Origin: Bradyrhizobiaceae bacterium PARB1
Lineage (GTDB): Bacteria > Pseudomonadota > Alphaproteobacteria > Rhizobiales > Xanthobacteraceae
Direction: 5' to 3'
Assembly: GCA_002256345.1 (NCBI GenBank)
Contig: NKIY01000014.1
Coordinates: forward strand, 62,001 to 126,000
DNA: 64,000 nt
The notes beneath the pieces were generated by a model. The model was not told the DNA's origin and ran no database searches. It saw nothing but the letters and a program-made list of their open reading frames with translations. This document shows positions 1-64,000 of this stretch, piece after piece. Both the position numbers and the translations under genes were made by a program. Position 1 is the first letter of the stretch; the number at the start of each line of letters is the position of its first letter.

Positions 1-974
1 GCTTTCGCAGCGGCCGCAAGGAGCACATCGTCCATCGACGCGGAAAGGATCGTGTCGCGGTGCAATCCGATAGGTGTATTGCCGACAATCTCTGCCAACA
101 TGGCGCGATGGGGACTCATTACTTCGTCAACAAGGCGCTGCATCACCGGGTCCGGCTCTATAGCATCGCTGACGGAAATAAGCTGATGCTGTACATCAGA
201 AATCCTTCCGTCGGTTACGTTCAGGTCCAGCCGTCCAACAAAGGATCCATGGCAACCGGACTGAATGATGAGTGTGTTCCCGATCCGGGCGGGGCGTTCG
301 AGCCGGTTGTGCGTGTGACCGCTGACGAGGATGTCGATGCCCTTAACGGAGGCCGCGAGTTTGACATCTTGAGGAAAACCCAAATGCGACAATACGACAA
401 TCAGGTCGACTCTCTCGGCGCACTTTAGCCGATTGATCTCTGCAGGTAGCTCATCTAGACCCAAGGTGAAGCGGAGGCCCTCGCTGAAATGTGGCGGCAT
501 GCTTTTGTCAAGGATTGTAGCTGCGATTCCGATCACGCCGACGCGCAGTCCGGCGCACTCGAGAGCCACGGATGCGGGAAAAGCTCGATCACCGGTCGCC
601 TTGTCGTAGCAGTTGATGGCGAGCATCGGGTGGTCAAGCCGATCGACCACCTTGCGGAAGTGCGCGGGGCCCCAGGCAAACTCCCAATGCGCCGTCATAG
701 CGTCGAGTTTCAGCGCGTTGACGAGCGGGATCAAAGCTTCACCGCGACTTACGGCGGCGGGGTATGTCCCATGAAACGTATCACCATTGTCGAGAACCAA
801 GACATTGCCAGGATTTTCACGACGCGCGGAATTTAACAGCGAAGCGATTCGCGCGTATCCTCCGAGCGTGGGGTAAGACGCTTTGCTTCCGCTCCAGACA
901 AGCTCTGGATGGGGTTCCAGGTAGCCATGTGTGTCGTTGATCTGAATAACTGTCAGATTGCAGGATTGTGTCAT
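1..974 (-). CDS. 5'-nucleotidase-type metallophosphoesterase, 3' end cut by window edge
   Basis: N-terminal 324 residues of a calcineurin-like phosphoesterase of the bifunctional 5'-nucleotidase/UDP-sugar hydrolase type. Visible metal-site motifs are NDTHG near residue 12, DNGDTFHGT near residue 61, SHLG and GHTHNR in the middle and QSGCHG further on. There is no signal peptide, so it should be cytoplasmic. It is closely similar along its length to the complete 481-residue protein encoded at 49558-51003, so about 155 residues should lie outside the window. The ATG at 974 gives the same N-terminus as that paralogue. A DUF302 gene ends 10 bases upstream on the same strand, suggesting cotranscription. 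The natural substrate is unknown. Confidence 0.85.
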   Translation of the reverse strand, partial: MTQSCNLTVIQINDTHGYLEPHPELVWSGSKASYPTLGGYARIASLLNSARRENPGNVLVLDNGDTFHGTYPAAVSRGEALIPLVNALKLDAMTAHWEFAWGPAHFRKVVDRLDHPMLAINCYDKATGDRAFPASVALECAGLRVGVIGIAATILDKSMPPHFSEGLRFTLGLDELPAEINRLKCAERVDLIVVLSHLGFPQDVKLAASVKGIDILVSGHTHNRLERPARIGNTLIIQSGCHGSFVGRLDLNVTDGRISDVQHQLISVSDAIEPDPVMQRLVDEVMSPHRAMLAEIVGNTPIGLHRDTILSASMDDVLLAAAAK

Positions 975-984
975 TCGACCTCCG

Positions 985-1395
985 CTACGCTGGCGGAGCT
1001 TGCTTGGCTCCAATGTCTGCAATTACTTCCTGCAGCGCAGCGCGGACGCTTGCTGCAATTCCAGCGAGCTTGGGGTTCTCGATTGCTTGCATAGACGCTA
1101 CCGGATCCACAGCTGAAATTTCAGTACGACCCGAATCACGCTCTTGCAGGACAACATTGCAAGGAAGCATGGTGCCGATTTTATCCTCAGCCTGGAGCGC
1201 TTGGTACGCCATTTTTGGGTTGCAAGCGCCCAGGATACGGTAAGGATGAAAGTCCACATCCAGCTTCTTCTTTAATGTTTGCTGCACATCAATCTCGGTG
1301 AGCACACCAAAACCATGTTTCTTCAAGGCTTCGGTAGTCGCAGAAACGGCGGCTTCCATCGGCAAATCGACAGTCTTAGAAAAATGGTAGCTCAT
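985..1395 (-). CDS. DUF302 domain protein
   Basis: 136 residues, cytoplasmic, of the DUF302 family. It shows the family pattern in order: the N-terminal strand with TKAL-like helix, an EIDVQ stretch near residue 39, then the segment ILGACNPK followed by IGTMLPCNVV. Cys in GACNP and LPC are typical of the family. The function is not established; DUF302 proteins frequently sit beside sulfur and redox genes. It lies just upstream of the truncated nucleotidase gene and probably shares its transcript. A second DUF302 protein, with a signal peptide, is encoded at 39828-40304. Confidence 0.85.
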   Translation of the reverse strand: MSYHFSKTVDLPMEAAVSATTEALKKHGFGVLTEIDVQQTLKKKLDVDFHPYRILGACNPKMAYQALQAEDKIGTMLPCNVVLQERDSGRTEISAVDPVASMQAIENPKLAGIAASVRAALQEVIADIGAKQAPPA

Positions 1396-1583
1396 GAGCG
1401 TTTCTCCAGGCGCGGTAAAATATGCGGGGTTAGCTTCGCTGTTAACGCCGTTCGACAGCTAAGGTTCACTGACATCGCGAATGGCTCGGGTCGAACGACA
1501 GCACGCCTACCACTAGCCGCGTTCAGTCGGCGGCAGCAGCACCGGCCGTCGCGGTGACTCCAGCCGCGACCGAGAGCTATTTC

Positions 1584-2069
1584 CTAGCTCGCCTTCGCAC
1601 GATTCGTAGCACTCCCGTCCACAGTAGGTTCAACGGCTAAAGCTAACGCGCGGTCGATTGCAATCGCACCCGATCCGTTAAAGGCGAAATGAATCAACGC
1701 GCCAAGGATAGCTATATTCTTGAACAACGGCCCGGCGTGGCCGGGAGCCACGTGCAGCGTAATCGTAATCGGCACCAGAGTCATGAAAAGCGCGACGGAC
1801 GACAGCCGGGTCATAAAACCGATAGCAAGCGCGACCCCGGCCGGAACGAAAATAGCTCCGGAAACCCAGAGCAAAACAGATGGATTGCCGATCGTGTTGA
1901 TTGTATTTGCCCACGGCGATTCAGCTATCCGCTCAAGCATCTGACGATGCTCCACGAAATGTCCGAGCCCGCCAACGATGAAAATGAGGCTGAGGCAACC
2001 GCGAAAAATGAGGTCCGAGAAGCTTGAGTTTGTTTTCGAGAACCGCTGTAATTGCGCAATAAATGTCAC
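1584..2069 (-). CDS. DoxX family membrane protein
   Basis: 161 residues with four hydrophobic segments, matching the four-helix DoxX family. Typical features are the first helix LIFRGCLSLIFIVGGLGHF and a helix pair around a G-x-x-T-R turn (AIGFMTRLSSVALF). DoxX family proteins are membrane subunits of quinone-linked oxidoreductases such as thiosulfate:quinone oxidoreductase, or partners in oxidative-stress complexes. No DoxD/A partner is encoded here, so calling it a thiosulfate oxidoreductase would go too far. Its place downstream of the BigR-type sulfur operon fits a redox role. Confidence 0.85.
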   Translation of the reverse strand: MTFIAQLQRFSKTNSSFSDLIFRGCLSLIFIVGGLGHFVEHRQMLERIAESPWANTINTIGNPSVLLWVSGAIFVPAGVALAIGFMTRLSSVALFMTLVPITITLHVAPGHAGPLFKNIAILGALIHFAFNGSGAIAIDRALALAVEPTVDGSATNRAKAS

Positions 2070-2121
2070 TCTTCAATCTTTGAGATGAACGGCCCAGGCG
2101 CACGCCAATTAACGCTCTCGT

Positions 2122-2241
2122 TTATCGGCCAGAGGACAGGTACTTGGCGAGCGCTGCACCTGCCAACACCAGCACCACGATGACGACAATCCATGTGAGG
2201 CCCATGCCAAACATCATTCCTCCGCCTGTACCGTCCATCAT
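2122..2241 (-). CDS. 39-residue single-span membrane peptide
   Basis: A short reading frame with a Met-Met-Asp-Gly start, a glycine- and methionine-rich N-terminus (GGGMMFGMG) and one strongly hydrophobic span (WIVVIVVLVLAGAAL) ending in a basic tail. It lies between the rhodanese and DoxX genes with short gaps on both sides, and all three point the same way. Short Gly/Met-rich membrane peptides of this type occur in alphaproteobacterial metal and sulfur operons. The start could be either of two adjacent ATG codons. No function can be assigned. Confidence 0.5.
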   Translation of the reverse strand: MMDGTGGGMMFGMGLTWIVVIVVLVLAGAALAKYLSSGR

Positions 2242-2289
2242 TGTCTTGGGTCCTTCTGTTTAGATTGCACTAGTACGTCACGATCCGAC

Positions 2290-2679
2290 TCACGCCGCGC
2301 TTTCGGTTTCGCCGCCCGCCTTTTGCATCGCCGGGAATCCACCGGCTACATGCGAGACGTTGGCGATACCGATGCTCTTGAGCGTCTTCGCAGCCAGCGC
2401 TGATCGGTTGCCGGAAGCACAATAGAGCACCAGCCGCTTGCCGCTGCTCAACGGCTTGACATGGGTTGGGCTGTTGGGGTCGGCATGGAATTCTAGGAAT
2501 CCGCGTGAGGCATGCACCGATCCCTTGAGAACGCCAGTCTTGCGTCGCTCGTTGGTTTCCCGGACATCGACGAATACCACATTCGGGTCGTCCATCAGTT
2601 TCACGGCGGCGTCCGCCGAAAGCGTCTCGACCTCCGCCGTGGCCTCGGCGACGAGTTCTTTTGCGCTCTTAATGTTCAT
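2290..2679 (-). CDS. Rhodanese-like sulfurtransferase
   Basis: 129 residues from the ATG at 2679, chosen because GGAG stands just before it; a longer frame up to 2721 adds residues with no similarity. The single rhodanese domain carries VDVRE near residue 39 and an active-site loop LYCASGNRSALAA, whose Cys accepts sulfane sulfur. The start overlaps the end of the upstream metallo-beta-lactamase-fold gene by 11 bases, which indicates translational coupling. In BigR-type operons rhodaneses pass persulfide sulfur to or from the ETHE1-like dioxygenase. Confidence 0.88.
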   Translation of the reverse strand: MNIKSAKELVAEATAEVETLSADAAVKLMDDPNVVFVDVRETNERRKTGVLKGSVHASRGFLEFHADPNSPTHVKPLSSGKRLVLYCASGNRSALAAKTLKSIGIANVSHVAGGFPAMQKAGGETESAA

Positions 2680-3589
2680 GGAGGTCTCCTTCATTCCAGG
2701 GCGCGCTTTCGAGCGCCCCAAGGGGGATTTTGAGATAACGCCGGCCGTTCGACTCTGGATCGGGCAGCCGACCGCCTCGAATGTTCACTTGCAGGGATTG
2801 CAATATCAGTTTCGGCATAGGCAGTTTCTTGTCACGAGTCTGCCGAAGCGCCACGAACTCAGCTTCGGTCTTCGCCTCTCTAAGGTGAATGTTTTCGGAT
2901 TTCTGCTGTCCCACCGTACTTTCCCAGGCGGGCTGGCGCCCGCCTGGCATGTAGTCGTGTCCGGTGAAAACCTTGGTGTCCTCTGGCAACGCAAGAATCC
3001 TATGGATACTTCTCCAAAGTGCGTGCGCATCCCCACCCGGAAAATCGGCGCGTGCCGTTCCGAAGTCTGGTTGGAACAGGGTGTCATGAACGAAGATTGC
3101 ATCTCCGACACCGTAGGCGATCGAGGCAAGCGTATGCCCCGGCGTAAACATCACCTCGACATCACAACTGCCGATTTTGAACCGCTCGCCGTCGACGAAC
3201 AGCTTGTCCCATTGCGAGCCGTCGGTCGGGAAGGTGTCGGAGTAATTGTAGATTTCTTTCCAGAGCTTCTGCACTTCGACGACCTTTTCGCCGATCGCGG
3301 TCTGGACGCCCGTTTTGCCCCTGAGATAGGCCGCTGCCGAGAAATGGTCGGCATGCGGATGCGTGTCGAGAATCCATTCGAGCGTGTAGCCCTCGTTCCG
3401 CACATGATCGAGTAGCTCATCGGTCGACCACGTAGCTGTTGAACCGGACTTTTCATCAAAATCGAGAACAGGGTCGATGATGGCGCAGTGCCGGGTCTCG
3501 GGATCCGCGACAACGTACTGCACACTGAAGGTGCGTTTGTCGAAGAACCCCTTGACGATTGGACGCCCCTGCAACGCTGACTTCACCAT
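2669..3589 (-). CDS. blh: MBL-fold hydrolase, Blh / persulfide dioxygenase type
   Basis: 306-residue metallo-beta-lactamase-fold protein. The metal motif THPHADH lies near residue 97, followed by TPGHT near residue 150, VHDTLF with the bridging Asp near residue 170 and GHDY near residue 213. This arrangement is that of the ETHE1/Blh group, whose members oxidise glutathione persulfide to sulfite. It sits between a TauE/SafE gene and a rhodanese gene in an operon headed by a BigR-type regulator, the gene set described for the bigR-blh operons of Agrobacterium and Xylella. The product is expected to be cytoplasmic. Substrate assignment rests on family and context. Confidence 0.88.
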   Translation of the reverse strand: MVKSALQGRPIVKGFFDKRTFSVQYVVADPETRHCAIIDPVLDFDEKSGSTATWSTDELLDHVRNEGYTLEWILDTHPHADHFSAAAYLRGKTGVQTAIGEKVVEVQKLWKEIYNYSDTFPTDGSQWDKLFVDGERFKIGSCDVEVMFTPGHTLASIAYGVGDAIFVHDTLFQPDFGTARADFPGGDAHALWRSIHRILALPEDTKVFTGHDYMPGGRQPAWESTVGQQKSENIHLREAKTEAEFVALRQTRDKKLPMPKLILQSLQVNIRGGRLPDPESNGRRYLKIPLGALESAPWNEGDLHEH

Positions 3590-3620
3590 GCAACCGTCCT
3601 TTCCTGGAGATAAGAGATGT

Positions 3621-4421
3621 TCAAGCCGCGAACAGCGTCACCGTTCCGCGCGCGACGACGTAGAGGCCGACCAGAATAACCAGGCCAGCGAACGTCAGAT
3701 TGAGTGACCGCTTCCTTGCTGCGAGCGCTTTTCCGAACGCCACACCGGCGACGCCGCCAACCAGGCCGCCGAGAACGAACAGGCTGGCAATCGGCCAGTC
3801 GATCATTCCGGAGATTGCATAGCTCGCTGCAGTTGCTGCCCCGAATGCTGCGACGGCAACGAGAGAGGTGCCGATCGCCATCGTCAGGGGCATCCCGGTC
3901 GCAAGCATGAGGCCGGGCACGATCAGGAAACCGCCTCCAATTCCGAAGAAACCCGACAACAGTCCGACCGCAAAACCGATGCCCAGCAGCAGCGGTAAAA
4001 GCTCGCGTGCCGTTGTCATCGACAATCGCACCTCCGGATTCCCCGCCGTACTGCGGCTGCGCAGCATGGTGATTCCCACGATGATCATCAGCGCGCCGAA
4101 CAGGACCAGGAGTTTCTGCCCATCGAGCGCTTTGGCCACCGTAGAGCCCGCAACCGCCCCGAACACGCCGGCTGACGCAAAGACGGCCGCACAGCGCCAC
4201 TTCACATTTCCGGCGCGGGCATGGCTCACCACGTTGCCGAGTGCGCTCAGTGAGACCGCAATAGCACTTGTGCCGATAGCGACATGTGGCGACGTGACCC
4301 CGACAGCGTAAACCAGAAGAGGAACTGCGAGGATAGAACCGCCGCCCCCGACAAGGCCGAGCACCAGACCAACAATTCCGCCCGAAATCGTTGTCGAAAT
4401 GCCGACGGGAAAGTCCATCAT
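3621..4421 (-). CDS. TauE/SafE family sulfite/organosulfonate exporter
   Basis: 266 residues, about eight membrane segments. The two family repeats are visible as LVGGGGSILAVPLLVY near the N-terminus and FFGIGGGFLIVPGLM in the second half, each followed by AIGTS. In BigR-type operons this permease is thought to export the sulfite made by the persulfide dioxygenase. Short gaps separate it from the neighbouring genes on both sides. A second TauE with a damaged N-terminus is encoded at 58982-59759 beside the second BigR-like gene. Confidence 0.9.
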   Translation of the reverse strand: MMDFPVGISTTISGGIVGLVLGLVGGGGSILAVPLLVYAVGVTSPHVAIGTSAIAVSLSALGNVVSHARAGNVKWRCAAVFASAGVFGAVAGSTVAKALDGQKLLVLFGALMIIVGITMLRSRSTAGNPEVRLSMTTARELLPLLLGIGFAVGLLSGFFGIGGGFLIVPGLMLATGMPLTMAIGTSLVAVAAFGAATAASYAISGMIDWPIASLFVLGGLVGGVAGVAFGKALAARKRSLNLTFAGLVILVGLYVVARGTVTLFAA

Positions 4422-4440
4422 GGCTCAGCAACGCTCCCTG

Positions 4441-4962
4441 TTACGCCTGAGCCATTCGATTCCACGGAGCAAACGCGAGAATTCGGGCCATAACGCAGGT
4501 GCCGGTGCTCCCGGCGATGACCAGACCGGCGCCGACGAATCCCGATAGGGCGTAGAATCCCGGATGCAGCAGCGCGCCCAAACCAACGCCAAGAATCACG
4601 AGACTGCCTGCCGCGATCTGCACCTGCCGCATTATTTCGATCGGCCGGCGGGTATCCTTGAGAACCGGCAGCCCGGCCGCTTTCCAGGCGTTCAGTCCGC
4701 CACGTAGAATGTGTGCGTCGCCGCCGGCAGCGACCGCGAGCTTTTCCGCCGCTGCACCGGTTCGGCTTCCTGACCGGCAGTGAAAGATCAGCAGCTGCGC
4801 CTCGTGCCGATCCAGCGGAACGGTAAGGCGGGACAATGGAACAAGCTTGGCATTTGGGATACGCTCGCGCGCATGTTCGTCCGGTTCGCGCACGTCGATG
4901 AGCAAGGCCCCCTCTTCATTGATCAAGCGCAATGCTTCCTGTGGATCATGATGTGTGGTCAT
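4441..4962 (-). CDS. Rhodanese domain fused to DUF2892 membrane domain
   Basis: 173 residues. The N-terminal rhodanese domain (about residues 1-105) has LIDVREPDEHARERIPNA and an active-site loop IFHCRSGSRTG. The C-terminal part (about 110-170) has two membrane helices of the DUF2892 type, QIAAGSLVILGVGLGALLHP followed by LSGFVGAGLVIAGSTG. A Cys (STGTCVMA) follows the last helix. The start codon overlaps the end of the ArsR-type gene by four bases (ATGA). The fusion is standard in bigR operons and probably places sulfur transfer at the membrane beside the exporter. Confidence 0.9.
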   Translation of the reverse strand: MTTHHDPQEALRLINEEGALLIDVREPDEHARERIPNAKLVPLSRLTVPLDRHEAQLLIFHCRSGSRTGAAAEKLAVAAGGDAHILRGGLNAWKAAGLPVLKDTRRPIEIMRQVQIAAGSLVILGVGLGALLHPGFYALSGFVGAGLVIAGSTGTCVMARILAFAPWNRMAQA

Positions 4963-5294
4963 TTGTGTTTTCCTGATTTTCTGACCGGCTTACAAAACAG
5001 CCGATGAAGCGTCGCAAAAAGCTCTTCAATCCGCCCGTCCGCGATTCGGTACCAAACCGTGTGGGAATCTCGTCGAAACGTGACGATTCCCTCGTCGCGC
5101 ATTTTCGCAAGATGTTGAGACAGCGCGGATTGGCTAATGCCGACTGCATCGACGAGGGAACCCACGGTCGCTTCGCCGTATTCGACCAGCTGGCAAAGAA
5201 TCATCAACCGACGCTCGTTCGCGAGCGCACGGAGAATGCCCGCCACTTCCATGGCGCTTTTCTCAAAGTCCGCGAGATTCAGCATAGTCGTCAC
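4959..5294 (-). CDS. bigR: ArsR-family persulfide-sensing repressor, BigR/SqrR type
   Basis: 111 residues with the ArsR winged helix: LRALANERRLMILCQL (residues 21-36), the recognition helix SQSALSQHLAKMRDEGIV and the wing VWYRIADG. Two cysteines, Cys34 in LMILC and Cys101 in HRLFC, occupy the positions of the dithiol that forms a tri- or tetrasulfide in BigR and SqrR; the classical arsenic-site pattern CVC is absent. It is first in a five-gene sulfur operon and its own promoter region carries an ATTAG-N6-CTAAT palindrome. Autorepression lifted by persulfide is the likely mode. Confidence 0.88.
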   Translation of the reverse strand: MTTMLNLADFEKSAMEVAGILRALANERRLMILCQLVEYGEATVGSLVDAVGISQSALSQHLAKMRDEGIVTFRRDSHTVWYRIADGRIEELFATLHRLFCKPVRKSGKHK

Positions 5295-5311
5295 TATGTC
5301 ACTTGCATTGC

Positions 5312-5327
5312 ATTAGTAGTTGCTAAT
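5312..5327. promoter_or_regulatory. Putative BigR-type operator, copy 1
   Basis: ATTAGTAGTTGCTAAT is a 5-6-5 inverted repeat lying 18 bases upstream of the ArsR-type start codon. Read on the minus strand, a TTGAAT box and a TAAATT-like box overlap it, so a bound repressor would block the promoter. The same arms and spacing recur at 5513-5528. The assignment to BigR is inferred from position and repetition. Confidence 0.6.
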
Positions 5328-5512
5328 TTAGTGTGTTATGATATTAATTCAAGAGGCCTCGTGCAGATGCCAGTCCGGATACTCTATTCGCGTCACGGAA
5401 GGTGGCCGAAACAGGCCTTAAATGCGCGTTAGCCGCAAAGGGACGCCCGGTCGATATCTCGGATGACCGTTGGGTTCTTCTCCCGCGATTGAGCCCAGGG
5501 TTCTGATATAAT

Positions 5513-5528
5513 ATTAGATATTGCTAAT
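5513..5528. promoter_or_regulatory. Putative BigR-type operator, copy 2, upstream of multicopper oxidase
   Basis: ATTAGATATTGCTAAT repeats the 5-6-5 arms ATTAG/CTAAT of the site at 5312-5327. It directly abuts a TATAAT box at 5507-5512 and lies 75 bases before the multicopper oxidase start codon. This suggests that the oxidase belongs to the regulon of the divergent BigR-type gene. Between the two sites only a short non-conserved frame is present. Confidence 0.55.
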
Positions 5529-5602
5529 TTTTCGGCCGCCATATCTGTTTCTCATCAGCACGTAGGCGTTCGAATGACATCCATTGAACCGCAGGCGTAC
5601 CG

Positions 5603-7105
5603 ATGAAATTCAACCGCCGATCCTTTCTTGCCGGTGCTGGGGTTATCGGCGCAGGCGCCTTCACGTCCTATTATGCCGATTGGACCGCGGCGGATGCGGC
5701 AGCGGAACGGCAGCCCCTGCGGATGCCTCCACTTATTGACGCGCGGAAAGAAGGCAACGCGGTTGCGCTACACGTGCAAGCGGGCACGACTGAATTCTTT
5801 CCGGGACGAGCGAGCGCTAGTCTCGGGTACAGTGGGAGCTACCTTGGTCCTTCAATCCGTGTCTATCAGGGGGACGACGTTGAGATTGCCGTGACCAACA
5901 CGCTGAACGAAGACACCACGGTTCATTGGCACGGCCTTCTCATTCCAGCCGAACTCGATGGCGGACCCCACCGGATCATCACCGCTGGTAACGTTTGGCG
6001 TCCGGCGCTGCCTATTCGCCAGCCAGCCGCCACGCTGTTCTATCATTCCCACGTTCACGGGCGGACTGGAGTGCAGGTGTATTCCGGGCTGGCAGGCTTG
6101 CTGCTTGTTACCGATGAGGCCGAGCGGGCTCTTGCTTTACCCTCTGAGTACGGTGTCGATGACCTTCCCGTGGTCATTCAAGACAGGCAGTTCGCGGACG
6201 GGCTAATGGTGGTCCCGCAAGGAATGATGACGATGATGCAGGGACGTCGTGGCAATACCATCTTGTCCAATGGCACCCCGAACGCCACGGCGCGTGTTCC
6301 AAATCGATTGGTGCGTCTGCGGCTCGTAAATGGGTCTAATGCCAGAATCTATGACCTTTCGTTCAGCGACAATCGAACGTTTCACTGGATCGCAAGCGAG
6401 GGCGGTCTTCTCGATCGCCCCATCAGCGTCAGCTCGCTCACACTTGCGCCGGGCGAGCGCGCCGAGGTGTTGGTGGACTTTTCGAATGGCCAAGCCGTGT
6501 CCCTCAAGACGGCTCCGGACACCAACATGCCGATGATGACGGGACCGCTGGCAAAAGCACGCAATTTCGCGAAGGAAATTCTTGGCGGTCAGGGCGAGAC
6601 AGTTTTGCAGTTTGACCCCGTTGGAGGCCATGGCGCGCCTAGCAAGATTCCAGAGCGCCTTGTGGAACGGCCGCGTGCGGATCCGTCGAAAGCCAACACA
6701 CGACGCCGATTTGTTCTGAATATGGGGATGGGTGGAATGGGCATGGGGGGTATGATGGGCGGAGGGACGGACTCGGGTGGCGGCATGGTCATCAACGGCC
6801 GTCCGTTCGATATGAACCGCATCGACGAAAAAGTCCGGCTGGGTGATACTGAAATCTGGGAAGTATCGGGAGAGATGATGTCCCACCCCTTCCATATTCA
6901 CGGAGTGCAGTTCGAGGTCCTTAGTCGCAACGGCGGCAAGCCGATTCTTCGCGACGCCGGTACTCGTGACACTGTAGTCATTAGAGCGCCGGTGGAATTG
7001 CTCGTGCATTTCAATCAGCCTGCCGAAATAGCGCCATTCATGTATCACTGTCATATCCTGGAGCACGAGGACAACGGCATGATGGGACAGTTTCGCACAA
7101 TCTGA
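5603..7105 (+). CDS. Tat-exported multicopper oxidase, CueO-like
   Basis: 500 residues. The N-terminus has a twin-arginine signal (NRRSFLAGAGVIGAGAF). Three cupredoxin domains follow with the copper-binding motifs in order: HWHG near residue 108, HSHVHG near 149, HPFHIHG near 430 and HCHILEHEDNGMM near 484; the last includes the type 1 Cys and axial Met. A Met/Gly-rich stretch (residues about 373-386) resembles the Met-rich Cu(I) insert of CueO. It likely oxidises Cu(I) in the periplasm. No copper ATPase is adjacent, but a decayed CsoR-type regulator lies downstream on the other strand. Confidence 0.92.
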   Translation: MKFNRRSFLAGAGVIGAGAFTSYYADWTAADAAAERQPLRMPPLIDARKEGNAVALHVQAGTTEFFPGRASASLGYSGSYLGPSIRVYQGDDVEIAVTNTLNEDTTVHWHGLLIPAELDGGPHRIITAGNVWRPALPIRQPAATLFYHSHVHGRTGVQVYSGLAGLLLVTDEAERALALPSEYGVDDLPVVIQDRQFADGLMVVPQGMMTMMQGRRGNTILSNGTPNATARVPNRLVRLRLVNGSNARIYDLSFSDNRTFHWIASEGGLLDRPISVSSLTLAPGERAEVLVDFSNGQAVSLKTAPDTNMPMMTGPLAKARNFAKEILGGQGETVLQFDPVGGHGAPSKIPERLVERPRADPSKANTRRRFVLNMGMGGMGMGGMMGGGTDSGGGMVINGRPFDMNRIDEKVRLGDTEIWEVSGEMMSHPFHIHGVQFEVLSRNGGKPILRDAGTRDTVVIRAPVELLVHFNQPAEIAPFMYHCHILEHEDNGMMGQFRTI

Positions 7106-7202
7106 CATCGATCGAATAGCTGCAACCGCCGTTCCATTCGATCCCTCTTGGCAGGGAGTGCATAGAAGCCCTTACCCGCCAAGATGGAACTTGCATCGCC
7201 GC

Positions 7203-7493
7203 TCATCGTTCCGTCCGGCCAATGACGGCCATCAATTCGGCGACCTTCTTTCGCTGGTCTACTTTGTCGCCACTCGCGATGGCGTGTTCGACCCAGTGGG
7301 AGACATGGTCTTTCAGGACTTCTTCCTCGACCCGCCGCAGCGCGGCACGGACCGCTGAAATCTGCGTGACGATGTCGATGCAGTAACGCTCCTCCTCCAC
7401 CATCCTGGAAAGGCCGCGCACCTAGCCTTCGATCCGGCTGAGGTGTTTTTGACAGGGCTGGTCCGACAGGGCAAGCTGCTCGATTACGTTTAT
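7203..7493 (-). pseudogene. CsoR/FrmR-family (DUF156) regulator, disrupted
   Basis: A complete DUF156 regulator can be read through from about 7493, but three things are wrong. An in-frame TAG at 7422-7424 interrupts the first helix exactly where the family has Gln in RIEGQVRGL. No ATG, GTG or TTG stands at the expected start; an ATA occupies the place. In the metal site the first Cys (YCIDI) and the His (DHVSH) are kept, but the position normally holding the second Cys is Trp (HWVEHA). Translation could restart at the GTG after the stop, giving 72 residues without the first helix half. Probably non-functional. Confidence 0.75.
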
Positions 7494-7537
7494 GTTCCTA
7501 CCTCTATTCGGCTCTCGCCTGGATGCCTGCCAGCCCT

Positions 7538-8287
7538 CTACGGCAGCAGCAGTATGCAGGCGACGATAAACGCCGCGAGAATTGCCGAGATAGAAGCGGC
7601 TAAAGGCCATGCCGCCGTCAGCAAGCGGCTTATCGAGCAGGTCGCCCACGGTGGCTCCCAGTGGCCGCGTAAGGATGAACGCACTCCAGAACAGCAGGGT
7701 GCGTGATACATTTGTATAGAAATAAGCTCCAGCAATCACGACAAGACCGGCACCGAATACGAGCGCACCCCTTTCATAACCGAGCCCGGTCGTGTCAGCC
7801 ATCCAATCACCGAGCGCCGTACCCAGGTTTGAGAAAACAGAATAGCGCCCCAGTAGAACATCTCGATCTTCGGCGAAATTCACGGTGTCGACGGATACCG
7901 AGCCGGCCGACCAATACCAAACGCCTAGGGCTGCCATGAGGAACAGGAAAAGGATCGATGCGCCGCCGGCATAACCGATGCCGAGCGATCGGTCCGCAAA
8001 ATCGGCCATGGTGGACCCCGCGGTCGTGGTTGCAACGATTACGGCCAATAAAGGAACGGGTGGAATTTCTTCGCGGATACCTGTGCGGCGATGGCTGCAA
8101 CGAAGATGCTGATAAAAATCGCGCTGCCGATTGCGTAGCCAAGATGCATCGACATTAAGACGGCATCACCGGCAGTTTCGCCGAGCGTCGTGGCGGCGAC
8201 CTTGATGATCCAAAAACCCAAAGTGACTACCGGAACTTTGCTTGCATGAAGATCGATAACACTGACTGTTTTGCGAGGAGCTTCCAT
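7538..8287 (-). pseudogene. COG4705 membrane protein, decayed by several frameshifts
   Basis: Reading in three frames recovers the whole family sequence: start MEAPRK, KVPVVTLGFW, GETAGD and HPFLYW, then a shift near 8045 into AGSTMADFADRSLGIGY, a short excursion near 7840-7870 where MFYWGAILFSQT is in another frame, then LGTALGDW and TRPLGATVGD, and a last shift near 7610 into the closing helix AAFIVACILLLP. All four G-x4-D motifs remain recognisable. At least three frame changes make it non-coding. Intact copies lie at 14900, 29386 and 30324. Confidence 0.8.
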
Positions 8288-8463
8288 TATTTGATCAACC
8301 TTGTCGTTAATCCGGGAACCGTAGGCCAAATTTTGTCGCACCTATTCCGCTGCGCAACGTGACTAACCGAAGCGCGAACGTCTGGATGCAAGTGCCTGAG
8401 AACAGTTAGCCCGACAGAGTTAGGAGCGAATTAGCCCGCCGCCTTGACAGGAGCCCGAAGTGA

Positions 8464-8997
8464 TCATGACCCGGGAAGCATTCGCTGCATGATCCGGTCG
8501 CGCAAGACGAAGACATGTATGAGGGCTGCAATAACGTGAATGCCGATGGCGATGAGCAGTCCCCATTCGGCTGTTTGATGCCAGCCACCGATCAGGCGGC
8601 CAGCGACGGATTCGGGAGCGGTCAGCATCGGCAGCGGCACAGCGAAAAAGAATGATATCTGCCAGCCCCTAAACGATGCAAAGAACCAGCCTGTCACGGT
8701 GGTTGTAAAGACCAATCCATAGAGAAGCCAATGAACGTTCTCTGACATGAGACGCTGCCAGCGCGGCAGCGTATCCGCCGGTGCGACAGGGTGGAACAGA
8801 CGCCATACAAAGCGCAAGACGATCAGCATCAGGATGATAAGCCCGATCGAGATGTGCAAAGTCATGGCTTTTCCGGGCGTCGCGCCCCGCCGAATGTCGG
8901 GCATCAGCCAACCGATCGGGAACTGGACCAGGAGGAGCGCCACGATCATCCAATGGAAGACCTTGGCGGTATTTCCGTAGCTGAGTTGTTTTGTCAT
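8464..8997 (-). CDS. Cytochrome b561 (CybB type)
   Basis: 177 residues, four membrane helices. Haem-ligand histidines are in place: KVFHWM near residue 15, TLHISIG near residue 48, GWHQTAEW near 138 and GIHVIAALIHV near 152. Proteins of this family move electrons between ubiquinol and periplasmic acceptors such as superoxide (CybB). The gene follows an EncFtn-like gene on the same strand after 41 bases, so the two may be cotranscribed. Confidence 0.92.
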   Translation of the reverse strand: MTKQLSYGNTAKVFHWMIVALLLVQFPIGWLMPDIRRGATPGKAMTLHISIGLIILMLIVLRFVWRLFHPVAPADTLPRWQRLMSENVHWLLYGLVFTTTVTGWFFASFRGWQISFFFAVPLPMLTAPESVAGRLIGGWHQTAEWGLLIAIGIHVIAALIHVFVLRDRIMQRMLPGS

Positions 8998-9038
8998 TCG
9001 GCAATCTAAGTCTCAATGAGAAGGAATGGATCGCAGTC

Positions 9039-9353
9039 TCAGTCTGCCTTCTTCTCGGCCTTCTCCGCCGCTTCGACGATATCCCCGTCGGTGAACAGAA
9101 TGCCCTTGAGAATCTCTCGCCACTCCTTCTTGCGTCGAAGTAGAAATTCCAGGTCCATGCCGAAATGCTTGAACTCCTCCTTTTGAGCATTTTCCATGAT
9201 CGCACGGGCTTCCTTGTCCTTCTCAAGTGAAATTCGCTGCTCATACCAGCCGATTGCCTCGGCTTCTTCGACCAGCCCGGTGATCATCCGCGCAAAGGTG
9301 CGTATCTCCGAGGAGAGTTCGGCAGCGGGCTCATGATATTGTTCGGTGGCCAT
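9039..9353 (-). CDS. EncFtn-like ferritin-fold protein
   Basis: 104 residues, largely helical, of the encapsulated-ferritin-like family. Conserved features are the first metal helix EEAEAIGWYEQR (about residues 29-40) and the second EEFKH (about 60-64), separated by one helix, followed by the domain end ILFTDGD. The family forms ferroxidase sites across a dimer interface. The C-terminus is a short charged helix and shows no encapsulin-targeting peptide, and no encapsulin gene is seen within this window. It is divergent from the MbfA gene, and the iron-control palindrome lies between them. Confidence 0.8.
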   Translation of the reverse strand: MATEQYHEPAAELSSEIRTFARMITGLVEEAEAIGWYEQRISLEKDKEARAIMENAQKEEFKHFGMDLEFLLRRKKEWREILKGILFTDGDIVEAAEKAEKKAD

Positions 9354-9492
9354 ACTCTGTTCCTATGATTGTTCGTTGGAGTCGATTTTTGGCCGCATCA
9401 GGGGTTGCATTGGTTTATGCAGATCCGCGAAGACGGCGTGCCGTAACGCTGAAAAGAGGGATTGATCGCAGCGGCGTACCCCCTATACACGA

Positions 9493-9509
9493 TTTAGAAT
9501 CATTCTAAA
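9493..9509. promoter_or_regulatory. Iron control element (ICE box, Irr target)
   Basis: TTTAGAATCATTCTAAA is a perfect 7-3-7 palindrome identical to the ICE consensus TTTAGAA-N3-TTCTAAA bound by Irr in rhizobia. It ends 19 bases before the GTG start of the mbfA-type gene and lies 140 bases from the start of the divergent EncFtn-like gene. A site overlapping the promoter of mbfA fits repression by Irr when iron is low. Confidence 0.88.
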
Positions 9510-9528
9510 TAGAAAAAATGGGTGCGTC

Positions 9529-10500
9529 GTGAAGAAATTTTCCGATCTGTCTGAGCGCGAAGTTTTGGCCGTCGCCATTTCCGGCGAAGAAGAGGACAGC
9601 CGCATTTATATGAGCTTCGCCGAAGATCTCAGCGAGCGCTATCCGGAGTCTGCCAAGCTGTTCGAGGTGATGGCAGAGGAGGAAAAAGGCCATCGTCATC
9701 TGCTGCTCGAAATGTACGAAAAGAGCTTTGGGCCGAATCTGCCCCCTATTCGGCGCACCGACGTGAAAGGCTTCCTGAGACGCCGTCCGGTTTGGTTGAC
9801 GAAGAACTTGTCGCTCGACGTCGTCCGCAAGGAGGCGGAGATCATGGAGTTCGAAGCGCAGCGCTTCTATTCCAAGGCAGCGGAGCAGGCTACCAACGTG
9901 GGAGTCCGAAAGCTCTTGGGGGACCTGGCGGAAATCGAGAAAAGCCACGTAAGCCTGGCGGCAAAGCTTACCGACAAGATTCTCACGCCGAATGTCCGCG
10001 AGGAGGAGGACAGGACACGCAAACGCATGTTCGTCCTTCAATATGTGCAGCCCGGCCTCGCCGGTCTGATGGATGGTTCGGTCTCGACTTTGGCGCCGCT
10101 TTTCGCTGCAGCCTTCGCCACCCATCACAACTGGCAGACGTTCCTGGTAGGTTTGGCGGCATCAATCGGAGCCGGTATCAGCATGGGCTTTGCGGAAGCG
10201 CTGTCGGACGACGGCTCATTGACCGGGCGCGGCTCGCCATGGTTGCGCGGGGGGATCTGCGGGCTAATGACGACGCTGGGAGGACTGGGTCACACGATCC
10301 CCTATCTCGTTCCCGACTCCTGGCAGAACGCGTTTTGGATCGCAACCGCCATCGCCGGTGTCGTCGTATTCTTCGAGCTTTGGGCGATCGCATACATCCG
10401 GGCCCGATACATGGACACGCCGTTCCTCCAAGCCGTTTTCCAGATTGTGCTCGGAGGCGCGATTGTGCTTGCGGTCGGCATTCTTATCGGAGCCGCCTAG
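9529..10500 (+). CDS. mbfA: MbfA, erythrin-VIT1 membrane-bound iron exporter
   Basis: 323 residues with a GTG start; an ATG a few codons upstream in another frame stops at once. The N-terminal half (about 1-150) is a rubrerythrin-like diiron domain with EEEDS, EEKGH near residue 68, FEAQRFY and EIEKSH near residue 141. The C-terminal half is a VIT1/CCC1 domain with about five helices, beginning [14 protein letters not shown] near residue 182. The same domain order defines MbfA of Bradyrhizobium and Agrobacterium, which exports iron and protects against iron and peroxide stress. The ICE box just upstream supports control by Irr. Confidence 0.92.
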
Positions 10501-10520
10501 TGTCGGCGTGAAGTGAGCAT

Positions 10521-10623
10521 ACCCGCCACCCTCGTCAGCACGGGTGAAGACGCTCGGGCGATAGCCGCCGCGGCATTTAAGCGGCGATCAAGGACGGAAA
10601 TCGTCCAAAGCCTGGTGGCGGGT
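10521..10623 (+). ncRNA. Possible structured RNA (four-way junction), alternatively a 39-residue frame
   Basis: A 10-base perfect complement, ACCCGCCACC at 10521-10530 with GGTGGCGGGT at 10614-10623, closes three smaller hairpins: CGTC/GACG (10533-10552), GCCGC/GCGGC (10564-10585) and GGACG/CGTCC (10592-10606). This would fold as a four-way junction between mbfA and the decayed regulator. The same bases also encode, from the GTG at 10513, a frame ending at TGA near 10632 with a protein-like alanine-rich end. I do not recognise a known RNA class. Either reading is uncertain. Confidence 0.25.
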
Positions 10624-10740
10624 GCCGTGTGACACAGGGTTTGTTCGCGAGATTGGTCGCGGACGCATCTCCAGCTTGATTGACAGCAATCAGATGCCTC
10701 TAATCGCTATCGACGGTTTGTCGTTTGACGGAAGCAGCAT

Positions 10741-11394
10741 ATGCGAATTCTGCTAATTGAGGACGACCCGATGATCGGCAAAAGCCTGGTCCGTGCGTTG
10801 CGCGATCAAGGCATGTCCGTTGATTGGACAACGAGCGACATTGAGGGCGAAGAAGCATTGGCCGTCGGAGGCCACGCGCTGGTGCTGCTGGATCTGGGGC
10901 TGCCTGGCAAATCAGGACTGGATGTTCTCAGGACCGCGCGAGCGGCCGGAAACAAAATTCCTGTCGTCGTGCTGACGGCTCGCGACGACCTGGACAACAG
11001 GATCGCTGGTCTGGACCTGGGAGCCGACGACTATATCACCAAACCATTTGAAGTACGCGAACTCGTCGCACGAATGCGCGCCGTCATGCGAAGGCAAAGC
11101 GGTTCCGCCAGATCGGTGCTCGAAGCAGGTGGGATTACATTAGATATGGAGACTCATGAAGTGGCCTTCCGAGGCAACCACGTCCTGCTTCCCGCTCGCG
11201 AATTCGCGCTGATGCGAGCTCTGATGGACAGACCCGGCGCTATCCTGTCTCGCGAACAGATCGAGAAGCGGCTCTACGGCTGGGGCGAGGAAGCGGAAAG
11301 CAATGCGGTCGATGTCTTGATCCACTCGGTCCGCAAAAAATTTGACAAAGACATCATCCAGAATGTCCGGGGGGATGATCATCAAGACCTCGCC
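10741..11394 (+). pseudogene. OmpR-type response regulator, C-terminus lost by frameshift into the kinase gene
   Basis: Receiver domain with the acidic pair EDD at residues 7-9, phosphorylatable Asp51 in LLDLGLPG and Lys101 in TKPFE, followed by an OmpR-type winged helix. It is very similar to the intact regulator at 32923-33582. At about 11372 the sequence reads NVRG and then leaves frame: the expected ending (GMIIKTSP then stop, overlapping the kinase ATG as ATGA) is present one frame away. The shift removes the last wing residues and the stop, so the frame runs on into the kinase gene to 11832. The receiver itself looks intact. Confidence 0.75.
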
Positions 11395-12705
11395 ATGAAC
11401 TCCTTACGAAACACTGCGCTTGTGTGGATGACCTCGCTCCTGACAGTCGTGGGGATATTAGCAGTCGTGATTTCGTATCAACTGGCGCGAAACGAGGCCG
11501 CAGGCTTCCTCGACAGCCAGCTACGTCAGATCGCACTCAACGCCGGCCAGGGATTGGTCGCCGACGCGGCACCCCCGGCAGTCTACGATCCGGAGGACGA
11601 CTTCGCTATTCAGATATGGGACGCTCCGGCAAAGAAGATCAGAAATTCTTCCGGCGGAATAGAGGTGCCTCTTCAGGCAAGTCCGGGCTTTGCGACAATT
11701 TCGGCAAGCGGCGAAGAGTGGCGAGTCTACATTGGGCGATGCCCGACGTACCGTGCAGGTCGCACAGCGCATGGTCGTTCGACAGGAGCTCGCCGAGAGC
11801 GCTGCGATCGCCCGCGGCCGCGCCGATCCTGACCGTTATTCCGTTGACCTGGCTCGTTATTGGCTAGTCGCTTGGCGGCGTAATGGGAAGTTGGCGCAGC
11901 TTGCGCAGGCGATCGCCGATCGCGGCGGCGATAGCAAGGAACCTCTCTCCGTCGAGGGAGTGCCGAGGGAGGTGAGGCCCCTGGTTGACGCGATGAATAT
12001 TTTGATTGGGCGTTTGCAAATCGCGCTCGATCAACAGCGGCGCTTCGTTTCCGATGCCGCCCATGAATTGCGGACGCCCCTGACGGCACTACAGCTTCAG
12101 ATCGAGAACTTGTGGAACGATGCCCCCGTTGGCAAAACCGGGCAGGCAGCTTTGGAATTGGGCAACGGGATCCGCCGCGCCTCGGTCCTGCTGGAACAAC
12201 TTCTCCGGATGGCGAGGTTCGAAGCACCTGTCGGGCTGGAGCATTGGGCACGGATCAGCTTGTCGGGCCTCATAACCGAATGCGTGGCCGACCAGATGGC
12301 GATCGCGACCGGCAAGGAGATCGATCTAGGCATCGTTGCGCGGGATCCCGTTGAAATCTCGGGCGCGCCGAGCGACTGAAGATTCTTTTTGGAAACCTTC
12401 TGAACAACGCAGTCCGCTACACTCCGCGCGGCGGGATGATCGACGTCTCGGTGCGATTTGCGCATGGCAACGCCGTTGTGGAGTTTGTGGATTCCGACTA
12501 CGGGGTGGCGGAGAGCGATTTGCCTCGCCTTTTCGATCGATCTTTTCGGGCGGCTCCGGCTGAAATCGATGGCAGCGGATTGGAGCTTGCGATCGTGCAC
12601 GCGATCGCCAGGCGTCACGGATGGGTCGTGACGGTCGAAAACCGGACCGATCGATCGGGCATGATCGCGCGGGTCACCGGGCCAGGCTTCCTCATTCCCT
12701 CCTAA
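11395..12705 (+). pseudogene. Sensor histidine kinase, multiply frameshifted
   Basis: Parts of a HAMP-type kinase are spread over three frames: the N-terminal helix from MNSLRNTALVW at 11395 and the sensor region to about 11735; the second helix ILTVIPLTWLVIG near 11830-11867; the phosphoacceptor region FVSDAAHELRTPLTALQL near 12050; and, after another shift near 12378, the ATPase region NNAVRYTPRGG onwards to 12705. The G-box reads GSGLELAI where an intact kinase has GTGLGLAI. At least four frame changes are needed. The intact homologue is at 31613-32926. Confidence 0.8.
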
Positions 12706-12772
12706 GTCTTCGCGACTACTTTGGGCCAGTAAGTCCATCCTTGCTGATGGATCGCTATTGGAATTCTCCGTG

Positions 12773-13429
12773 ATGTTCGAAGCGTTGACCGATCGCCTTT
12801 TCGACGCAATCGCGGCAGCGTCAACGCTTGCAGGAGGGAGCCTCACCTTCGCAATGTTGTGGGCTCAATCTGCTGTGTATCTCGGTCCGTGCCCTGCTCG
12901 TCCTCCTCTGGATTTTGGGGCGCACGCCGAGCGGCGGGCTGCCGTCGATGCCGGCTTTTCGTCGCTTCTGGCGTTGACGACGGCGGTCATCGTCTCGTCC
13001 GTATGGATGCATCCTCGTCCCTTCACGGTTCTGCCAATCCGCAACTATCTCAATCACACTCCGGACAGTTCCTTTCCAAGCGATCACGGCACCCTGTTAT
13101 TCGCACTGGGCTTCGCACTCTTGATATCCACATCCAGGCCAGGTCGTCAGTTTGGATCTCTGGCTGTGGTTCTGGGCGTCTCGGTGGGCTGGGCTCGAAT
13201 CTTTCTCGGCGCTCACTATCCATTGGATATTGTTGGCGCTGCCGTGGTAGCCGCGATAGCCGTATTGGTCGTTGCATCGCCCGGGGGGCCGCACAATTGG
13301 CGCACGCCTGACCGTTTGGGGGGGAGCATCTTTTTGGCTGGTCGATCGCTAAGAATCTACGGCAACGCTTTTAAAAATCGACGTCCCGTCTTCGATCTGA
13401 AACTGTTTGGCATGTCAAATGAACGATAA
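12773..13429 (+). CDS. PAP2-family membrane phosphatase, probably frame-damaged
   Basis: PAP2 phosphatase motifs are present in order: MHPRPF, PSDH (family PSGH) and ARIFLGAHYPLD. Such proteins dephosphorylate undecaprenyl diphosphate or other lipid phosphates at the membrane. Between about 12881 and 12916 the reading frame gives GPCPARPPLDF, whereas the next frame gives the hydrophobic VRALLVLLWILG expected there from the homologue at 27145-27759. Two compensating indels therefore seem to have replaced a membrane helix. The ATG at 12773 was preferred; 12758 is possible. The end overlaps the PilZ gene. Confidence 0.65.
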   Translation: MFEALTDRLFDAIAAASTLAGGSLTFAMLWAQSAVYLGPCPARPPLDFGAHAERRAAVDAGFSSLLALTTAVIVSSVWMHPRPFTVLPIRNYLNHTPDSSFPSDHGTLLFALGFALLISTSRPGRQFGSLAVVLGVSVGWARIFLGAHYPLDIVGAAVVAAIAVLVVASPGGPHNWRTPDRLGGSIFLAGRSLRIYGNAFKNRRPVFDLKLFGMSNER

Positions 13430-13673
13430 GCGGACTGCATCGCGACATCGCGTTTTCAAAGCGGGGAAAATAGCATTTGATGGTGGTGTGATCGATTGCA
13501 CCGTTCGCAACCTTTCAAAAACCGGCGCGGCGTTGGAAGTCGAGAGCCCCGTCGGCATTCCTCACAAATTCACCGTGGTGATCGAATCGGATCGCATCCG
13601 GCGGGGTTGCCATGTCGTTTGGCGGAAGGAGCGGCGCATTGGCGTCATGTTCCACAACGACCCGGAAAACTGA
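13419..13673 (+). CDS. PilZ domain protein
   Basis: 84 residues comprising one PilZ domain. The N-terminal arginine cluster (RTASRHR), DCTVRNLSKTGAALEV and the closing WRKERRIGVMF are the family landmarks; the RxxxR and (D/N)xSxxG elements are those that bind cyclic di-GMP. The start overlaps the PAP2 gene by 11 bases. A related PilZ gene interrupted by a stop lies at 29097-29345, next to the second copy of this gene neighbourhood. Confidence 0.85.
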   Translation: MNDKRTASRHRVFKAGKIAFDGGVIDCTVRNLSKTGAALEVESPVGIPHKFTVVIESDRIRRGCHVVWRKERRIGVMFHNDPEN

Positions 13674-13795
13674 AATATGGTTCGCGCGGAAGCCCTTGCC
13701 GTGTGGAACAAAGTTGAATTTCAAGCAATGTCTAAATGCCTTTTCGATGAGTCCCTCATTTTCTCCTAACAATTGATGGCTACAGATCCCTGACG

Positions 13796-14131
13796 GTGGC
13801 GACTTACGGCATCCAGGAAATCCACACGTCACAGCTTGCGAACAATCTATCCCGCGCGACCTTGATCGGACTTACTCTTCTGACCGCGACCGCTTCGTCC
13901 GCCATGGGCGGCAGCAGCTTCGCAAAGGAAGCTGCGATCACCCTCGATCAGGCCCGCGCCGCCGCGACGAAGGCGCAGCCGGGCACAATTCTCGATCAGG
14001 AGCTCGAGCACCGCAAGGGCGGCTCCGGCTTGCGTTACTCCTTCGACATCAAGGTCGGGGCGATCACCCACGAAGTTGGCATCGACGCCAAAACCGGAAC
14101 CGTTCTGCAGAACTCGGCTGAAAAGCGATGA
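13796..14131 (+). CDS. PepSY domain secreted protein
   Basis: 111 residues from a GTG start, with a hydrophobic export segment (LIGLTLLTATASSAMGGSSFA) and one PepSY domain: ITLDQARAAATKAQPG, then SGLRYSFDIKVG and GIDAKTGTVLQN. It is clearly homologous to the protein at 31162-31479. PepSY domains in the periplasm often modulate proteases or sensor kinases. It belongs to a gene neighbourhood that occurs twice in this window, each time with a two-component system and COG4705 proteins. Confidence 0.8.
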   Translation: MATYGIQEIHTSQLANNLSRATLIGLTLLTATASSAMGGSSFAKEAAITLDQARAAATKAQPGTILDQELEHRKGGSGLRYSFDIKVGAITHEVGIDAKTGTVLQNSAEKR

Positions 14132-14163
14132 TGTGACGCGGTCGACCATTCGGAGACAGGATC

Positions 14164-14757
14164 ATGACCCGTGCAAGCCCCTCACGGCCCCATTCCCTCG
14201 CTATAGCCGGCATTCTCGCCGCGAGCCTGGGCCTGGGACCACATATTATGACAACTGCGATGGCGGAGGATACCGTGATCGCTCCGGAGAAGAATCCCCC
14301 GGGCGACATTCCAGACAGTCAGGTGTTCATCGAATATCGCTCGCCGCTCGGGTTCACCATCAAGGTACCGGAGGGTTGGGCGCGTCGTGAGACAAAAAGC
14401 GGCGTCACGTTCAGCGACAAGTACAACACGGTGCGGACGACAATTGAAGAACACGTTGAACCGCTCACGATTGCCGTTGTGAAAAACGAATTGACGGCTC
14501 AACTCGAGATGTCCGGTAAGGCGGTACGAATCTCGGGGGTCACATTAACGAGTGTTCCTTCGGGGCCGGCCATCGTCATCTCATACGCTTCGAATTCGGA
14601 TGCAAATCCGGTGACCAACAAGGCGATCCGCCTGGAGAACGAACGTTACTTCTTCTGGAAGGGCGGTAAGCTTACCACCTTGACTCTGTCGGCGCCATAC
14701 GGCGCGGACGACGCCGATCAGTGGCTCCTGATGGCGAAGAGCTTTAGGTGGCTCTGA
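14164..14757 (+). CDS. Secreted protein of unknown function
   Basis: 197 residues with a signal peptide (basic start, hydrophobic LAIAGILAASLGLG, cleavage probably after AMA-E). The mature part begins with an acidic, proline-rich linker and then shows alternating strands: GFTIKVPEGWARR, VTFSDKYNTVRTTIEE and a closing LLMAKSFRWL. This pattern resembles small PsbP/DUF1795-like folds, but I cannot assign it to them. It is the middle gene of a PepSY, unknown and COG4705 run with the same orientation and short gaps. Confidence 0.75.
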   Translation: MTRASPSRPHSLAIAGILAASLGLGPHIMTTAMAEDTVIAPEKNPPGDIPDSQVFIEYRSPLGFTIKVPEGWARRETKSGVTFSDKYNTVRTTIEEHVEPLTIAVVKNELTAQLEMSGKAVRISGVTLTSVPSGPAIVISYASNSDANPVTNKAIRLENERYFFWKGGKLTTLTLSAPYGADDADQWLLMAKSFRWL

Positions 14758-14899
14758 TGATAACGACCACGACGACGCAAAGCTGCGAATATCGTTGCAA
14801 CATCGTCTGCGTCGTTTGGCGACCGCAAGGCTTCGCGACGCTGGCCGTTCGCCGCGCGATGAGAGAGCTGCAAACTGAACAATCAATGGGGCGCATCCT

Positions 14900-15694
14900 A
14901 TGATCGCGATGGAAAATCAGCGTGTTTCGACCATGCTCAACAAGGTTCCGGAAATCACTATCTCGTTCTGGATCATCAAGGCCCTGGCCGTGACCGTCGG
15001 CGAGACGGCCGCCGATTTCCTGAACACAAATCTGGGTTTTGGACTCACGGTCACCTCGTGGATTATGAGTGCGTTTCTTGCCGTCGCACTGATCGTACAG
15101 TTCGCGCGCAAAAAATATGTCCCGTCGATCTACTGGATCTCCGTCGTGCTCATCAGCGTCGTCGGCACCTTGATTACAGACAATCTCGTCGACAACCTCG
15201 GCATCAGTCTCAAGGCGACCACGCTCTTTTTCGGCATGGCGCTGCTCGTCACATTCGCCGTGTGGTATGCGGTTGAGCGAACACTGTCGATCCATACAAT
15301 CTATACGACGCGCCGCGAAGCGTTCTACTGGCTCGCTATTTTGCTCACCTTCGCTCTCGGCACGGCGGGCGGGGATCTCACAGCAGAAGGGCTGGGGCTG
15401 GGTTACGCACAGGCGGGACTCATATTCGGCGCGCTAATCGCGGTCGTCGCATTCGCCTACTATTTCCTGAAGATGGATGCGGTTCTGTCATTCTGGCTCG
15501 CCTATATTCTGACCCGCCCGTTGGGAGCTTCGTTCGGCGATCTGCTTTCGCAGCCGCTCGACAAGGGCGGACTGGGGCTCGGCACGACGCTCACCAGCGT
15601 GATCTTCTTCGTATGCATTTTCGGCCTCATTGTTTTTATGACTATCAGACATGGCAATCGCGGATCGTCCTATAAAGCATCCGGTAAAAGCTGA
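14900..15694 (+). CDS. COG4705 membrane protein with fourfold W-x9-G-x4-D repeat
   Basis: 264 residues with about eight hydrophobic segments. The pattern W-x9-G-x4-D occurs four times: W24-G34-D39, W79-G89-D94, W144-G154-D159 and W199-G209-D214, in the contexts GETAAD, GTLITD, GTAGGD and GASFGD. The spacing between repeats is 55, 65 and 55 residues. Acidic residues repeated in hydrophobic surroundings suggest a transporter or channel for a cation, but no function is known to me. An alternative start is the ATG at 14909. It follows a PepSY gene and an unknown secreted protein. Confidence 0.8.
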   Translation: MIAMENQRVSTMLNKVPEITISFWIIKALAVTVGETAADFLNTNLGFGLTVTSWIMSAFLAVALIVQFARKKYVPSIYWISVVLISVVGTLITDNLVDNLGISLKATTLFFGMALLVTFAVWYAVERTLSIHTIYTTRREAFYWLAILLTFALGTAGGDLTAEGLGLGYAQAGLIFGALIAVVAFAYYFLKMDAVLSFWLAYILTRPLGASFGDLLSQPLDKGGLGLGTTLTSVIFFVCIFGLIVFMTIRHGNRGSSYKASGKS

Positions 15695-16014
15695 AGTTTG
15701 CATTCAGATCCGGCGACCTTCAAACGAGCACAAGTTCGTTTGGAGGTCGCCGGATTCGTGCAGGGCCTGGTGTTCGTGTCCTCCGGCGATAGCCATTGGC
15801 TTGAGTATGGGTCGGATTCCGCGATCCATCCGCGATCAGAGACAGACGGGAGTCTGCGAGCAGCCGAACCCCTTATTCGCCACTAAGTCCCGACGATTAT
15901 GTTTTCGAACGGGCACCTCGCACGAGAAACCGACATGTCTCAAAAACAATGTGAATCCGGATCGCGCCAATGGTGCATCCAAAAGGTCAGAACGACCGCC
16001 GGAGGAGGGCTTTG
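15695..16014. other. Intergenic stretch without recognisable gene
   Basis: Short frames exist on both strands but none has a ribosome site, family motif or protein-like composition. It precedes the ABC ATPase gene, whose GGAGG ribosome site lies at its right end. Nothing further is recognised. Confidence 0.5.
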
Positions 16015-16680
16015 ATGGCGGCTATTCAGGCCTTCGACCTCTATCGCTTCTTTCACACGCGCGACTCCGAAACGTTGGCTTTGCGCGGCGTAAACTTGCG
16101 GATCGAGGCAGGAGAGATGATTGCCATGGTCGGGCCCTCCGGGAGCGGAAAGTCGACGTTGCTGTCCTGTCTCGCGGGGCTCGACGAGCCAGACGGCGGA
16201 TACGTCGAGCTCTCCGGCGAGCGCCTCACAACACTCCGGCCCGAAGCCGTGCGGGCGAGCCGCCGAGCGGAGGGCATCGGCATTCTGATGCAGCCCGGAA
16301 ACTTGTTTCCGACTTTGTCCATTGCCGACAACGTCAGGCTGCCGATGGCCATGATCGGCAAACCGAACGCGGCAAGGATTGGAGCGCTCTTGCATGACGT
16401 CGACCTCACAGACCGCCAGCATGCCCGTCCAGGCCATTTGTCAGGTGGCGAAGCGGCGCGAGCCGGATTGGCCGTCGCTCTGGCCACCTCCCCGCGCGTT
16501 CTTTTTGCCGATGAGCCCACAGGGCAAGTCGACGCCGCGGCAGAGGAGCGCGTGCTGGATCTTCTTGGCAGACAACGCGCGGCCGGGACTGCAATTTTGA
16601 TTGCGACACATAGCCAGGCGCTCGCCGGACGGGCGGACCGGGTCATTCGCCTCGAAGACGGACGTATTGTCGATGTCTAA
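16015..16680 (+). CDS. ABC transporter ATPase, LolD/MacB type
   Basis: 221 residues from the ATG behind a GGAGGAGGG ribosome site. Walker A GPSGSGKST near residue 40, Q-loop MQPGN near 90, signature LSGGEAARAGLAVAL near 142, Walker B VLFADEP near 164 and the switch His ATHSQ near 199 are all intact. The family powers FtsX-like permeases acting in lipoprotein release or export. The partner genes immediately downstream are badly deleted, so this ATPase probably has no functional permease here. Confidence 0.88.
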   Translation: MAAIQAFDLYRFFHTRDSETLALRGVNLRIEAGEMIAMVGPSGSGKSTLLSCLAGLDEPDGGYVELSGERLTTLRPEAVRASRRAEGIGILMQPGNLFPTLSIADNVRLPMAMIGKPNAARIGALLHDVDLTDRQHARPGHLSGGEAARAGLAVALATSPRVLFADEPTGQVDAAAEERVLDLLGRQRAAGTAILIATHSQALAGRADRVIRLEDGRIVDV

Positions 16681-17433
16681 ATCATTCATCCAAGCGATCG
16701 ACGTCGCCAGGCAGTTTCGGCAGGCCAACAGAACTGTCGAAGCCCTGCTTCCTGCCTCATTCGTCGTCCGGTCTGGCGACCGGATTGCCCTCGTCGGTCC
16801 CTCCGGCAGCGGGAAGTCAACGCTGCTGCACCTGATGGCGGGACTCGACACAACGACTGGCGGAAAGCTGGCCTGGCCTGAACTCGGTACGCGCAGCGGG
16901 CTGCGCCCGAGACGGATCGGAATGGTGTTTCAAACGCCGGGCCTTATCGCGCACGACGCTTTGCCGCCCGATCCGGGCGCCGCCTTCATTCAGGCGCAGC
17001 AAACCGCCAATAATTTCGAGGCGCGCGTCGCCAACAATCTCGTCGCTCGATTGGATGGCGCGCGCAGTGACGCCCTCTACGCCAAGGTGCTGTTCCTGTT
17101 TCTTGGTCTTCCGGGGGTCACGCTCGCAATCCTTTTGACTCTGGCGGTGGCGATGTCGGGGACGGAGCTGCGGCAGCGCGAGCAGGCGCTTTTGCGAACC
17201 CGGGCGCATCGCTGGCGCAGATATTGCGGTTGGCAGGCGCCGAAGCGCTGACCATCGGAACCGTCGGAGTGGTCCTCGGCATCGCTCTCGCCGGTCTCGT
17301 GGCCTGGACCTCATGGCGGGTGACGGACGCGCGCCTTATCGCGCCCTACTTCGCTCTGGCGGCCGCAGTCGGTTTCGCGCTCGCCATCGCGGCGTTGTCA
17401 GCACGCTCACCACATAGGCCAGCGCAAACATAG
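16673..17433 (+). pseudogene. Second ABC ATPase fused by deletion to an FtsX-like permease remnant
   Basis: Starts with an ATG overlapping the preceding gene. Residues 1-90 are an ATPase N-terminus with Walker A GPSGSGKSTLLHL and the Q-loop VFQTPGL. Directly after, the sequence changes to a permease interior (FEARVANNLVARLDGARSDALYAKVLF in two pieces, then LFLFLGLPGVTLAILLTL), so the ATPase signature, Walker B and most of the permease N-terminus have been deleted in frame. Near 17205 a frameshift moves the final helices (LRLAGAEALTIGTVG onwards) to another frame ending at 17433. Confidence 0.75.
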
Positions 17434-17525
17434 AGGCGAACGTGACCGGCATCCACCGCCAGCCTGCCGTTTCACGCCAGATGGCGAGCGTCGACGCGCA
17501 TTGCGGCGAAGATATACCGCGCCAG
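17389..17525 (-). pseudogene. FeoB C-terminal remnant
   Basis: On the minus strand the frame reads PQCASTLAIWRETAGW and WMPVTFASMFALAYVVSV, which matches the C-terminus of FeoB ferrous iron transporters. One base upstream the expected YIFA of YIFAPQC is in the neighbouring frame, so even this short piece has a frameshift. It overlaps the end of the permease remnant on the other strand, and no other part of feoB is present. It marks a deletion junction. Confidence 0.6.
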
Positions 17526-17566
17526 CAGTGAAAACGCGGTCGCTAGACATCACTTGAAGAGCTATG

Positions 17567-17620
17567 AATGCAACAGGTGTTGCATTGAACTGACTACTCA
17601 GATATGCAACAGGTGTTTCA
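17567..17620 (+). promoter_or_regulatory. Palindromic operator and promoter of the chrB-MFS-RND operon
   Basis: AATGCAACAGGTGTTGCATT (17567-17586) is a perfect 8-4-8 palindrome. Fourteen of its bases, ATGCAACAGGTGTT, recur as a direct repeat at 17604-17617. A TTGCAT box at 17580-17585 and a TATGCA box at 17603-17608 are separated by 17 bases, so the palindrome covers the -35 side and the half-site covers the -10 side. This is a good arrangement for a repressor of the following metal-efflux operon. Confidence 0.6.
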
Positions 17621-17659
17621 GCGGAGAGATATCTCATTCCAATTCAATGGCTTCTTTTC

Positions 17660-18256
17660 TTGGGGCAACTTCCTGCCGCTCCGTCCAGCGGGCGGGTTGC
17701 GCTGTGGAGACGCCTTCGCGCTGCCGGTGCTGCCAGCGTGCTGAATGGGGCGTGGGTCCTACCTGTTACGGACGAGCACAAACTGCTTTATGCCCAGCTC
17801 GTCGAGATAGTACGCGCGCAGGGCGGCAGCGCCACCGTCTTTGCAACCACTGCAACCAGCGAAGAAGAAGAGCAAGCCATCGTTGCCCGGTTTCAGGCGG
17901 ACCGAGCACGCGAATACGACGAGTTCTCCGAGCGCTCCGGCGAATTTTTTGCCGAGATCGAAAAGGAGACGCGTCGTCGGAAATTCACGTTTGCAGAACT
18001 TGAAGAGATCGAGGACGACCTCGACAAGCTTTCTGCGTGGCTCGCCAAGATCAAGGCGCGCGACTTTTTTCCCAATGCTCGGATACAGGCGGCGAAGGAA
18101 ACGCTAGAAACCTGTGGCGCCACCTTGCGAACCTTTGCCGACGAGGTCTATGCGCAAGAGGGCGTTGTAGACGCGACTGAGGTCAGCACTGGTTCGCTGG
18201 ATTCCGACATTCCGAATTCTTCTCTCAAGAAGCGCGAGAGACCCCGGCATGGCTGA
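17660..18256 (+). CDS. ChrB N-terminal domain protein (chromate-responsive regulator type)
   Basis: 198 residues from TTG at 17660. Similarity to ChrB extends upstream to about 17642 (QWLLFL before GQLPAAPSS), where no standard start exists; ATT codons at 17636 or 17642 behind a GGAGAG are candidates. The ChrB-N pattern is RVALWRRLRAAGA, NGAWVLP and a charged helical region with FF.EIE.E and RDFFP. The C-terminal ChrB domain of full-length proteins (about 300 residues) is missing. It heads an operon with an MFS transporter (8-base overlap) and an RND pump and may be its regulator. Confidence 0.75.
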   Translation: MGQLPAAPSSGRVALWRRLRAAGAASVLNGAWVLPVTDEHKLLYAQLVEIVRAQGGSATVFATTATSEEEEQAIVARFQADRAREYDEFSERSGEFFAEIEKETRRRKFTFAELEEIEDDLDKLSAWLAKIKARDFFPNARIQAAKETLETCGATLRTFADEVYAQEGVVDATEVSTGSLDSDIPNSSLKKRERPRHG

Positions 18257-19511
18257 CCACGTTCTGACGACCTCGATGGCGCTTCGAAACCTGCCGCGCG
18301 GAATCTGGGCGCTCGGGTTCGTATCGATGTTCATGGACCTCTCATCCGAGATGATCCACGCTCTGCTTCCCGTCTATCTCGTCACCATGCTCGGAGCCTC
18401 GGCGCTCACGGTCGGGCTCATCGAGGGTCTTACCGAAGCGACGGCGATGATCACCAAAATCTTCTCCGGCGCGCTGTCTGATTGGTTGGGCCGCCGCAAG
18501 CTGCTGGCCGTTATCGGCTACGGGCTTGCCGCCCTTACCAAGCCAATCTTCCCGCTCGCGACTACGATTGAGTGGGTCGTGACTGCTCGCTTCCTCGACC
18601 GCGTGGGAAAGGGTATTCGCGGGGCACCGCGCGACGCGTTGGTGGCCGATCTCGCGCCCGCTCCGTTGCGAGGAGCAAGCTTCGGCTTGAGACAATCCCT
18701 CGACACGATCGGGGCCTTCCTCGGTCCCCTCGCCGCAATCGGGCTTATGCTTTTCACCGGCGATAATTACACCGCGGTGTTCTGGATCGCGGTCATCTCC
18801 GCGTTCATCGCGTTTGGCCTGATGGCGTTCGGGGTGAAGGAGCCGGAACGCGCCATTGACGCTGCGGCAAGACCCAAGCCGCACTTCGCCGATGTCTGGC
18901 GGCTCTCAGGGCCATTCTGGGCCGTGGTAGCGGTTGCGGTGGTGCTGACACTGGCCCGGTTCAGCGAAGCCTTTCTGGTTCTGCGGGCTCAGAATGTAGG
19001 TCTCGCGATTGCGATCGTACCCGTCGTCATGGTCGTTATGAACATTGCTTACGCATTCGCGGCTTACCCCGCCGGCGTACTGTCCGATCGGTTCGGGCGT
19101 CAGGGCGTCCTGATCGTCGGCGTCGCCACACTCGTGGTCGCCGATCTGCTCCTGGCACTCACGACGTCAGTGCCCATCCTTTTGTTCGGCGCGGTGTTTT
19201 GGGGCCTGCACATGGGCCTGACCCAAGGGCTGCTTGCAACGCTGGTGGCGGACACCGCGCCTGCCGATCTGCGCGGAACCGCGTTTGGAGTGTTCAACCT
19301 CGCGAGCGGGGTGGCCATGCTCGTCGCCAGCGTGGTCGCCGGAGCGCTCTGGGATGTCTACGGACCGATCGCGACTTTCCTGGCCGGCGCGACTTTCACC
19401 GCCATCGCTTTGGCCGGCCTGCTCGCTCTACGAAAGCAATTCCGGTTCAGACAACACTTCATCAGCTTAGAGCAATCGGAAACTGTCGATGGATGTGAGC
19501 ATGGCCGGTAG
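18249..19511 (+). CDS. MFS transporter
   Basis: 420 residues, 12 predicted membrane helices in two halves. The motif between helices 2 and 3 reads GALSDWLGRRK, with its second-half counterpart GVLSDRFGRQG; RVGKGIRGAPRDAL after helix 4 is typical of a subgroup often found next to ChrB-N and metal-resistance genes. The start overlaps the end of the ChrB-N gene and the end overlaps the adaptor gene start, so the three are translationally linked. The substrate is unknown; chromate or another metal oxyanion is a guess from context. Confidence 0.88.
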   Translation: MADHVLTTSMALRNLPRGIWALGFVSMFMDLSSEMIHALLPVYLVTMLGASALTVGLIEGLTEATAMITKIFSGALSDWLGRRKLLAVIGYGLAALTKPIFPLATTIEWVVTARFLDRVGKGIRGAPRDALVADLAPAPLRGASFGLRQSLDTIGAFLGPLAAIGLMLFTGDNYTAVFWIAVISAFIAFGLMAFGVKEPERAIDAAARPKPHFADVWRLSGPFWAVVAVAVVLTLARFSEAFLVLRAQNVGLAIAIVPVVMVVMNIAYAFAAYPAGVLSDRFGRQGVLIVGVATLVVADLLLALTTSVPILLFGAVFWGLHMGLTQGLLATLVADTAPADLRGTAFGVFNLASGVAMLVASVVAGALWDVYGPIATFLAGATFTAIALAGLLALRKQFRFRQHFISLEQSETVDGCEHGR

Positions 19512-20598
19512 CGAGCACAAGAATCCCAGTGGACCTAGGCGTCGAATCGTCCGGCTTCTGGCTATTCTGGCGGCGATCGGAGGTGTTGGCGTGCTTGTGG
19601 TCTGGGGTTTCCTCGCCGGACGCGGCGAGGCAACGATGGAAGCCGAGCGAGAACGTCCGGTCAAAGCGCCCTTACGCGTGTCGACCGACGGCCGGGGTCA
19701 GCCCGTCGTGACCCTCGACGCCGCAACGCGTAGGCAGAGCGGAGTCGATGTCACCAAACCAAAGCCGACGCAATACCAGGAGCAAGTCCGCGCCTACGGA
19801 ACAGTGCTTGACCTCGACAAGCTGGTTACGCTGGACAACAATTATGTAACCGCCGTCGCCCAGCTTCAGAGCGCTCAGGCCAGGATCGTTGCATCGAAGG
19901 CGGCTTTCGAGCGCGCGCAGGCCCTTTCCAAGGACAACATCACAACTGTGGCGCAGCTACAATCGGCCCAGGCCACATTCGGTGCGGATCAAGCCGGAGT
20001 CGCAACGGCAGAAGCCCAGGTCAAAACGCTAAAAGCAACGGCGCTGCAGGAGTGGGGAACGGTCATCGGCAAGGCACTCATCGAGGGCGGCCCGCTGGTG
20101 ACGCGTCTGATCGAACGTCAGACTTTCCTCCTCCAGATCACGCTGCCGCCTGGGACGTTCATAACGGCGGCACCGAAGGCGACGGTTCAATTCGGCGCAA
20201 GCGCCTCGCGCCATCAAGTCGATTTTGTCTCGCCCGCCACGCAAACGGACCCAAAGATCCAAGGCCTGAGTTTTTATTATGCGGCCGATGCCGCGAGCAA
20301 TCTGTTGCCAGGAATGAACGTCCTTGCGTTCCTGCCGTCCGGTGCTCCCATCGATGGAATTGAAATTTCAGCCTCGGCCGTGGTGTGGTGGACGGGGCGG
20401 GCATGGATCTATCTGCGCACTGGCGCGGACACGTTCACGCGCCACGAAATTCCAACCGATATGCCCGCGCCCGGAGGCGGCTTCATCGTTTCCGTCAAGA
20501 GCCTCCCACCCACTCCGGAGATTGTGACCCAGGGAGCACAGATCTTGTTGTCCGAAGAATTCCGCGCGCAGATCCAGGTCGGCGAGGACAACAAATGA
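19489..20598 (+). CDS. RND efflux periplasmic adaptor (HlyD/CusB type)
   Basis: 369 residues with one N-terminal membrane anchor (IVRLLAILAAIGGVGVLVVWGFLAG). A biotinyl-lipoyl-like strand region precedes and follows a helical hairpin (residues about 115-185) with two QLQSAQA repeats, then a beta-barrel part. The start may instead be the ATG at 19501. Its stop overlaps the RND pump start as ATGA. With the pump it forms the inner-membrane and periplasmic parts of a tripartite efflux system; no outer-membrane factor gene is seen nearby. Confidence 0.88.
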   Translation: MDVSMAGSEHKNPSGPRRRIVRLLAILAAIGGVGVLVVWGFLAGRGEATMEAERERPVKAPLRVSTDGRGQPVVTLDAATRRQSGVDVTKPKPTQYQEQVRAYGTVLDLDKLVTLDNNYVTAVAQLQSAQARIVASKAAFERAQALSKDNITTVAQLQSAQATFGADQAGVATAEAQVKTLKATALQEWGTVIGKALIEGGPLVTRLIERQTFLLQITLPPGTFITAAPKATVQFGASASRHQVDFVSPATQTDPKIQGLSFYYAADAASNLLPGMNVLAFLPSGAPIDGIEISASAVVWWTGRAWIYLRTGADTFTRHEIPTDMPAPGGGFIVSVKSLPPTPEIVTQGAQILLSEEFRAQIQVGEDNK

Positions 20599-23500
20599 CG
20601 CCGGCAACCCCCGGTCCCTCAGCCCCGTCGGGCTTGCAAGCGAATGTGATCGGCTTCGCGATCCGCTTCCGCGGCATCGTCGTGGCGTTGGCGTTGCTGC
20701 TGCTCGGCTACGGCATCCTCTCGGTTATTCGCGCGAAATATGACGTTTTCCCGGAGTTCGCACCGCCCCAGGTCGGCATCCAGACCGAGGCGCCCGGCCT
20801 TACGCCAGAACAGATCGAGGTCCTCGTCACCCAGCCGATCGAGAATGCCATCAATGGTGTCCCCGGCGTGCAATCGTTGCGGTCCACCTCGATCCAGGGG
20901 CTCTCCGTCATCACAGTTATCTTCGCGCCCGGAAGTGACATCTATCGGGATCGGCAAGTGGTGGCCGAGCGTCTGGCGGTCGCCGCACAACAGCTCCCGG
21001 CGGGGACGGGGCCGCCGGGAATGACGCCGCTGACCTCCTCGACGAGTACCATCCTTGTCGCCGGGCTCACCTCCGACACACACTCGCTGATGGATTTACG
21101 CACTATCGCCGATTGGACGCTGCGCCTGCGGCTTCTCGCCGTGCCGGGCGTCGCCAAGGTCGCGGTGTTCGGCGGCGATCTTCGTTCGCTTCAGGTTCAG
21201 GTCCATCCGGACCAGCTCATTCGCTATAATCTCACCCTCACCGACGTTCTGACCGCGGCGAAGAAGGCGACCGGCGTGCGCGGTGCGGGCTTTATCGACA
21301 CAACCAATCAACGCATCGTCTTCCAGACCGAGGGCCAGTCACTCCAGGTGGAGGATGTTGCTCACACTGTTCTGCTGAACCAGGGCGCTTCGAGCGTGCT
21401 TCTCGGCGACGTCGCCGAGGTGGTCTATGCGCCGGAGCCGCCGATCGGCGGCGCGACGATTATGGGCCAGCCCGGCGTAATGTTGAATGTCTCGGGGCAA
21501 TACGGGGCCAATACGGTCGAGGTGACCCAGCGCGTCGAAGAGGCGCTGGCGAGCTTGCGGCCGGGGCTGGAGAAGGCCGGTATTAAATTTCACGGCGATC
21601 TTTTTCGCCCGGCCAACTTCATCGATACGGCCACCAACAATGTCCGGGACTCGCTGGTTCTTGGTGGCATCCTCGTCATTGTGGTGCTGTTTCTGTTCCT
21701 GTTCGATCTACGCAGCGCAGCGATCGCCTGCACGGCGATCCCGCTGTCGCTGCTTGCCGCCGTCATTATCCTCGACGCTTTGGGGCAGAGCCTGAACACA
21801 ATGACCTTGGGCGGGCTCGCGATCGCCATCGGCGAAGTGGTTGATGATGCGGTAATCGGCGTTGAGAACATCGTCCGGCGTTTACGCGAGAACAGGCGTT
21901 TGCCGGAACCTCGACCGGTGGGCCGGGTCGTACTCGACGCCTCGCTCGAAGTGCGCGGCGCTGTCATTTATGCGACCTTCGCGGTTATCCTTGTCTTCTT
22001 GCCCGTGCTGACGTTGCCAGGTCTCGCCGGCCGGTTCTTTGCGCCGCTCGGCATGGCCTATATCTTCGCCATTCTCGCATCGCTTGTCGTGGCACTGACG
22101 GTGACGCCGGCGCTCTCGATGCTGCTGCTCACCGGCCGCGGACGAGGAGGCGAAGGCGCGGGTGCGGTCGCGCATGATAGAGAGCCGCCCGTCGTTCGCT
22201 GGACGCGCGGGCGTTATGAGCGAATTTTGCGCGGTATCGCCATCCATCCGCGGACGGCGATCGCCGCCGCTCTGGTTTTTACCGTGGCCGGTTGTGCCGC
22301 CCTTCCGTTCTTTGGTAGCGCCTTCCTGCCCGAACTCAAGGAAGGGCATTTCATTCTTCACATGTCGGCTGTGCCCGGCACCTCGATTGCCGAATCCGAG
22401 CGCCTCGGCGCGCTTGTGACCAAGGCTCTGATCGCTCTGCCGGTGGTGCGCTCGGTCGCCCAGCACATCGGCCGCGCCGAGAAAGCCGACGACACCGCAG
22501 GCACGCATGAAAGCGAGTTCGAAGTCGACCTCAAATCCGGATTATCGGGCGACCAGACGGAAGGAGCGCAGGCCGACGTACATAAAGCGCTCCGCGGGTT
22601 CGCGGGAGTCAATTTCGCGGTAACGCCATTCCTGACCGAGCGCGTAGAGGAAACCTTGTCGGGCTACACGGCTGCCGTCGTCGTCAACATCTTCGGCGAC
22701 GATCTCGACACGCTCGATCGCGCGGCACGGGACGTCGCGCGTACCGTTGGGGGTATCCAGGGTGCGGCGGACGTGCAATTGCAATCGCCGCCTGGCATGC
22801 CGCAGTTGACCATTCGACTCCGGAAAAAGGACGTGGAGCGCTGGGGCTTCGATGCGGTGGACGTCCTCGATTTGGTCCGCACCGCCTATCAGGGCGATGT
22901 TGTGGGCCAGAGCTATGATGGCAACCGGGTTTTCAACGTCATCACGGTGCTTGACGCCGAGAGCCGCAATAGTATCACCAAGGTCGGTGACCTCGCGCTA
23001 CGCGCCCCGAGCGGCAGCTATGTGCTTCTCAAGCAAATCGCGGACATATACGAAACCGCCGGGCGCTATCAGGTATCTCATCTCGGCGGCCGACGTCTCC
23101 AAACGGTGACGGCGAACGTTGCCGGCCGTGACGTCGCCTCGTTCGTGCGGGATGCTCAGGCCGCGGTCTCTGCCAACGTAGAACTCCCGAGCGGGGGCTA
23201 CGTGGAATTCGCCGGTTCGGCGCAGGCGCAGGCGCAATCCCGGCGCGACCTGCTGATTCATTCGTCGATCGCCGCAATCGGCGTGGTGCTGCTGCTGTCG
23301 ATCGTAACGCGCAACTGGCGAAACCTGCTGCTCGTTCTCGTCAATCTGCCCTTCGCGCTCGTTGGTGGCGTGCTGGCGGTATTTGCGACCGGAGGCGTAC
23401 TCTCACTCGGTTCGATGGTTGGTTTCGTGACACTGTTCGGAATCACGCTGCGCAACTCGATCATGATGATCTCCCACTATGAGCATCTGGTCGAAACTGA

Positions 23501-23798
23501 CGGCATGCTTTGGGGTCTCGAAGCTGCAATCAAAGGCGCCGGCGACCGGCTGACGCCGATCCTGATGACCTCGCTCGTTACTGCGCTCGGTCTCCTGCCT
23601 CTCGTGATCGGAATGGGAGATCCAGGCCGTGAGATAGAAGGCCCCATGGCGCTCGTGATCCTGGGAGGCCTGCTGACCTCGATGGCCCTGAATTTGCTTG
23701 TCTTACCCACCCTAGCCCTGCGCTTCGGGCGGTTCGAGTCGGCCGTCGATGAACTCGGCGGCGGTTCGCCTGAATTGGCGAAACAAAACTCGAGCTAA
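20595..23798 (+). CDS. RND efflux pump, heavy-metal (CusA/CzcA-like) family
   Basis: 1067 residues from the ATG at 20595, which overlaps the adaptor stop; a longer frame exists but lies inside the adaptor gene. Helix 1 (GIVVALALLLLGYGI) is followed by the metal-RND pattern DVFPEFAPPQVGIQTEAPGL and by PIENAINGVPGV. Helix 4 carries GEVVDDAVIGVENI with the proton-relay acidic residues. Two large periplasmic loops and 12 helices give the usual length. Substrate is not evident: the ChrB-N gene at the head of the operon suggests a metal or oxyanion. Confidence 0.92.
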   Translation: MTPATPGPSAPSGLQANVIGFAIRFRGIVVALALLLLGYGILSVIRAKYDVFPEFAPPQVGIQTEAPGLTPEQIEVLVTQPIENAINGVPGVQSLRSTSIQGLSVITVIFAPGSDIYRDRQVVAERLAVAAQQLPAGTGPPGMTPLTSSTSTILVAGLTSDTHSLMDLRTIADWTLRLRLLAVPGVAKVAVFGGDLRSLQVQVHPDQLIRYNLTLTDVLTAAKKATGVRGAGFIDTTNQRIVFQTEGQSLQVEDVAHTVLLNQGASSVLLGDVAEVVYAPEPPIGGATIMGQPGVMLNVSGQYGANTVEVTQRVEEALASLRPGLEKAGIKFHGDLFRPANFIDTATNNVRDSLVLGGILVIVVLFLFLFDLRSAAIACTAIPLSLLAAVIILDALGQSLNTMTLGGLAIAIGEVVDDAVIGVENIVRRLRENRRLPEPRPVGRVVLDASLEVRGAVIYATFAVILVFLPVLTLPGLAGRFFAPLGMAYIFAILASLVVALTVTPALSMLLLTGRGRGGEGAGAVAHDREPPVVRWTRGRYERILRGIAIHPRTAIAAALVFTVAGCAALPFFGSAFLPELKEGHFILHMSAVPGTSIAESERLGALVTKALIALPVVRSVAQHIGRAEKADDTAGTHESEFEVDLKSGLSGDQTEGAQADVHKALRGFAGVNFAVTPFLTERVEETLSGYTAAVVVNIFGDDLDTLDRAARDVARTVGGIQGAADVQLQSPPGMPQLTIRLRKKDVERWGFDAVDVLDLVRTAYQGDVVGQSYDGNRVFNVITVLDAESRNSITKVGDLALRAPSGSYVLLKQIADIYETAGRYQVSHLGGRRLQTVTANVAGRDVASFVRDAQAAVSANVELPSGGYVEFAGSAQAQAQSRRDLLIHSSIAAIGVVLLLSIVTRNWRNLLLVLVNLPFALVGGVLAVFATGGVLSLGSMVGFVTLFGITLRNSIMMISHYEHLVETDGMLWGLEAAIKGAGDRLTPILMTSLVTALGLLPLVIGMGDPGREIEGPMALVILGGLLTSMALNLLVLPTLALRFGRFESAVDELGGGSPELAKQNSS

Positions 23799-24175
23799 TA
23801 TCTTACCAGTACCCGCAGCCGAATGTTTCCGGAACGAGCGAACTCATCGGCCATCTGGTGCTCTCGACCCCCGCAATGAGCGCGATCGATGCATTGTCGA
23901 GCCACGTCGAGCCGGATGAAAAGGCCAAACATTCCGGCGGCTACCCGTCCTCTGAATATAACGACAATATCGACGCGATCCGAACGAGGTCACGTTTCGG
24001 TCATCACACCCATCCTCCGACCGTTCGCAAACCCGTGCGACGGCGGCGTGGAGCGTCGACCGCTCTTCTAGGAACTTTATGCTTTCACTGGGACGATGGC
24101 CGGACGGCGCGTCGAGCATCGAACTCGGATCGATCGTTGACCGATTTGGTCGGAGCGACTAGTGTTGGAGTACAG
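23799..24175. other. Intergenic stretch without recognisable gene
   Basis: No frame here has a ribosome site or family similarity. The stretch separates the RND operon from the fluoride riboswitch and presumably holds the promoter of the fluoride operon near its right end. Nothing else is recognised. Confidence 0.5.
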
Positions 24176-24226
24176 ATGGGGATGGAGTCCCCCGATACCC
24201 GCCCGTCGTGGGCTGATGACTCCTGC
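24176..24226 (+). promoter_or_regulatory. Fluoride riboswitch (crcB motif)
   Basis: The element has the crcB-motif layout: stem GGGG/CCCC enclosing ATGGAGT (24178-24192), then a linker, stem GCCC/GGGC (24201-24213), then TGATGACTCCT (24214-24224). ACTCC at the end can pair back to GGAGT in the first loop, the pseudoknot typical of this riboswitch. A hairpin and an intrinsic terminator follow, then the fluC gene, so ligand-dependent transcription control is likely. Confidence 0.88.
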
Positions 24227-24240
24227 TGGGATGGGGCTGC

Positions 24241-24292
24241 AAAGCTCCGTCATGGCGGGAGCTTTGTTTAACCCGCCATAGGCGGGTTTTTT
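24241..24292 (+). terminator. Riboswitch expression platform and intrinsic terminator
   Basis: AAAGCTCC (24241-24248) pairs with GGAGCTTT (24258-24265). Next, AACCCGCC (24270-24277) pairs with GGCGGGTT (24281-24288) over a three-base loop and is followed by a run of six T. The second hairpin is a classical intrinsic terminator placed between the fluoride aptamer and the first gene. Confidence 0.8.
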
Positions 24293-24323
24293 GTTGCCCT
24301 TCGATGATTGCAAGGGCAGCCGC

Positions 24324-24530
24324 ATGGACATTCTTACCAGGCAATTGCGCGAATGGCTTAAATTGATCGCGGGCGATGGCTTTGCCGCGTCAATTCTTGC
24401 TGCCGTCGCCGCGGTCTGTTTTCTCGCGTTCGGATTGGGCGTGGCCTACGACCTCGTCGGCGGCCTGCTTGTCCTCGGACTAGTCACCGCTATCTTCGAA
24501 GCGCGGTCGCGCGCGAAGAATCGAAGATAG
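24324..24530 (+). CDS. Small membrane protein in the fluoride operon
   Basis: 68 residues from the ATG at 24324. A basic amphipathic start (RQLREWLKLIAGDGFAA) is followed by two closely spaced hydrophobic segments (ILAAVAAVCFLAFGLGVAY and VGGLLVLGLVTAIF) and a basic tail. It lies between the riboswitch terminator and fluC, 4 bases from the latter. It does not show CrcB/FluC motifs. It may support FluC or be an unrelated small membrane protein. Confidence 0.7.
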   Translation: MDILTRQLREWLKLIAGDGFAASILAAVAAVCFLAFGLGVAYDLVGGLLVLGLVTAIFEARSRAKNRR

Positions 24531-24534
24531 CGCG

Positions 24535-24915
24535 ATGCAAGCGTATCTGATCGTGTTCCTTGGCGCTGGCATCGGCGGTGCTTTCCGACATGGAGTCAAC
24601 GTCTGGTCCGCTCGCGTCTTCGGTCTGAATTTTCCCTACGGCACATTGATCGTCAACATCGTGGGGTCGCTGGCGATGGGTTTGATCGCCGGCTATTTCA
24701 TGGCGAGCGGAAGCGCCTCCCAGCACTGGCGGTTGTTTCTCGCGACCGGCATTCTTGGCGGCTTCACTACCTTTTCGTCGTTCTCGCTCGACGTCGCCCT
24801 GCTTTATGAGCGCGGCGAGTTGGTGGTCCTCGCCTTTTACGTTCTGGCTTCGGTGTTGGCGTCTGCTACGGCGTTGTTCATCGGACTCTGGGCGACGCGG
24901 AGTTTAATTTCTTGA
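24535..24915 (+). CDS. crcB: Fluoride channel FluC/CrcB
   Basis: 126 residues, four membrane helices, the usual length. Family motifs are clear: GAGIGGAFRH near the start, GTLIVNIVGSLAMG near residue 37 with the pore Asn, and GILGGFTTFSSFS near residue 74 with the Na+ and Phe-box region. The protein forms dual-topology dimers that export fluoride. The fluoride riboswitch upstream and phosphoglycerate mutase downstream place it in a fluoride-response operon. Confidence 0.95.
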   Translation: MQAYLIVFLGAGIGGAFRHGVNVWSARVFGLNFPYGTLIVNIVGSLAMGLIAGYFMASGSASQHWRLFLATGILGGFTTFSSFSLDVALLYERGELVVLAFYVLASVLASATALFIGLWATRSLIS

Positions 24916-24978
24916 AAGGGTTACATCGGCAAAGGCATGTCGCGAGGGACGCCGTTTGGCCGACGCAAAGGAGCGCGC

Positions 24979-25644
24979 ATGTCCTTTGACAATCCTGCTA
25001 CGCAGCCATCGATCGACCGGCGTCTCGTCCTCGTCCGGCACGGCCAAAGCGAGGGAAATCTGAAGAACATCTTCACTGGCTCGCGCGATCTCGGTCTGAC
25101 GGAACAGGGAATTGCCGAAGCCGGCAGTGTTGCGCAACGGTTGCAAGCGTTGGATGTTCGGTTCGATATCGCCTTCACCTCAAGGCTTCGACGGGCATGG
25201 CAATCGTGTTCGATCGTCCTGGAGAACATGGGACAAGCCAATGTCCGGCAGTGTCGCAATGCCGCACTCAACGAGCGAGACTACGGCGATCTCACTGGTC
25301 TGAACAAGGATGAGGCTCGAACGCGTTGGGGCGACGATCAAGTTCATCTGTGGCGCCGCTCGTATGATGTGTCGCCGCCGGGCGGAGAGAGCCTGAAGGA
25401 TACGTCCGCACGGGTATTGCCATTCTTCATCCAAACGATCTTGCCCGCAGTCATGCGCGGCGACAGGACGTTAGTGGTTGCCCACGGGAATAGTCTGCGC
25501 TCCCTGGTCATGGTTCTGGACAGATTGTCGCCCGAAACAGTCACCTCGGTCGAGTTTGCGACCGGCGATATTCATCTTTATCGCCTCGCTGCCGATACGA
25601 CCGTCGCGCAAAGGCAAGTCTCACTGGCATCAGGTGAAACATGA
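24979..25644 (+). CDS. gpmA: 2,3-bisphosphoglycerate-dependent phosphoglycerate mutase family protein
   Basis: 221 residues from the ATG at 24979 behind a GGAG site. The catalytic motif [10 protein letters not shown] with the phospho-accepting His lies near residue 20, [13 protein letters not shown] and the [12 protein letters not shown] segment match GpmA proper rather than a generic phosphatase, and the second His is in [12 protein letters not shown]. Fluoride operons often carry glycolytic enzymes near the fluoride-sensitive enolase step, which would explain this accessory copy downstream of fluC. Confidence 0.88.
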
Positions 25645-26000
25645 CATTTCCCACATTCGTACCGGCAATACCGATCCAATGCTTCGCCCTCGATGCCATC
25701 GAGAAGAGCGCGACCGCTTTCGGCAAGCCCGTTTTGCTGATTCACGGCGACAATCATTACTTTTCCATCGAGCCGCTGAAGAACGGCAAGGGCCGCCCAA
25801 CCCCAGGCGTCAACAACAGCGATACCCTGGTTCACGGGTTTCGTGCGCTGCGCGATCCCGATCCACCCGGCGTATCCGGATTCGCGCCGCTCATCATTCC
25901 AGAGAACGGCTTCGGGTGCACCAAAGTGAACTGCGGGCGAAATGGCATCCATCGGCGTCATCATCCGTTCGGAATTGCTCGTCGGAGAGCAGCCGCATGA
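25641..26000 (+). pseudogene. Probable C-terminal remnant of a calcineurin-like phosphoesterase
   Basis: Starts with an ATG overlapping the gpmA stop. Only the last part of a protein is recognisable: FGKPVLLIHGDNHYF near residue 29, which resembles the C-terminal GHTH/HGD-H end of some metallophosphoesterases, then a region around HGFRALRDPDPPGVSGFAPLI. After about residue 93 the sequence becomes arginine- and histidine-rich and unlike protein, suggesting a frameshift. No N-terminal metal motifs are present. Confidence 0.4.
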
Positions 26001-26190
26001 AGAATTTTGTCAGTCCATCTTTCTTTCGGCTGTTCGATCTTTTGATGAGCACCCACAATCCGGGTTCGAAGCGATCGCATTGGACGTTGGACGGCGTCGA
26101 GTGCGCGAGAGAGAGGCACAGTTATAGCGGCCCGACGAATGGCTTCGTTGTCGAAGCTTTTACTCTTAGCGGTCCGGTCGTCGGGGATGG

Positions 26191-26370
26191 ATGCTCATGG
26201 TCGTGAAGGAATACTGGTGGATGGGCGAAGCCGCCAAAGCGATAAAAACCATCCGGTGGGCGCGCCCGATCAGCGGCAGGCGGCTCGATGCCATCGCATG
26301 GTTTCGTAATCAGGAGGTCGAGCTCGATCGCGCGGCGCCTCCGATAGCACATATTGGAAACTCGCAATGA
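26191..26370 (+). CDS. 59-residue hypothetical protein, possibly a gene 3' fragment
   Basis: A short frame with protein-like content (KEYWWMGEAAKAIKTIRWA, then RRLDAIAWFRNQEVEL) that ends in ATGA overlap with the phosphatase gene. The next frame upstream, beginning at 25998, ends in the segment GFVVEAFTLSGPVVGDG close to this start, so the two could be halves of one frameshifted gene. I do not recognise the family. Confidence 0.35.
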   Translation: MLMVVKEYWWMGEAAKAIKTIRWARPISGRRLDAIAWFRNQEVELDRAAPPIAHIGNSQ

Positions 26371-27032
26371 CCGAAGGAACGGCGAACGACCGAGGTCGCC
26401 AATCAAATGTCGGGAGGTCCTGTCTCGCTTTCTTTGCGACAACGAACCGGTTTTTGAAGTCTCACCCGATTGGCCGCGCCGTGACATATACGACAAATGC
26501 GCTTCTCATCTGCGTTGGTCTTGCCGGCGGGTGGGCCATCGGCCTGCAACTGGTTGGGAATATTCACGTCGTCGAACCCGGGGTGCTTTACCGCTCCGCC
26601 CAGTTGAACGGGCAGAAGTTGGCCGATGTGATGGCTGCCTACGGCATCAAGTCGGTGATCAACCTGCGCGGAAAAAATAGCGGGTCTTGGTGGTACGACA
26701 ACGAAGTGGAGGTGACGACCGCGCATGGAGCCTCTCATCTGGACGTTCGAATGTCGGCCTTACGGGACCCGGAGGACGCGACGATCGCCCAACTGATTGA
26801 GACGATGCGCACCGCCCCTCGGCCGATGCTGATCCACTGTCAAAGCGGGGCCGATCGGACCGGATTGGCCGCAGCTTTGTTTGAGCGTTTTGTCGAAAGG
26901 CGCCCTACCGATATTGCAGCTCATCAAATTTCCTTCCGGTACGGGCATTTTCCGTGGCTCGGAAGCCGGTCAATTGCCATGGACCGAACATATTGGAAGC
27001 TTTCGACCGGTGGCTTGCCGAAGACTGAGTAA
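26367..27032 (+). CDS. Dual-specificity/tyrosine phosphatase family protein, membrane anchored
   Basis: 221 residues. One membrane segment (ALLICVGLAGGWAIGLQLV, about residues 46-65) precedes a cysteine-phosphatase domain. The P-loop HCQSGADRTG (C-x5-R) is near residue 158, and the general-acid side is VRMSALRDPED. LYRSAQLNGQKL and GIKSVINLRG are standard for this group. It follows the fluoride operon genes and precedes a convergent PAP2 phosphatase. The substrate may be a phosphoprotein or a lipid phosphate. Confidence 0.85.
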   Translation: MTEGTANDRGRQSNVGRSCLAFFATTNRFLKSHPIGRAVTYTTNALLICVGLAGGWAIGLQLVGNIHVVEPGVLYRSAQLNGQKLADVMAAYGIKSVINLRGKNSGSWWYDNEVEVTTAHGASHLDVRMSALRDPEDATIAQLIETMRTAPRPMLIHCQSGADRTGLAAALFERFVERRPTDIAAHQISFRYGHFPWLGSRSIAMDRTYWKLSTGGLPKTE

Positions 27033-27144
27033 TGTATCGAAAGCGACCCGAAAGAAACGAGCAAACGACAGGAAAGATGATTGCTGAGATCGAAGTTTTT
27101 GAACGGCTGGCACCTGCCCGTGACGAGCGTTATCTCAAAACGCT

Positions 27145-27759
27145 TCATCGATCAGCGACGCGGCGGGGGAAAATCCCCTTGGGCAAACGGAGGGCATGTA
27201 GCAAAAATTCGTAAGACCGCTCTATCAGCGGCAGAATACGGTCTGCAACGTGAAGATGAACAGCCCATGCCACAGCAGCACCTGTGGCCGCGACAACGGC
27301 GGATCCGACCATATCGAGAGGAAAGTGAACGCCCACGTAGATTCGAGCCAAGGCCGTCGCAAGACCGGCGAGAACCAATACCCATCCCCACCCGCGCTGT
27401 ACTCGCGTGACGAGGAGACCGAAGCCGAAGGTCCAAAGGAATGTGGTGTGATCGCTCGGAAAAGAGCTGTCGGGCGAGTGGGCGAGAAGGGTGTGGCCCA
27501 AGCCTATCGCGAAGGGGCGTGGATGATACCAGAGAAGGCCAATGGTCCAGCTCAGTACAAACGCGGTCAGGAGCCCGGTCCCGATCGAAATCAACGCATC
27601 CCGTTGGTCGCGCACGCCTCGAATCCACAAGCATACCGCCAGAACGGCGGCCACATAAACGAGATATTCCGCGGCTACCTTGGCGAACGCTATCGTTACG
27701 ACATTCGCTGAAGCCGGGGCATTGAGGGCCAGAAAAAGTGCGGTATTCCAGGTTTCCAT
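27145..27759 (-). CDS. PAP2-family membrane phosphatase (undecaprenyl-diphosphatase type)
   Basis: 204 residues from the ATG at 27759 (METWNTALF); longer frames add sequence with no similarity. Five to six helices. The three catalytic motifs are intact: YHPRPF near residue 88, FPSDHTTF near 108 and ARIYVGVHFPLD near 147. BcrC-like members recycle undecaprenyl diphosphate on the periplasmic side. It is convergent with the dual-specificity phosphatase gene. Confidence 0.85.
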   Translation of the reverse strand: METWNTALFLALNAPASANVVTIAFAKVAAEYLVYVAAVLAVCLWIRGVRDQRDALISIGTGLLTAFVLSWTIGLLWYHPRPFAIGLGHTLLAHSPDSSFPSDHTTFLWTFGFGLLVTRVQRGWGWVLVLAGLATALARIYVGVHFPLDMVGSAVVAATGAAVAWAVHLHVADRILPLIERSYEFLLHALRLPKGIFPRRVADR

Positions 27760-28053
27760 CGTTCTCTCAGCAATACGTCCGCATCGGCGCGGGAGGAAGG
27801 TTAGGACCATCGCGTCTGAATTGGGCGCGGTCGGGGCGGAAACAAAATCGACACTCAATGTTGGCGCTTTCAACGCAGACCCACCATTCTGCGGAAAGAT
27901 AGGTCGTCCCATTTTCCGTATTCGGCAAGTGTCGGTTTCCTTCACGGAGGATTCGCTCGCCGACAATGATACAATACTCGGTGTACCTAAATTCATCTTG
28001 CATCACCGGTTCGCGTCGGTGCGCTGTCTCAAATTCTCATCGGAAGAAGTAAC

Positions 28054-28815
28054 ATGATCGTTAATTGGGCGCATGCTTGGCCGCCGGCGATTGCCGCATT
28101 TCTGGCCTCACTCGTCGAGTTCGTCGAAGCTCTGACCGTGGTTCTGGCCGTGGGCGCGGTCCGCGGCTGGAGCGGTGCACTGATCGGAAGTGGGGCCGCG
28201 CTTGGCGTGCTGCTGGCCATCGTCGTGGCTATCGGTCCGGCGCTCACGCGTATCCCGCTGGATGTCGTCCAGCTCGCCGTCGGACTGCTTCTGCTCCTCT
28301 TCGGAATGCGATGGCTGCGCAAGGCAATCCTGCGTTCGGCCGGAGTTATTCCTTTGCATGACGAGAACGCGATCTATTCCAGGCAAACGGAATCGCTGCG
28401 CAAGCTCGCGCAGCGTGGGCGAGGATGGGACAAGGTCGCCATCGCAACAGCTTTCAAAATCACGATGCTCGAGGGCACAGAGGTAGTCTTCATTGTTATC
28501 GCTGTCGGTTCCGGCGGCGTGGGCTTGCTTGTTCCGGCGAGCGTGGGGGCGCTGGCCGCGCTGCTTGTCGTCGTCCTGCTTGGCTTTGTCGTTCACAAAC
28601 CTTTGGCATCCATTCCGGAGAATACCTTGAAGTTCATGGTCGGTGTATTGCTCTCCGCCTTTGGGGCTTTCTGGGTTGGCGAAGGCATGGGACTTCGATG
28701 GCCGGGGCAGGACTGGTCGATCCTTGGTCTCGTCGCTGGCTTTCTGATCATCGCATTGATCGCAACCTCGCTTTGCCGGGCCCGGTTTGCCGCGCGCGAT
28801 GCCGCGAAACGATAG
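28054..28815 (+). CDS. COG4280-type membrane protein (predicted cation transporter)
   Basis: 253 residues with about seven hydrophobic segments in two similar halves. Acidic motifs recur: SLVEFVEALTVVLAVGA in the first half and MLEGTEVVFIVIAVG in the second, an E-x2-E arrangement like that of the GDT1/TMEM165 and related Mn/Ca transporters. Function is unproven. Short basic loop and CRARFAARDAAKR end are cytoplasmic by the positive-inside rule. A 67-residue membrane protein gene follows after 10 bases. Confidence 0.75.
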   Translation: MIVNWAHAWPPAIAAFLASLVEFVEALTVVLAVGAVRGWSGALIGSGAALGVLLAIVVAIGPALTRIPLDVVQLAVGLLLLLFGMRWLRKAILRSAGVIPLHDENAIYSRQTESLRKLAQRGRGWDKVAIATAFKITMLEGTEVVFIVIAVGSGGVGLLVPASVGALAALLVVVLLGFVVHKPLASIPENTLKFMVGVLLSAFGAFWVGEGMGLRWPGQDWSILGLVAGFLIIALIATSLCRARFAARDAAKR

Positions 28816-28825
28816 GAGCTCATGC

Positions 28826-29029
28826 ATGCGCTGGTTCAAGACGATCATTCTGGAGCTTTACGGCCTGTTCGTGGATGACGGCAGCTTTGCAATCACAATC
28901 GTTGTATGGCTTGGCGTCGCGTGGCTTGTGCTGCCATGGCTGATTCCGGGCTCGGCCTGGGGCGGCGCAATCCTGTTCGCCGGTCTTGCCGTGATTCTCA
29001 CCGAGAGTGTCTGGCGGCATCGGACGTAG
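28826..29029 (+). CDS. Small two-helix membrane protein
   Basis: 67 residues from the ATG at 28826, preceded by AGGAG. Two hydrophobic segments (FAITIVVWLGVAWLVLPWLI and GAILFAGLAVILTESVW) separated by a Pro-Gly turn. It directly follows the COG4280 gene and probably shares its transcript. No family assignment. Confidence 0.65.
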   Translation: MRWFKTIILELYGLFVDDGSFAITIVVWLGVAWLVLPWLIPGSAWGGAILFAGLAVILTESVWRHRT

Positions 29030-29096
29030 GTGGATCTCCTCCGACACGACCGATCCTATCGACCGTCTGACGACCACCTTCGGAATACGATCAAGG

Positions 29097-29345
29097 CTAT
29101 GTTTCCCGTTTTTGGTCATCGGAATGCGATGCGGTGAAGCGAACACCGATACGCTTCTCCTTGCGCCAGATAACCCGGCACTGATGCGCGCCGTTCTCCA
29201 TTACCAGGGAAAAGACGTCAGGAATTCCGATGGGTGATGTCACGTCAAGCTAGGCGCCGTACTCGGAAAGATTTCGAATTGAGCAACTGATCGCACCTCC
29301 ACCAAAGGAGACCCCGCGACGCGGTGTTGAACGATGTTCCTCCAT
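29097..29345 (-). pseudogene. PilZ domain protein with internal amber stop
   Basis: From the ATG at 29345 the frame encodes a PilZ protein: RSTPRRGVSFGGG, SCSIRNLSEYGA, then TAG at 29250-29252, then LDVTSPIGIPDVFSLV and RVIWRKEKRIGVRF to a normal stop at 29097. The homologous PilZ protein at 13419-13673 has alanine at the stop position. No frameshift is present, so one nonsense change or readthrough explains it. Confidence 0.75.
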
Positions 29346-29385
29346 TTGAGAACTCCATGATGTAGTCTTCAACCAACGCCTAATC

Positions 29386-30162
29386 TCAGGGACGCGGCGA
29401 AAATGCCGCGGGATGCGGTCCCGGCCGCTGCGGAATAACGAGGATACAAACGGTAATGACAACGATGAGGGCCGCCGAGACGGAAAAATCTCCAATGGCA
29501 AGCCCCCCGGCGGCGATCGGCTTGTCAAGTGAGTTGGCGATCGTGGCGCCCAGCGGGCGCGTCAGGATGAAAGCGGCCCAGAACAACGTGGTGCGAGACA
29601 TCGTCGTAAAGAAGTAAAGAACAGCGACGATTGCCAAGACGACGGCGATCACAAGCGCACTGCCGTTGTAACCGAGCCCGGTGTCATCTGCCATCCAGTC
29701 GCCGAGCGCCGTGCCGAGGGTCTGCGAGAACATGATGGTCGCCCAGTAGAACGCTTCGACTTTGGGCGACGTAACGGTTTCGACGGAGACGGAGCCGAGC
29801 GACCAGTACCACAAGCCCAGTGTCGCCATGACCATCGTGAAGAGCGACAGGGAGCCGCCGAGATAGCCAATGCCGAGCGAACGATCGACCAAGTCGGCAA
29901 GCGTCGTTCCGGCGAGCGTGGTCGCCGTGATGGCGGCCCAGTACAGGAAGGGCTGAAATCGCTTCGCCCTAATCTGAGCACTCACGGCCGCAATCAATAC
30001 GGTGGCAAAGATTGCAGTGCCGATCAGATAACCGAGACCCAACGTCAATGTTACCGCGTTGCCGCCCACCTCGCCCAGGGTGGTCGCGAATATCTTGATG
30101 ACCCAGAATCCGAGCGTGATTGCCGGCACCTTGCTGGCTTCTGTGCTGACGATTCTGTACAT
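29386..30162 (-). CDS. COG4705 membrane protein, Asn variant
   Basis: 258 residues from the ATG at 30162 behind a GGAG site. Same architecture as the copy at 30324-31082, with W20-G30, W75-G85, W140-G150 and W195-G205. The residue five after each Gly is Asn35, Asp90, Asp155 and Asn210, so the first and fourth repeats carry Asn (GEVGGN, GATIAN) where the other copies have Asp. Other conserved parts are FADRSLGIGY-like VDRSLGIGY and TRPLGA. The C-terminus is a Pro-rich tail. Probably cotranscribed with the copy upstream. Confidence 0.8.
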   Translation of the reverse strand: MYRIVSTEASKVPAITLGFWVIKIFATTLGEVGGNAVTLTLGLGYLIGTAIFATVLIAAVSAQIRAKRFQPFLYWAAITATTLAGTTLADLVDRSLGIGYLGGSLSLFTMVMATLGLWYWSLGSVSVETVTSPKVEAFYWATIMFSQTLGTALGDWMADDTGLGYNGSALVIAVVLAIVAVLYFFTTMSRTTLFWAAFILTRPLGATIANSLDKPIAAGGLAIGDFSVSAALIVVITVCILVIPQRPGPHPAAFSPRP

Positions 30163-30323
30163 GCGGCTTTCTCCGAACAACGATTGCTGATTGAACGACA
30201 AATTGACAAATTGAACATGGGAGCCGCTCTCCGACGGCTACGGATCCTGCATCGCTCGACGCGCCACGCTTGAAAATTTGCGAACGCTCATGAGGATCGC
30301 CATCGCTTGCCGACGCAGTAGCG

Positions 30324-31082
30324 TCATGCCGGATGCTTGCCCGCGCGCTGCGGCAACAGGATCAGGCACGCAAGGATGAAGGCTGCGATCACCGCCGATG
30401 CGAGCGGTCTGCTGAGACTGAGACCCCCGGCAGCGACCGGTTTATCGAGGAAGTCGCCGACCGTCGCGCCGAGCGGACGGGTCAGAATGAAGGCCGCCCA
30501 GAACAGCAGCACCCGCGACACGTTTGTGCGATAATAGAGTGCGACAACGACGGCCAGCCCGGCCGCAAAGACGAGAGCGCCCCCTTCATAACCAAGGCCG
30601 CCGGTGTCGGCCAGCCAGTCGCCGAGCGCAGTGCCGAGGGTTTGCGAGAACGTGATCGCTCCCCAGTAAAACGCCTCGACCTTCGGCGTAGAGACAGTGT
30701 TGACCGATACCGTTCCCTCCGACCAATACCAAAGCCCGAGGACGCTCACGAGGCAGAGAAACAGCAGCGATGAGCCGCCGGTATAACCGATCCCGAGCGA
30801 TCGGTCGGCGAAGTCGGCCATCGTGGTGCCAAAGGTGGTCGAGGCCACGATGGTCGCCCAGTAGAGAAACGGGTGAAAGCGCTTCGCGACGATCTGTGCG
30901 ATCACGAACGCGATGAGCAGCACCGCGAACAAGGCTGTTCCCGCCAAATAACCCCAGTTCAGCGTCATGGTGACGGTGTCACCGCCGGTCTCGCCGAGCG
31001 TTGTGGCAAGAATTTTGATGATCCAGAAGCCGAGCGTGACTTCAGGGACTTTGCTCAATGCGAATTTCTGGGCTGGGGTCAT
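30324..31082 (-). CDS. COG4705 membrane protein with fourfold W-x9-G-x4-D repeat
   Basis: 252 residues from the ATG at 31082; a longer frame overlaps the PepSY gene and is not homologous. Repeats are W20-G30-D35 (GETGGD), W75-G85-D90 (GTTMAD), W140-G150-D155 (GTALGD) and W195-G205-D210 (GATVGD), with spacing 55, 65 and 55, exactly as in the copy at 14900. About eight membrane segments. It lies between a PepSY gene and another COG4705 gene downstream of an intact two-component system. Function unknown. Confidence 0.82.
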   Translation of the reverse strand: MTPAQKFALSKVPEVTLGFWIIKILATTLGETGGDTVTMTLNWGYLAGTALFAVLLIAFVIAQIVAKRFHPFLYWATIVASTTFGTTMADFADRSLGIGYTGGSSLLFLCLVSVLGLWYWSEGTVSVNTVSTPKVEAFYWGAITFSQTLGTALGDWLADTGGLGYEGGALVFAAGLAVVVALYYRTNVSRVLLFWAAFILTRPLGATVGDFLDKPVAAGGLSLSRPLASAVIAAFILACLILLPQRAGKHPA

Positions 31083-31161
31083 GATTGCATTTCCGTTATG
31101 TAGCCGGCCACCCGGCGCGTGCGAGGACGCACCGGGTTTGTTCGTGGGACCATGCTGCGGG

Positions 31162-31479
31162 TCAGTCCGGATGAGGACCTTCTGTCTTGTTTTCGAGCAC
31201 CTTGCCGCTCGCGGCATCGACGCCGACTTCCTGCGTCCGCGAGCCGTTCTTGATGTCGAACGAATAACGCAGGCCGCTGCCTCCGGATTCGCGCTCAAGC
31301 TCTTCGTCGGTGACTTTCCCGGGATGGGCCTTGAGGGCGGTTTCCCGGGCCTGCGTAATGGTGACCTTCGCTTGACCGGCAAGCTTTTGACCGGTGTAGG
31401 CCAGCGCTGGCGCCGCGAGCGCCAGCAAGATACCTGCGGCGCCCAAGGCGCCCAGGCGATACGGGGTAGTCCTGATCAT
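31162..31479 (-). CDS. PepSY domain secreted protein
   Basis: 105 residues from the ATG at 31479, which has GGAGAG just before it. Signal peptide LGALGAAGILLALAAPALA, then one PepSY domain: VTITQARETALKAHPG, EEELERESGGSGLRYSFDIK-like strand region and GVDAASGKVLEN. Homologous to the protein at 13796-14131. It sits between the histidine kinase and the COG4705 genes on the same strand, so a role as periplasmic modulator of the kinase or target of the regulator is possible. Confidence 0.85.
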   Translation of the reverse strand: MIRTTPYRLGALGAAGILLALAAPALAYTGQKLAGQAKVTITQARETALKAHPGKVTDEELERESGGSGLRYSFDIKNGSRTQEVGVDAASGKVLENKTEGPHPD

Positions 31480-31612
31480 GTGTCTCTCCAATTCGCCCCC
31501 GCTTGCGAACGGATGCGCGACGCGTCGGCGACGGCCCGCTCCGATGAGATGACCATGGCCCCGGAGACTGAGGACAAAATGAGCCTGGGTGGGGCGAGAA
31601 GAAAAAAGAGCG

Positions 31613-32926
31613 CTATGCCGGTAATGTGACGCGCGCGAGAACGCCGGCGGCCCCGTCGGGGCGATTCTCGACGGTCAGGACAAGACCGTTGCGCTCGGCA
31701 ATTCGCCGCGCGATCGCCAGCCCCAGACCGGTTCCCTCGACGTCCGGCGGCGACGCGCGATAGAACCGATCGAAGATGCGGGAAACGGCGCCGGGCGGCA
31801 AACCGGTACCCGTATCCAGAACCTCGACAACGCTTCGCCCGTCGCGCAGAGTCAGGGAAACGTCCACCTGCCCGCCGGAGGGCGTGTACCGCACGGCGTT
31901 ATCGATCAGGTTTGCGAATAGAACGCGCAATTCCTCGACCGAACCATGCAGCGTCGCGGACGTCTCCATCCGGGCCCCGAGATCGATGCCCTTGTGTTCG
32001 GCCAGCACCACATGATCGCCGACGCAGTCGAGCAGCAGCGGACCCACCTCAACCGTTTCGCTGAGGGGTGCTACGGGTTCATCGAGGCGAGCCAGTCGCA
32101 GCAGTTGACCGACGAGGGCGCTCGCGCGCCTTACGCCCTGCGCAAGTGCCGCCTTGCCAGCCTCGAATTCCGCTCCGACCGAACCGGAACTGTTGATCTT
32201 GAGGTTATCTACCTGGATTTGCATCGCGGCGAGCGGGGTGCGGAGTTCATGCGCCGCGTCGGAGAGAAACCGCTTCTGCGCTTCGACGGCGGCGCGCAGG
32301 CGCTCGATCAGGCCGTTCATGCTTTCGACCAGAGGCGCCACTTCGACCGGAATTCCGGTGAGGGGAATGGCTGCGGCCGCTACCGCACTTCGATTGGCGA
32401 TATCTCGCGCCAAGGTGTCCAACCGTCCAAGCATCCGGTTCAGCGCCCAGCCGACGACGAGCCAGGACAGCGGTATGACGATCAGGATCGGCGCCGCGGC
32501 CCCCACGGCGGCGCTTCGGGCAAACTCCTGACGAACCTTGTCGCGCTGCGCGACCAGCACGGTCCAGGTGTCGTTGTCCGTTGAATAAACCCGCCAAGGT
32601 TCGCCGGCGATGACGACATTTTCAAAGCCAGGTTTCCTCGGCCGCGCGATATTGAGACCGCGAAGCGTGGTATGGACAACGACGCCACCCTTCCAGATCG
32701 TTACCGCAATCTGATCTTCCGGATCCTGATCGCTGGCCGGCGGCGCGTCAGCATCGGGAAGACCCAAACCGGCGTTGAGTGCAACCTGGCGTAGCTGCCC
32801 GTCAAGAAAATCAGCGGCTTCGTCACGCGCAAGCTTGTAGGCGAGCAACATCGCGGCGGCGCCGACCAAGGTCAGAAGAACGGTCATCGAGACAAGGGTT
32901 GCTCGCCGGAGCGATACCGTCGTCAT
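31613..32926 (-). CDS. Sensor histidine kinase
   Basis: 437 residues. Helix 1 about residues 10-30, a short periplasmic sensor (30-140), helix 2 about 142-162, HAMP about 163-215, phosphoacceptor His226 in FLSDAAHELRTPLAAMQ and an intact ATPase domain with NLIDNAVRYTP (N box), LDTGTGLP (G1) and GTGLGLAIARR (G2). The start overlaps the regulator gene by four bases. A decayed homologue with the same N-terminal sequence pattern lies at 11395-12705. The signal is unknown. Confidence 0.92.
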   Translation of the reverse strand: MTTVSLRRATLVSMTVLLTLVGAAAMLLAYKLARDEAADFLDGQLRQVALNAGLGLPDADAPPASDQDPEDQIAVTIWKGGVVVHTTLRGLNIARPRKPGFENVVIAGEPWRVYSTDNDTWTVLVAQRDKVRQEFARSAAVGAAAPILIVIPLSWLVVGWALNRMLGRLDTLARDIANRSAVAAAAIPLTGIPVEVAPLVESMNGLIERLRAAVEAQKRFLSDAAHELRTPLAAMQIQVDNLKINSSGSVGAEFEAGKAALAQGVRRASALVGQLLRLARLDEPVAPLSETVEVGPLLLDCVGDHVVLAEHKGIDLGARMETSATLHGSVEELRVLFANLIDNAVRYTPSGGQVDVSLTLRDGRSVVEVLDTGTGLPPGAVSRIFDRFYRASPPDVEGTGLGLAIARRIAERNGLVLTVENRPDGAAGVLARVTLPA

Positions 32927-33582
32927 GATTTTTGTACCATCCAGCCCGCCCCCCTCACATTGAAGATGATGTCCTTCCCAAACTTGCGCCGTATCGAGTA
33001 GATCAGGGCATCGACCGCGTTGCTTTCCACCTCTTCTCCCCAGCCGTAAATACGCTCCTCCACCTGCGCGCGGGAAAGAATACGACCCGGGCGCTCCATC
33101 AAGGCGTGCATCAAAGCGTACTCGCGGGCAGGCAATACCTGCACGATGTCGGCATGCGACAACTCATGGGTCTCGGTGTTGAGCTCAATCGTGCCCGTCA
33201 CCAGATAGGATGTCGCGCTGCCCGCCCGACGGCGAAGGACCGCGCGCATTCTGGCGAGCAACTCCCGTGTCTCGAACGGTTTGACGAGATAGTCGTCCGC
33301 GCCGAGATCGAGCCCGGCCACCCGAGAATCAAGCCCTTCGCGCGCCGTGATGATCAGCACAGGTGTATCGAACCCCCGGCTCCGCGCCGCCTTCAAAAGA
33401 TCGAGACCTTCAACGCCAGGCAGCCCGAGGTCGAGCAGCACAATCGCATGTCCGCCATCGGCGAGCGCGGCTTCCGCCTCTCCGCCGGCGCGCACCCAAT
33501 CTACCGACATGCCTTCCTCCGCAAGCGTCCGGGAAAGGCCCTCGCCGATCATCGCGTCGTCTTCCAAGAGCAGAACGCGCAT
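32923..33582 (-). CDS. OmpR-family response regulator
   Basis: 219 residues from the ATG at 33582 (MRVLLLEDD). Receiver with EDD, phosphoacceptor Asp51 in LLDLGLPG and Lys101 in VKPFE, then an OmpR-type winged helix ending NVRGAGWMVQKS. Members of this QseB/PmrA-like group bind direct repeats. It is cotranscribed with the kinase gene and is the probable controller of the PepSY and COG4705 genes that follow. Confidence 0.92.
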   Translation of the reverse strand: MRVLLLEDDAMIGEGLSRTLAEEGMSVDWVRAGGEAEAALADGGHAIVLLDLGLPGVEGLDLLKAARSRGFDTPVLIITAREGLDSRVAGLDLGADDYLVKPFETRELLARMRAVLRRRAGSATSYLVTGTIELNTETHELSHADIVQVLPAREYALMHALMERPGRILSRAQVEERIYGWGEEVESNAVDALIYSIRRKFGKDIIFNVRGAGWMVQKS

Positions 33583-34168
33583 CGCCAATTCACTCACATC
33601 CCGGGGCAAAAGGCCACGCTACTTAGGGAAACCGCCGCGCCCACTCGATGGCTTTTCCATTACAATAGAATGGTGCCAATCTTCGGTCCAAGACTTGTGC
33701 GCGAACAGGACGTGGTTCATTCGCTCGGACGTCGCTTTATCCTGACGCCCTTGACAGTCTCATCTTACAAACCATGAGGTCGATTGAATCGAGCCCATTT
33801 AGAACGTCCATCGGACCTTTCACAGCTTTAATCTTTGCGTAGCATTTCTTGCTCTTATCAACATCTTAAAACTTTTTGCGCTCAGCGCATTCCCGACGCT
33901 TACGGTACAGCACTGTCGAACCGATGGCAGCGCAGCTCTGCGGATTTCCGCCAGCTCTTGAGTGTGCCCTAGAGCTGGCGATCAATTTGTGTCGTCGCCA
34001 ACGCGCGGCGTTTATGGGAGACACGTCTCTGACGGATAGTCATTGTATATGGCCTGCATCAGCGCAGAGCCGCGAGACGAGACGACATAGAGGTTTTCGC
34101 TTGCTTCGATATTCAGTGCAGGCGCACAAACATCACGCTCGGATCAATTGCAATGTCATTGAGTACGG
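33583..34168. other. Intergenic stretch of about 585 bases, no gene recognised
   Basis: AT-richer than its surroundings in its middle part. No frame with ribosome site, motif or protein-like composition on either strand was found. It should contain the promoter of the two-component operon near its left end. No tRNA, terminator or obvious repeat was seen. Confidence 0.5.
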
Positions 34169-34726
34169 TTATGTTCTTCGGAAAGTGCTGAATTGGAATC
34201 GCTGCGTTGCACCGCGCGGCGTGATATGTTCATGCGGCTGGGTGGCGATTAATTCAAATTCCGGTCCAATCTCTTCTGACAGACCTGCCGCATCATAACG
34301 AATGACTGGTAAACCACTGCATCGCTCCGGGCCGTCTAGAGCAAACGTTCCAATGATAATGTGGCCGCCTGATCTGAGTGCCGTTTTGAGTCGGCGCGTG
34401 TAGGCGATGCGATCGGCAGCCTCCGTGAGAAAATGAAACGCTGCGCGATCGTGCCAAATATCGTAATTTTCTGACGGCTCCCATTTTGTCACATCCACCG
34501 TCACCCATTCGAGCACTGTTACACGCTCGAACCCGTTGGCAATCAGACCATCAACAACACGTGACGCACCTCCTCCGATATCCACGATGGCTGAGGCCGA
34601 AGTTACTCCAGCGAGCTTAATCAGTTCGAGCGATAGAGCCGGGTTCTCCTGAAACCAGCTACCCGCATTCTCACCCTTGCTGGTATAGACTTCATCCCAA
34701 TGCGCTTGACGATTCTCGTCGCTCAT
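34169..34726 (-). CDS. Class I SAM-dependent methyltransferase, internally shortened
   Basis: 185 residues. Motif I VDIGGGASR (about 48-56) and the family segment YDIWHDRAAFHFLTE (about 88-102) are clear. Between them the sequence runs VTVLEWVTVDVT: the roughly 20 residues that normally end strand 2 with an acidic ribose-binding residue and form the next helix are absent. The reading frame is kept. Proteins of this subgroup are usually about 205 residues long. Activity is doubtful unless the fold tolerates the loss. Confidence 0.7.
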   Translation of the reverse strand: MSDENRQAHWDEVYTSKGENAGSWFQENPALSLELIKLAGVTSASAIVDIGGGASRVVDGLIANGFERVTVLEWVTVDVTKWEPSENYDIWHDRAAFHFLTEAADRIAYTRRLKTALRSGGHIIIGTFALDGPERCSGLPVIRYDAAGLSEEIGPEFELIATQPHEHITPRGATQRFQFSTFRRT

Positions 34727-34768
34727 GAAAACTCCCATTCATCACCGGTGATGTAAGGTTGACCCAAA

Positions 34769-35557
34769 ATGGTTACGCCCCCGATACTCGACAATAAGCA
34801 CGCCTCGTCGCCGTCAGTATTCGTACCTTCGACGCTGCTGCGCGAGGCAAGACGCCAAAAGAATATAGCAGCGGTTCAGGTGCCCTCGGTATGTCTACTG
34901 GACCCCGATGGAGACCTCGTGCGTGTCCTACGCGAGACGGGGCGAGCCAAGCCATTTGCAGGTTGGCCCTGTTACCATACCGAGCTCGACACATTCCTGC
35001 TTGCGGGGCAGCAGGTAGGAATTATTGGCCGCGTTGTGGGAGCCCCATTCGCGGTGCTCGTGGCAGAAGAATTGTTCGCAAGTGGTTGCCGTTTGCTAGT
35101 GAGCCTAACGTCGGCGGGCCAGATCCTGCCATCAAAAACTCCGCCGTATTTTGTCATTATTGATCGAGCGCTCCGCGATGAGGGAACGAGCTATCACTAT
35201 GCGACCCCTTCTGAATTTGCAGAGGCCGATCCGCAGATGGTGAAAGTGGCGGCCGATGCGATACTCGAAACAACGCTGCAGGCGGTCGTTGGCTCAAGCT
35301 GGACGACGGACGCCCCGTTTCGCGAAACCGCTGAAGCTATTGAAGCTGCACGCGAGAAGGGGATCCTTGCCGTCGAGATGGAGGCCGCAGCGCTTTACAC
35401 TTTCGCCCGGATTGCGGGTGTTCGGCTGCTATGTTTGGCCCATGTCACTAATACTATGGGACAGACTGACGATGACTTCGAAAAGGGAGAGGCTGATGGC
35501 ACGCGTGACGCGCTCAATATGCTGGGCGCGGTTGTAGGCGCCTTGCTCGCGTATTGA
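34769..35557 (+). CDS. Nucleoside phosphorylase family protein
   Basis: 262 residues with the PNP/UDP phosphorylase fold: GIIGRVVGAPFAVLVAEELFASG, phosphate/ribose-side segment SLTSAGQI, SSWTTDAPFRET and the ribose-binding GILAVEMEAAALYTFA near residue 207. Purine or uridine phosphorolysis is the family reaction; the exact base is not clear. It is divergent from the shortened methyltransferase gene with only about 40 bases between the starts. Confidence 0.85.
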   Translation: MVTPPILDNKHASSPSVFVPSTLLREARRQKNIAAVQVPSVCLLDPDGDLVRVLRETGRAKPFAGWPCYHTELDTFLLAGQQVGIIGRVVGAPFAVLVAEELFASGCRLLVSLTSAGQILPSKTPPYFVIIDRALRDEGTSYHYATPSEFAEADPQMVKVAADAILETTLQAVVGSSWTTDAPFRETAEAIEAAREKGILAVEMEAAALYTFARIAGVRLLCLAHVTNTMGQTDDDFEKGEADGTRDALNMLGAVVGALLAY

Positions 35558-35668
35558 GTTTCAAAATTTCTCGAAGTGATCTTTAGATTCTTTAATCGAC
35601 CCGTTCCTGGTGTCAGGAATATCGCCGTTCTGCATCGCTTCGTGCGTCTACTGTCAATGTCGCTTAGC

Positions 35669-36652
35669 TCAATCGAAGCACATCAAATCTTCGGCGACTT
35701 TGGTAGGTCCATCGTAATGTTGTCGTATGATGGCAAGATTTTCCTGTAGCGGGCCAAGGCTGCGCGCCATGTTGTGCGACAATACGAGTTGAGCCACGCC
35801 GCTCTTGGCGGCGAGTAATCCGATTTCACTCGGCCTCGCATGCAACTGACGCGAAACCGGGTCCGCCATTTCTGGCACAGCGTGATCCATTACGAGGATG
35901 TCTGCACCCTTGATCATGGCGGCGAAAGCGGAATTGTCGCCATTCTGGTCACCGGCGAAGGCAATGCGGCGACCGCGGACCTCGACCAAATAACCAAGTG
36001 CGGGGACCGGGCCATGTTTGACGCCGATGGCCGTCAATTTGAACCGGTCGTTTCCAAAGGCAGCTTTTGGCGTCGCCGCGGCGGCATTCATTTCGATGAT
36101 ATCAGCGCGAACCATCCCTCCGCTCCCGTCGAGATAACCCGACAGATATCGGAACGCCCCTCGTTTTGGATCGAACAGCGCGCGCATAAATTCCTTCATG
36201 CCGGGAAATGCACTGCCGCCGCTGGGGCCGACGATCGGTAACGGGCGCTGCCGCTCACCGAAAAAGCCGCTCTTGAGCAGTGCCGGAAGGTCGGAGACGT
36301 GATCGGCATGCAGATGCGTGATGGCGATGGCATCGAGCGACTCGAACTTTGCTTTGGCCTCGCCGAAACGCAGGAAAACGCCTCCCCCAGCATCGACCAG
36401 AAGCCGCGCTTCGCCATCCACCCACAACAGATACCCTGAACTCGCCCGGGCGTCGTTTGAGTCCGGGCCGCCCGAGCCGAGAACCTGAACAGCGACAGGT
36501 GCGGAACACGCGGCGAAGGCTTTGAGCGGAACTGCCAGCGCTAGAATTGTGGCGACGGCCGCCAGGCGCCGCCGCCATCGCGAGCCCGACTGACGCCGCC
36601 TCCTGCGTTCCGTTGCCGATCGGCACGCCGCGGCAACTGCGCCGCTCATCAA
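35669..36652 (-). CDS. Exported MBL-fold metallo-hydrolase
   Basis: 327 residues with an arginine-rich N-terminus and hydrophobic export segment (LAAVATILALAVPLKAFAAC). Metal motifs: THLHADH near residue 112, HGPVPALGY near 214, FAGDQNGDN near 234 and LSHNMA near 295, the arylsulfatase/RNase Z-like arrangement. Its start overlaps the stop of the cytochrome gene by four bases, so it is the last gene of the sulfite dehydrogenase operon. The substrate is unknown. Confidence 0.85.
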   Translation of the reverse strand: MMSGAVAAACRSATERRRRRQSGSRWRRRLAAVATILALAVPLKAFAACSAPVAVQVLGSGGPDSNDARASSGYLLWVDGEARLLVDAGGGVFLRFGEAKAKFESLDAIAITHLHADHVSDLPALLKSGFFGERQRPLPIVGPSGGSAFPGMKEFMRALFDPKRGAFRYLSGYLDGSGGMVRADIIEMNAAAATPKAAFGNDRFKLTAIGVKHGPVPALGYLVEVRGRRIAFAGDQNGDNSAFAAMIKGADILVMDHAVPEMADPVSRQLHARPSEIGLLAAKSGVAQLVLSHNMARSLGPLQENLAIIRQHYDGPTKVAEDLMCFD

Positions 36653-36972
36653 TAAGTCGCGGCGAGATAGTCCACGATTTTGCCAACGTCGGCATCTTCA
36701 ATCGGCGCGCCGTAGACCTTTATCATTTTTGTCACCTCCGCCTGCCAAAAATCCTTCTTGAACTTTGGACCCTGCGGTTGGGTCTTAACGTAGTCAGCGG
36801 AGTGGCAGGCCGTGCAGTTGTTCTGGACAACTTCTAGGTTGGGACCAGGCTTAAACGCCGCAGTCTCATCGGGAAGCTTGTAAGATACGGGCTTGGCGCT
36901 GACCACAGCAAGACCGGAACCGGCAACGGCGAGTGCAACGACGCCTGCGAACGTGAGTGCTAATCGCTTCAT
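36649..36972 (-). CDS. sorB: Monohaem cytochrome c, SorB-type subunit
   Basis: 107 residues from the ATG at 36972. A signal peptide (LALTFAGVVALAVAGSGLAVVSA) precedes one haem site, NNCTACHSADYVKTQPQGP, with a later Met (VTKMI) as likely axial ligand. It directly follows the molybdenum sulfite dehydrogenase gene, the same order as in sorAB, where SorB takes electrons from SorA and passes them to the respiratory chain. Confidence 0.85.
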   Translation of the reverse strand: MKRLALTFAGVVALAVAGSGLAVVSAKPVSYKLPDETAAFKPGPNLEVVQNNCTACHSADYVKTQPQGPKFKKDFWQAEVTKMIKVYGAPIEDADVGKIVDYLAATY

Positions 36973-36983
36973 GGTCATCATCC

Positions 36984-38195
36984 TCAAGCCGCCGTGACGC
37001 GGACGGTCTCGACCACGTTGCGCAGATAGCCCGCTGGATTCCAGAGCGCTTCCATCGGTTGCGTCTTGCCGTCGTTGCTGGTTGCACGAACCTTTAACTC
37101 ATGCGCTCCTGCGGCCAATTTCACCGGCAACCGCCATTCGCGGAATGAGTATTTGCCAAGGTCCTTGTCCAGCGTTCCCGTTGTCCATGTCTTGCCTCCG
37201 TCGATCGAGACTTCCACCATCTTGATGCCCGTGCCGCCGTCGAACGCGATACCCTTCAGCGGCGTTTCCGCGCCAGCTTTTACCTTGGCTCCATCGGCGA
37301 CATTCGTGATGAACGATCGCACCGTGAACTTGTTGATGGGGATCGTCGCCTTCGGCGCCGTGCCAGGCTCGACACAACCGCAGTCGGTATCGGGGATGCG
37401 ATAAGCGGTCTTCATCCAGAAGCCGTCGAACACGTTATCGACGACGTTAATTTCGTTGAGGTGCTTGACCCAATAGGTGCCGTAGTATCCCGGCACGATC
37501 AGCCGCAGCGGAAATCCATTTAGTACAGGCAAATCCTGGCCGTTCATGGCATAGGCCAGCATCACCTCGCCGTCGCGGGCATGGTCAATCTCGAGCGCCT
37601 TGGCAAAGTCCGGGGTCTTGTCGCTCACAGGCCCATCCATGCCGCCGAACACGACTTGCTTGGCGCCTGACTGGACACCGGCCTTGTCGAGCACCGTCTT
37701 GAGCGGTACGCCTTTCCAGCGCGCATTGCCCATGGCCCCATTACCAAGCTGACCACCGGCGACGCGCGGGTTGAAAAACCCGCGGCTGTTGCCGGAGCAT
37801 TGATTGACCGCAATCAATTCCATCGCCGGCATTTTTTTGATGTCGGCAAGCGACAGCTTCATTGGCTTGTCGATCTTGCCCTTGATATCGACGGAAAATT
37901 TGTCGGGATCGATATCCAGCGGCACATCGGCCAGGTGGTACCGCACGAAGAACGCGTCGTTCGGCGTGATGATATTTTCATTGAACACGGAAAACGGTGT
38001 TTCAAGCTGGGGCGGCCGGCTGGTGAGGCCGATCATCGTGCGCTTCTGAGGATATTTGACGAGCGGCCGCTCGCCATTCTCGAACGGCAGCGTCACAGTT
38101 TCGGCTGCGAAGCTTGCGAGCGACGATCCACCGATCATGCCGCTTCCGGCCAGCAAAGCCGCTCCGCCCTTGAGGGCGGTCCTTCGGTTCATCAT
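36984..38195 (-). CDS. sorA: Sulfite dehydrogenase molybdopterin subunit, SorA/SoxC-like
   Basis: 403 residues. A twin-arginine signal (MNRRTALKGGAALLAGSGM) indicates folded export. The molybdopterin domain contains FVRYHLADVP and the cofactor Cys in AVNQCSGNSRGFFNPRVAGGQ; the C-terminal dimerisation domain (about 290-400) follows with GGKTWTTGTL. It oxidises sulfite to sulfate in the periplasm. Upstream is an ECF sigma/anti-sigma pair on the same strand, a known way of controlling sulfite dehydrogenases in rhizobia. Confidence 0.9.
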   Translation of the reverse strand: MMNRRTALKGGAALLAGSGMIGGSSLASFAAETVTLPFENGERPLVKYPQKRTMIGLTSRPPQLETPFSVFNENIITPNDAFFVRYHLADVPLDIDPDKFSVDIKGKIDKPMKLSLADIKKMPAMELIAVNQCSGNSRGFFNPRVAGGQLGNGAMGNARWKGVPLKTVLDKAGVQSGAKQVVFGGMDGPVSDKTPDFAKALEIDHARDGEVMLAYAMNGQDLPVLNGFPLRLIVPGYYGTYWVKHLNEINVVDNVFDGFWMKTAYRIPDTDCGCVEPGTAPKATIPINKFTVRSFITNVADGAKVKAGAETPLKGIAFDGGTGIKMVEVSIDGGKTWTTGTLDKDLGKYSFREWRLPVKLAAGAHELKVRATSNDGKTQPMEALWNPAGYLRNVVETVRVTAA

Positions 38196-38272
38196 TAGTC
38201 TCTCCCAGGGGACATATTCCCGCCAAGGAGATGAAACGCATCACTGGCCCAATTTATTCCAAAGTTTTTTGC

Positions 38273-39073
38273 CTAGACCCGACAGGCGGTTCCGGTCCGT
38301 GTTACATTCCGCAATGCGGTACGAATGCCGTCATCGACGATCTGGCCGGGGTCGACAAGCCGTGCGACAGCTTCGGCAAGACGATCAATACGGGTGGGGT
38401 CCATTCCCTTGGCTATCAAAGCGTAGCCCGCCACCCGATCGCGCCACGCACGCACGCGAAAATCTCCCGCATCGAGCGACTTCGGCGCCGACTCAAGGCC
38501 TGCTGGCGGAGTACCGATCCAGAAGCCGACCATGCAGCCATGCGGGCCGCGATAGCCCAGGAACGCTGTCTCGCCGCCGATTGATGAGGGCATCTGTGCG
38601 ACGTAAACCAGCTTGAGTTGGGCATCGGAAAGGTCCAGCGGACGGGCCGCTGCGGCAGCGTCAATTGTCACGATGGTTCGATCGTCGGGATTATTCCGCG
38701 AAGCGGATGCAAGCCATTGCTGTTGCGCGGCCAACGCGCCGTCCAGCCAGGCTTGAGCCGCTTTCGGAGCAGGGTGAGAATGGATCAACAGACCGGCAGC
38801 CAAGACCGCGACAAGGCTCGCAGCGGCGGCGTAGATGCGCCACGCCGCAAACCGGCGGCCCTGCAATCCGATTGGAAGCGGAGGCAGTTGACCTGCGGAA
38901 AATTCAAGCTGGTGCACGCTCGCTTTCAATTTCGACAACGTTGCGACCCGCGCCGCTAGCGTTGCGTCTTGTGCAACGGCCGCAGCCACCTTTGCCGACA
39001 TGAAACGGTCGAGTTCGCCGTCCACATAAGCGTTCAGCAAGTCCCAGCTCATCTCGATATCATCTGTCGTCAT
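38273..39073 (-). CDS. Anti-sigma factor
   Basis: 266 residues. The N-terminal cytoplasmic part begins LLNAYVDGELD, the typical start of anti-sigma domains, followed by one membrane segment (AAWRIYAAAASLVAVLAAGLLI, about 85-105) and a periplasmic domain of about 160 residues with GYRGPHGCMVGFWIG. Its ATG overlaps the sigma factor stop by four bases. A homologue with the same layout is encoded at 44772-45572. Confidence 0.85.
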   Translation of the reverse strand: MTTDDIEMSWDLLNAYVDGELDRFMSAKVAAAVAQDATLAARVATLSKLKASVHQLEFSAGQLPPLPIGLQGRRFAAWRIYAAAASLVAVLAAGLLIHSHPAPKAAQAWLDGALAAQQQWLASASRNNPDDRTIVTIDAAAAARPLDLSDAQLKLVYVAQMPSSIGGETAFLGYRGPHGCMVGFWIGTPPAGLESAPKSLDAGDFRVRAWRDRVAGYALIAKGMDPTRIDRLAEAVARLVDPGQIVDDGIRTALRNVTRTGTACRV

Positions 39074-39597
39074 TTCTGCTGGCTTCGCAACGACCGCATC
39101 GGCCTCAAGTTATCTTCTGCAACGATTTCCAGTAATGCTAACCGCGCGCGACTCAAACGGCTCATGACAGTCCCGACAGGGATATCGAGCACCGTAGAAA
39201 CATCGGCATACTGGAAACCCCAGATATCGACCAGTTCAATAATTTCACGGTAGGCCGGATCGATCTTACCCAGCCCTTGCCTAATGGTGATCTCCGCAAT
39301 CACCCGATCGTCATATCCCCATCCTCCGTTTTGGAATTCGTCAGCGAACGCGTCATCGGCGCGGACCTTCTTACGCCGGTATTGGTCTATCGAGGCATTT
39401 CTGACAATTTTGAAAAGCCAGGCGCGAGCGGCTTCAGGGTCATCCGGAGCATTTTTGCTTGCGAGAGCATTAAGCGCGCTCTGCTGAATCAAATCGCGTG
39501 CGTTGTCGGTATCGCCGGTCAAACTCAATGCATAGCCGAACAAACGGCTCCAATTCAGCTCAAGAGCGGCTTCCACGGTGCGTCTCGACTTGCGCAT
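39070..39597 (-). CDS. ECF sigma factor
   Basis: 175 residues from the ATG at 39597; a TTG at 39633 would add 12 residues. Region 2 reads RLFGYALSLTGDTDNARDLIQQS and WLFKIVRNASIDQYRRKK; region 4 reads YREIIELVDIWGFQYADVSTVL and PVGTVMSRLSRAR. Together with the anti-sigma gene it heads the sorAB operon and probably drives it in response to sulfite or oxidative stress. Confidence 0.88.
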   Translation of the reverse strand: MRKSRRTVEAALELNWSRLFGYALSLTGDTDNARDLIQQSALNALASKNAPDDPEAARAWLFKIVRNASIDQYRRKKVRADDAFADEFQNGGWGYDDRVIAEITIRQGLGKIDPAYREIIELVDIWGFQYADVSTVLDIPVGTVMSRLSRARLALLEIVAEDNLRPMRSLRSQQK

Positions 39598-39827
39598 GCC
39601 GGCCAGCCTAATGAACTTTCGCCACCTTGCCAAATGGCCGGCGTGTCGCCTTCATCCTTCTGCCAAGCAGAAATCTCCAATGTTACCTGACGTTTAATCA
39701 CGATGTTTTCATCCTGGCCTAAACGCTATCCGTCATTCGCCAGAGCGGTGTTGTGCGGAGGCTGATACATTGCACTCCGGCAAGCGGATCAGTGGATCCG
39801 AGAGTGCCAACGCAAGGAGGGTTCGAC

Positions 39828-40304
39828 GTGATATCGAAAAGCATGGTTATCGCAGCAGGCCTGATAGCAATATCGTCTACGTTCGCCTTCGCAGACGATG
39901 GTTTGATCACAAAGCCAAGCAAATACTCCGTCAAAGACACTATCGAGAAGTTTGAAGCCGCCATCAAGGCGAAGGCTGCGGGAGGATGGGTTATCTTCAG
40001 TCGCATCGACCACGCCGCCGCGGCAAAGGAAGCCGGATTGGAAATGCGTCCGCGAACCGTCATCGTTTTCGGCAATCCAAAAGCTGGAACGCCTCCGATG
40101 ACCAAGAGCGCCACGCTCGCCATTGACCTGCCGATGAAGGCGTTGGTCTGGCAAGACGATCAGGACAAGGTCTGGCTGACGTATAATTCCAGCGAGTACG
40201 GCGCAAAGGTGATCTCTCCTCGCCATGGTCTCGCCGTTCCGGAGGAAGCCGCCAAGAGACTCGAGAAATTCCTTGCCGAGGCCAGCGACCAGAGCACGCA
40301 ATAA
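39828..40304 (+). CDS. Secreted DUF302 protein
   Basis: 158 residues from the GTG at 39828, which has AAGGAGG eight bases before it; longer frames lack a ribosome site. Signal peptide MVIAAGLIAISSTFAFA, then one DUF302 domain with the pattern DTIEKFEAAIKAKGWVIFSRIDH-like start, RPRTVIVFGNPKAGTPPM and LPMKALVWQDD. The mature protein has no cysteine. It lies between the ECF-sorAB cluster and a convergent MerR gene. Confidence 0.85.
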   Translation: MISKSMVIAAGLIAISSTFAFADDGLITKPSKYSVKDTIEKFEAAIKAKAAGGWVIFSRIDHAAAAKEAGLEMRPRTVIVFGNPKAGTPPMTKSATLAIDLPMKALVWQDDQDKVWLTYNSSEYGAKVISPRHGLAVPEEAAKRLEKFLAEASDQSTQ

Positions 40305-40357
40305 CAAATTGATTCCGCTTCTTTCCGGACATTGCTTTGAATCGCCGGCCCACAAGC

Positions 40358-40777
40358 TTACGATGCGGGCGACGACAGCGCTTCCAAAATTGGACAAGGA
40401 ACGGACTCGCCCGGCGCGCAGGCTTTCGCCAACGCCGCCAGCGCTTTTTCCAGCTTTTTGAGACTCCCAATTTTCCCGCGTACATCGTCCAGATGACGCG
40501 CGGTCAATTCTTTTGCAGCGGTCGTACACATCGTGCCGCTGTCCGCCAACTGCAGCAATTTCCGTATATCGTTCAGAGAAAAGCCAAGCTCGCGGCTGCG
40601 CCGGACGAATGAAAGCCGCTGTACGTGCTGCTGTTCATAAGCTCGATGCCCCCCTCTTGTGCGGGGTGGGACAGCGATAAGCCCTTCGCGCTCGTAGTAG
40701 CGGATCGTTTCAATGTTGGTGCCAGTTTCTCCGGCGAGACCACCGATCAACATCGGTCCAGCAGACTTTTTGCTCAT
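40358..40777 (-). CDS. MerR-family regulator, mercury-type cysteine triad
   Basis: 139 residues. N-terminal MerR helix-turn-helix (LIGGLAGETGTNIETIRYYE) and a long dimer helix. Cys84, Cys120 and Cys128 match the three mercury ligands of MerR (Cys82, Cys117 and Cys126 in Tn501). No merT, merP or merA gene is adjacent. A MerR-type promoter with a 19-base spacer lies just outside its start and faces a 27-codon gene, which is the apparent target. Confidence 0.85.
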   Translation of the reverse strand: MSKKSAGPMLIGGLAGETGTNIETIRYYEREGLIAVPPRTRGGHRAYEQQHVQRLSFVRRSRELGFSLNDIRKLLQLADSGTMCTTAAKELTARHLDDVRGKIGSLKKLEKALAALAKACAPGESVPCPILEALSSPAS

Positions 40778-40791
40778 TCCTCAAAATCCCC

Positions 40792-40822
40792 TTGTATCTG
40801 TAGTTGCTACAGGTTCTAGGAT
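40792..40822 (+). promoter_or_regulatory. MerR-type promoter with 19-base spacer and dyad
   Basis: TTGTAT (40792-40797) and TAGGAT (40817-40822) are separated by 19 bases, the over-long spacing that MerR activators correct. Inside the spacer lies the perfect dyad CTGTAGTTGCTACAG (40798-40812). The arrangement points rightward to the small peptide gene. Confidence 0.75.
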
Positions 40823-40863
40823 AACATCGAGTCAAAACCTAGTGGCTCGACAAGGAGAAAAAA

Positions 40864-40947
40864 ATGATCGTTCGGTTGATGACAGCAGTTTTCGCTCTCG
40901 CTGTCTTTGGCGGTACAGTGGCCGCTGCTTGCCCATTGTGTCCGTAA
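40864..40947 (+). CDS. 27-residue exported peptide ending in CPLCP
   Basis: ATG behind AAGGAG. The whole product is a signal-peptide-like sequence (basic start, hydrophobic LMTAVFALAVFGGTVAAA) followed by CPLCP and a stop. If cleaved after AAA, only five or so residues with two thiols would remain. It is the only gene between the MerR-type promoter and an intrinsic terminator. I know no described function; a secreted dithiol metal trap or a leader peptide are possible. Confidence 0.55.
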   Translation: MIVRLMTAVFALAVFGGTVAAACPLCP

Positions 40948-40958
40948 CTCAAGAAGGA

Positions 40959-40984
40959 GGCCGCCTTTACAGGCGGCCTTCGTT
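40959..40984 (+). terminator. Intrinsic terminator after the small peptide gene
   Basis: GGCCGCC (40959-40965) pairs with GGCGGCC (40972-40978) over the loop TTTACA, followed by TTCGTTT. It starts 12 bases after the peptide stop codon and would isolate the unit as a single short transcript. Confidence 0.7.
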
Positions 40985-41074
40985 TCATTCCAGCATGATA
41001 AGGAATCCACGGACTTCGCTTGGCTGACATTGCATGCCTGTGGGCGTAACTACGATCGCTCGACAGACGCTTCT

Positions 41075-41557
41075 CTATCCGCCGACTCCGCACCACACAG
41101 CGAGCATCACGATAATGGTTCCACCCATCGAAAGAATCACGGGCAACGCAGCGATCTGCAGCAGAGCTTCACGGCCGGTGATCCTGCCGGTTGCCGTATC
41201 AACCGGACCTCTGACAAAGGCGCCAAACGACCGCGTCATAGATCGTTCCGGCGTCATGTTGCGAGAATACCATCCGCCTCCTGCCAGCAGGCCGATGAGC
41301 ATCACATTGATGAATCCAACCATGACGATCGAGACAGCGGCTTCGCGGTCTCCAGCAAAGCCAATCCAGGCTGCTATCACGAACCAGGCAAAAGCTCCGA
41401 TTGAAATCCAGATTGCAGCTGGATGAACAGCGGTCGATTGCTTCAGAAGCGGCTGGGTTAGCGGGATCCTGGCAACCGACGTTGATCGCCGCGCGACTGG
41501 AAGGGAATTCGCTTGAAACGCACCTTTGGGTGCTTGTAACGCTACTTGTGCCATCAT
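41075..41557 (-). CDS. Membrane protein of unknown function
   Basis: 160 residues. A non-hydrophobic N-terminal 45 residues is followed by three hydrophobic segments (AIWISIGAFAWFVIAAWIGF, AAVSIVMVGFINVMLIGLLAGGG and QIAALPVILSMGGTIIVMLAVW). The loop between the last two has SMTRSFGAFVRGPVDTATG. I do not recognise the family. It stands alone between the MerR unit and the convergent or codirectional propeller gene. Confidence 0.65.
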   Translation of the reverse strand: MMAQVALQAPKGAFQANSLPVARRSTSVARIPLTQPLLKQSTAVHPAAIWISIGAFAWFVIAAWIGFAGDREAAVSIVMVGFINVMLIGLLAGGGWYSRNMTPERSMTRSFGAFVRGPVDTATGRITGREALLQIAALPVILSMGGTIIVMLAVWCGVGG

Positions 41558-41758
41558 CTGGCTCCTTATCGTTCACAGCTTCGATGGGGCATGTCGCCTT
41601 CCACCGTTCGTTATAATGAACGTAAGCAGAGCCAATCCATTGATCCAATTCATTGTTCGTGTGCTTCCAATCGACAGCTACGATCAATGAGTCCGACCTG
41701 TCATGGTCGTGCCGCGTTTCTAGCAGCACGACCATGGAATGAAAGAGCGCCGAAGATT

Positions 41759-43192
41759 TCAAGGCATTTGAACTTGTACAGCAGCGCTGAGGTCGCTCGC
41801 CGATCCTGCCGCAATTACCAGGTAACGCCGAGCGTCATCCTGCTTTGCCTCGATCAATTGGCGAATGGGTCCCACTGTGTTGACGATGGCGGCGCCGGCT
41901 GGATTGGTCATGAATGCGGCCAAAGGCTGAAGCGGGCCTTCGCCATTAGCGCTGCTTGATAACGCCAACGTGTATGCCTTCTTCGGTTCAAGCCCGGTCA
42001 CCGCAGCTTGTACGACTTGCACCAGCCCCTGATTGAACAACGTTACTTGCGTCGCAGTTTTTCCGCCGGGTGCAGCGAGCTTAAGCTGCGCGGATTCGGA
42101 TGCTGCCGCGAGGGGCTGTAAATTGGCAATGCCGTCGCCTGATGGCACCGCGTTGGGTACATAGGCAACGCCCTGTGGCGCTTGTCCGAGCGGGATAGTC
42201 GCGATCAGCTTGTTCTCGATCGTGTCGATCGCTGCCGCCGCGTCGGCGTTTTCGAGTCCGACATAGACCCGCGTGCCGTCACCGGACGGCCAGATGCCGT
42301 GCGGAAGCGCGCCGGTTTCTATCATGGCTACTTGCTCGAACGTATCGGTCCGAAATACCTTGACCGAATTGAGTCCGCCGACAGTCACATAGGCGAATTG
42401 GCCGTTGCGGTTACGGACAATATTGACATGGTTGGTGATCGGACCGGTATCGATCGTTTTGATGACATCGAATGGCGGCTTTGCATTGAAAACCATGGTT
42501 TTGCCGACGTCCTTCAACGTGAGCCAGACCTGCTTGCCATCCGGGGTTGCTGCGATATCCGGACAGAATGGGCTTTCCTGTTTGACGCGGCCAACAATTT
42601 TGTGGCTGTCGGTGGCGACAACGACCGTCTCCGGACTGAAGCTCGAACAGATGTAGCCGTATTTGCCGTCGGGCGAGAAAATCGTCATGCCGGGACCGTT
42701 CGGAACTTCAATCCGGCGCGTTTCCTTGTAGGTTTTGCCATCGAGTACAGCGATGTAGTTTTCGCCGCGCACCGCGACCCAGATTTCCTTGGCATCGGGC
42801 GTGAAGAACGCCTCGTGCGGCGAGCGTCCAACATAGGTGACGTGTTTCACAGTATTGGTCGCGGTGTCGATGAAACTGACGGAATTGGAGCCAATCGAAA
42901 TTACTGCGAGGGTTTTGTGGTCGGGCGAAAACCCCATGCCGTGAACCAGCAACTGGCCTTTATAAAGCGGACTGAGATTGCCGGGCGCTGGATCGCCGAG
43001 CTTGATGACACCGAGCAGCTTATTGCTCATGGGATCAATCACCGAGACGGTGTTCGAGAATTGGTCCGATGTGTAAAAGCGATCACGCGAATTAATGGCA
43101 ATGTCAGGCTTTTCCGCTGCGCCGGGCGCTTGGCCAGCCGTCGCCGACAGTGTCGTCGCAAGCAGCACACAAATCGATAGTTGGGCTTTCAT
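41759..43192 (-). CDS. Exported YVTN-type beta-propeller protein (YncE-like)
   Basis: 477 residues with a signal peptide (LSICVLLATTLSATAGQA). The propeller (about residues 35-360) consists of repeats with the YVTN pattern, for example VSVIDPMSNKLLGVI, VSFIDTATNTVKHVTYV, IAVLDGKTYKETRRIEV and AAAIDTIENKLIATIPLG. The C-terminal 110 residues form a separate strand-rich domain. It is followed on the same strand by nothing and preceded by a DUF305 gene one base away, an association seen in copper-linked clusters. The ligand is unknown. Confidence 0.85.
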   Translation of the reverse strand: MKAQLSICVLLATTLSATAGQAPGAAEKPDIAINSRDRFYTSDQFSNTVSVIDPMSNKLLGVIKLGDPAPGNLSPLYKGQLLVHGMGFSPDHKTLAVISIGSNSVSFIDTATNTVKHVTYVGRSPHEAFFTPDAKEIWVAVRGENYIAVLDGKTYKETRRIEVPNGPGMTIFSPDGKYGYICSSFSPETVVVATDSHKIVGRVKQESPFCPDIAATPDGKQVWLTLKDVGKTMVFNAKPPFDVIKTIDTGPITNHVNIVRNRNGQFAYVTVGGLNSVKVFRTDTFEQVAMIETGALPHGIWPSGDGTRVYVGLENADAAAAIDTIENKLIATIPLGQAPQGVAYVPNAVPSGDGIANLQPLAAASESAQLKLAAPGGKTATQVTLFNQGLVQVVQAAVTGLEPKKAYTLALSSSANGEGPLQPLAAFMTNPAGAAIVNTVGPIRQLIEAKQDDARRYLVIAAGSASDLSAAVQVQMP

Positions 43193-43193
43193 G

Positions 43194-43613
43194 TCAAAAA
43201 TCCTTGTGGTTGAGATTGAATGTTGCCGGTTCGGTTGGCTGCGATAAGTGGGCCGGGAGCTGCGTCAACGCGCGTTTCATGACGTCTATCTCCTGCAATT
43301 GCTCGACGATGATGCCCTGTGCCAGACGCCGCAGCACCGGATCCTTCCCGAATTGCAACTGGATGCGCGCCATATCGACAGCACCCTGATGATGCGGAAT
43401 CATCATCGCCGCGAAGTCACGATCAGGATCGCCCGAAGGCGCAACCATCATGTCGCGATTCATGAGCTCCATGGCGCGACCCATCTGGGCGTCGAACGAA
43501 TTGTCGGTGGTGGAACTCGTCGGCAAATGATGCATCTGCCCATCATGAGCAAAGACAGCGGTGCCGACGATGAGAGCGGCACCAAGTGCCGTGGTCATGA
43601 TGTATTTTGACAT
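43194..43613 (-). CDS. DUF305 (CopM-like) exported protein
   Basis: 139 residues with signal peptide (TTALGAALIVGTAVFA) and an immediate His/Met motif HDGQMHH. The DUF305 core includes MNRDMM and the signature MMIPHHQGAVDMARIQL. Relatives such as cyanobacterial CopM bind copper through His and Met. It is encoded upstream of the YVTN propeller gene with one base between them. Confidence 0.88.
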   Translation of the reverse strand: MSKYIMTTALGAALIVGTAVFAHDGQMHHLPTSSTTDNSFDAQMGRAMELMNRDMMVAPSGDPDRDFAAMMIPHHQGAVDMARIQLQFGKDPVLRRLAQGIIVEQLQEIDVMKRALTQLPAHLSQPTEPATFNLNHKDF

Positions 43614-43779
43614 GTGCTCCTCGCTTACAGGTCATGCGGGGACGCCCTGCAGACGAGAAAATTCCGTGGTATCCGAGAATGCGCGTCACGATAGCGTGAC
43701 AGAAAACAAGGTGGGCATCGGAATAAAGTCGTCGAACCAGCGTCTTCTGCAGGCTGACACCATTCACAAGGAGATCGCC

Positions 43780-44199
43780 GTGAAGACTTTCCTGCTTTCG
43801 ACCGTCGCACTTACGCTGCTGACGGGTGCTGCTTTTGCTGGCCCGGCCGAGGATATGGCCAAGGCCCGTATCGACGCCATTGCCAAGGGCGACGTTGCCG
43901 CCGTTACGTCATCCTATGCCGATGGGGCAACCTTGCATTGGGTTGGCGGTCCGCTGGACGGCCAATACACCGGCGCCGACAAGCTCAAGGAAGTCTGGGG
44001 CAAATTCACCAAGGCCCAGGGCGATCAAAAAGCCACGGTCGCGGCGATTGCCGAATCTGCAAACCCGAAGGGGTCCACGGTTACTGCGAATGTGGCGTTC
44101 GCCGGCAAGAATACCGTCAAGGTTCGCTATGTGATGGTCTATCGTGACGGCAAGCTGGGCGACGAAATCTGGCAGGTCGATCCGAACGCAACTTTTTAA
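43780..44199 (+). CDS. Exported NTF2-like (SnoaL/DUF4440-type) protein
   Basis: 139 residues from the GTG at 43780, preceded by AAGGAG; longer frames lack a site. Signal peptide FLLSTVALTLLTGAAFA, then an NTF2-like cone fold: EDMAKARIDAIAKGDVAAVTSSY, GATLHWVGGPLDGQYTG and the closing VYRDGKLGDEIWQVDP. It directly precedes an ECF sigma/anti-sigma pair. Role unknown; small exported NTF2-like proteins are often under ECF control. Confidence 0.8.
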   Translation: MKTFLLSTVALTLLTGAAFAGPAEDMAKARIDAIAKGDVAAVTSSYADGATLHWVGGPLDGQYTGADKLKEVWGKFTKAQGDQKATVAAIAESANPKGSTVTANVAFAGKNTVKVRYVMVYRDGKLGDEIWQVDPNATF

Positions 44200-44265
44200 G
44201 CTTCATAACTCTGGCTGGGATGAACGCCTCATCCCGGCTGGAGAAGACGGGCGAGAGGCTTTGTC

Positions 44266-44775
44266 TTGGACGAAACCGCGGTTTTTCTGGAACAGCACAT
44301 TCCCGCACTGCGCCGGTATGCGTTCGCGCTGGTGCGGCAGCACGATGCCGCTGACGATCTCGTTCAGGACTGTCTCGAACGTGCGATTGGCCGATGGCAT
44401 CTGCGGCATCACGATGGCGACCTGAAGGCATGGCTTCTCACCATCCTGCGTAACCAGTTCATCAACACCTATCGTCAAAAGCGCCGCCGCGGGATTCATT
44501 TTGCCTGGGAGGATGTGACCGAGCCGCCAACGTCGGACGGCGCGCCCGATAGCAGTACGGCGGTTCGCGACATTCTCGCCGGTCTGGAAACGTTGCCGGA
44601 GGACCAAAAGTCGGTGATCCTGCTCGTGGGTGTGGAGGATTTATCTTACGATGAGGCCGCGCGTGTACTCGGCCTGCCCGTGGGCACGGTCATGTCACGC
44701 CTCAGCCGTGGCCGTGAGAAGCTGCGGGAATATATGGAAACCGGCCGCACCGCCGTGTTGCGGAGGGTAAAATGA
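44266..44775 (+). CDS. ECF sigma factor
   Basis: 169 residues from the TTG at 44266. Region 2: LRRYAFALVRQHDAADDLVQDCLERA and WLLTILRNQFINTYRQKRRR; region 4: LPEDQKSVILLVGVEDLSYDEAARVLGLPVG in two adjoining pieces, then TVMSRLSRGREKL. The stop overlaps the anti-sigma start by four bases. It resembles the pair at 38273-39597 in layout but is not a close copy. Confidence 0.88.
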   Translation: MDETAVFLEQHIPALRRYAFALVRQHDAADDLVQDCLERAIGRWHLRHHDGDLKAWLLTILRNQFINTYRQKRRRGIHFAWEDVTEPPTSDGAPDSSTAVRDILAGLETLPEDQKSVILLVGVEDLSYDEAARVLGLPVGTVMSRLSRGREKLREYMETGRTAVLRRVK

Positions 44776-45572
44776 CCAACCACGAGAGCCCAATCGGCGA
44801 GGACGATCTGCACGCCTACGTCGACCGGCGTCTGCCGCAGGATCGCCTTGAGAAGGTCGAAGCGTATCTGAAGTCAAACCCGGACGTTGCCGCCCAGATA
44901 TCCGCATGGCGGACGCAGCGCGAGACCTTGCGCGATCAATTGGCGTCGAAAGCCGCCGAACCTATTCCGGCCCGTCATCGCATCTCGAACATTCGCGCCA
45001 TCAGACGGCAGGGTCGTCTTCGCCAACTCAACTTGATGGCTGCATCCGTGCTCTTGCTTGTCGCAGGGGGCGCCACCGGCTGGATCGCAAAGACCGAATG
45101 GCCGGCCAGCAGCGGTGTTCAAGGCGTGATGGTCAGTGACGCCATCTCTGCCTATCGAACCTTCGTTGTTGATGCTGCCCATCCGGTCGAGGTGAAGGCG
45201 ACCGAACAGGATCATCTGGTTCAATGGCTGTCCAACCGGCTGGGTCAGCCCATCAAGACGCCAGACCTGACCGGATTTGGTTTCCGCTTGATGGGCGGTC
45301 GTGTGCTGCCTGCAGCAACCAACGGCGTCGCCGCTATGTTGATGTATGACGATGATCACGGAACTCGCCTGACGCTCTACCTCCGAAATGGCGAAAGTGG
45401 CGAGACCGCCTATCGCTTCGTTCGCGAGGGTAACATTTCGGCGTTCTACTGGATCGATCGTGGGCTTGGATTTGCGCTCTCGGCTGCGGCCAGCCGCGAG
45501 AGATTGTTGCCGATCGTGGACGCGGTCCATCATCAGATCGAAAAGTCAAAACCGCTAAACAATAAATCGTAA
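44772..45572 (+). CDS. Anti-sigma factor
   Basis: 266 residues. N-terminal anti-sigma segment DDLHAYVDRRLPQDRLEKVEAYL, one membrane span (LNLMAASVLLLVAGGATGWI, about 85-105) and a periplasmic domain ending with a helix LLPIVDAVHHQIEKS. It is the partner of the sigma factor gene it overlaps. YeiH is next downstream, with its own ribosome site after 86 bases. Confidence 0.85.
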   Translation: MTNHESPIGEDDLHAYVDRRLPQDRLEKVEAYLKSNPDVAAQISAWRTQRETLRDQLASKAAEPIPARHRISNIRAIRRQGRLRQLNLMAASVLLLVAGGATGWIAKTEWPASSGVQGVMVSDAISAYRTFVVDAAHPVEVKATEQDHLVQWLSNRLGQPIKTPDLTGFGFRLMGGRVLPAATNGVAAMLMYDDDHGTRLTLYLRNGESGETAYRFVREGNISAFYWIDRGLGFALSAAASRERLLPIVDAVHHQIEKSKPLNNKS

Positions 45573-45658
45573 AAATCGATTGATTTGACACTTATAATCT
45601 GTTGGATTGATTGATTAAAGATGCCGATATTGGGTTGGTAAGCCAATGGAGCCAACTC

Positions 45659-46762
45659 ATGAACACCCTAGCTTCGCCAATCGTTTCACGCGCCGACGTC
45701 ACCGTCTCGCTCGACAACGATACCGCCGGACCCGTGCCTTCAGGACCGGAACGTGGGCTGGGCGCTGCAACCTTGGCTGTCCTGCCGGGCTTGCTCCTGA
45801 CGTCGGCGGTGGCGGCATCGGCTTATGCGCTCCGGCAGCTGCCGGGAATGGCGACGTTCAGCCCAATGATCCTCGCCATCCTGATCGGCATCGCCTTCCA
45901 TAACCTCGCCGGCACGCCGGCGATCGCCAAGCCGGGAGTAACGTTCAGCCTGCGACGGCTGCTGCGCATCGCGATCATTTTGCTCGGGCTCCAATTAACG
46001 ATCACACAGGTGATCGAGGTCGGTGGACGCGGCATCGGCATCATCGCGGCGACGTTGCTGGCCACTTTTGCTTTTACCGTATGGACAGGCAAACTGCTGG
46101 GCGTCGACCGCAAACTCGCGCAATTGATCGCAGCCGGAACATCCATCTGCGGCGCTTCGGCTGTCATCGCGACCAACACGGTGACCAACGCTCATGATGA
46201 AGACGTTGCCTACGCGGTCGCCTGTGTGACAGTCTTCGGGTCGGTGGCGATGTTTGCCTATCCGCTATTGCCGGGGCTGTTACATCTCGATCCGCACGCG
46301 TTCGGATTATGGACCGGCGCATCGATTCACGAAATTGCGCAAGTCGTCGCGGCAGCTTTCCAGGATGGACAAAAGGCCGGCGAGTTCGCAACAATCGCAA
46401 AACTGTCGCGTGTCATGCTGCTCGCTCCCATGGTGATCGCGCTGGGATTGATGGCGGCTCGCGCCGCCAAGAAGAACGATCCGGCCGCGAGCGCGTCATC
46501 GGCCCGGCCGCCGATGCCGTGGTTCGTGCTCGGCTTCGTGGCGCTGGTCGGCGTCAATAGCCTGATCACCGTTCCGGCCGAAGCAAAAGTCTGGGTTGTA
46601 GCAGTGACGACGTTCCTGCTCTCCGTTGCGCTGGCGGCGATGGGGCTGGAGACTGACATTCGCAAGCTGACGGCCAAGGGCTTTCGGCCTGCCATACTGG
46701 GCGCCCTCGCCTTCCTTTTCATCGCAGGCTTCAGTCTGGCGCTGATCAAAATGATTGGGTAA
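45659..46762 (+). CDS. YeiH/UPF0324 family putative sulfate or sulfite exporter
   Basis: 367 residues from the ATG at 45659, about ten membrane helices. Family landmarks are [55 protein letters not shown]-like [15 protein letters not shown] near residue 160 and [15 protein letters not shown] near residue 220. The family is annotated as sulfate exporters and is usually controlled by a neighbouring LysR regulator, as here. The sulfur theme of the window supports sulfite or sulfate efflux. Confidence 0.85.
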
Positions 46763-46768
46763 CGGTTC

Positions 46769-47647
46769 ATGACGCTGGAACAGCTTCGTATCTTCATCGC
46801 GGTTGCGGAAAAGCAACATGTCACACAGGCAGCGAGCGAATTGAACCTGACCCAATCAGCAACGAGCGCCGCGATCGCGGCGCTCGAATCGCGTTATGGT
46901 ATCAAGTTGTTCGACCGTATCGGCCGAGGCATCGTGTTAACGCAGACCGGGCGCGACTTCCTCGACGAAGCCCGCGCTGTCGTGGCGCGAGCCAAAACAG
47001 CAGCGCAGGTACTGAATGACCTAGCCGGGCTCAAACGTGGCGCGTTGGCCATCGCAGCCAGCCAGACTGTTGCAAACTATTGGCTACCGCCGCGCATCCA
47101 GACTTTTCACATGTCTTATCCTGGTATTAATCTCAACATGACGATTGCAAATACAGAGCAGGTCGCACGTGCCGTCCATCAGGGTTACGCAGATCTTGGG
47201 TTTGTGGAAGGTGAAGTCGACGATGCCTCCCTTACTATCAGCAAAATGGATGGAGATTCGCTCATCGTGGTCGTTGGAACGAAACATCCATGGGTTGGTC
47301 GAACAAAAATTGCACCGAAAGACCTTTTGGCAGCCGATTGGGTATTGCGAGAGTCCGGCTCCGGCACGAGATCGATGTTCGAAACAGCGCTTCGGAAATT
47401 CAAAATCAAGCTATCCGATCTTCGACTCGCGCTAGAACTTCCGTCCAATGAAGCCGTACGCGCCGCGGTTGAAGCCGGCGACTGCGCCACCGCAATTTCA
47501 GACCTGGTTGTGAGAGCTTCGGTTACCGCCGGGACGCTTCACCGCGTTGAGATTGATTTACCGCGGCGGTCGTTTTTCTGGTTACGGCATAAAGAGCGAT
47601 ATGCGAGTCAGGCGGAGAAGGCATTCATTGCCTCCTTACGTGCCTAG
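46769..47647 (+). CDS. LysR-family regulator (CysB/YeiE-like)
   Basis: 292 residues. N-terminal winged helix TLEQLRIFIAVAEKQHVTQ followed by LNLTQSATSAAIAALE and FDRIGRGIVLTQTGR; the effector domain begins near residue 90 (GALAIAASQTVANYWLPP). It starts six bases after the YeiH stop. YeiE-type regulators activate yeiH-like genes in response to sulfite or oxidative signals, which suits the context. Confidence 0.9.
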   Translation: MTLEQLRIFIAVAEKQHVTQAASELNLTQSATSAAIAALESRYGIKLFDRIGRGIVLTQTGRDFLDEARAVVARAKTAAQVLNDLAGLKRGALAIAASQTVANYWLPPRIQTFHMSYPGINLNMTIANTEQVARAVHQGYADLGFVEGEVDDASLTISKMDGDSLIVVVGTKHPWVGRTKIAPKDLLAADWVLRESGSGTRSMFETALRKFKIKLSDLRLALELPSNEAVRAAVEAGDCATAISDLVVRASVTAGTLHRVEIDLPRRSFFWLRHKERYASQAEKAFIASLRA

Positions 47648-47710
47648 GAGGCGCGGAAACGGGCTTGGATACCGAATTGGCAGCCTCGCGCATAATAGCC
47701 GCCATACAGA

Positions 47711-48709
47711 TCAATTCTTAGCGGGTCCGGAAGGCACCGAATTCTGCCCGAGAACAATGCCGTTGACGGTTTGTCCGTACATATCCATCGGCGAATCGTG
47801 ATGTTGCTTCCGAGTCTCAGCGACCGAACCTTTGAAGCGGGGGTCTTGAGGACGTTCCTGACTATCGATGTAAGACGCGACGTCCCATGCCTCTTCATCG
47901 GTGAGGGTATTACCCTGACTGAACGGCATATTCGCTTTGACGAATCCAGCGGCGTTGGTGATTGAACTCATGCCGGCGCCCCAGTTGAAAGACTTGGCGC
48001 CCCACAGCGGCGGAAAAACAACCGAACCGTCCGTCGCGTTCTGCCCTTGACCATCGGCGCCGTGGCAGAGCGCACATTTTTCCGCATAGACCTGCTGCCC
48101 GTGTGCGTAATCGAGCTTCGCGGGTTTAGCCAATTTAGGATAACCTCTTCCAGGCAATTCCGCACCGATTGGTGCCCCCTTGGCAAGATAATACGCGTAG
48201 CTTTCCAATGCGACCAAGACCTTGTCATTCAAGGCGGGAGCCTTTCCGTTCATGCTGTACATGAAGCAGCCCTGCATGCGCTCCTGGAACGTGTTCACAT
48301 GTCCATTCTTCGCACGATAGGTCGGAAACGCCACGTAGGCCGCCCAGAGTGGGGCGGCATTGGCTAGGCGCCCCGCATCAAGATGACAGTTTGAGCACTG
48401 CAATGAGTTGCCGACGAATTCTTTTGCGTTGCTTTGCGTATCGTGAAAAATCTTTTCGCCCAGCCGAACCATGTCGCCGAATTCATTTTTTGGAATTTCA
48501 TCTTCGCCTGGCGGCTTGAACACCACTTTTTGACTTTCGTGTTTTTGTGCGACGCTGCTTGCGACGGGCTTGGCTGCCTGCACCACCGCAGGTTCAGTTT
48601 TCTTGGGCGTATCGCTGTTTCTGGGCAGCGTATAGCCGATGAACCCCGCCAGCCCCACGAACAGTATGCCTGCGGCCCACGCGGCTTTATCTGGCTTATG
48701 CCCGCTCAT
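47711..48709 (-). CDS. tsdA: Thiosulfate dehydrogenase, TsdA-like dihaem cytochrome c
   Basis: 332 residues with one N-terminal membrane anchor (WAAGILFVGLAGFIGYTL). Two c-type haem sites: LQCSNCHLDAGRL near residue 105 and KCALCHGADGQGQ near residue 212. The segment QGCFMYSMNGK between them contains the Cys expected as unusual axial ligand of the catalytic haem, and YAYYLAKGAPIGAELPGRGYP is typical of TsdA. The enzyme couples two thiosulfates to tetrathionate. The gene overlaps the upstream dihaem cytochrome gene by four bases. Confidence 0.85.
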   Translation of the reverse strand: MSGHKPDKAAWAAGILFVGLAGFIGYTLPRNSDTPKKTEPAVVQAAKPVASSVAQKHESQKVVFKPPGEDEIPKNEFGDMVRLGEKIFHDTQSNAKEFVGNSLQCSNCHLDAGRLANAAPLWAAYVAFPTYRAKNGHVNTFQERMQGCFMYSMNGKAPALNDKVLVALESYAYYLAKGAPIGAELPGRGYPKLAKPAKLDYAHGQQVYAEKCALCHGADGQGQNATDGSVVFPPLWGAKSFNWGAGMSSITNAAGFVKANMPFSQGNTLTDEEAWDVASYIDSQERPQDPRFKGSVAETRKQHHDSPMDMYGQTVNGIVLGQNSVPSGPAKN

Positions 48710-49521
48710 AGCTTCGATCCTTGCGGCGTTGTTGACGGTTTAGCAGCCGGCAAAGTTGCATAGTAGGCTGCGACGGCGGCAACCTGCTTATCATCCAACT
48801 TGCTGGCGATCCCTGTCATAAGATGCAAAGGATCGCTCGTTCGCGTTCCGTCTTTCCACGCCTTCAATTGGCTCGTTATATATTCGGACGATTGACCCGC
48901 CAGTTTCGGGAATGTCTTGCCGACACCCTGTCCCATAGCGCCGTGACATTGGCCGCACCCCGGCAGTCCCTTCGACCAGTCGCCGCGGCTCGCTAAAGCA
49001 GCGCCAATCGCAATTGCCTTGTCGTCAGCCTTTTTCGGCTCCGCTACCACCGCCGTTGTGAGTCCGGCATAAAAATTCGCGACGGCCTGACGTTCGTCCG
49101 GCGTAAGCGCCTTTGCGATCGGATGCATCGTTTCATTGTCGCGCTTCCCTTCCGCAAATGCATTGAGTTGTTGAACAAGATACTGGCTGTCCAGACCCGC
49201 TAACCTCGGATATGCGGCGTCGGGCCGGCCTTCTCCTTGCTCGCCATGGCAAGCGGAGCACGCAGGCGCATCGCGGCCATTGCCATTCGCGGCGATATTC
49301 TTGCCGTCGAATGCCCGCGCCGGACCAGAGTACAGTAGCGCCAGGAAGAGCAGTGTGATGCAGACAATCACCACCGGCAGCACGATCGCTTTTTCGGCAA
49401 CCTGGCGCCCGTCCAACGCATGCGGGAAATGCATCTCAACCCAGGGTGTGCCAAGCAAGCTACTTCCTCCGTAGTATCGGGCCGTTGTTGTTTTGCCCTG
49501 CTCATGCAGGCGATCATGCAC
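48706..49521 (-). CDS. tsdB: Dihaem cytochrome c4-type electron acceptor, TsdB-like
   Basis: 271 residues. A cytoplasmic N-terminus and a membrane anchor (IVLPVVIVCITLLFLALLYSG, about 47-67) precede two cytochrome c domains with haem motifs CSACHGEQGEG near residue 88 and CGQCHGAMGQG near residue 190, each followed by YPRLAGLDSQYLVQQL- and FPKLAGQSSEYITSQL-type segments. It is cotranscribed with tsdA and likely takes its electrons. Confidence 0.85.
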   Translation of the reverse strand: MHDRLHEQGKTTTARYYGGSSLLGTPWVEMHFPHALDGRQVAEKAIVLPVVIVCITLLFLALLYSGPARAFDGKNIAANGNGRDAPACSACHGEQGEGRPDAAYPRLAGLDSQYLVQQLNAFAEGKRDNETMHPIAKALTPDERQAVANFYAGLTTAVVAEPKKADDKAIAIGAALASRGDWSKGLPGCGQCHGAMGQGVGKTFPKLAGQSSEYITSQLKAWKDGTRTSDPLHLMTGIASKLDDKQVAAVAAYYATLPAAKPSTTPQGSKL

Positions 49522-49557
49522 TGAAATAATCTGGAATCAACTTTGCAGACGGCATCC

Positions 49558-51003
49558 TTACGCAGCTATAAAACGCCCGATTCCCTCTTTTGTGCCGGCC
49601 TTGCTTTCTTTTAGGTAAGCGACGAGAGCCTGGATTGCCCGAACGGGAAGGTCCCTGCGATTGCGCCCGAACTGCTTTGGTACGCCCTGCGCCGTTACGA
49701 ACGCCGCTCTATAGGTCTCGCCAGCGAGGACAGGCGCGCCTCGCCTGAAGATATGCTCGATCCGCTGACCTGGCGGATTTTCCAGCTTGCCGTAAATGGT
49801 CAGCCCCCGAAATCGCTTGAGGTATCCTCCCATCTGTCCGAAGGGATCCGCTGAAAACGTTCGCTCAAGGTTTTTCTCCATCATTTCCTGAATCTCGGTA
49901 CCCGTCAGATCGACCGTCGACACCGGTGGATTGGTGGGGATGATGTTCCACAAATCATTCATCGTAATGAGGCCAGGCGGTATCGGTGCGCCGTATCGCC
50001 ACCCGTTCGAAAAGGCGATATCCGTATCGCCAGCGGTTGCTATCGCGGCGAGTAGAAGATCGTCCATCGGCGCATATAGATTAGTGTCCCGATGCAAGCC
50101 AACGGCCGTCTGCCCGACGACCTCATTCAACATCTCTCGATGCGGCTTCATCACACCTTCGATACGCGCGCTCATCTCAGCATCGTCTGCGATCGACTGA
50201 TCGACAGGGATCAGGCGATGTCGCCAACCAGCAATTTTTCCATCCGCGACAGTCAGATCAAGTCGACCAACGAATGATCCATGGCACCCAGACTGGATGA
50301 TAAGCGTATTTCCGATGCGGGCCGGCTGTTCGAGACGGTTGTGGGTATGACCGCTCACGATCACGTCAATGTCTTTCACCACATGAGCAACGCGGATATC
50401 CTGCGGGAGGCCAAGGTGGGAAAGGACAACAATCAGTTCTGCGCCCTCGTCGTTGCGCAAGCGACTGATTTCGGCGGGCAATTCTTCGCACCCTGACGTA
50501 AAGCGCACTCCCTCGCTGAAGTAGGGCGGCATACTCTTGTCAATGATGGTCGCGGCGATGCCGATTATGCCGACGCGAAGGCCACCTCGTTCGATTACAA
50601 TCGATGCCGGAAAGTACAATTCGCCGGTTTCTACATCGTAGCAATTGATCGCAAGCATCGGGTGATTCAGCTGGGCAGACAATGCGCGCCAATGGCGCGG
50701 TCCCCATGCAAACTCCCAATGCGCAGTCATGGCATCGAACCCCAACGCATTGACCAGCGGGACGAGTGCAGCACCTTTGCTGCTCACTACAGGATACGTC
50801 CCGTGGAACGTATCGCCGTTGTCCAAGGCAAGAACCGATCCATGGCCCTCTGCCCGAGCGCCCTTTAAGATAGACGCGATACGCGCGTAACCTCCCATGA
50901 TGGGATATGCGGCGGTATCGCCATGCCACATCAGTTCGGGGTGAGCCTCCAGGTAGCCATGGGTGTCGTTGACCTGGATGATCGTCAGATTCCGGGCGTC
51001 CAT
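49558..51003 (-). CDS. 5'-nucleotidase-type metallophosphoesterase
   Basis: 481 residues, no signal peptide. The N-terminal calcineurin-like domain (about 1-270) shows QVNDTHGYLE, LDNGDTFHGT, AINCYD, VVLSHLGLP, SGHTHNRLEQ and QSGCHGSFVG. The C-terminal nucleotidase domain (about 290-475) has FSNGWRYGAPIPPG and WNIIPTNPP. It closely resembles the partial protein at 1-974. It lies in the thiosulfate cluster; SoxB belongs to the same fold family, but the lack of a Tat signal and shorter length argue against SoxB itself. Confidence 0.85.
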   Translation of the reverse strand: MDARNLTIIQVNDTHGYLEAHPELMWHGDTAAYPIMGGYARIASILKGARAEGHGSVLALDNGDTFHGTYPVVSSKGAALVPLVNALGFDAMTAHWEFAWGPRHWRALSAQLNHPMLAINCYDVETGELYFPASIVIERGGLRVGIIGIAATIIDKSMPPYFSEGVRFTSGCEELPAEISRLRNDEGAELIVVLSHLGLPQDIRVAHVVKDIDVIVSGHTHNRLEQPARIGNTLIIQSGCHGSFVGRLDLTVADGKIAGWRHRLIPVDQSIADDAEMSARIEGVMKPHREMLNEVVGQTAVGLHRDTNLYAPMDDLLLAAIATAGDTDIAFSNGWRYGAPIPPGLITMNDLWNIIPTNPPVSTVDLTGTEIQEMMEKNLERTFSADPFGQMGGYLKRFRGLTIYGKLENPPGQRIEHIFRRGAPVLAGETYRAAFVTAQGVPKQFGRNRRDLPVRAIQALVAYLKESKAGTKEGIGRFIAA

Positions 51004-51132
51004 GGAAAGCTTTCATTTTGAAAAACGTTAAACGATTGGGCTGGGAGCTCTTGTCAGACGTTATTTCAAACGAGATCAGTCGGAACTAGTTCCGATATGA
51101 GAGGGTGAGAATAGCGGGAGGTCGGAGATGGT

Positions 51133-51297
51133 ATGGCAGATCGCGAAACGACTCCCATTGAGCGAACGGATGTTGAGGCGAGAGGGGCTGTCGTCGGTCA
51201 CAATGTTCGCTATGTGTTTCTGTGGGGCACGATCGCCGCGGCGGCGATGATGATCTTCCTATATTTTATGCTGCTTCACAGTCGCGCTCCTGGTTGA
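51133..51297 (+). CDS. 54-residue single-span membrane protein
   Basis: A charged N-terminus (ADRETTPIERTDVEARG) and one membrane span (VFLWGTIAAAAMMIFLYFML). ATG follows GGAGATGGT. It occupies the gap between the divergent or convergent neighbours: the nucleotidase gene starts to its left and the binding protein gene ends three bases to its right. No family assignment. Confidence 0.5.
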   Translation: MADRETTPIERTDVEARGAVVGHNVRYVFLWGTIAAAAMMIFLYFMLLHSRAPG

Positions 51298-51299
51298 TC

Positions 51300-52301
51300 T
51301 CATTTGCCCGCTGCTTCATAGCGTTTGAATCCGTACCGCTCGAAAATGGTGAGAGCTGCAGGCGATTTGATAAACTCTAGCCATGCTTTGGCAGCGTCAG
51401 GATGCGCCGCGCCGTGAACTTCCGCCCCAGCATAAATGGCCGTTGTGTTCTGCTCCGCCGGAATTTCGACGTGTGAGATCGGGTGGCCGACTTGCTCCTG
51501 AAAAACGGCCTCGGATTGCCAGGTCACGCCCGCGTCAGCTACGCCTTGGATCAGAAATAGCGGCGTCTGCCGGTGATGGATATGGGTCAGCACGGTACTG
51601 CCGTCCTTCACCTTGTCCTCGTACACGGATTTGACCAGCTTTTCTCCACCCGCCTTTTGCAACGACGCTTTGATCTGGCGGGCAATCCCCTCGAACTCCG
51701 GATTGGGCATTGCCAGCCGGACCTTGGGCTGCCCGAGATCAGCCAGACTCTTCACCTGAGCGGGGTTGTCTTTCGGCACCATGATCGTCAACGTGTTGGT
51801 CACGTAAGGCACCGCAGGCGGGACCAATAATCCGTCATCGATTAACTGCTTGACCTTCACAAGGCCGGCAAAATAGGCATCCGGCTTGGCGGTCCACGTC
51901 ATATTACCCGAAGTGATCGTTCCGCCGGCCTTCATTTGCTTGACGAGTAAGCCCGGTGGAATCGTCTCCCAGTAGATCTTGCCTTTGTATTCCTGATGCT
52001 TCTCCTCAAACGCCTTCACAAGTGGCGCCATCGCGAAAAAGTAATTGCCGCCAACATACAGAACCAGCTTGGGATCCGTTATGTCGCCGTGAAAATCCGC
52101 CAGACTGTTAACCTCCGGAATGGTGAACTCGAAACCCCGGTTAACGGCATCGTTATTCTCGCCCTTTTGCCACGGAGGGAAAACATCTCCCTTGTAGTGC
52201 GGAGTTTCGGCCTGCCCTCTCCAACCCTCGCTGGCCAACGAAATGACTGGTGTTGCTGCGCCCAGTGCAACCAAGCTTGCAACGATTGCTTTTAAAATCA
52301 T
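51300..52301 (-). CDS. Periplasmic substrate-binding protein, ModA-like
   Basis: 333 residues with signal peptide (AIVASLVALGAATPVISLAS). Type II binding-protein features: LVLYVGGNYFFAMAPLVKAFEE, NPAQVKSLADLG, AMPNPEFEGIARQIKASLQKAG and the hinge QGVADAGVTWQSEAVFQ. The family binds molybdate or similar oxyanions, but no ABC permease or ATPase genes are adjacent, so it may act in sensing or delivery. It directly follows the frameshifted DsrE-like gene on the same strand. Confidence 0.8.
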   Translation of the reverse strand: MILKAIVASLVALGAATPVISLASEGWRGQAETPHYKGDVFPPWQKGENNDAVNRGFEFTIPEVNSLADFHGDITDPKLVLYVGGNYFFAMAPLVKAFEEKHQEYKGKIYWETIPPGLLVKQMKAGGTITSGNMTWTAKPDAYFAGLVKVKQLIDDGLLVPPAVPYVTNTLTIMVPKDNPAQVKSLADLGQPKVRLAMPNPEFEGIARQIKASLQKAGGEKLVKSVYEDKVKDGSTVLTHIHHRQTPLFLIQGVADAGVTWQSEAVFQEQVGHPISHVEIPAEQNTTAIYAGAEVHGAAHPDAAKAWLEFIKSPAALTIFERYGFKRYEAAGK

Positions 52302-52310
52302 GGTCGCTCC

Positions 52311-53104
52311 TTATTTGGCGTAGTGGAAGCCGGCTCGTTGCAACTCGGGTAGCGTCCCAACGGCGCCCGGCGTGAGCACCACCCCGGGTAGAAGATGATT
52401 CGTTAGCTCCGCCGCGAGTTGCTCGTGATTCAGCTTGTCGGGGTTACTCTCGGCCTTGAGGAGTGCGGCTGCCTCCTCCCATATTGCATTGTGGCAGGAC
52501 AGAAACACGACGCCCCGTCTCATCAATATCGGAATTGAATTGTCAGCCGGTGAGAATACGCCGTTGGCGTCCTCAAAATTCTTCGCATCCGCTTTGGCAG
52601 CAGACGATTCCTTGATCAGGGTGTTTGATTTGAACTTCTGTCCCGCAAGCTTCGTCAGTTGATATTTTTCCCAGGTCGCGTCGTCAAACAATGCTAAATG
52701 CGCCGTTCCATGGGTCGCCGACACCGCCAGGAAGTCGGGATGCTTGAAGGACCACACCTGCGCATTGATCGAATTGCGCATCAGGTTGAGCCAGGGGCTG
52801 CCAATCTCCGTGTTGTCCCAGACCTGCTTGTACGGCGCCTTGTACGAAATAACGGCGTTAAGGGCCTCGGCATCCCACTGATCGGTCTCCGTCAGAATCA
52901 TGGGAACGGTCTTGAATCCCTTCGCCTCGTCAGCTTGTCGAGTTGATCCGATAACTTTTTTAGATGATGCCCGTCCGATGGAACGAGAACGGACCCGTCA
53001 GCCTCCTTCGCCGACGCTTGATCTATTGCAGAGAGGCTCATGGCACCGGCAATAGTTCCCAGCCCCAACGCTTGCATCGCGGTTCGTCGTCCAATCATGG
53101 TCAT
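52311..53104 (-). pseudogene. Tat-exported DsrE-like protein, one frameshift
   Basis: The first part, from the ATG at 53104, has a twin-arginine signal (MIGRRTAMQALGLGTIAGAM) and continues to SDQLDK near 52925, where the frame ends at an early stop. One base away the sequence continues ADEAKGFKTVPMILTETDQWDA-like and runs to 52311. The second part ends in a DsrE/F-like fold: VVFLSCHNAIWEEA and LLPGVVLTPGAVGTLPELQ. A single indel separates the two halves; it may be a sequencing error. Such proteins occur near tsdA and molybdate-type binding proteins. Confidence 0.7.
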
Positions 53105-53133
53105 TCTAATTCTCCAGTAGCCCCACACGGCGT

Positions 53134-53618
53134 TCAGATGAGCCATCTCGGGACCCGAGATGCATAGTCGATCCACTCCTGACCAAAACGCGCCGCGAGA
53201 TGACGCTCTTCACGGCGAATGGCCAGTCGATCCACGGCGAGCGCAGAAACAACGCCCAAAAGAACAAACCAGAGATTCCCGAAAGCGACCCCGACACCCG
53301 CCATCAAAGTCGCGTTACCGACGTAAATAGGATTGCGGGTGAAACTGAACGGCCCCGTGGTCACAAGCCGGCCTGCGGCGCGATGAGGAAGAATGTTGGT
53401 TTGACGCCGTCTCATTGTCAAAATGGCGCATAGATCGAGTGCGATGCCAACGGACGCAACGACGAACCCTGTAATCCGTATCCAGAGATCGCTCCGGACA
53501 GGTAAAGGGACAATAGACCAAGTCCGAGACTCGCAACCATGGCTATCGCCAAAATGAGAGGCGGCCACGGCACAGAATTTGGACTTTGACTTTCATCCAC
53601 GATCATCTGGGCTTCCAT
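53134..53618 (-). pseudogene. Isoprenylcysteine-methyltransferase-like membrane protein, one frameshift
   Basis: From about 53618 the frame encodes an N-terminal helix (PPLILAIAMVASLGLGLLSL) and then leaves the family frame near 53520. The other frame continues IRITGFVVASVGIAL, and then shows the family core LVTTGPFSFTRNPIYVG and EERHLAARFGQEWIDYASRVPRWL. Joined, these give the normal four-helix protein of about 160 residues. Neighbouring genes on the same strand also show single indels. Confidence 0.65.
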
Positions 53619-53653
53619 GCCTGCTAACGAACCGGCGCCAAGGCCGAGGCGCA

Positions 53654-54340
53654 TCACCGAACCACGACCTTCGAACCGTCAGGCACCCGGCTGTAAAGAT
53701 CAATAATATCCTGATTGACCATTCGAATGCAGCCGGAAGAAACTGCTTTTCCGATGCTCCAAGGCTCGGTCGTGCCGTGAATGCGAAACAGCGTATCCTT
53801 GCCATTCTTGAAAAGATACAATGCGCGCGCGCCTAACGGATTTCGGGCACCCCCATCCATGCCTTTCTGCCAGGGTTTGTAGCGGGCAGGTTCGCGTTTG
53901 ATCATGTCGCTGGTCGGTGTCCAGTGCGGCCACTTCTTCTTGTATTCGATCGTCGCAGTCCCCGTGAATTCGAGACCCGCTTTCCCGACGCCGACACCGT
54001 AGCGCAACGCTTTTCCATGTTCTCGCACCAGGTAAACAAAGCGCTCGTGCGGATCGACGACGATTGTTCCGACCTGCTCACGGGTCGGAAAATCGACCAC
54101 CTGCCGAAGGTATTTGGGATCGATGTCAGCGACGTCGATGGCATCCACTTTGTACGGTTCATTGGTGGTTGCGGCGTAAGCCTGGGCAGCAGCCGGATTT
54201 GCCCGCGGTGAAAACGCCACCGGCGCCGGCGTAGACGACGTTGTGGTACATCCAGCCAATAATGCTATTCCGGCAAAAACCATTGCGGCGTTGCCGGCCC
54301 ATCGGATGCGGGCGAGCGAGTTCGTCACAAGTCGTGACAT
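53654..54340 (-). CDS. L,D-transpeptidase (YkuD) lipoprotein
   Basis: 228 residues with lipobox ALLAGC (Cys near residue 31). The YkuD domain (about 90-228) starts TIVVDPHERFVYLV and contains the catalytic motif HGTTEPWSIGKAVSSGCIRM with His and Cys. It forms or edits 3-3 peptidoglycan cross-links or attaches proteins. It follows a DsbA-like gene with no gap; keeping its catalytic Cys reduced by the DsbD/DsbA-like system upstream would explain the arrangement. Confidence 0.9.
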   Translation of the reverse strand: MSRLVTNSLARIRWAGNAAMVFAGIALLAGCTTTSSTPAPVAFSPRANPAAAQAYAATTNEPYKVDAIDVADIDPKYLRQVVDFPTREQVGTIVVDPHERFVYLVREHGKALRYGVGVGKAGLEFTGTATIEYKKKWPHWTPTSDMIKREPARYKPWQKGMDGGARNPLGARALYLFKNGKDTLFRIHGTTEPWSIGKAVSSGCIRMVNQDIIDLYSRVPDGSKVVVR

Positions 54341-54979
54341 TTATTTTTTTGCCTGGGCACGAGCGTCCGCCACCGCACGCTTGAAACCGTCATAGGTCAG
54401 GGCAGACGTCACCCTGTAGTGACCGACAAGATAAGCTGGCGTTCCCTGCAATCCCAACGAATCGGCCTGGGCGAGGTTACGCCGAAGCAACGCGGTGATC
54501 TCATCGCCATGCGCTTTGAGATCAGCGTCAAGCTTGTCCATGTCGACGCCGGATTTGCGAATCGCCGCAAGCATCTGATCTTCGGGAATCTTCGGACCGG
54601 GAATCGACATCAGCGCGGCGTGGACGGCGGCGTATTTGCCTTGATATTTGGCGGCCAGCGCGAGCTGCGCGCCATAAACGGATGCTTTGGTAAGGATCGG
54701 CCAGTCCTTATAAACAAGGCGAATATGGCCATCTTCCTCCACAACCTGCTCCAACGCCGGCTCGGCTTTCTTGCAGAACGGGCAGTTGTAATCGAAGAAG
54801 GTCACGATCGTCAGATCGCCTTTCGGATTTCCCGCGGTGGGAGTGGCCGGATCGTTTTGGATGGCCTCGGCGGACGTGTCGGCATCCTGCGCGAATGCGT
54901 GAGAAACGGCCATCGGCATCAAGAGAGCCAATGAGAGGATCAAACGAGCTGCAAAATTGTTCGGGCGTGTGGCGGACAT
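54341..54979 (-). CDS. DsbA-family thiol:disulfide oxidoreductase
   Basis: 212 residues with signal peptide (LILSLALLMPMAVSHAFA). Thioredoxin fold with active site FFDYNCPFCKKAEPAL near residue 70 and cis-Pro segment LQGTPAYLVG near residue 183. CPFC is a typical DsbA/ScsC-like active site. The gene lies between dsbD and the L,D-transpeptidase gene, all in the same direction, and resembles ScsC-type proteins kept reduced by a DsbD partner. Confidence 0.9.
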   Translation of the reverse strand: MSATRPNNFAARLILSLALLMPMAVSHAFAQDADTSAEAIQNDPATPTAGNPKGDLTIVTFFDYNCPFCKKAEPALEQVVEEDGHIRLVYKDWPILTKASVYGAQLALAAKYQGKYAAVHAALMSIPGPKIPEDQMLAAIRKSGVDMDKLDADLKAHGDEITALLRRNLAQADSLGLQGTPAYLVGHYRVTSALTYDGFKRAVADARAQAKK

Positions 54980-55009
54980 GATGTCTCTCCTCGGATAAAA
55001 TGGACTGTT

Positions 55010-56836
55010 TCAGGACGGTTGAAGCTGATTGAGCCGCTTCAGGAACGTGGCTGAATCGACGGGGCCGACGATTCTCGCCCCGGCAATTTCCTTGCTGTCT
55101 CGCGCGCCAAGGAAAACAACCGTGGGTGGTCCGACAACGCCGAACCTTTTCATCAATGATCGTGTATCTTCGTTGTAGTTGGTGGCGTCCGCACGGATCA
55201 GCGTGAAGTCGTTCAAACGCGCCAATACGGCTGCGTCTGAGAAGACGGTGCGATCCATGACCTTGCACTCGACGCACCACTCGGCTGAGAAATCGAGCAC
55301 AACGGGCTTGCCACTCTGACCCGCGCTTGCAATCGCCGCATCGAGCGCCTGCGACGTCGCGACGGTCTCGAATTTAGCCGCGTGCGCGGCGGTGATTGTT
55401 GCGAAGGCGGGAATTCTGGTGAGCTGTCCCAGCAAACCGAACGAGCCTAGACCGGGGGAAACCATCAGAAACGCACCAACGCCGACTGAAGCCGCGCCCG
55501 CAAAGGCAGTCCATTTGCGCCATGCTTGTCCTCGGGTTCGGGCCCGTAGCTGTGGCGCCGCCAGGTAGATGCCAGTTCCGGCGAGGCCCACGCCCCACAG
55601 GGCTAGCATGAGCCACGTTGGAAGAACGCGCGAGATCACCCAGATCGCCACTCCGAGGAAAACGAAGCCAAACACGTGCTTCACACGTGCCAGCCACGGG
55701 CCAGATCTGGGCAAAATGCTTGCGCCAAACGTCCCGAATGCCATCAACGGCAAACCCATCCCGATGCCCAGGGCGAACAGTGCTGACGCTCCACGCCACG
55801 CGTTTCCGGTCTGAGCGACATAGACGAGGGCCGCGGCCAGGGGCGGCGTTACGCACGGGCCGACAATCAATGCAGAGCCGAAGCCCATGATCGCAGCCCC
55901 GCCAAGTGATCCGGCGCGGCGGCTACCGGCGCCGACGATGCGGCTCTGCCAGGCCTGCGGAAGCTGCAGGTCAAAGAGGCCGAACATCGACAGCGCGAGC
56001 ACGACGAAAATTGCGCTCATTACACCAAGCGCGAGCGGCGTTTGAAGCGCAGCCTGCAGGTTCTGTCCGGACCAAGCGACCACCACTCCCAGAGATGCGT
56101 AGGCAAGCGCCATCGCCATGACATAGGCGGCTGACAGCATAAAGCCGCGTCGGGCCGTCAGCTTCTCGCCAGACTGCGCCAGCATCCCCGACAGGATCGG
56201 TATCATCGGAAACACACACGGCGTGAAGGCCAACAGCAAACCAAACCCCACAAAGGCGGCGAGCATGGAGATAAAACTTCCGCCGAGCTCTGGCTGTTCC
56301 GGCTCCGCATCGATGGCATTCGCATGAGATACGCTTGGACGTTCCAAAGCCGGATCGGAAATCCAATTGCTGTTCAACTGTGCTGGCGCCGACGTCCGAG
56401 CGGCCGGTTCGGCAACCGACAGCGTTTTCAAATCGACAGTCTTGGTGACCGGCGGATAGCAAATTCCTTGCTCTGCACACCCCTGAAAGGAGACCACAAG
56501 CGTGTTCAGACCGCTTGCCGATTCCGCAGATACGGTAGCGCGCGCCTGCCGGTGATATATTTCCGTCCTACCAAAAGACGGGTCGTCTTTCATGTCGCCG
56601 GCAGGAGTACTCACCTTAATCGGAACACCTTGCTGGCTCGTGACAGTGATTCTGTCACGATAGAGGTAATTGCCTGGCGCGATCACCCAATTAAGAACCA
56701 AGGTATCTTGCACTCCGCGCGCAACGTTTAGCTGGAAAGCCTTGTTAACAGCCGGCGGGCTTTGCGCCTGCGCGGAGGCAGCCATGACCGTAAACAGAAG
56801 AAAGCCGAAGAACGTTTTCAGGCAGGCGTTTGGCAT
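55010..56836 (-). CDS. dsbD: Thiol:disulfide interchange protein DsbD
   Basis: 608 residues from the ATG at 56836. Signal peptide; N-terminal DsbD-alpha domain (about 25-155) with Cys in QGCAEQGICYPP; eight-helix membrane domain (about 185-470) with LLAFTPCVFPMIPIL and GPCVTPPLAAAL carrying the membrane cysteines; C-terminal thioredoxin domain with AEWCVECKVMDR. It carries electrons from cytoplasmic thioredoxin to the periplasm, here probably to the DsbA-like protein next to it. Confidence 0.92.
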   Translation of the reverse strand: MPNACLKTFFGFLLFTVMAASAQAQSPPAVNKAFQLNVARGVQDTLVLNWVIAPGNYLYRDRITVTSQQGVPIKVSTPAGDMKDDPSFGRTEIYHRQARATVSAESASGLNTLVVSFQGCAEQGICYPPVTKTVDLKTLSVAEPAARTSAPAQLNSNWISDPALERPSVSHANAIDAEPEQPELGGSFISMLAAFVGFGLLLAFTPCVFPMIPILSGMLAQSGEKLTARRGFMLSAAYVMAMALAYASLGVVVAWSGQNLQAALQTPLALGVMSAIFVVLALSMFGLFDLQLPQAWQSRIVGAGSRRAGSLGGAAIMGFGSALIVGPCVTPPLAAALVYVAQTGNAWRGASALFALGIGMGLPLMAFGTFGASILPRSGPWLARVKHVFGFVFLGVAIWVISRVLPTWLMLALWGVGLAGTGIYLAAPQLRARTRGQAWRKWTAFAGAASVGVGAFLMVSPGLGSFGLLGQLTRIPAFATITAAHAAKFETVATSQALDAAIASAGQSGKPVVLDFSAEWCVECKVMDRTVFSDAAVLARLNDFTLIRADATNYNEDTRSLMKRFGVVGPPTVVFLGARDSKEIAGARIVGPVDSATFLKRLNQLQPS

Positions 56837-56936
56837 GACATTCCACATAAAAAGGTGGAGTCTGGCTTCGCCGCCCTACCTTAAGGCAGCCTTAAGGCTC
56901 GCCTGTGACGTACCGATTTGGTGAAGCGAGGACGTG

Positions 56937-57602
56937 ATGCGAATTCTGGTTGTCGAGGATGATCCCGTCCTACTGGACGGCTTGAAAGCTGGCCTGAGCC
57001 TGGCGGGCGCCACCGTTGATGCGGTGACCTCTTGTGCTGACGGCTTGGAGGCCTTGGCGACGGCATCATTTGATGCCGTGGTATTGGACCTGATGCTGCC
57101 GGACGGTTCCGGACTTGATTTTCTGTCTGGCATTCGCGCGGCAGGAAACGCAACGCCCGTTCTTCTCCTGACCGCCCTTGACGAAGTCGTTGACCGGATC
57201 AGAGGGCTGGACGCAGGCGCAGACGATTATTTGGGGAAACCGTTCGATCTGGACGAACTCGCCGCCAGAGTACGCGCCATCGTGCGGAGAAAAGCAGGCC
57301 GTGCCGCGCCGCATCTCGCATACAACGGGATCACGCTTGATCCGGCGACACTTGCCGCGACCGCGGCCGGAAGCACCGTAAGCCTGTCACGTCGCGAATT
57401 TGCGCTTCTCTCCGCGTTGATGGAGCGACCCGGAGCGATCCGCTCCAAGAGCGACCTTGAGGATCGTCTATACGGCTGGCAGGACGAGATCGGAAGCAAT
57501 GCCGTCGAGGTACATATTCACAACCTTCGCAGCAAACTCGGGCGCGACATCATCGAGACGGTGCGTGGCATAGGGTATCGAATGCGAGACGCCAAATCAT
57601 GA
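56937..57602 (+). CDS. OmpR-family response regulator
   Basis: 221 residues from the ATG at 56937. Receiver with VEDD, Asp51 in VVLDLMLPDG and the Lys in GKPFD; OmpR-type winged helix with LSRREFALLSALMERPG and VHIHNLRSKLG, ending VRGIGYRMRDAKS. It is divergent from dsbD, starting about 100 bases away, and overlaps the kinase gene. Control of the divergent Dsb operon is plausible. Confidence 0.92.
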   Translation: MRILVVEDDPVLLDGLKAGLSLAGATVDAVTSCADGLEALATASFDAVVLDLMLPDGSGLDFLSGIRAAGNATPVLLLTALDEVVDRIRGLDAGADDYLGKPFDLDELAARVRAIVRRKAGRAAPHLAYNGITLDPATLAATAAGSTVSLSRREFALLSALMERPGAIRSKSDLEDRLYGWQDEIGSNAVEVHIHNLRSKLGRDIIETVRGIGYRMRDAKS

Positions 57603-58945
57603 TTACCCGTTCCATGAAAGGTCGCCTTTTCATCGTGCTCGCGGTCGCAACGGGTATAATCTGGCTATTCGCAAGCGCATGGATATTTTTCCAGACCCGC
57701 AGCGAGGTTGAACATGTGCTTGACACTCGGCTCCAGGAAGCGGCCCGCATGGTTAGCTCGCTGGCCATCAACGGTGACGCGGTTCCGTCGCGTACCTCGC
57801 GATCCGACGTGCAAACGTTACCTGAGACCGCAAGCTATGAACGTCAATTATCGTGCCAGATCTGGTCGCTGGATGGTCGGCTAGTTGCACGGTCAAGCGG
57901 CGCACCGAACGAAAGTTTGGGTAATGAGGCTGATGGCTTCTCCGACCAGCAAGTCGGTCGCGAAACGTGGCGCGTCTATGCCATTTCCGATTCGGCCAAA
58001 GGCATTCGCGTGCTCGTCGGAGATCGCCTCGGGCTACGTGAACGGCTTGTCACCGACCTCATCAAAGGCTTGCTCTGGCCTGCGATGTTGATCGTTCCGT
58101 TGCTCGGGCTTCTGATCTGGATGGTTTTGGGACGGGGATTGCGACCGCTTCAACTCATGGCTGCGGATTTGAAAAATCGAAGCGTCGATGACATGACCCC
58201 CCTTGATGTAACCCGAACGCCTCCGGAGCTGGCTCCGCTCGTAAACTCCCTGAACTTTTTGTTTTCAAAGCTGGAAACCGCTCGACGCCACGAACGCGAG
58301 ATTACGGCATTCGCCGCTCATGAATTGCGCACGCCGCTTGCCGGACTGAAGACGCAAGCGCAAGTCGCCATTGCATCGCAAGATGCTGAGGTGCGAACAA
58401 GAGCGTTGCGCCTCATTGTGATTTCAGTTGATCGAACTTCCAGGCTGGTGCGCCAATTGCTGGCAATTGCGCGAATCGACGCACAGGATGGCGTCCGACG
58501 GACCGACGACGTCAACCTCGGTCAAATTCTTGACGAAATTATATCGACCGACCCGCCCTCAGGGTCAGCCAACGTCGTCTTAAGTCTCGCGCTCTACGAT
58601 CTCGGTTTCGCGACAAATCGAGATCTTCTGTCGTTGGCGTTGCGAAACCTTCATGAAAATGCAATTCAGCATATCAAGCACAACGGCACCGTGAAGTGGG
58701 ACGCTGTCCGCGTCGGATCCTCCATCACGATTTCCGTCGATGATGATGGCCCCGGTATCCCAGATTCCGAACTGCCACTTGTGACATCGCGATTTTTTCG
58801 CGGTCGTCACAAAAGTCCTTATGGCAGCGGCTTGGGGCTTTCGATCGTTCAACTCGCGGCTGACAAACTTGGGGCGAAGCTCGCGCTGAAAAATCGGAGT
58901 GATGAAAACGGCCTTCGCGTCACTCTTTCATTGTCAACTTTATAG
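57599..58945 (+). CDS. Sensor histidine kinase
   Basis: 448 residues. Helix 1 about 8-32, periplasmic sensor about 33-155, helix 2 about 157-180, HAMP, phosphoacceptor His241 in FAAHELRTPLAGLKTQ, then an ATPase domain with NLHENAIQHIKHNG, DDDGPGIPDSE and YGSGLGLSIV. QseC-like overall. Its ATG overlaps the regulator stop by four bases. Signal unknown. Confidence 0.9.
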   Translation: MITRSMKGRLFIVLAVATGIIWLFASAWIFFQTRSEVEHVLDTRLQEAARMVSSLAINGDAVPSRTSRSDVQTLPETASYERQLSCQIWSLDGRLVARSSGAPNESLGNEADGFSDQQVGRETWRVYAISDSAKGIRVLVGDRLGLRERLVTDLIKGLLWPAMLIVPLLGLLIWMVLGRGLRPLQLMAADLKNRSVDDMTPLDVTRTPPELAPLVNSLNFLFSKLETARRHEREITAFAAHELRTPLAGLKTQAQVAIASQDAEVRTRALRLIVISVDRTSRLVRQLLAIARIDAQDGVRRTDDVNLGQILDEIISTDPPSGSANVVLSLALYDLGFATNRDLLSLALRNLHENAIQHIKHNGTVKWDAVRVGSSITISVDDDGPGIPDSELPLVTSRFFRGRHKSPYGSGLGLSIVQLAADKLGAKLALKNRSDENGLRVTLSLSTL

Positions 58946-58981
58946 AAAGCAAGATGTCGTCGCCATTCGGAACGGACTTCG

Positions 58982-59759
58982 CTATGAAAATAGCGACTGC
59001 CCGCTTTTGTAGAGTACGTAGACCGCCACAACAAAAATCAGAGACGCAAATACGATATTCAGGGCGCTCTTGAATTGCGAGAGATGGCCGGCAAGTCGCA
59101 TTCCGATCAACCCTCCGACAAACCCGCCACATGTGAACTCAGCCGCGACTGTCCAATCAATGAGGCCGGACCAAGCATAGTTGATCGCTGTTGTCAGCCC
59201 GAAAGCACCAACCGCCAGCAACGACGTCCCTATCGCGTTGATCATCGGCATACCGGTAGCGAAGATTAGCCCGGGCACGATCAGAAATCCCCCGCCGATT
59301 CCGAAAAACCCGGCGGCGAGGCCGACGACGAGGGCGGTGGCGCCTGCCAACCACGGCCGGCCATTGTCGTTGGCATTTGACACCGTATTGGATCGCTTCG
59401 TCCGTAACATGAGGCCACCGACCACGAGCATCAACAGACCGAAGAGAAACAGCAGCCGGTCACCGTTGATAGCCTTGCCTACACTCGACCCCGCGAATGC
59501 GCCGATGCTGCCGACGACGGCGAATATCAGCGCATTGCGCCAGCGAACGGTGCCTTTACGCGCATAGTTGGTGAAATTCAGAAACGCGTTCGCCGCCACA
59601 GCAAGGGCACCGGTGCCAATGGCCAGATGAGGCGGAGACAAGCCGACCACATAAAGCAGCAGGGGCGTAGCAAGGATAGAGCCACCGCCGCCGGAGGCCC
59701 AATGAAAATCCAACGAGGCTACCGGAGCCAATCGCAAGACCGCCTGACCACATCGTCAC
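58982..59759 (-). pseudogene. TauE/SafE permease, frameshift near the N-terminus
   Basis: From the ATG at 59759 the frame gives the expected start (SGGLAIGSGSLVGFSLGL) but then misses the first glycine motif. The motif GGGGSILATPLLLYVVG and all the rest, including FFGIGGGFLIVPGLIFATG and AIGTSLLAVGAFGL, are in the next frame down to 58982. A single indel near 59695 separates the two parts. Otherwise it is a full-length relative of the exporter at 3621-4421 and lies in the second BigR-like cluster. Confidence 0.7.
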
Positions 59760-60202
59760 TGTGCTGCTTGCCGGTTCTGACGCGCCTTGAACAGGTGGTC
59801 ATGCGCGGCCACACCGGCGATCATTGCAATCGTGAAGACAATGGTCGCCGGGATGCCCAAGCTCAGCGATGCGATCGCAGGGCCGGGACATAGACCGGAA
59901 ATTCCCCAGCCAATCCCAAACAATCCGGCACCAATGAGGAGAGGTGAATCGATTGAAGTCGTGGTCGGCAAATGAAACGCGACATCCAATGCAGGCGCCG
60001 TCATAGTTCGTGAAATGATATAGCCGATGGATGAAACGGCGACCGCACCGCCAAGCACAAAAGCAAGGCTGGGATCCCATGCGCCAAAGATATCGAGAAA
60101 TCCGCGAACGCGCGCGGGGTCGAGCATACCGGATAATGCCAAGCCGAACCCGAAGATCACACCGGACGCCAAAGAAACCAAATTTCGCGCAAGAAGGTTC
60201 AT
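59756..60202 (-). CDS. YeeE/YedE sulfur-transport family protein, PmpB-like
   Basis: 148 residues from the ATG at 60202, four hydrophobic segments. Motifs: FGFGLALSGMLDPARVRGFLDI near the N-terminus and GIGWGISGLCPGPAI with the conserved Cys in the second half. Such half-size YeeE/YedE proteins work in pairs with a second half that carries the GCTSGHGVCG motif, here the next gene upstream, with a four-base overlap. PmpAB-type pairs are thought to move reduced sulfur species. Confidence 0.88.
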   Translation of the reverse strand: MNLLARNLVSLASGVIFGFGLALSGMLDPARVRGFLDIFGAWDPSLAFVLGGAVAVSSIGYIISRTMTAPALDVAFHLPTTTSIDSPLLIGAGLFGIGWGISGLCPGPAIASLSLGIPATIVFTIAMIAGVAAHDHLFKARQNRQAAQ

Positions 60203-60621
60203 GTGATTCCGAACTTTCTCATGACGAATACCGTCGCGATCCCGGTGCACAGAAACACGACGACTGCCGTGAAAGACCGCGGCGAAAGGCGTGCAAGGCC
60301 GCATACGCCGTGTCCGCTGGTGCAGCCCGATCCGAGGCGGGTTCCAAAGCCGACAAGCAAGCCGCCGACGACCATTAAACCCAATGTTGTTGTCACTTCG
60401 ATCTGTGGCCAGACGCCGAACCACTGCCGGTAGACCAGCGGTCCAAACAGCAGGCCCGCCAGAAACAGGATGCGAGATATGCTTTCAGCACTGACATGCT
60501 GGATAGCACCGGAGACCATGCCGCTGACGCCGGCGATGCGACCGTTAAGAACCAAGAGGATCGCGGCGGATAAGCCGATCAGCTCTCCCCCGATCAACGA
60601 CTGCAAATAAGTCTGCTGCAT
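60199..60621 (-). CDS. YeeE/YedE sulfur-transport family protein, PmpA-like
   Basis: 140 residues, four hydrophobic segments. First motif LNGRIAGVSGMVSGAI, second motif GFGTRLGSGCTSGHGVCGLARLS with the conserved cysteines that line the thiosulfate/persulfide path in YeeE. It starts 13 bases after the BigR-like regulator gene and is followed by its PmpB-like partner. The gene order regulator, pmpA, pmpB, tauE matches known BigR-type neighbourhoods. Confidence 0.88.
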   Translation of the reverse strand: MQQTYLQSLIGGELIGLSAAILLVLNGRIAGVSGMVSGAIQHVSAESISRILFLAGLLFGPLVYRQWFGVWPQIEVTTTLGLMVVGGLLVGFGTRLGSGCTSGHGVCGLARLSPRSFTAVVVFLCTGIATVFVMRKFGIT

Positions 60622-60633
60622 CTTAATTCCTAG

Positions 60634-61038
60634 TCATTTTCCGGAACGCCGTGCGACCTGCGCGAAAACGGCGGCCTGTACCGAAGCTTTCGTCCGGACG
60701 GGAATCTTGAAGGGCACTGACAAATGCGAGTCCTCGCAAAAAATCTGATGCAAAGCCGCAATCAAATGCCCAGCTTTGGCATCTGCGACGCTATAAATAC
60801 GGACTTGGAGGACCCGCCGCGCCTGAACGACTCCCGCTTCTCTGAGGTCAGCAAGTTGTTGCGACAGAATCGGCTGTTTGATGCCTAGCTTGTCTTCGAG
60901 CTCCGAGACAGATTGTTCGCCCTCGACCAGCGCGCAGGCAATCATTAACCGATTGGGATTGCTCAGACTTCGCATCAAGTCCGCGGCCTGTCGGATATTG
61001 AGTTCAATCGAGTCAGGTTTGTTGGCCACCATTCTCAT
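60634..61038 (-). CDS. ArsR-family regulator, second BigR/SqrR-like protein
   Basis: 134 residues from the ATG at 61038 (61050 also possible, adding four residues). Winged helix LRSLSNPNRLMIACALVEG-like region, KQPILSQQLADLREAGVV and a C-terminal HQIFC. Counted from the longer start, the cysteines are residues 39 and 105, 66 apart, the spacing of the BigR and SqrR dithiol pair. The C-terminus extends about 30 residues beyond the usual end. Only about 27 bases of native upstream sequence remain before an IS3 element. Confidence 0.85.
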   Translation of the reverse strand: MRMVANKPDSIELNIRQAADLMRSLSNPNRLMIACALVEGEQSVSELEDKLGIKQPILSQQLADLREAGVVQARRVLQVRIYSVADAKAGHLIAALHQIFCEDSHLSVPFKIPVRTKASVQAAVFAQVARRSGK

Positions 61039-61110
61039 GATTCGCTCCACGTGGCTCCTTCGAGCGCGTCCAAGGGTGACCGGCCCCCACTGAGTGGTCC
61101 GATTGGAATG

Positions 61111-61989
61111 TTAGTTTAGAGATTGCATTTTGACTACCTCCTTTGGTGCTGGCCAAACGAGAGCCTCGGGTGCCGGTGGTCGATATCCCAGCGATGAGTG
61201 CGGACGCACCGTGTTGTAGTGGTGTCGCCAGTTTTCAATGACGATCTGCGCTTCCTTCAATGTGTAGAAGATCTCGCCGTTCAGCAGTTCGTCTCGCAGC
61301 TTACCGTTGAAGCTCTCGCAATAGCCGTTCTCCCAGGGGCTGCCCGGTTCGATATATGCAGTCTTTGCTCCGACAGCCGCGATCCAGTCCCGAAGTGCTT
61401 CGGCGACAAACTCAGGTCCGTTGTCCGATCTGATGTGTGTTGGAATGCCCCGCGAGACGAACAGCTCGCAAAGGGCCTCAATCACGTCAGTCGCTCTCAG
61501 CCTGCGTGCGACACGGATGGCCAGGCTCTCACGGCTGAACTCGTCGATGACGCACAGCATCCGGAACGCCTTGCCATCGTGGGTGCGGTCGGCGACGAAG
61601 TCATAAGACCAGACATGGTTGGGCCGCTCCGGCCGCAGACGGATGCACGATCCGTCATTTAGCCACAGACGCCCACGTTTAGGCTGTTTGGCAGGGACCT
61701 TCAGCCCCTCACGTCGCCAGATCCGCTCGACACGCTTCTTGTTCACCGTCCAGCCGGCCCTGCGAAGCAACGCCGTAATCCGGCGATATCCGTAGCGACC
61801 ATATTGACGAGCAAGCTCGATGATGTCGGCAGTCAAAGTCGCCTCATCATCGGGTGTCGTTGGGATCTTGCGCTGCGTCGATCGATGTTGACCCAGAACC
61901 TGGCACGCCCGTCTCTCGGAGATGTCAAGCTCAGCTGTTACATGATCGACGCACGCTCGGCGTCGGGAGGGGCTTAGAAGTTTCCCTTT
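61111..61989 (-). CDS. IS3 transposase OrfB (by -1 frameshift from OrfA)
   Basis: Frame with the DDE catalytic core: [17 protein letters not shown] (first Asp), [15 protein letters not shown] (second Asp) and [18 protein letters not shown] (Glu). The N-terminal HTH_21 part is also complete: [12 protein letters not shown] and [13 protein letters not shown]. It has no natural start; the OrfA frame meets it at GGGAAAC (61981-61987 on the complement), a classic slippery heptamer for -1 frameshifting. An internal ATG at 61836 begins the longest simple frame. Confidence 0.85.
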
Positions 61990-62252
61990 GCGGCCTCAGC
62001 CAGGATCAGCTTGTCCAGCGTCAGATCCGACACCGCTCGCCGGAGACGATTGTTCTCGGTCTCCAGTTCCTTCAGCCGCTTCACCTGATCGCCCTTCAGG
62101 CCGCCATACTCATTGCGCCATCGATAATAGGTGACTTCCGTCACGCCTATCGCTCGGACTGCGTCTGCCACCTGCCGACCCTGTGCCATCAGCACATCAA
62201 CCTGTCGAAGCTTCGCAACGATCTCTTCAGCTGTATGCCTCTTCCTTGCCAT
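61974..62252 (-). CDS. IS3 transposase OrfA
   Basis: 92 residues from the ATG at 62252. Helix-turn-helix of the IS3 OrfA type ([20 protein letters not shown], then [15 protein letters not shown]) followed by a leucine-zipper helix ([18 protein letters not shown]). It ends with EAAKGNF just after the slippery heptamer that leads into OrfB. Confidence 0.88.
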
Positions 62253-62314
62253 CGATCCTATCCTCCACCGCAAAACCATACTTCAGGGAGGACCACTTCA
62301 AAGGGGGCAGATCA

Positions 62315-62828
62315 CTATCAATTCCCGGATACGGGCCTCAAACCTTCCACGGCTCACTTCGCCGACCTTCAGCCCGTAGCCACGCAGAATGCCGCGGATG
62401 CTGAGTTCGACGTCGAGAAGCTTGCCCTGCAAAAGCTTGCGTCCAATAAGAATAGCCCGGGTATCCTTGCAAGGCACCGATTTCGCGTGAACCGGGCGGT
62501 ACCACCCCATCCGCAGCAACTGGGCGATCCCGCGCGCATCTTTCCGGTCGGTCTTCACCGTCATGGCCGACAGCGCCGCCTTCACGTGCCGCGTCTCCAG
62601 CAACACGGCATCGCGTCCGACGGCGACAAGCCCCGCATGCAGCCATTGCGATAACGGCCCGGCTTCGAGCCCAATGCGGCTGACAGCCAATCCCAGCTCG
62701 TCAAAATAGCGGACAAGCGCCTCTGGCTCGCTGGCGATCTTGACCTCGCGGACGATCGTTCCGCTCGTATCCACAACGCACACGCTGCTCTCTTTCAGTG
62801 AGACATCGATTCCCACATAATGCTCCAT
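62315..62828 (-). pseudogene. IS110-family transposase, C-terminally truncated
   Basis: Begins MEHYVGIDVSLKESSVCVV with the first acidic residue of the DEDD catalytic site, followed by GLEAGPLSQWL, KTDRKDARGIAQLLRMGWY. After about 170 residues it stops at the IS3 right end; family members have about 340 residues including a Tnp20 domain with the Ser nucleophile, which is lost. No other part of the element is in the window. Confidence 0.85.
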
Positions 62829-63002
62829 GGCTGTTCCTCTCTTGATGCTTGGAGCCGATCGCTCGGACTCCGTTCCAACACCATCATTCTGAGGGACAGC
62901 CACCCATGCTGGCTAGGCTCGCGAAGGCCGGCCCATTACGGCATCTAACACCGTTGTTTTTAATACTGAGGATAGGATTGGCGGGCAACGCAATCAGCAT
63001 AT

Positions 63003-63842
63003 TCAGTGAGAGATTAATATTGGGATGGTCACCGACTTGAGCAGAGATCGCGTCACGCCCCCGAAGACAATCTCGCGCGATCGCGCGTGGCTGTATGCGC
63101 CAAGCACAATGAGGTCCATATTATTGCGATCGGCATAATTCGAGATAACATCAGCAATGGACGATCCGTTAGAATCAATCTGCTCGACCGTAACATTGGC
63201 TCCATGTCTGCTAAGATAGACCGCAACATCTGCACCAGGCTCTTCACCGTGCAACGGATTTTTCGCTGAATCGACCACAACGACGGAGATTAATTGGGCT
63301 GCCGTCAGCAGCGGCAACGAATCCGAAATCGCGCGCCGGGCTTGACGGCTGGCGTTCCAAGCCAGAAGCACGCGCTCTGCGATGGTCCCGGCCTTCCATC
63401 CATCAGGCAGGATGAGAATTGGAACACCGGTAGCAAGCAACAGCGTCTCAGCCGACCAGCCACTAGGCAACCCACCCGGCGGCGGATGACCCGTGATCAC
63501 CAGATCAGCATGCAGAGAGTGTAGTTTGGCATCATCGGCATCAATTTCACGGACGATACGGAACTCAAAGCTGATATCCGCCCGCTTCGTGGCTATACTA
63601 AAGTTTTTGCTTGCGGCCTCGGACATGGCGATCTCTTTCGCTTTGTGACGTTCGATAAGCCGCCGTATAGCTTCCCTCCCCCTGACATAAGAATCTGCAG
63701 GATCTATCTGCCAGCCCGACGGGACAGCGAAGATACCGATGAGATGCGAACCGTGACGAAGAGCCAGCTCCACGGCGTAGCGAGCGCGAGTTGCGCCAGT
63801 CCGCGACGGATCCAGGAAGACAACGATGTTCTTGAGAGCCAT
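63003..63842 (-). CDS. Universal stress protein, tandem UspA domains
   Basis: 279 residues made of two Usp-like halves. The second half is the better preserved, with VLLAWNASRQARRAI and the nucleotide loop GAYSHARSREIVFGGVTRSLL (G-x2-H-x-R pattern). The first half starts NIVVFLDPSRTGATRARYAVELA and has ITGHPPPGGLPSG. Likely an ATP-binding stress protein. It is isolated from its neighbours by noncoding stretches of about 70 to 170 bases. Confidence 0.88.
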   Translation of the reverse strand: MALKNIVVFLDPSRTGATRARYAVELALRHGSHLIGIFAVPSGWQIDPADSYVRGREAIRRLIERHKAKEIAMSEAASKNFSIATKRADISFEFRIVREIDADDAKLHSLHADLVITGHPPPGGLPSGWSAETLLLATGVPILILPDGWKAGTIAERVLLAWNASRQARRAISDSLPLLTAAQLISVVVVDSAKNPLHGEEPGADVAVYLSRHGANVTVEQIDSNGSSIADVISNYADRNNMDLIVLGAYSHARSREIVFGGVTRSLLKSVTIPILISH

Positions 63843-63912
63843 TGGCTAGTGCACCTCTAATTCGCGGACACGGCTAAGAATACTATTTCAAGACAGACCG
63901 ATGCGGTGATGC

Positions 63913-64000
63913 TCATCGCTCTTCCTTCAGGGAGAGGCCGTATCCGGTCATTGAGATGCCCTGAAACAGCGTATCGAAAGCTAGAATGAGTGCGGCCGTC
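63913..64000 (-). CDS. 3' end of a gene entering from outside the window
   Basis: The last 28 codons of a frame open to the window edge: a hydrophobic stretch ALILAFDTLFQGISMTGYG followed by LSLKEER and a stop. It would be the gene upstream of the universal stress protein gene on the same strand. Too short to identify. Confidence 0.3.
   Translation of the reverse strand, partial: TAALILAFDTLFQGISMTGYGLSLKEER

Follow-up and report, generated by a model that had tools for sequence, protein, structure and literature searches.

What kind of protein carries the same short motif four times at fixed intervals, and what might it do? The question is raised by two genes in a 64 000-nucleotide stretch of DNA from Bradyrhizobiaceae bacterium PARB1 (contig NKIY01000014.1, positions 62,001 to 126,000), which is referred to here as the window. 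One gene lies at 30324–31082 on the minus strand and encodes P0002 (252 aa); the other lies at 14900–15694 on the plus strand and encodes P0001 (264 aa). The initial annotation located both genes correctly and described in each product four copies of W-x9-G-x4-D, exactly at the residues where we find them: W20/G30/D35, W75/G85/D90, W140/G150/D155 and W195/G205/D210 in P0002, and motifs starting at residues 24, 79, 144 and 199 in P0001. The two proteins are 37–38% identical to each other. At most two motifs were found in 20 000 shuffles of each sequence, and of the 249 stop-to-stop frames in the window that reach 100 aa, only those of P0001 and P0002 contain four.

Membership and conservation of the DUF347 repeat

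The repeat is already catalogued in Pfam as PF03988 (DUF347, ‘Repeat of Unknown Function’), to which the initial annotation adds the exact motif and its spacing. PF03988 matches four stretches each in P0001 (E = 1.8e-59), P0002 (E = 5e-63) and a third protein, P0003 (E = 1.3e-47), which is encoded at 29386–30201 on the minus strand from either a TTG start at 30201 or an ATG at 30162; the scores of the three window proteins (198.2, 209.6 and 160.2 bits) compare with a curated cut-off of 28.2. A search of NCBIfam with the DUF347 proteins of the window returned no family at E up to 0.1, and the name COG4705, under which the proteins were initially described, was not found in the literature searched. 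P0001 (subfamily B, mmfC1-like) and P0002 (subfamily A) are ordinary members of this known family of bacterial membrane proteins, with no departure from PF03988 seen in either, whereas P0003 (subfamily A') departs from it by asparagine residues in repeats 1 and 4. The accessible parts of the literature yielded no proven function, transport data or solved relative of DUF347, and in this sense the initial statement that no function is known was fair. However, it overlooked the Pfam family itself, a proposed role in metal transport (PMC4531530, PMC9756366) and the fact that mmfC1 and mmfC2 are DUF347 genes, located in a Tn6048 cassette reported to be induced by Zn and Pb (PMC4914505, PMC12029693, PMC2864759).

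In an alignment of 145 sequences (the three window proteins and 142 relatives), the G position lies at W+10 and the D position at W+15 in all 145 rows. The offsets between successive repeats are 55/65/55 in 108 sequences, 55/65/54 in 22 and other in 15, with the middle offset of 65 being constant. The 80 genome loci contributing to this alignment were found with peptide patterns containing parts of repeats 1 and 4 and are thus biased; among 103 representatives of the pattern-found set with less than 80% identity, W and G occur in 103/103 at all four sites, and D in 101, 103, 103 and 101, N being the sole alternative. We also assembled a set with a profile HMM across five phyla, which comprises 100 unique full-length sequences including the window proteins (15 partial frames were dropped, and 14 loci come from genomes reached via pattern-found loci). 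Conservation of the four positions holds here as well: among 55 representatives with less than 70% identity, W is present in 55/55 at all four sites, G in 55, 54 (one S), 55 and 55, and D in 53 (two N), 55, 55 and 53 (two N). Outside the motif triad, T86, T151, G154 and G220 are invariant in these representatives (55/55), E31 and E136 are found in 54, with D in the remaining one, and K23, R202, E31 and E136 are each retained in 53–54. Matches to DUF347 were detected in 3.5–12% of the genomes sampled in the five phyla (48/398, 16/246, 19/247, 11/194 and 7/199), where the centre genome, already known to be DUF347-positive, is part of every count, some matches are fragments, and the phylum label of each genome set is that of its centre locus.

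Predicted structure and history of the repeats

AlphaFold2 predicts eight membrane helices in P0002 (mean pLDDT 92.6, pTM 0.90), at residues 17–40, 44–65, 71–95, 99–122, 133–159, 164–185, 190–213 and 225–242, and the same layout in P0001 (pLDDT 87.4, pTM 0.84), for which the input was an alignment of 20 subfamily B sequences only. The four acidic residues, initially proposed to lie in or near the membrane, are placed within the predicted membrane helices rather than in loops, with one motif on each odd helix (1, 3, 5 and 7). The repeats of P0002, all on the minus strand, span residues 11–65 (30888–31052), 66–120 (30723–30887), 131–185 (30528–30692) and 186–240 (30363–30527), and the first helix of each hairpin conforms to [FY]W-x9-G-[ETA]-x2-[GAST]-D. 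Comparison with hhalign gave probabilities of 80.4–98.1% for all six repeat pairs, which shows the four hairpins to be homologous; the helices themselves are predicted with high confidence. DUF347 is almost certainly an eight-helix membrane protein made of four homologous helical hairpins.

The spacing had been read initially as the trace of a duplicated two-repeat unit, a history which predicts that R1–R3 and R2–R4 are the closest pairs. Instead, the highest mean identity is between R2 and R3 (0.295), followed by R1–R3 (0.255), R1–R2 (0.242), R1–R4 (0.226), R2–R4 (0.206) and R3–R4 (0.174), and a two-plus-two duplication was rejected as the simple history of the repeats. In the P0002 model, the loop joining helices 4 and 5 is extended, in line with the 65-residue offset.

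By the models, helices 1, 3, 5 and 7 should run in the same direction, with all Asp residues towards the same side of the membrane. The side on which the N-terminus lies carries on average 11.1 K+R per protein, compared with 2.6 on the side of the hairpin turns. In membrane proteins, positive charge marks the cytoplasmic side (the positive-inside rule), and this distribution suggests an N-in topology in which the odd helices carry the four Asp close to their periplasmic ends. Nearly all near-invariant positions fall on the odd helices (28/100, compared with 2/86 on the even ones), and these four helices therefore probably form the core. Polar or charged residues also occupy the positions one and two turns before the Asp, namely, T27/E31 in repeat 1, S or T82/T86 in repeat 2, T151 in repeat 3 and R202 in repeat 4.

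Neither phmmer nor profile searches matched DUF347 to any PDB sequence up to E = 10. Foldseek searches of the PDB with both models returned nothing at E ≤ 0.001 (best E values of 0.12 and 0.31), VIA-align gave rows at background against the same database, and no BFVD match reached E ≤ 0.001. The absence of PDB matches above background does not prove that the predicted fold is new. In a direct-coupling analysis of 202 sequences (Neff 137), D35–D210 ranked 12th among inter-helix pairs, but these two positions vary in a single clade only. Pairs of odd helices accounted for 12 of the 60 top couplings, which does not exceed the fraction of position pairs that they represent (roughly a quarter). This evidence was discarded as too noisy.

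A third copy with two asparagines

P0003 and a broken fourth copy were missed in the initial annotation. P0003 retains all W and G residues of the motif, as well as D90 and D155, but has N at the positions of D35 and D210, in repeats 1 and 4. The same N-D-D-N arrangement is found in Methylobacterium segetis (L042), Methylorubrum rhodesianum (L048), M. aquaticum (L220), the Bradyrhizobium SK17 plasmid (L148) and one genome of the acidobacterial set (L214). In a tree built from 202 sequences, the seven N-D-D-N rows, of which P0003 and L001 represent one gene, group together as a single clade (support 1.0), indicating one origin, and the co-substitution of D35 and D210 was accordingly rejected as independent covariation. 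As this clade demonstrates, one subfamily can do without two of its four Asp. In the accessible parts of the DUF347 literature, we found no mention of this variant.

Of the 259 residues aligned between P0003 and its M. segetis counterpart, 167 are identical, and the differences by codon position (77/52/129) are consistent with selection for the protein. The gene is not intact everywhere: in the Rhodopseudomonas BAL398 plasmid (L151), the equivalent of P0003 is divided between two frames, and in the SK17 plasmid it aligned in two pieces, whereas the window and genome G001 have an open frame. In three Methylobacterium-type loci, the N-D-D-N copy directly precedes a full-Asp copy; in the window, it follows one. 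An obligate partnership between the two forms was weakened as a candidate explanation by genome G1281, whose sole DUF347 match is the N-D-D-N gene, with no other in its 16-kb locus and with kinase and regulator genes nearby (L221). One may speculate that the N-D-D-N copy is a modified form that mostly resides beside a full copy.

The broken fourth copy lies at about 7540–8287 on the minus strand and is open in two frames (8039–8341 and 7422–8048); this decayed gene (7422–8341) is found near a cytochrome b561 gene (8464–8997). The nearest genome, G001, contains a second tandem DUF347 pair elsewhere (contig C1, 649417–651404).

Two mmf-like modules in the window

The DUF347 genes of the window form two modules resembling the mmf cassette, with PepSY, PAP2 phosphatase, DUF347 and two-component system genes. 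Module I (33609–29386, minus strand) encodes, in this order, a response regulator (32923–33609; 54% identical to mmfR), a sensor histidine kinase (31613–32926; 33% to mmfS over 428 aa), a PepSY-domain protein (31162–31491; PF03413, E = 3.8e-11; 31.7% to mmfA over 60 aa), P0002 and P0003. Downstream, a PAP2 phosphatase frame (27145–27996, minus strand; PF01569, E = 1.5e-11) has a counterpart in Bradyrhizobium sp. SK17 that is annotated as undecaprenyl-diphosphatase and starts at about 27760 in window terms. Module II (10741–15694, plus strand) consists of a response regulator (10741–11832; 54% to mmfR), an mmfS-like histidine kinase piece (11690–12379), an mmfB-like PAP2 phosphatase (12758–13429; PF01569, E = 4.9e-14; 36% to mmfB), a PilZ-domain protein (13407–13673), a PepSY-domain protein (13796–14131; E = 2.2e-10; 36% to mmfA over 67 aa), a protein at the position that mmfD takes in the cassette (14164–14757; family unknown, no Pfam match) and P0001. 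The kinase of module II looks split, as its frame contains HisKA and a weak HAMP match in Pfam and no ATPase domain; the SK17 annotation has two separate genes here.

Six of the seven mmf proteins (mmfA, B, C1, C2, R and S) have homologues in the window, with best E values ranging from 2e-5 (mmfA) to 2e-102 (mmfC2) against a database of seven proteins, the mmf genes of pBS64. P0002 is 67.5% identical to mmfC2, and P0001 is 51% identical to mmfC1. No homologue of mmfD was found at 14164–14757 or among the eleven window genes compared.

The conjugative plasmid of Bradyrhizobium sp. SK17 (NZ_CP025114.1) encodes proteins with 100% identity to P0001 and P0002, and its near-identical region is annotated with genes for the iron exporter MbfA, ChrB, an RND permease, CrcB, TMEM165/GDT1 and undecaprenyl-diphosphatase. 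The window itself contains a fluoride riboswitch (RF01734, 54.9 bits) at 24169–24232 on the plus strand, CrcB being annotated in the matching SK17 region, and a large AcrB-type RND permease at 20385–23798 on the plus strand, with multidrug, MFS and ChrB-like genes upstream of its SK17 counterpart. On the strand opposite to P0003 and the downstream PAP2 gene, and between them, 28054–28815 (plus strand) encodes a membrane protein with OFeT_1 as the best Pfam match (E = 1.2e-6) and a GDT1 match below the cut-off; its SK17 annotation is TMEM165/GDT1.

Genomic neighbourhoods of DUF347 genes

For counts of gene context, we used 80 loci that are pattern-selected and close to P0002, with detection models built from the same loci. 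Within 1 kb of DUF347, a kinase is present in 31 loci, a regulator in 25, PepSY in 20 and PAP2 in 7. At 3–6 kb, kinases and regulators drop to 0–4 per kb bin and PepSY and PAP2 to 0, no PAP2 being seen beyond 2 kb. None of the four partner classes occurs within 3 kb in 38/80 loci, and 19/80 contain more than one DUF347 gene. Two-component genes were found near DUF347 in loci of five phyla. Among ten hand-picked distant loci, they lie within about 1.2 kb in five (L221, L222, L224, L226 and L228), of which L228, from the cyanobacterial set, also contains PepSY and a PAP2 gene directly adjoining DUF347; four loci have no two-component genes, and in L230 the DUF347 frame was not recovered. In the short loci found with the profile, the DUF347 frame was recovered in 114/115, and two-component frames are present in 33/114, a count that has no measured background and includes loci that are fragments of one gene.

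A separate test covered 52 DUF347 places from 40 genomes, out of the 48 that were positive in the 398-genome set (the eight left out include G037). PAP2 lies within 3 kb in 5/52 places, compared with 0.21 expected, representing four distinct PAP2 genes, one of which belongs to the window's nearest genome. By contrast, no P1B ATPase was found within 10 kb in any of the 52 places (0.66 expected), and an RND protein of the CzcA/CusA type was found in one (0.30 expected), indicating no enrichment; with so few expected, the test excludes strong enrichment only. Contig ends make all these counts lower bounds, and tandem DUF347 genes are partly treated as separate places; the pump counts leave out three RND matches that reach the cut-off only when combined with their neighbours, as well as a below-cut-off RND protein about 7 kb from the counterpart of P0002 in G001. 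Overall, the neighbouring genes fit an envelope module under signal control better than a link with known metal pumps, even though metal genes abound in the plasmid region of the window.

Possible functions of DUF347

DUF347 is likely to be a transporter of some kind. A cation carrier appears to be the likeliest reading, to which we attach moderate confidence given the induction data, the acidic residues of the core and the published proposals, and a carrier for divalent metal ions is our leading, albeit tentative, guess. The two-component system encoded nearby would switch on this putative secondary carrier for ions such as Zn or Pb, which would act together with the PAP2 phosphatase, by which phosphate would be released outside, and the PepSY protein, as in the mmf cassette. 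The metal reading is supported by the window homologues of six genes of a cassette reported to be induced by Zn and Pb and by the MbfA, ChrB, GDT1-type, RND and CrcB genes annotated on the SK17 plasmid. In the literature, DUF347 has been proposed to be a Pb exporter acting with UppP, through metal export and precipitation, in a paper on Frankia (PMC4531530), and an algal study refers to it as a metal transporter associated with stress (PMC9756366). Against a metal carrier stand the lack of enrichment of known heavy-metal pumps near DUF347 and the many loci (38/80) in which all four partner classes are missing within 3 kb, as well as the N-D-D-N clade, which does without two of the four Asp and provides the sole DUF347 match in G1281. 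That DUF347 exports rather than imports its substrate seems doubtful. Plasmid pHB44 with mmf was linked to uptake of Fe and V, the opposite direction, an effect tentatively attributed to the insert and not mapped to mmfC (PMC4914505).

The recurrent PAP2 genes invite a different interpretation, in which DUF347 would handle lipid phosphate, for instance, by flipping the undecaprenyl phosphate made by the neighbouring PAP2/UppP enzyme, and metal induction would reflect envelope stress. The excess of PAP2 within 3 kb, set against the unenriched metal pumps, its confinement to the immediate vicinity of DUF347 and the direct adjacency in L228 would all fit, K23, R202, E31 and E136 could bind phosphate, and flipping of C55-P is ascribed to DUF368 and DedA proteins. 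Yet no PAP2 was detected within 3 kb in 73/80 loci in the count of partner combinations, four near-periplasmic Asp would suit a cation better than an anionic lipid, and the bacitracin resistance linked to pHB44, tentatively ascribed to mmfB, was also obtained with a plasmid having only mmfA and mmfB, so that DUF347 is not needed for it (PMC4914505). We consider this interpretation unlikely. The kinases and regulators concentrated within 1 kb, a pairing that recurs in the actinobacterial, Bacteroidota, cyanobacterial and acidobacterial sets, would be compatible with DUF347 being a non-transporting accessory sensor in the membrane that reports ions or the state of the envelope to the two-component system; this is rather less probable still, considering that 38/80 loci lack every partner class, that an eight-helix, four-repeat build seems more typical of carriers and that 19/80 loci have more than one DUF347 gene. 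Near-invariant E31 and E136, together with the four Asp in predicted membrane helices, would also suit a channel or exchanger for protons, sodium or another monovalent cation, but the reported inducers of mmf are Zn and Pb, no hint of pH or Na came up in passing among the neighbours or in expression evidence, and we regard a monovalent substrate as improbable. That DUF347 is an MFS permease, the putative label given to mmfC1 and mmfC2 (PMC4914505), is very improbable; Pfam gave no match to MFS, DUF347 being the sole family reported at E up to 0.1.

One can envisage a new kind of carrier in which four parallel hairpins surround one axis, the Asp form a ring at the periplasmic mouth and are paired as 1+4 and 2+3, and the N-D-D-N proteins have lost exactly one pair. 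This specific arrangement is unlikely, and the solitary copy of G1281 makes it slightly more so. If it is true, an N-D-D-N copy beside a full copy could be an asymmetric partner, whereas the one in G1281 would have to work by itself. The N-D-D-N paralogue and the unenriched metal-pump neighbours are results that any mechanism must explain. Together with the naturally occurring N-D-D-N subfamily, the near-invariant motif shows which residues mutagenesis should target, and the two-component, PepSY and PAP2 genes nearby suggest the conditions under which to work.

Comparison with known systems

Mitochondrial carriers (SLC25) consist of three tandem two-helix repeats in one orientation, with a charged motif on the odd helices. 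DUF347 resembles them, by analogy only, in having tandem two-helix repeats of one orientation and a charged motif on odd helices, but has four repeats instead of three and a different motif, and SLC25 is absent among the DUF347 sequence or fold matches listed. If the four-hairpin arrangement is true, DUF347 would be the four-hairpin counterpart of these three-hairpin carriers. The Mn/H+ antiporters of the GDT1/TMEM165 group (UPF0016) have a repeated membrane motif with Glu, Gly and Asp, and this repeated acidic motif recalls that of DUF347. The gene at 28054–28815 is annotated as such an antiporter in SK17, and comparison of its product, a single sequence rather than the GDT1 family profile, with the DUF347 profile gave a probability of 0.3%.

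In the Pb-induced DUF347–UppP operons (PMC4531530), the host of which is not necessarily Frankia, DUF347 lies beside an undecaprenyl-phosphatase gene, as it does in the window. The mmf cassette, which lies in Tn6048 (PMC4914505, PMC12029693) and is known from Cupriavidus metallidurans, pMOL98, pHB44 and pBS64, is a contiguous A-B-C1-D-C2-R-S operon. The window instead has two modules more than 11 kb apart and adds an N-D-D-N copy and an inserted PilZ gene.
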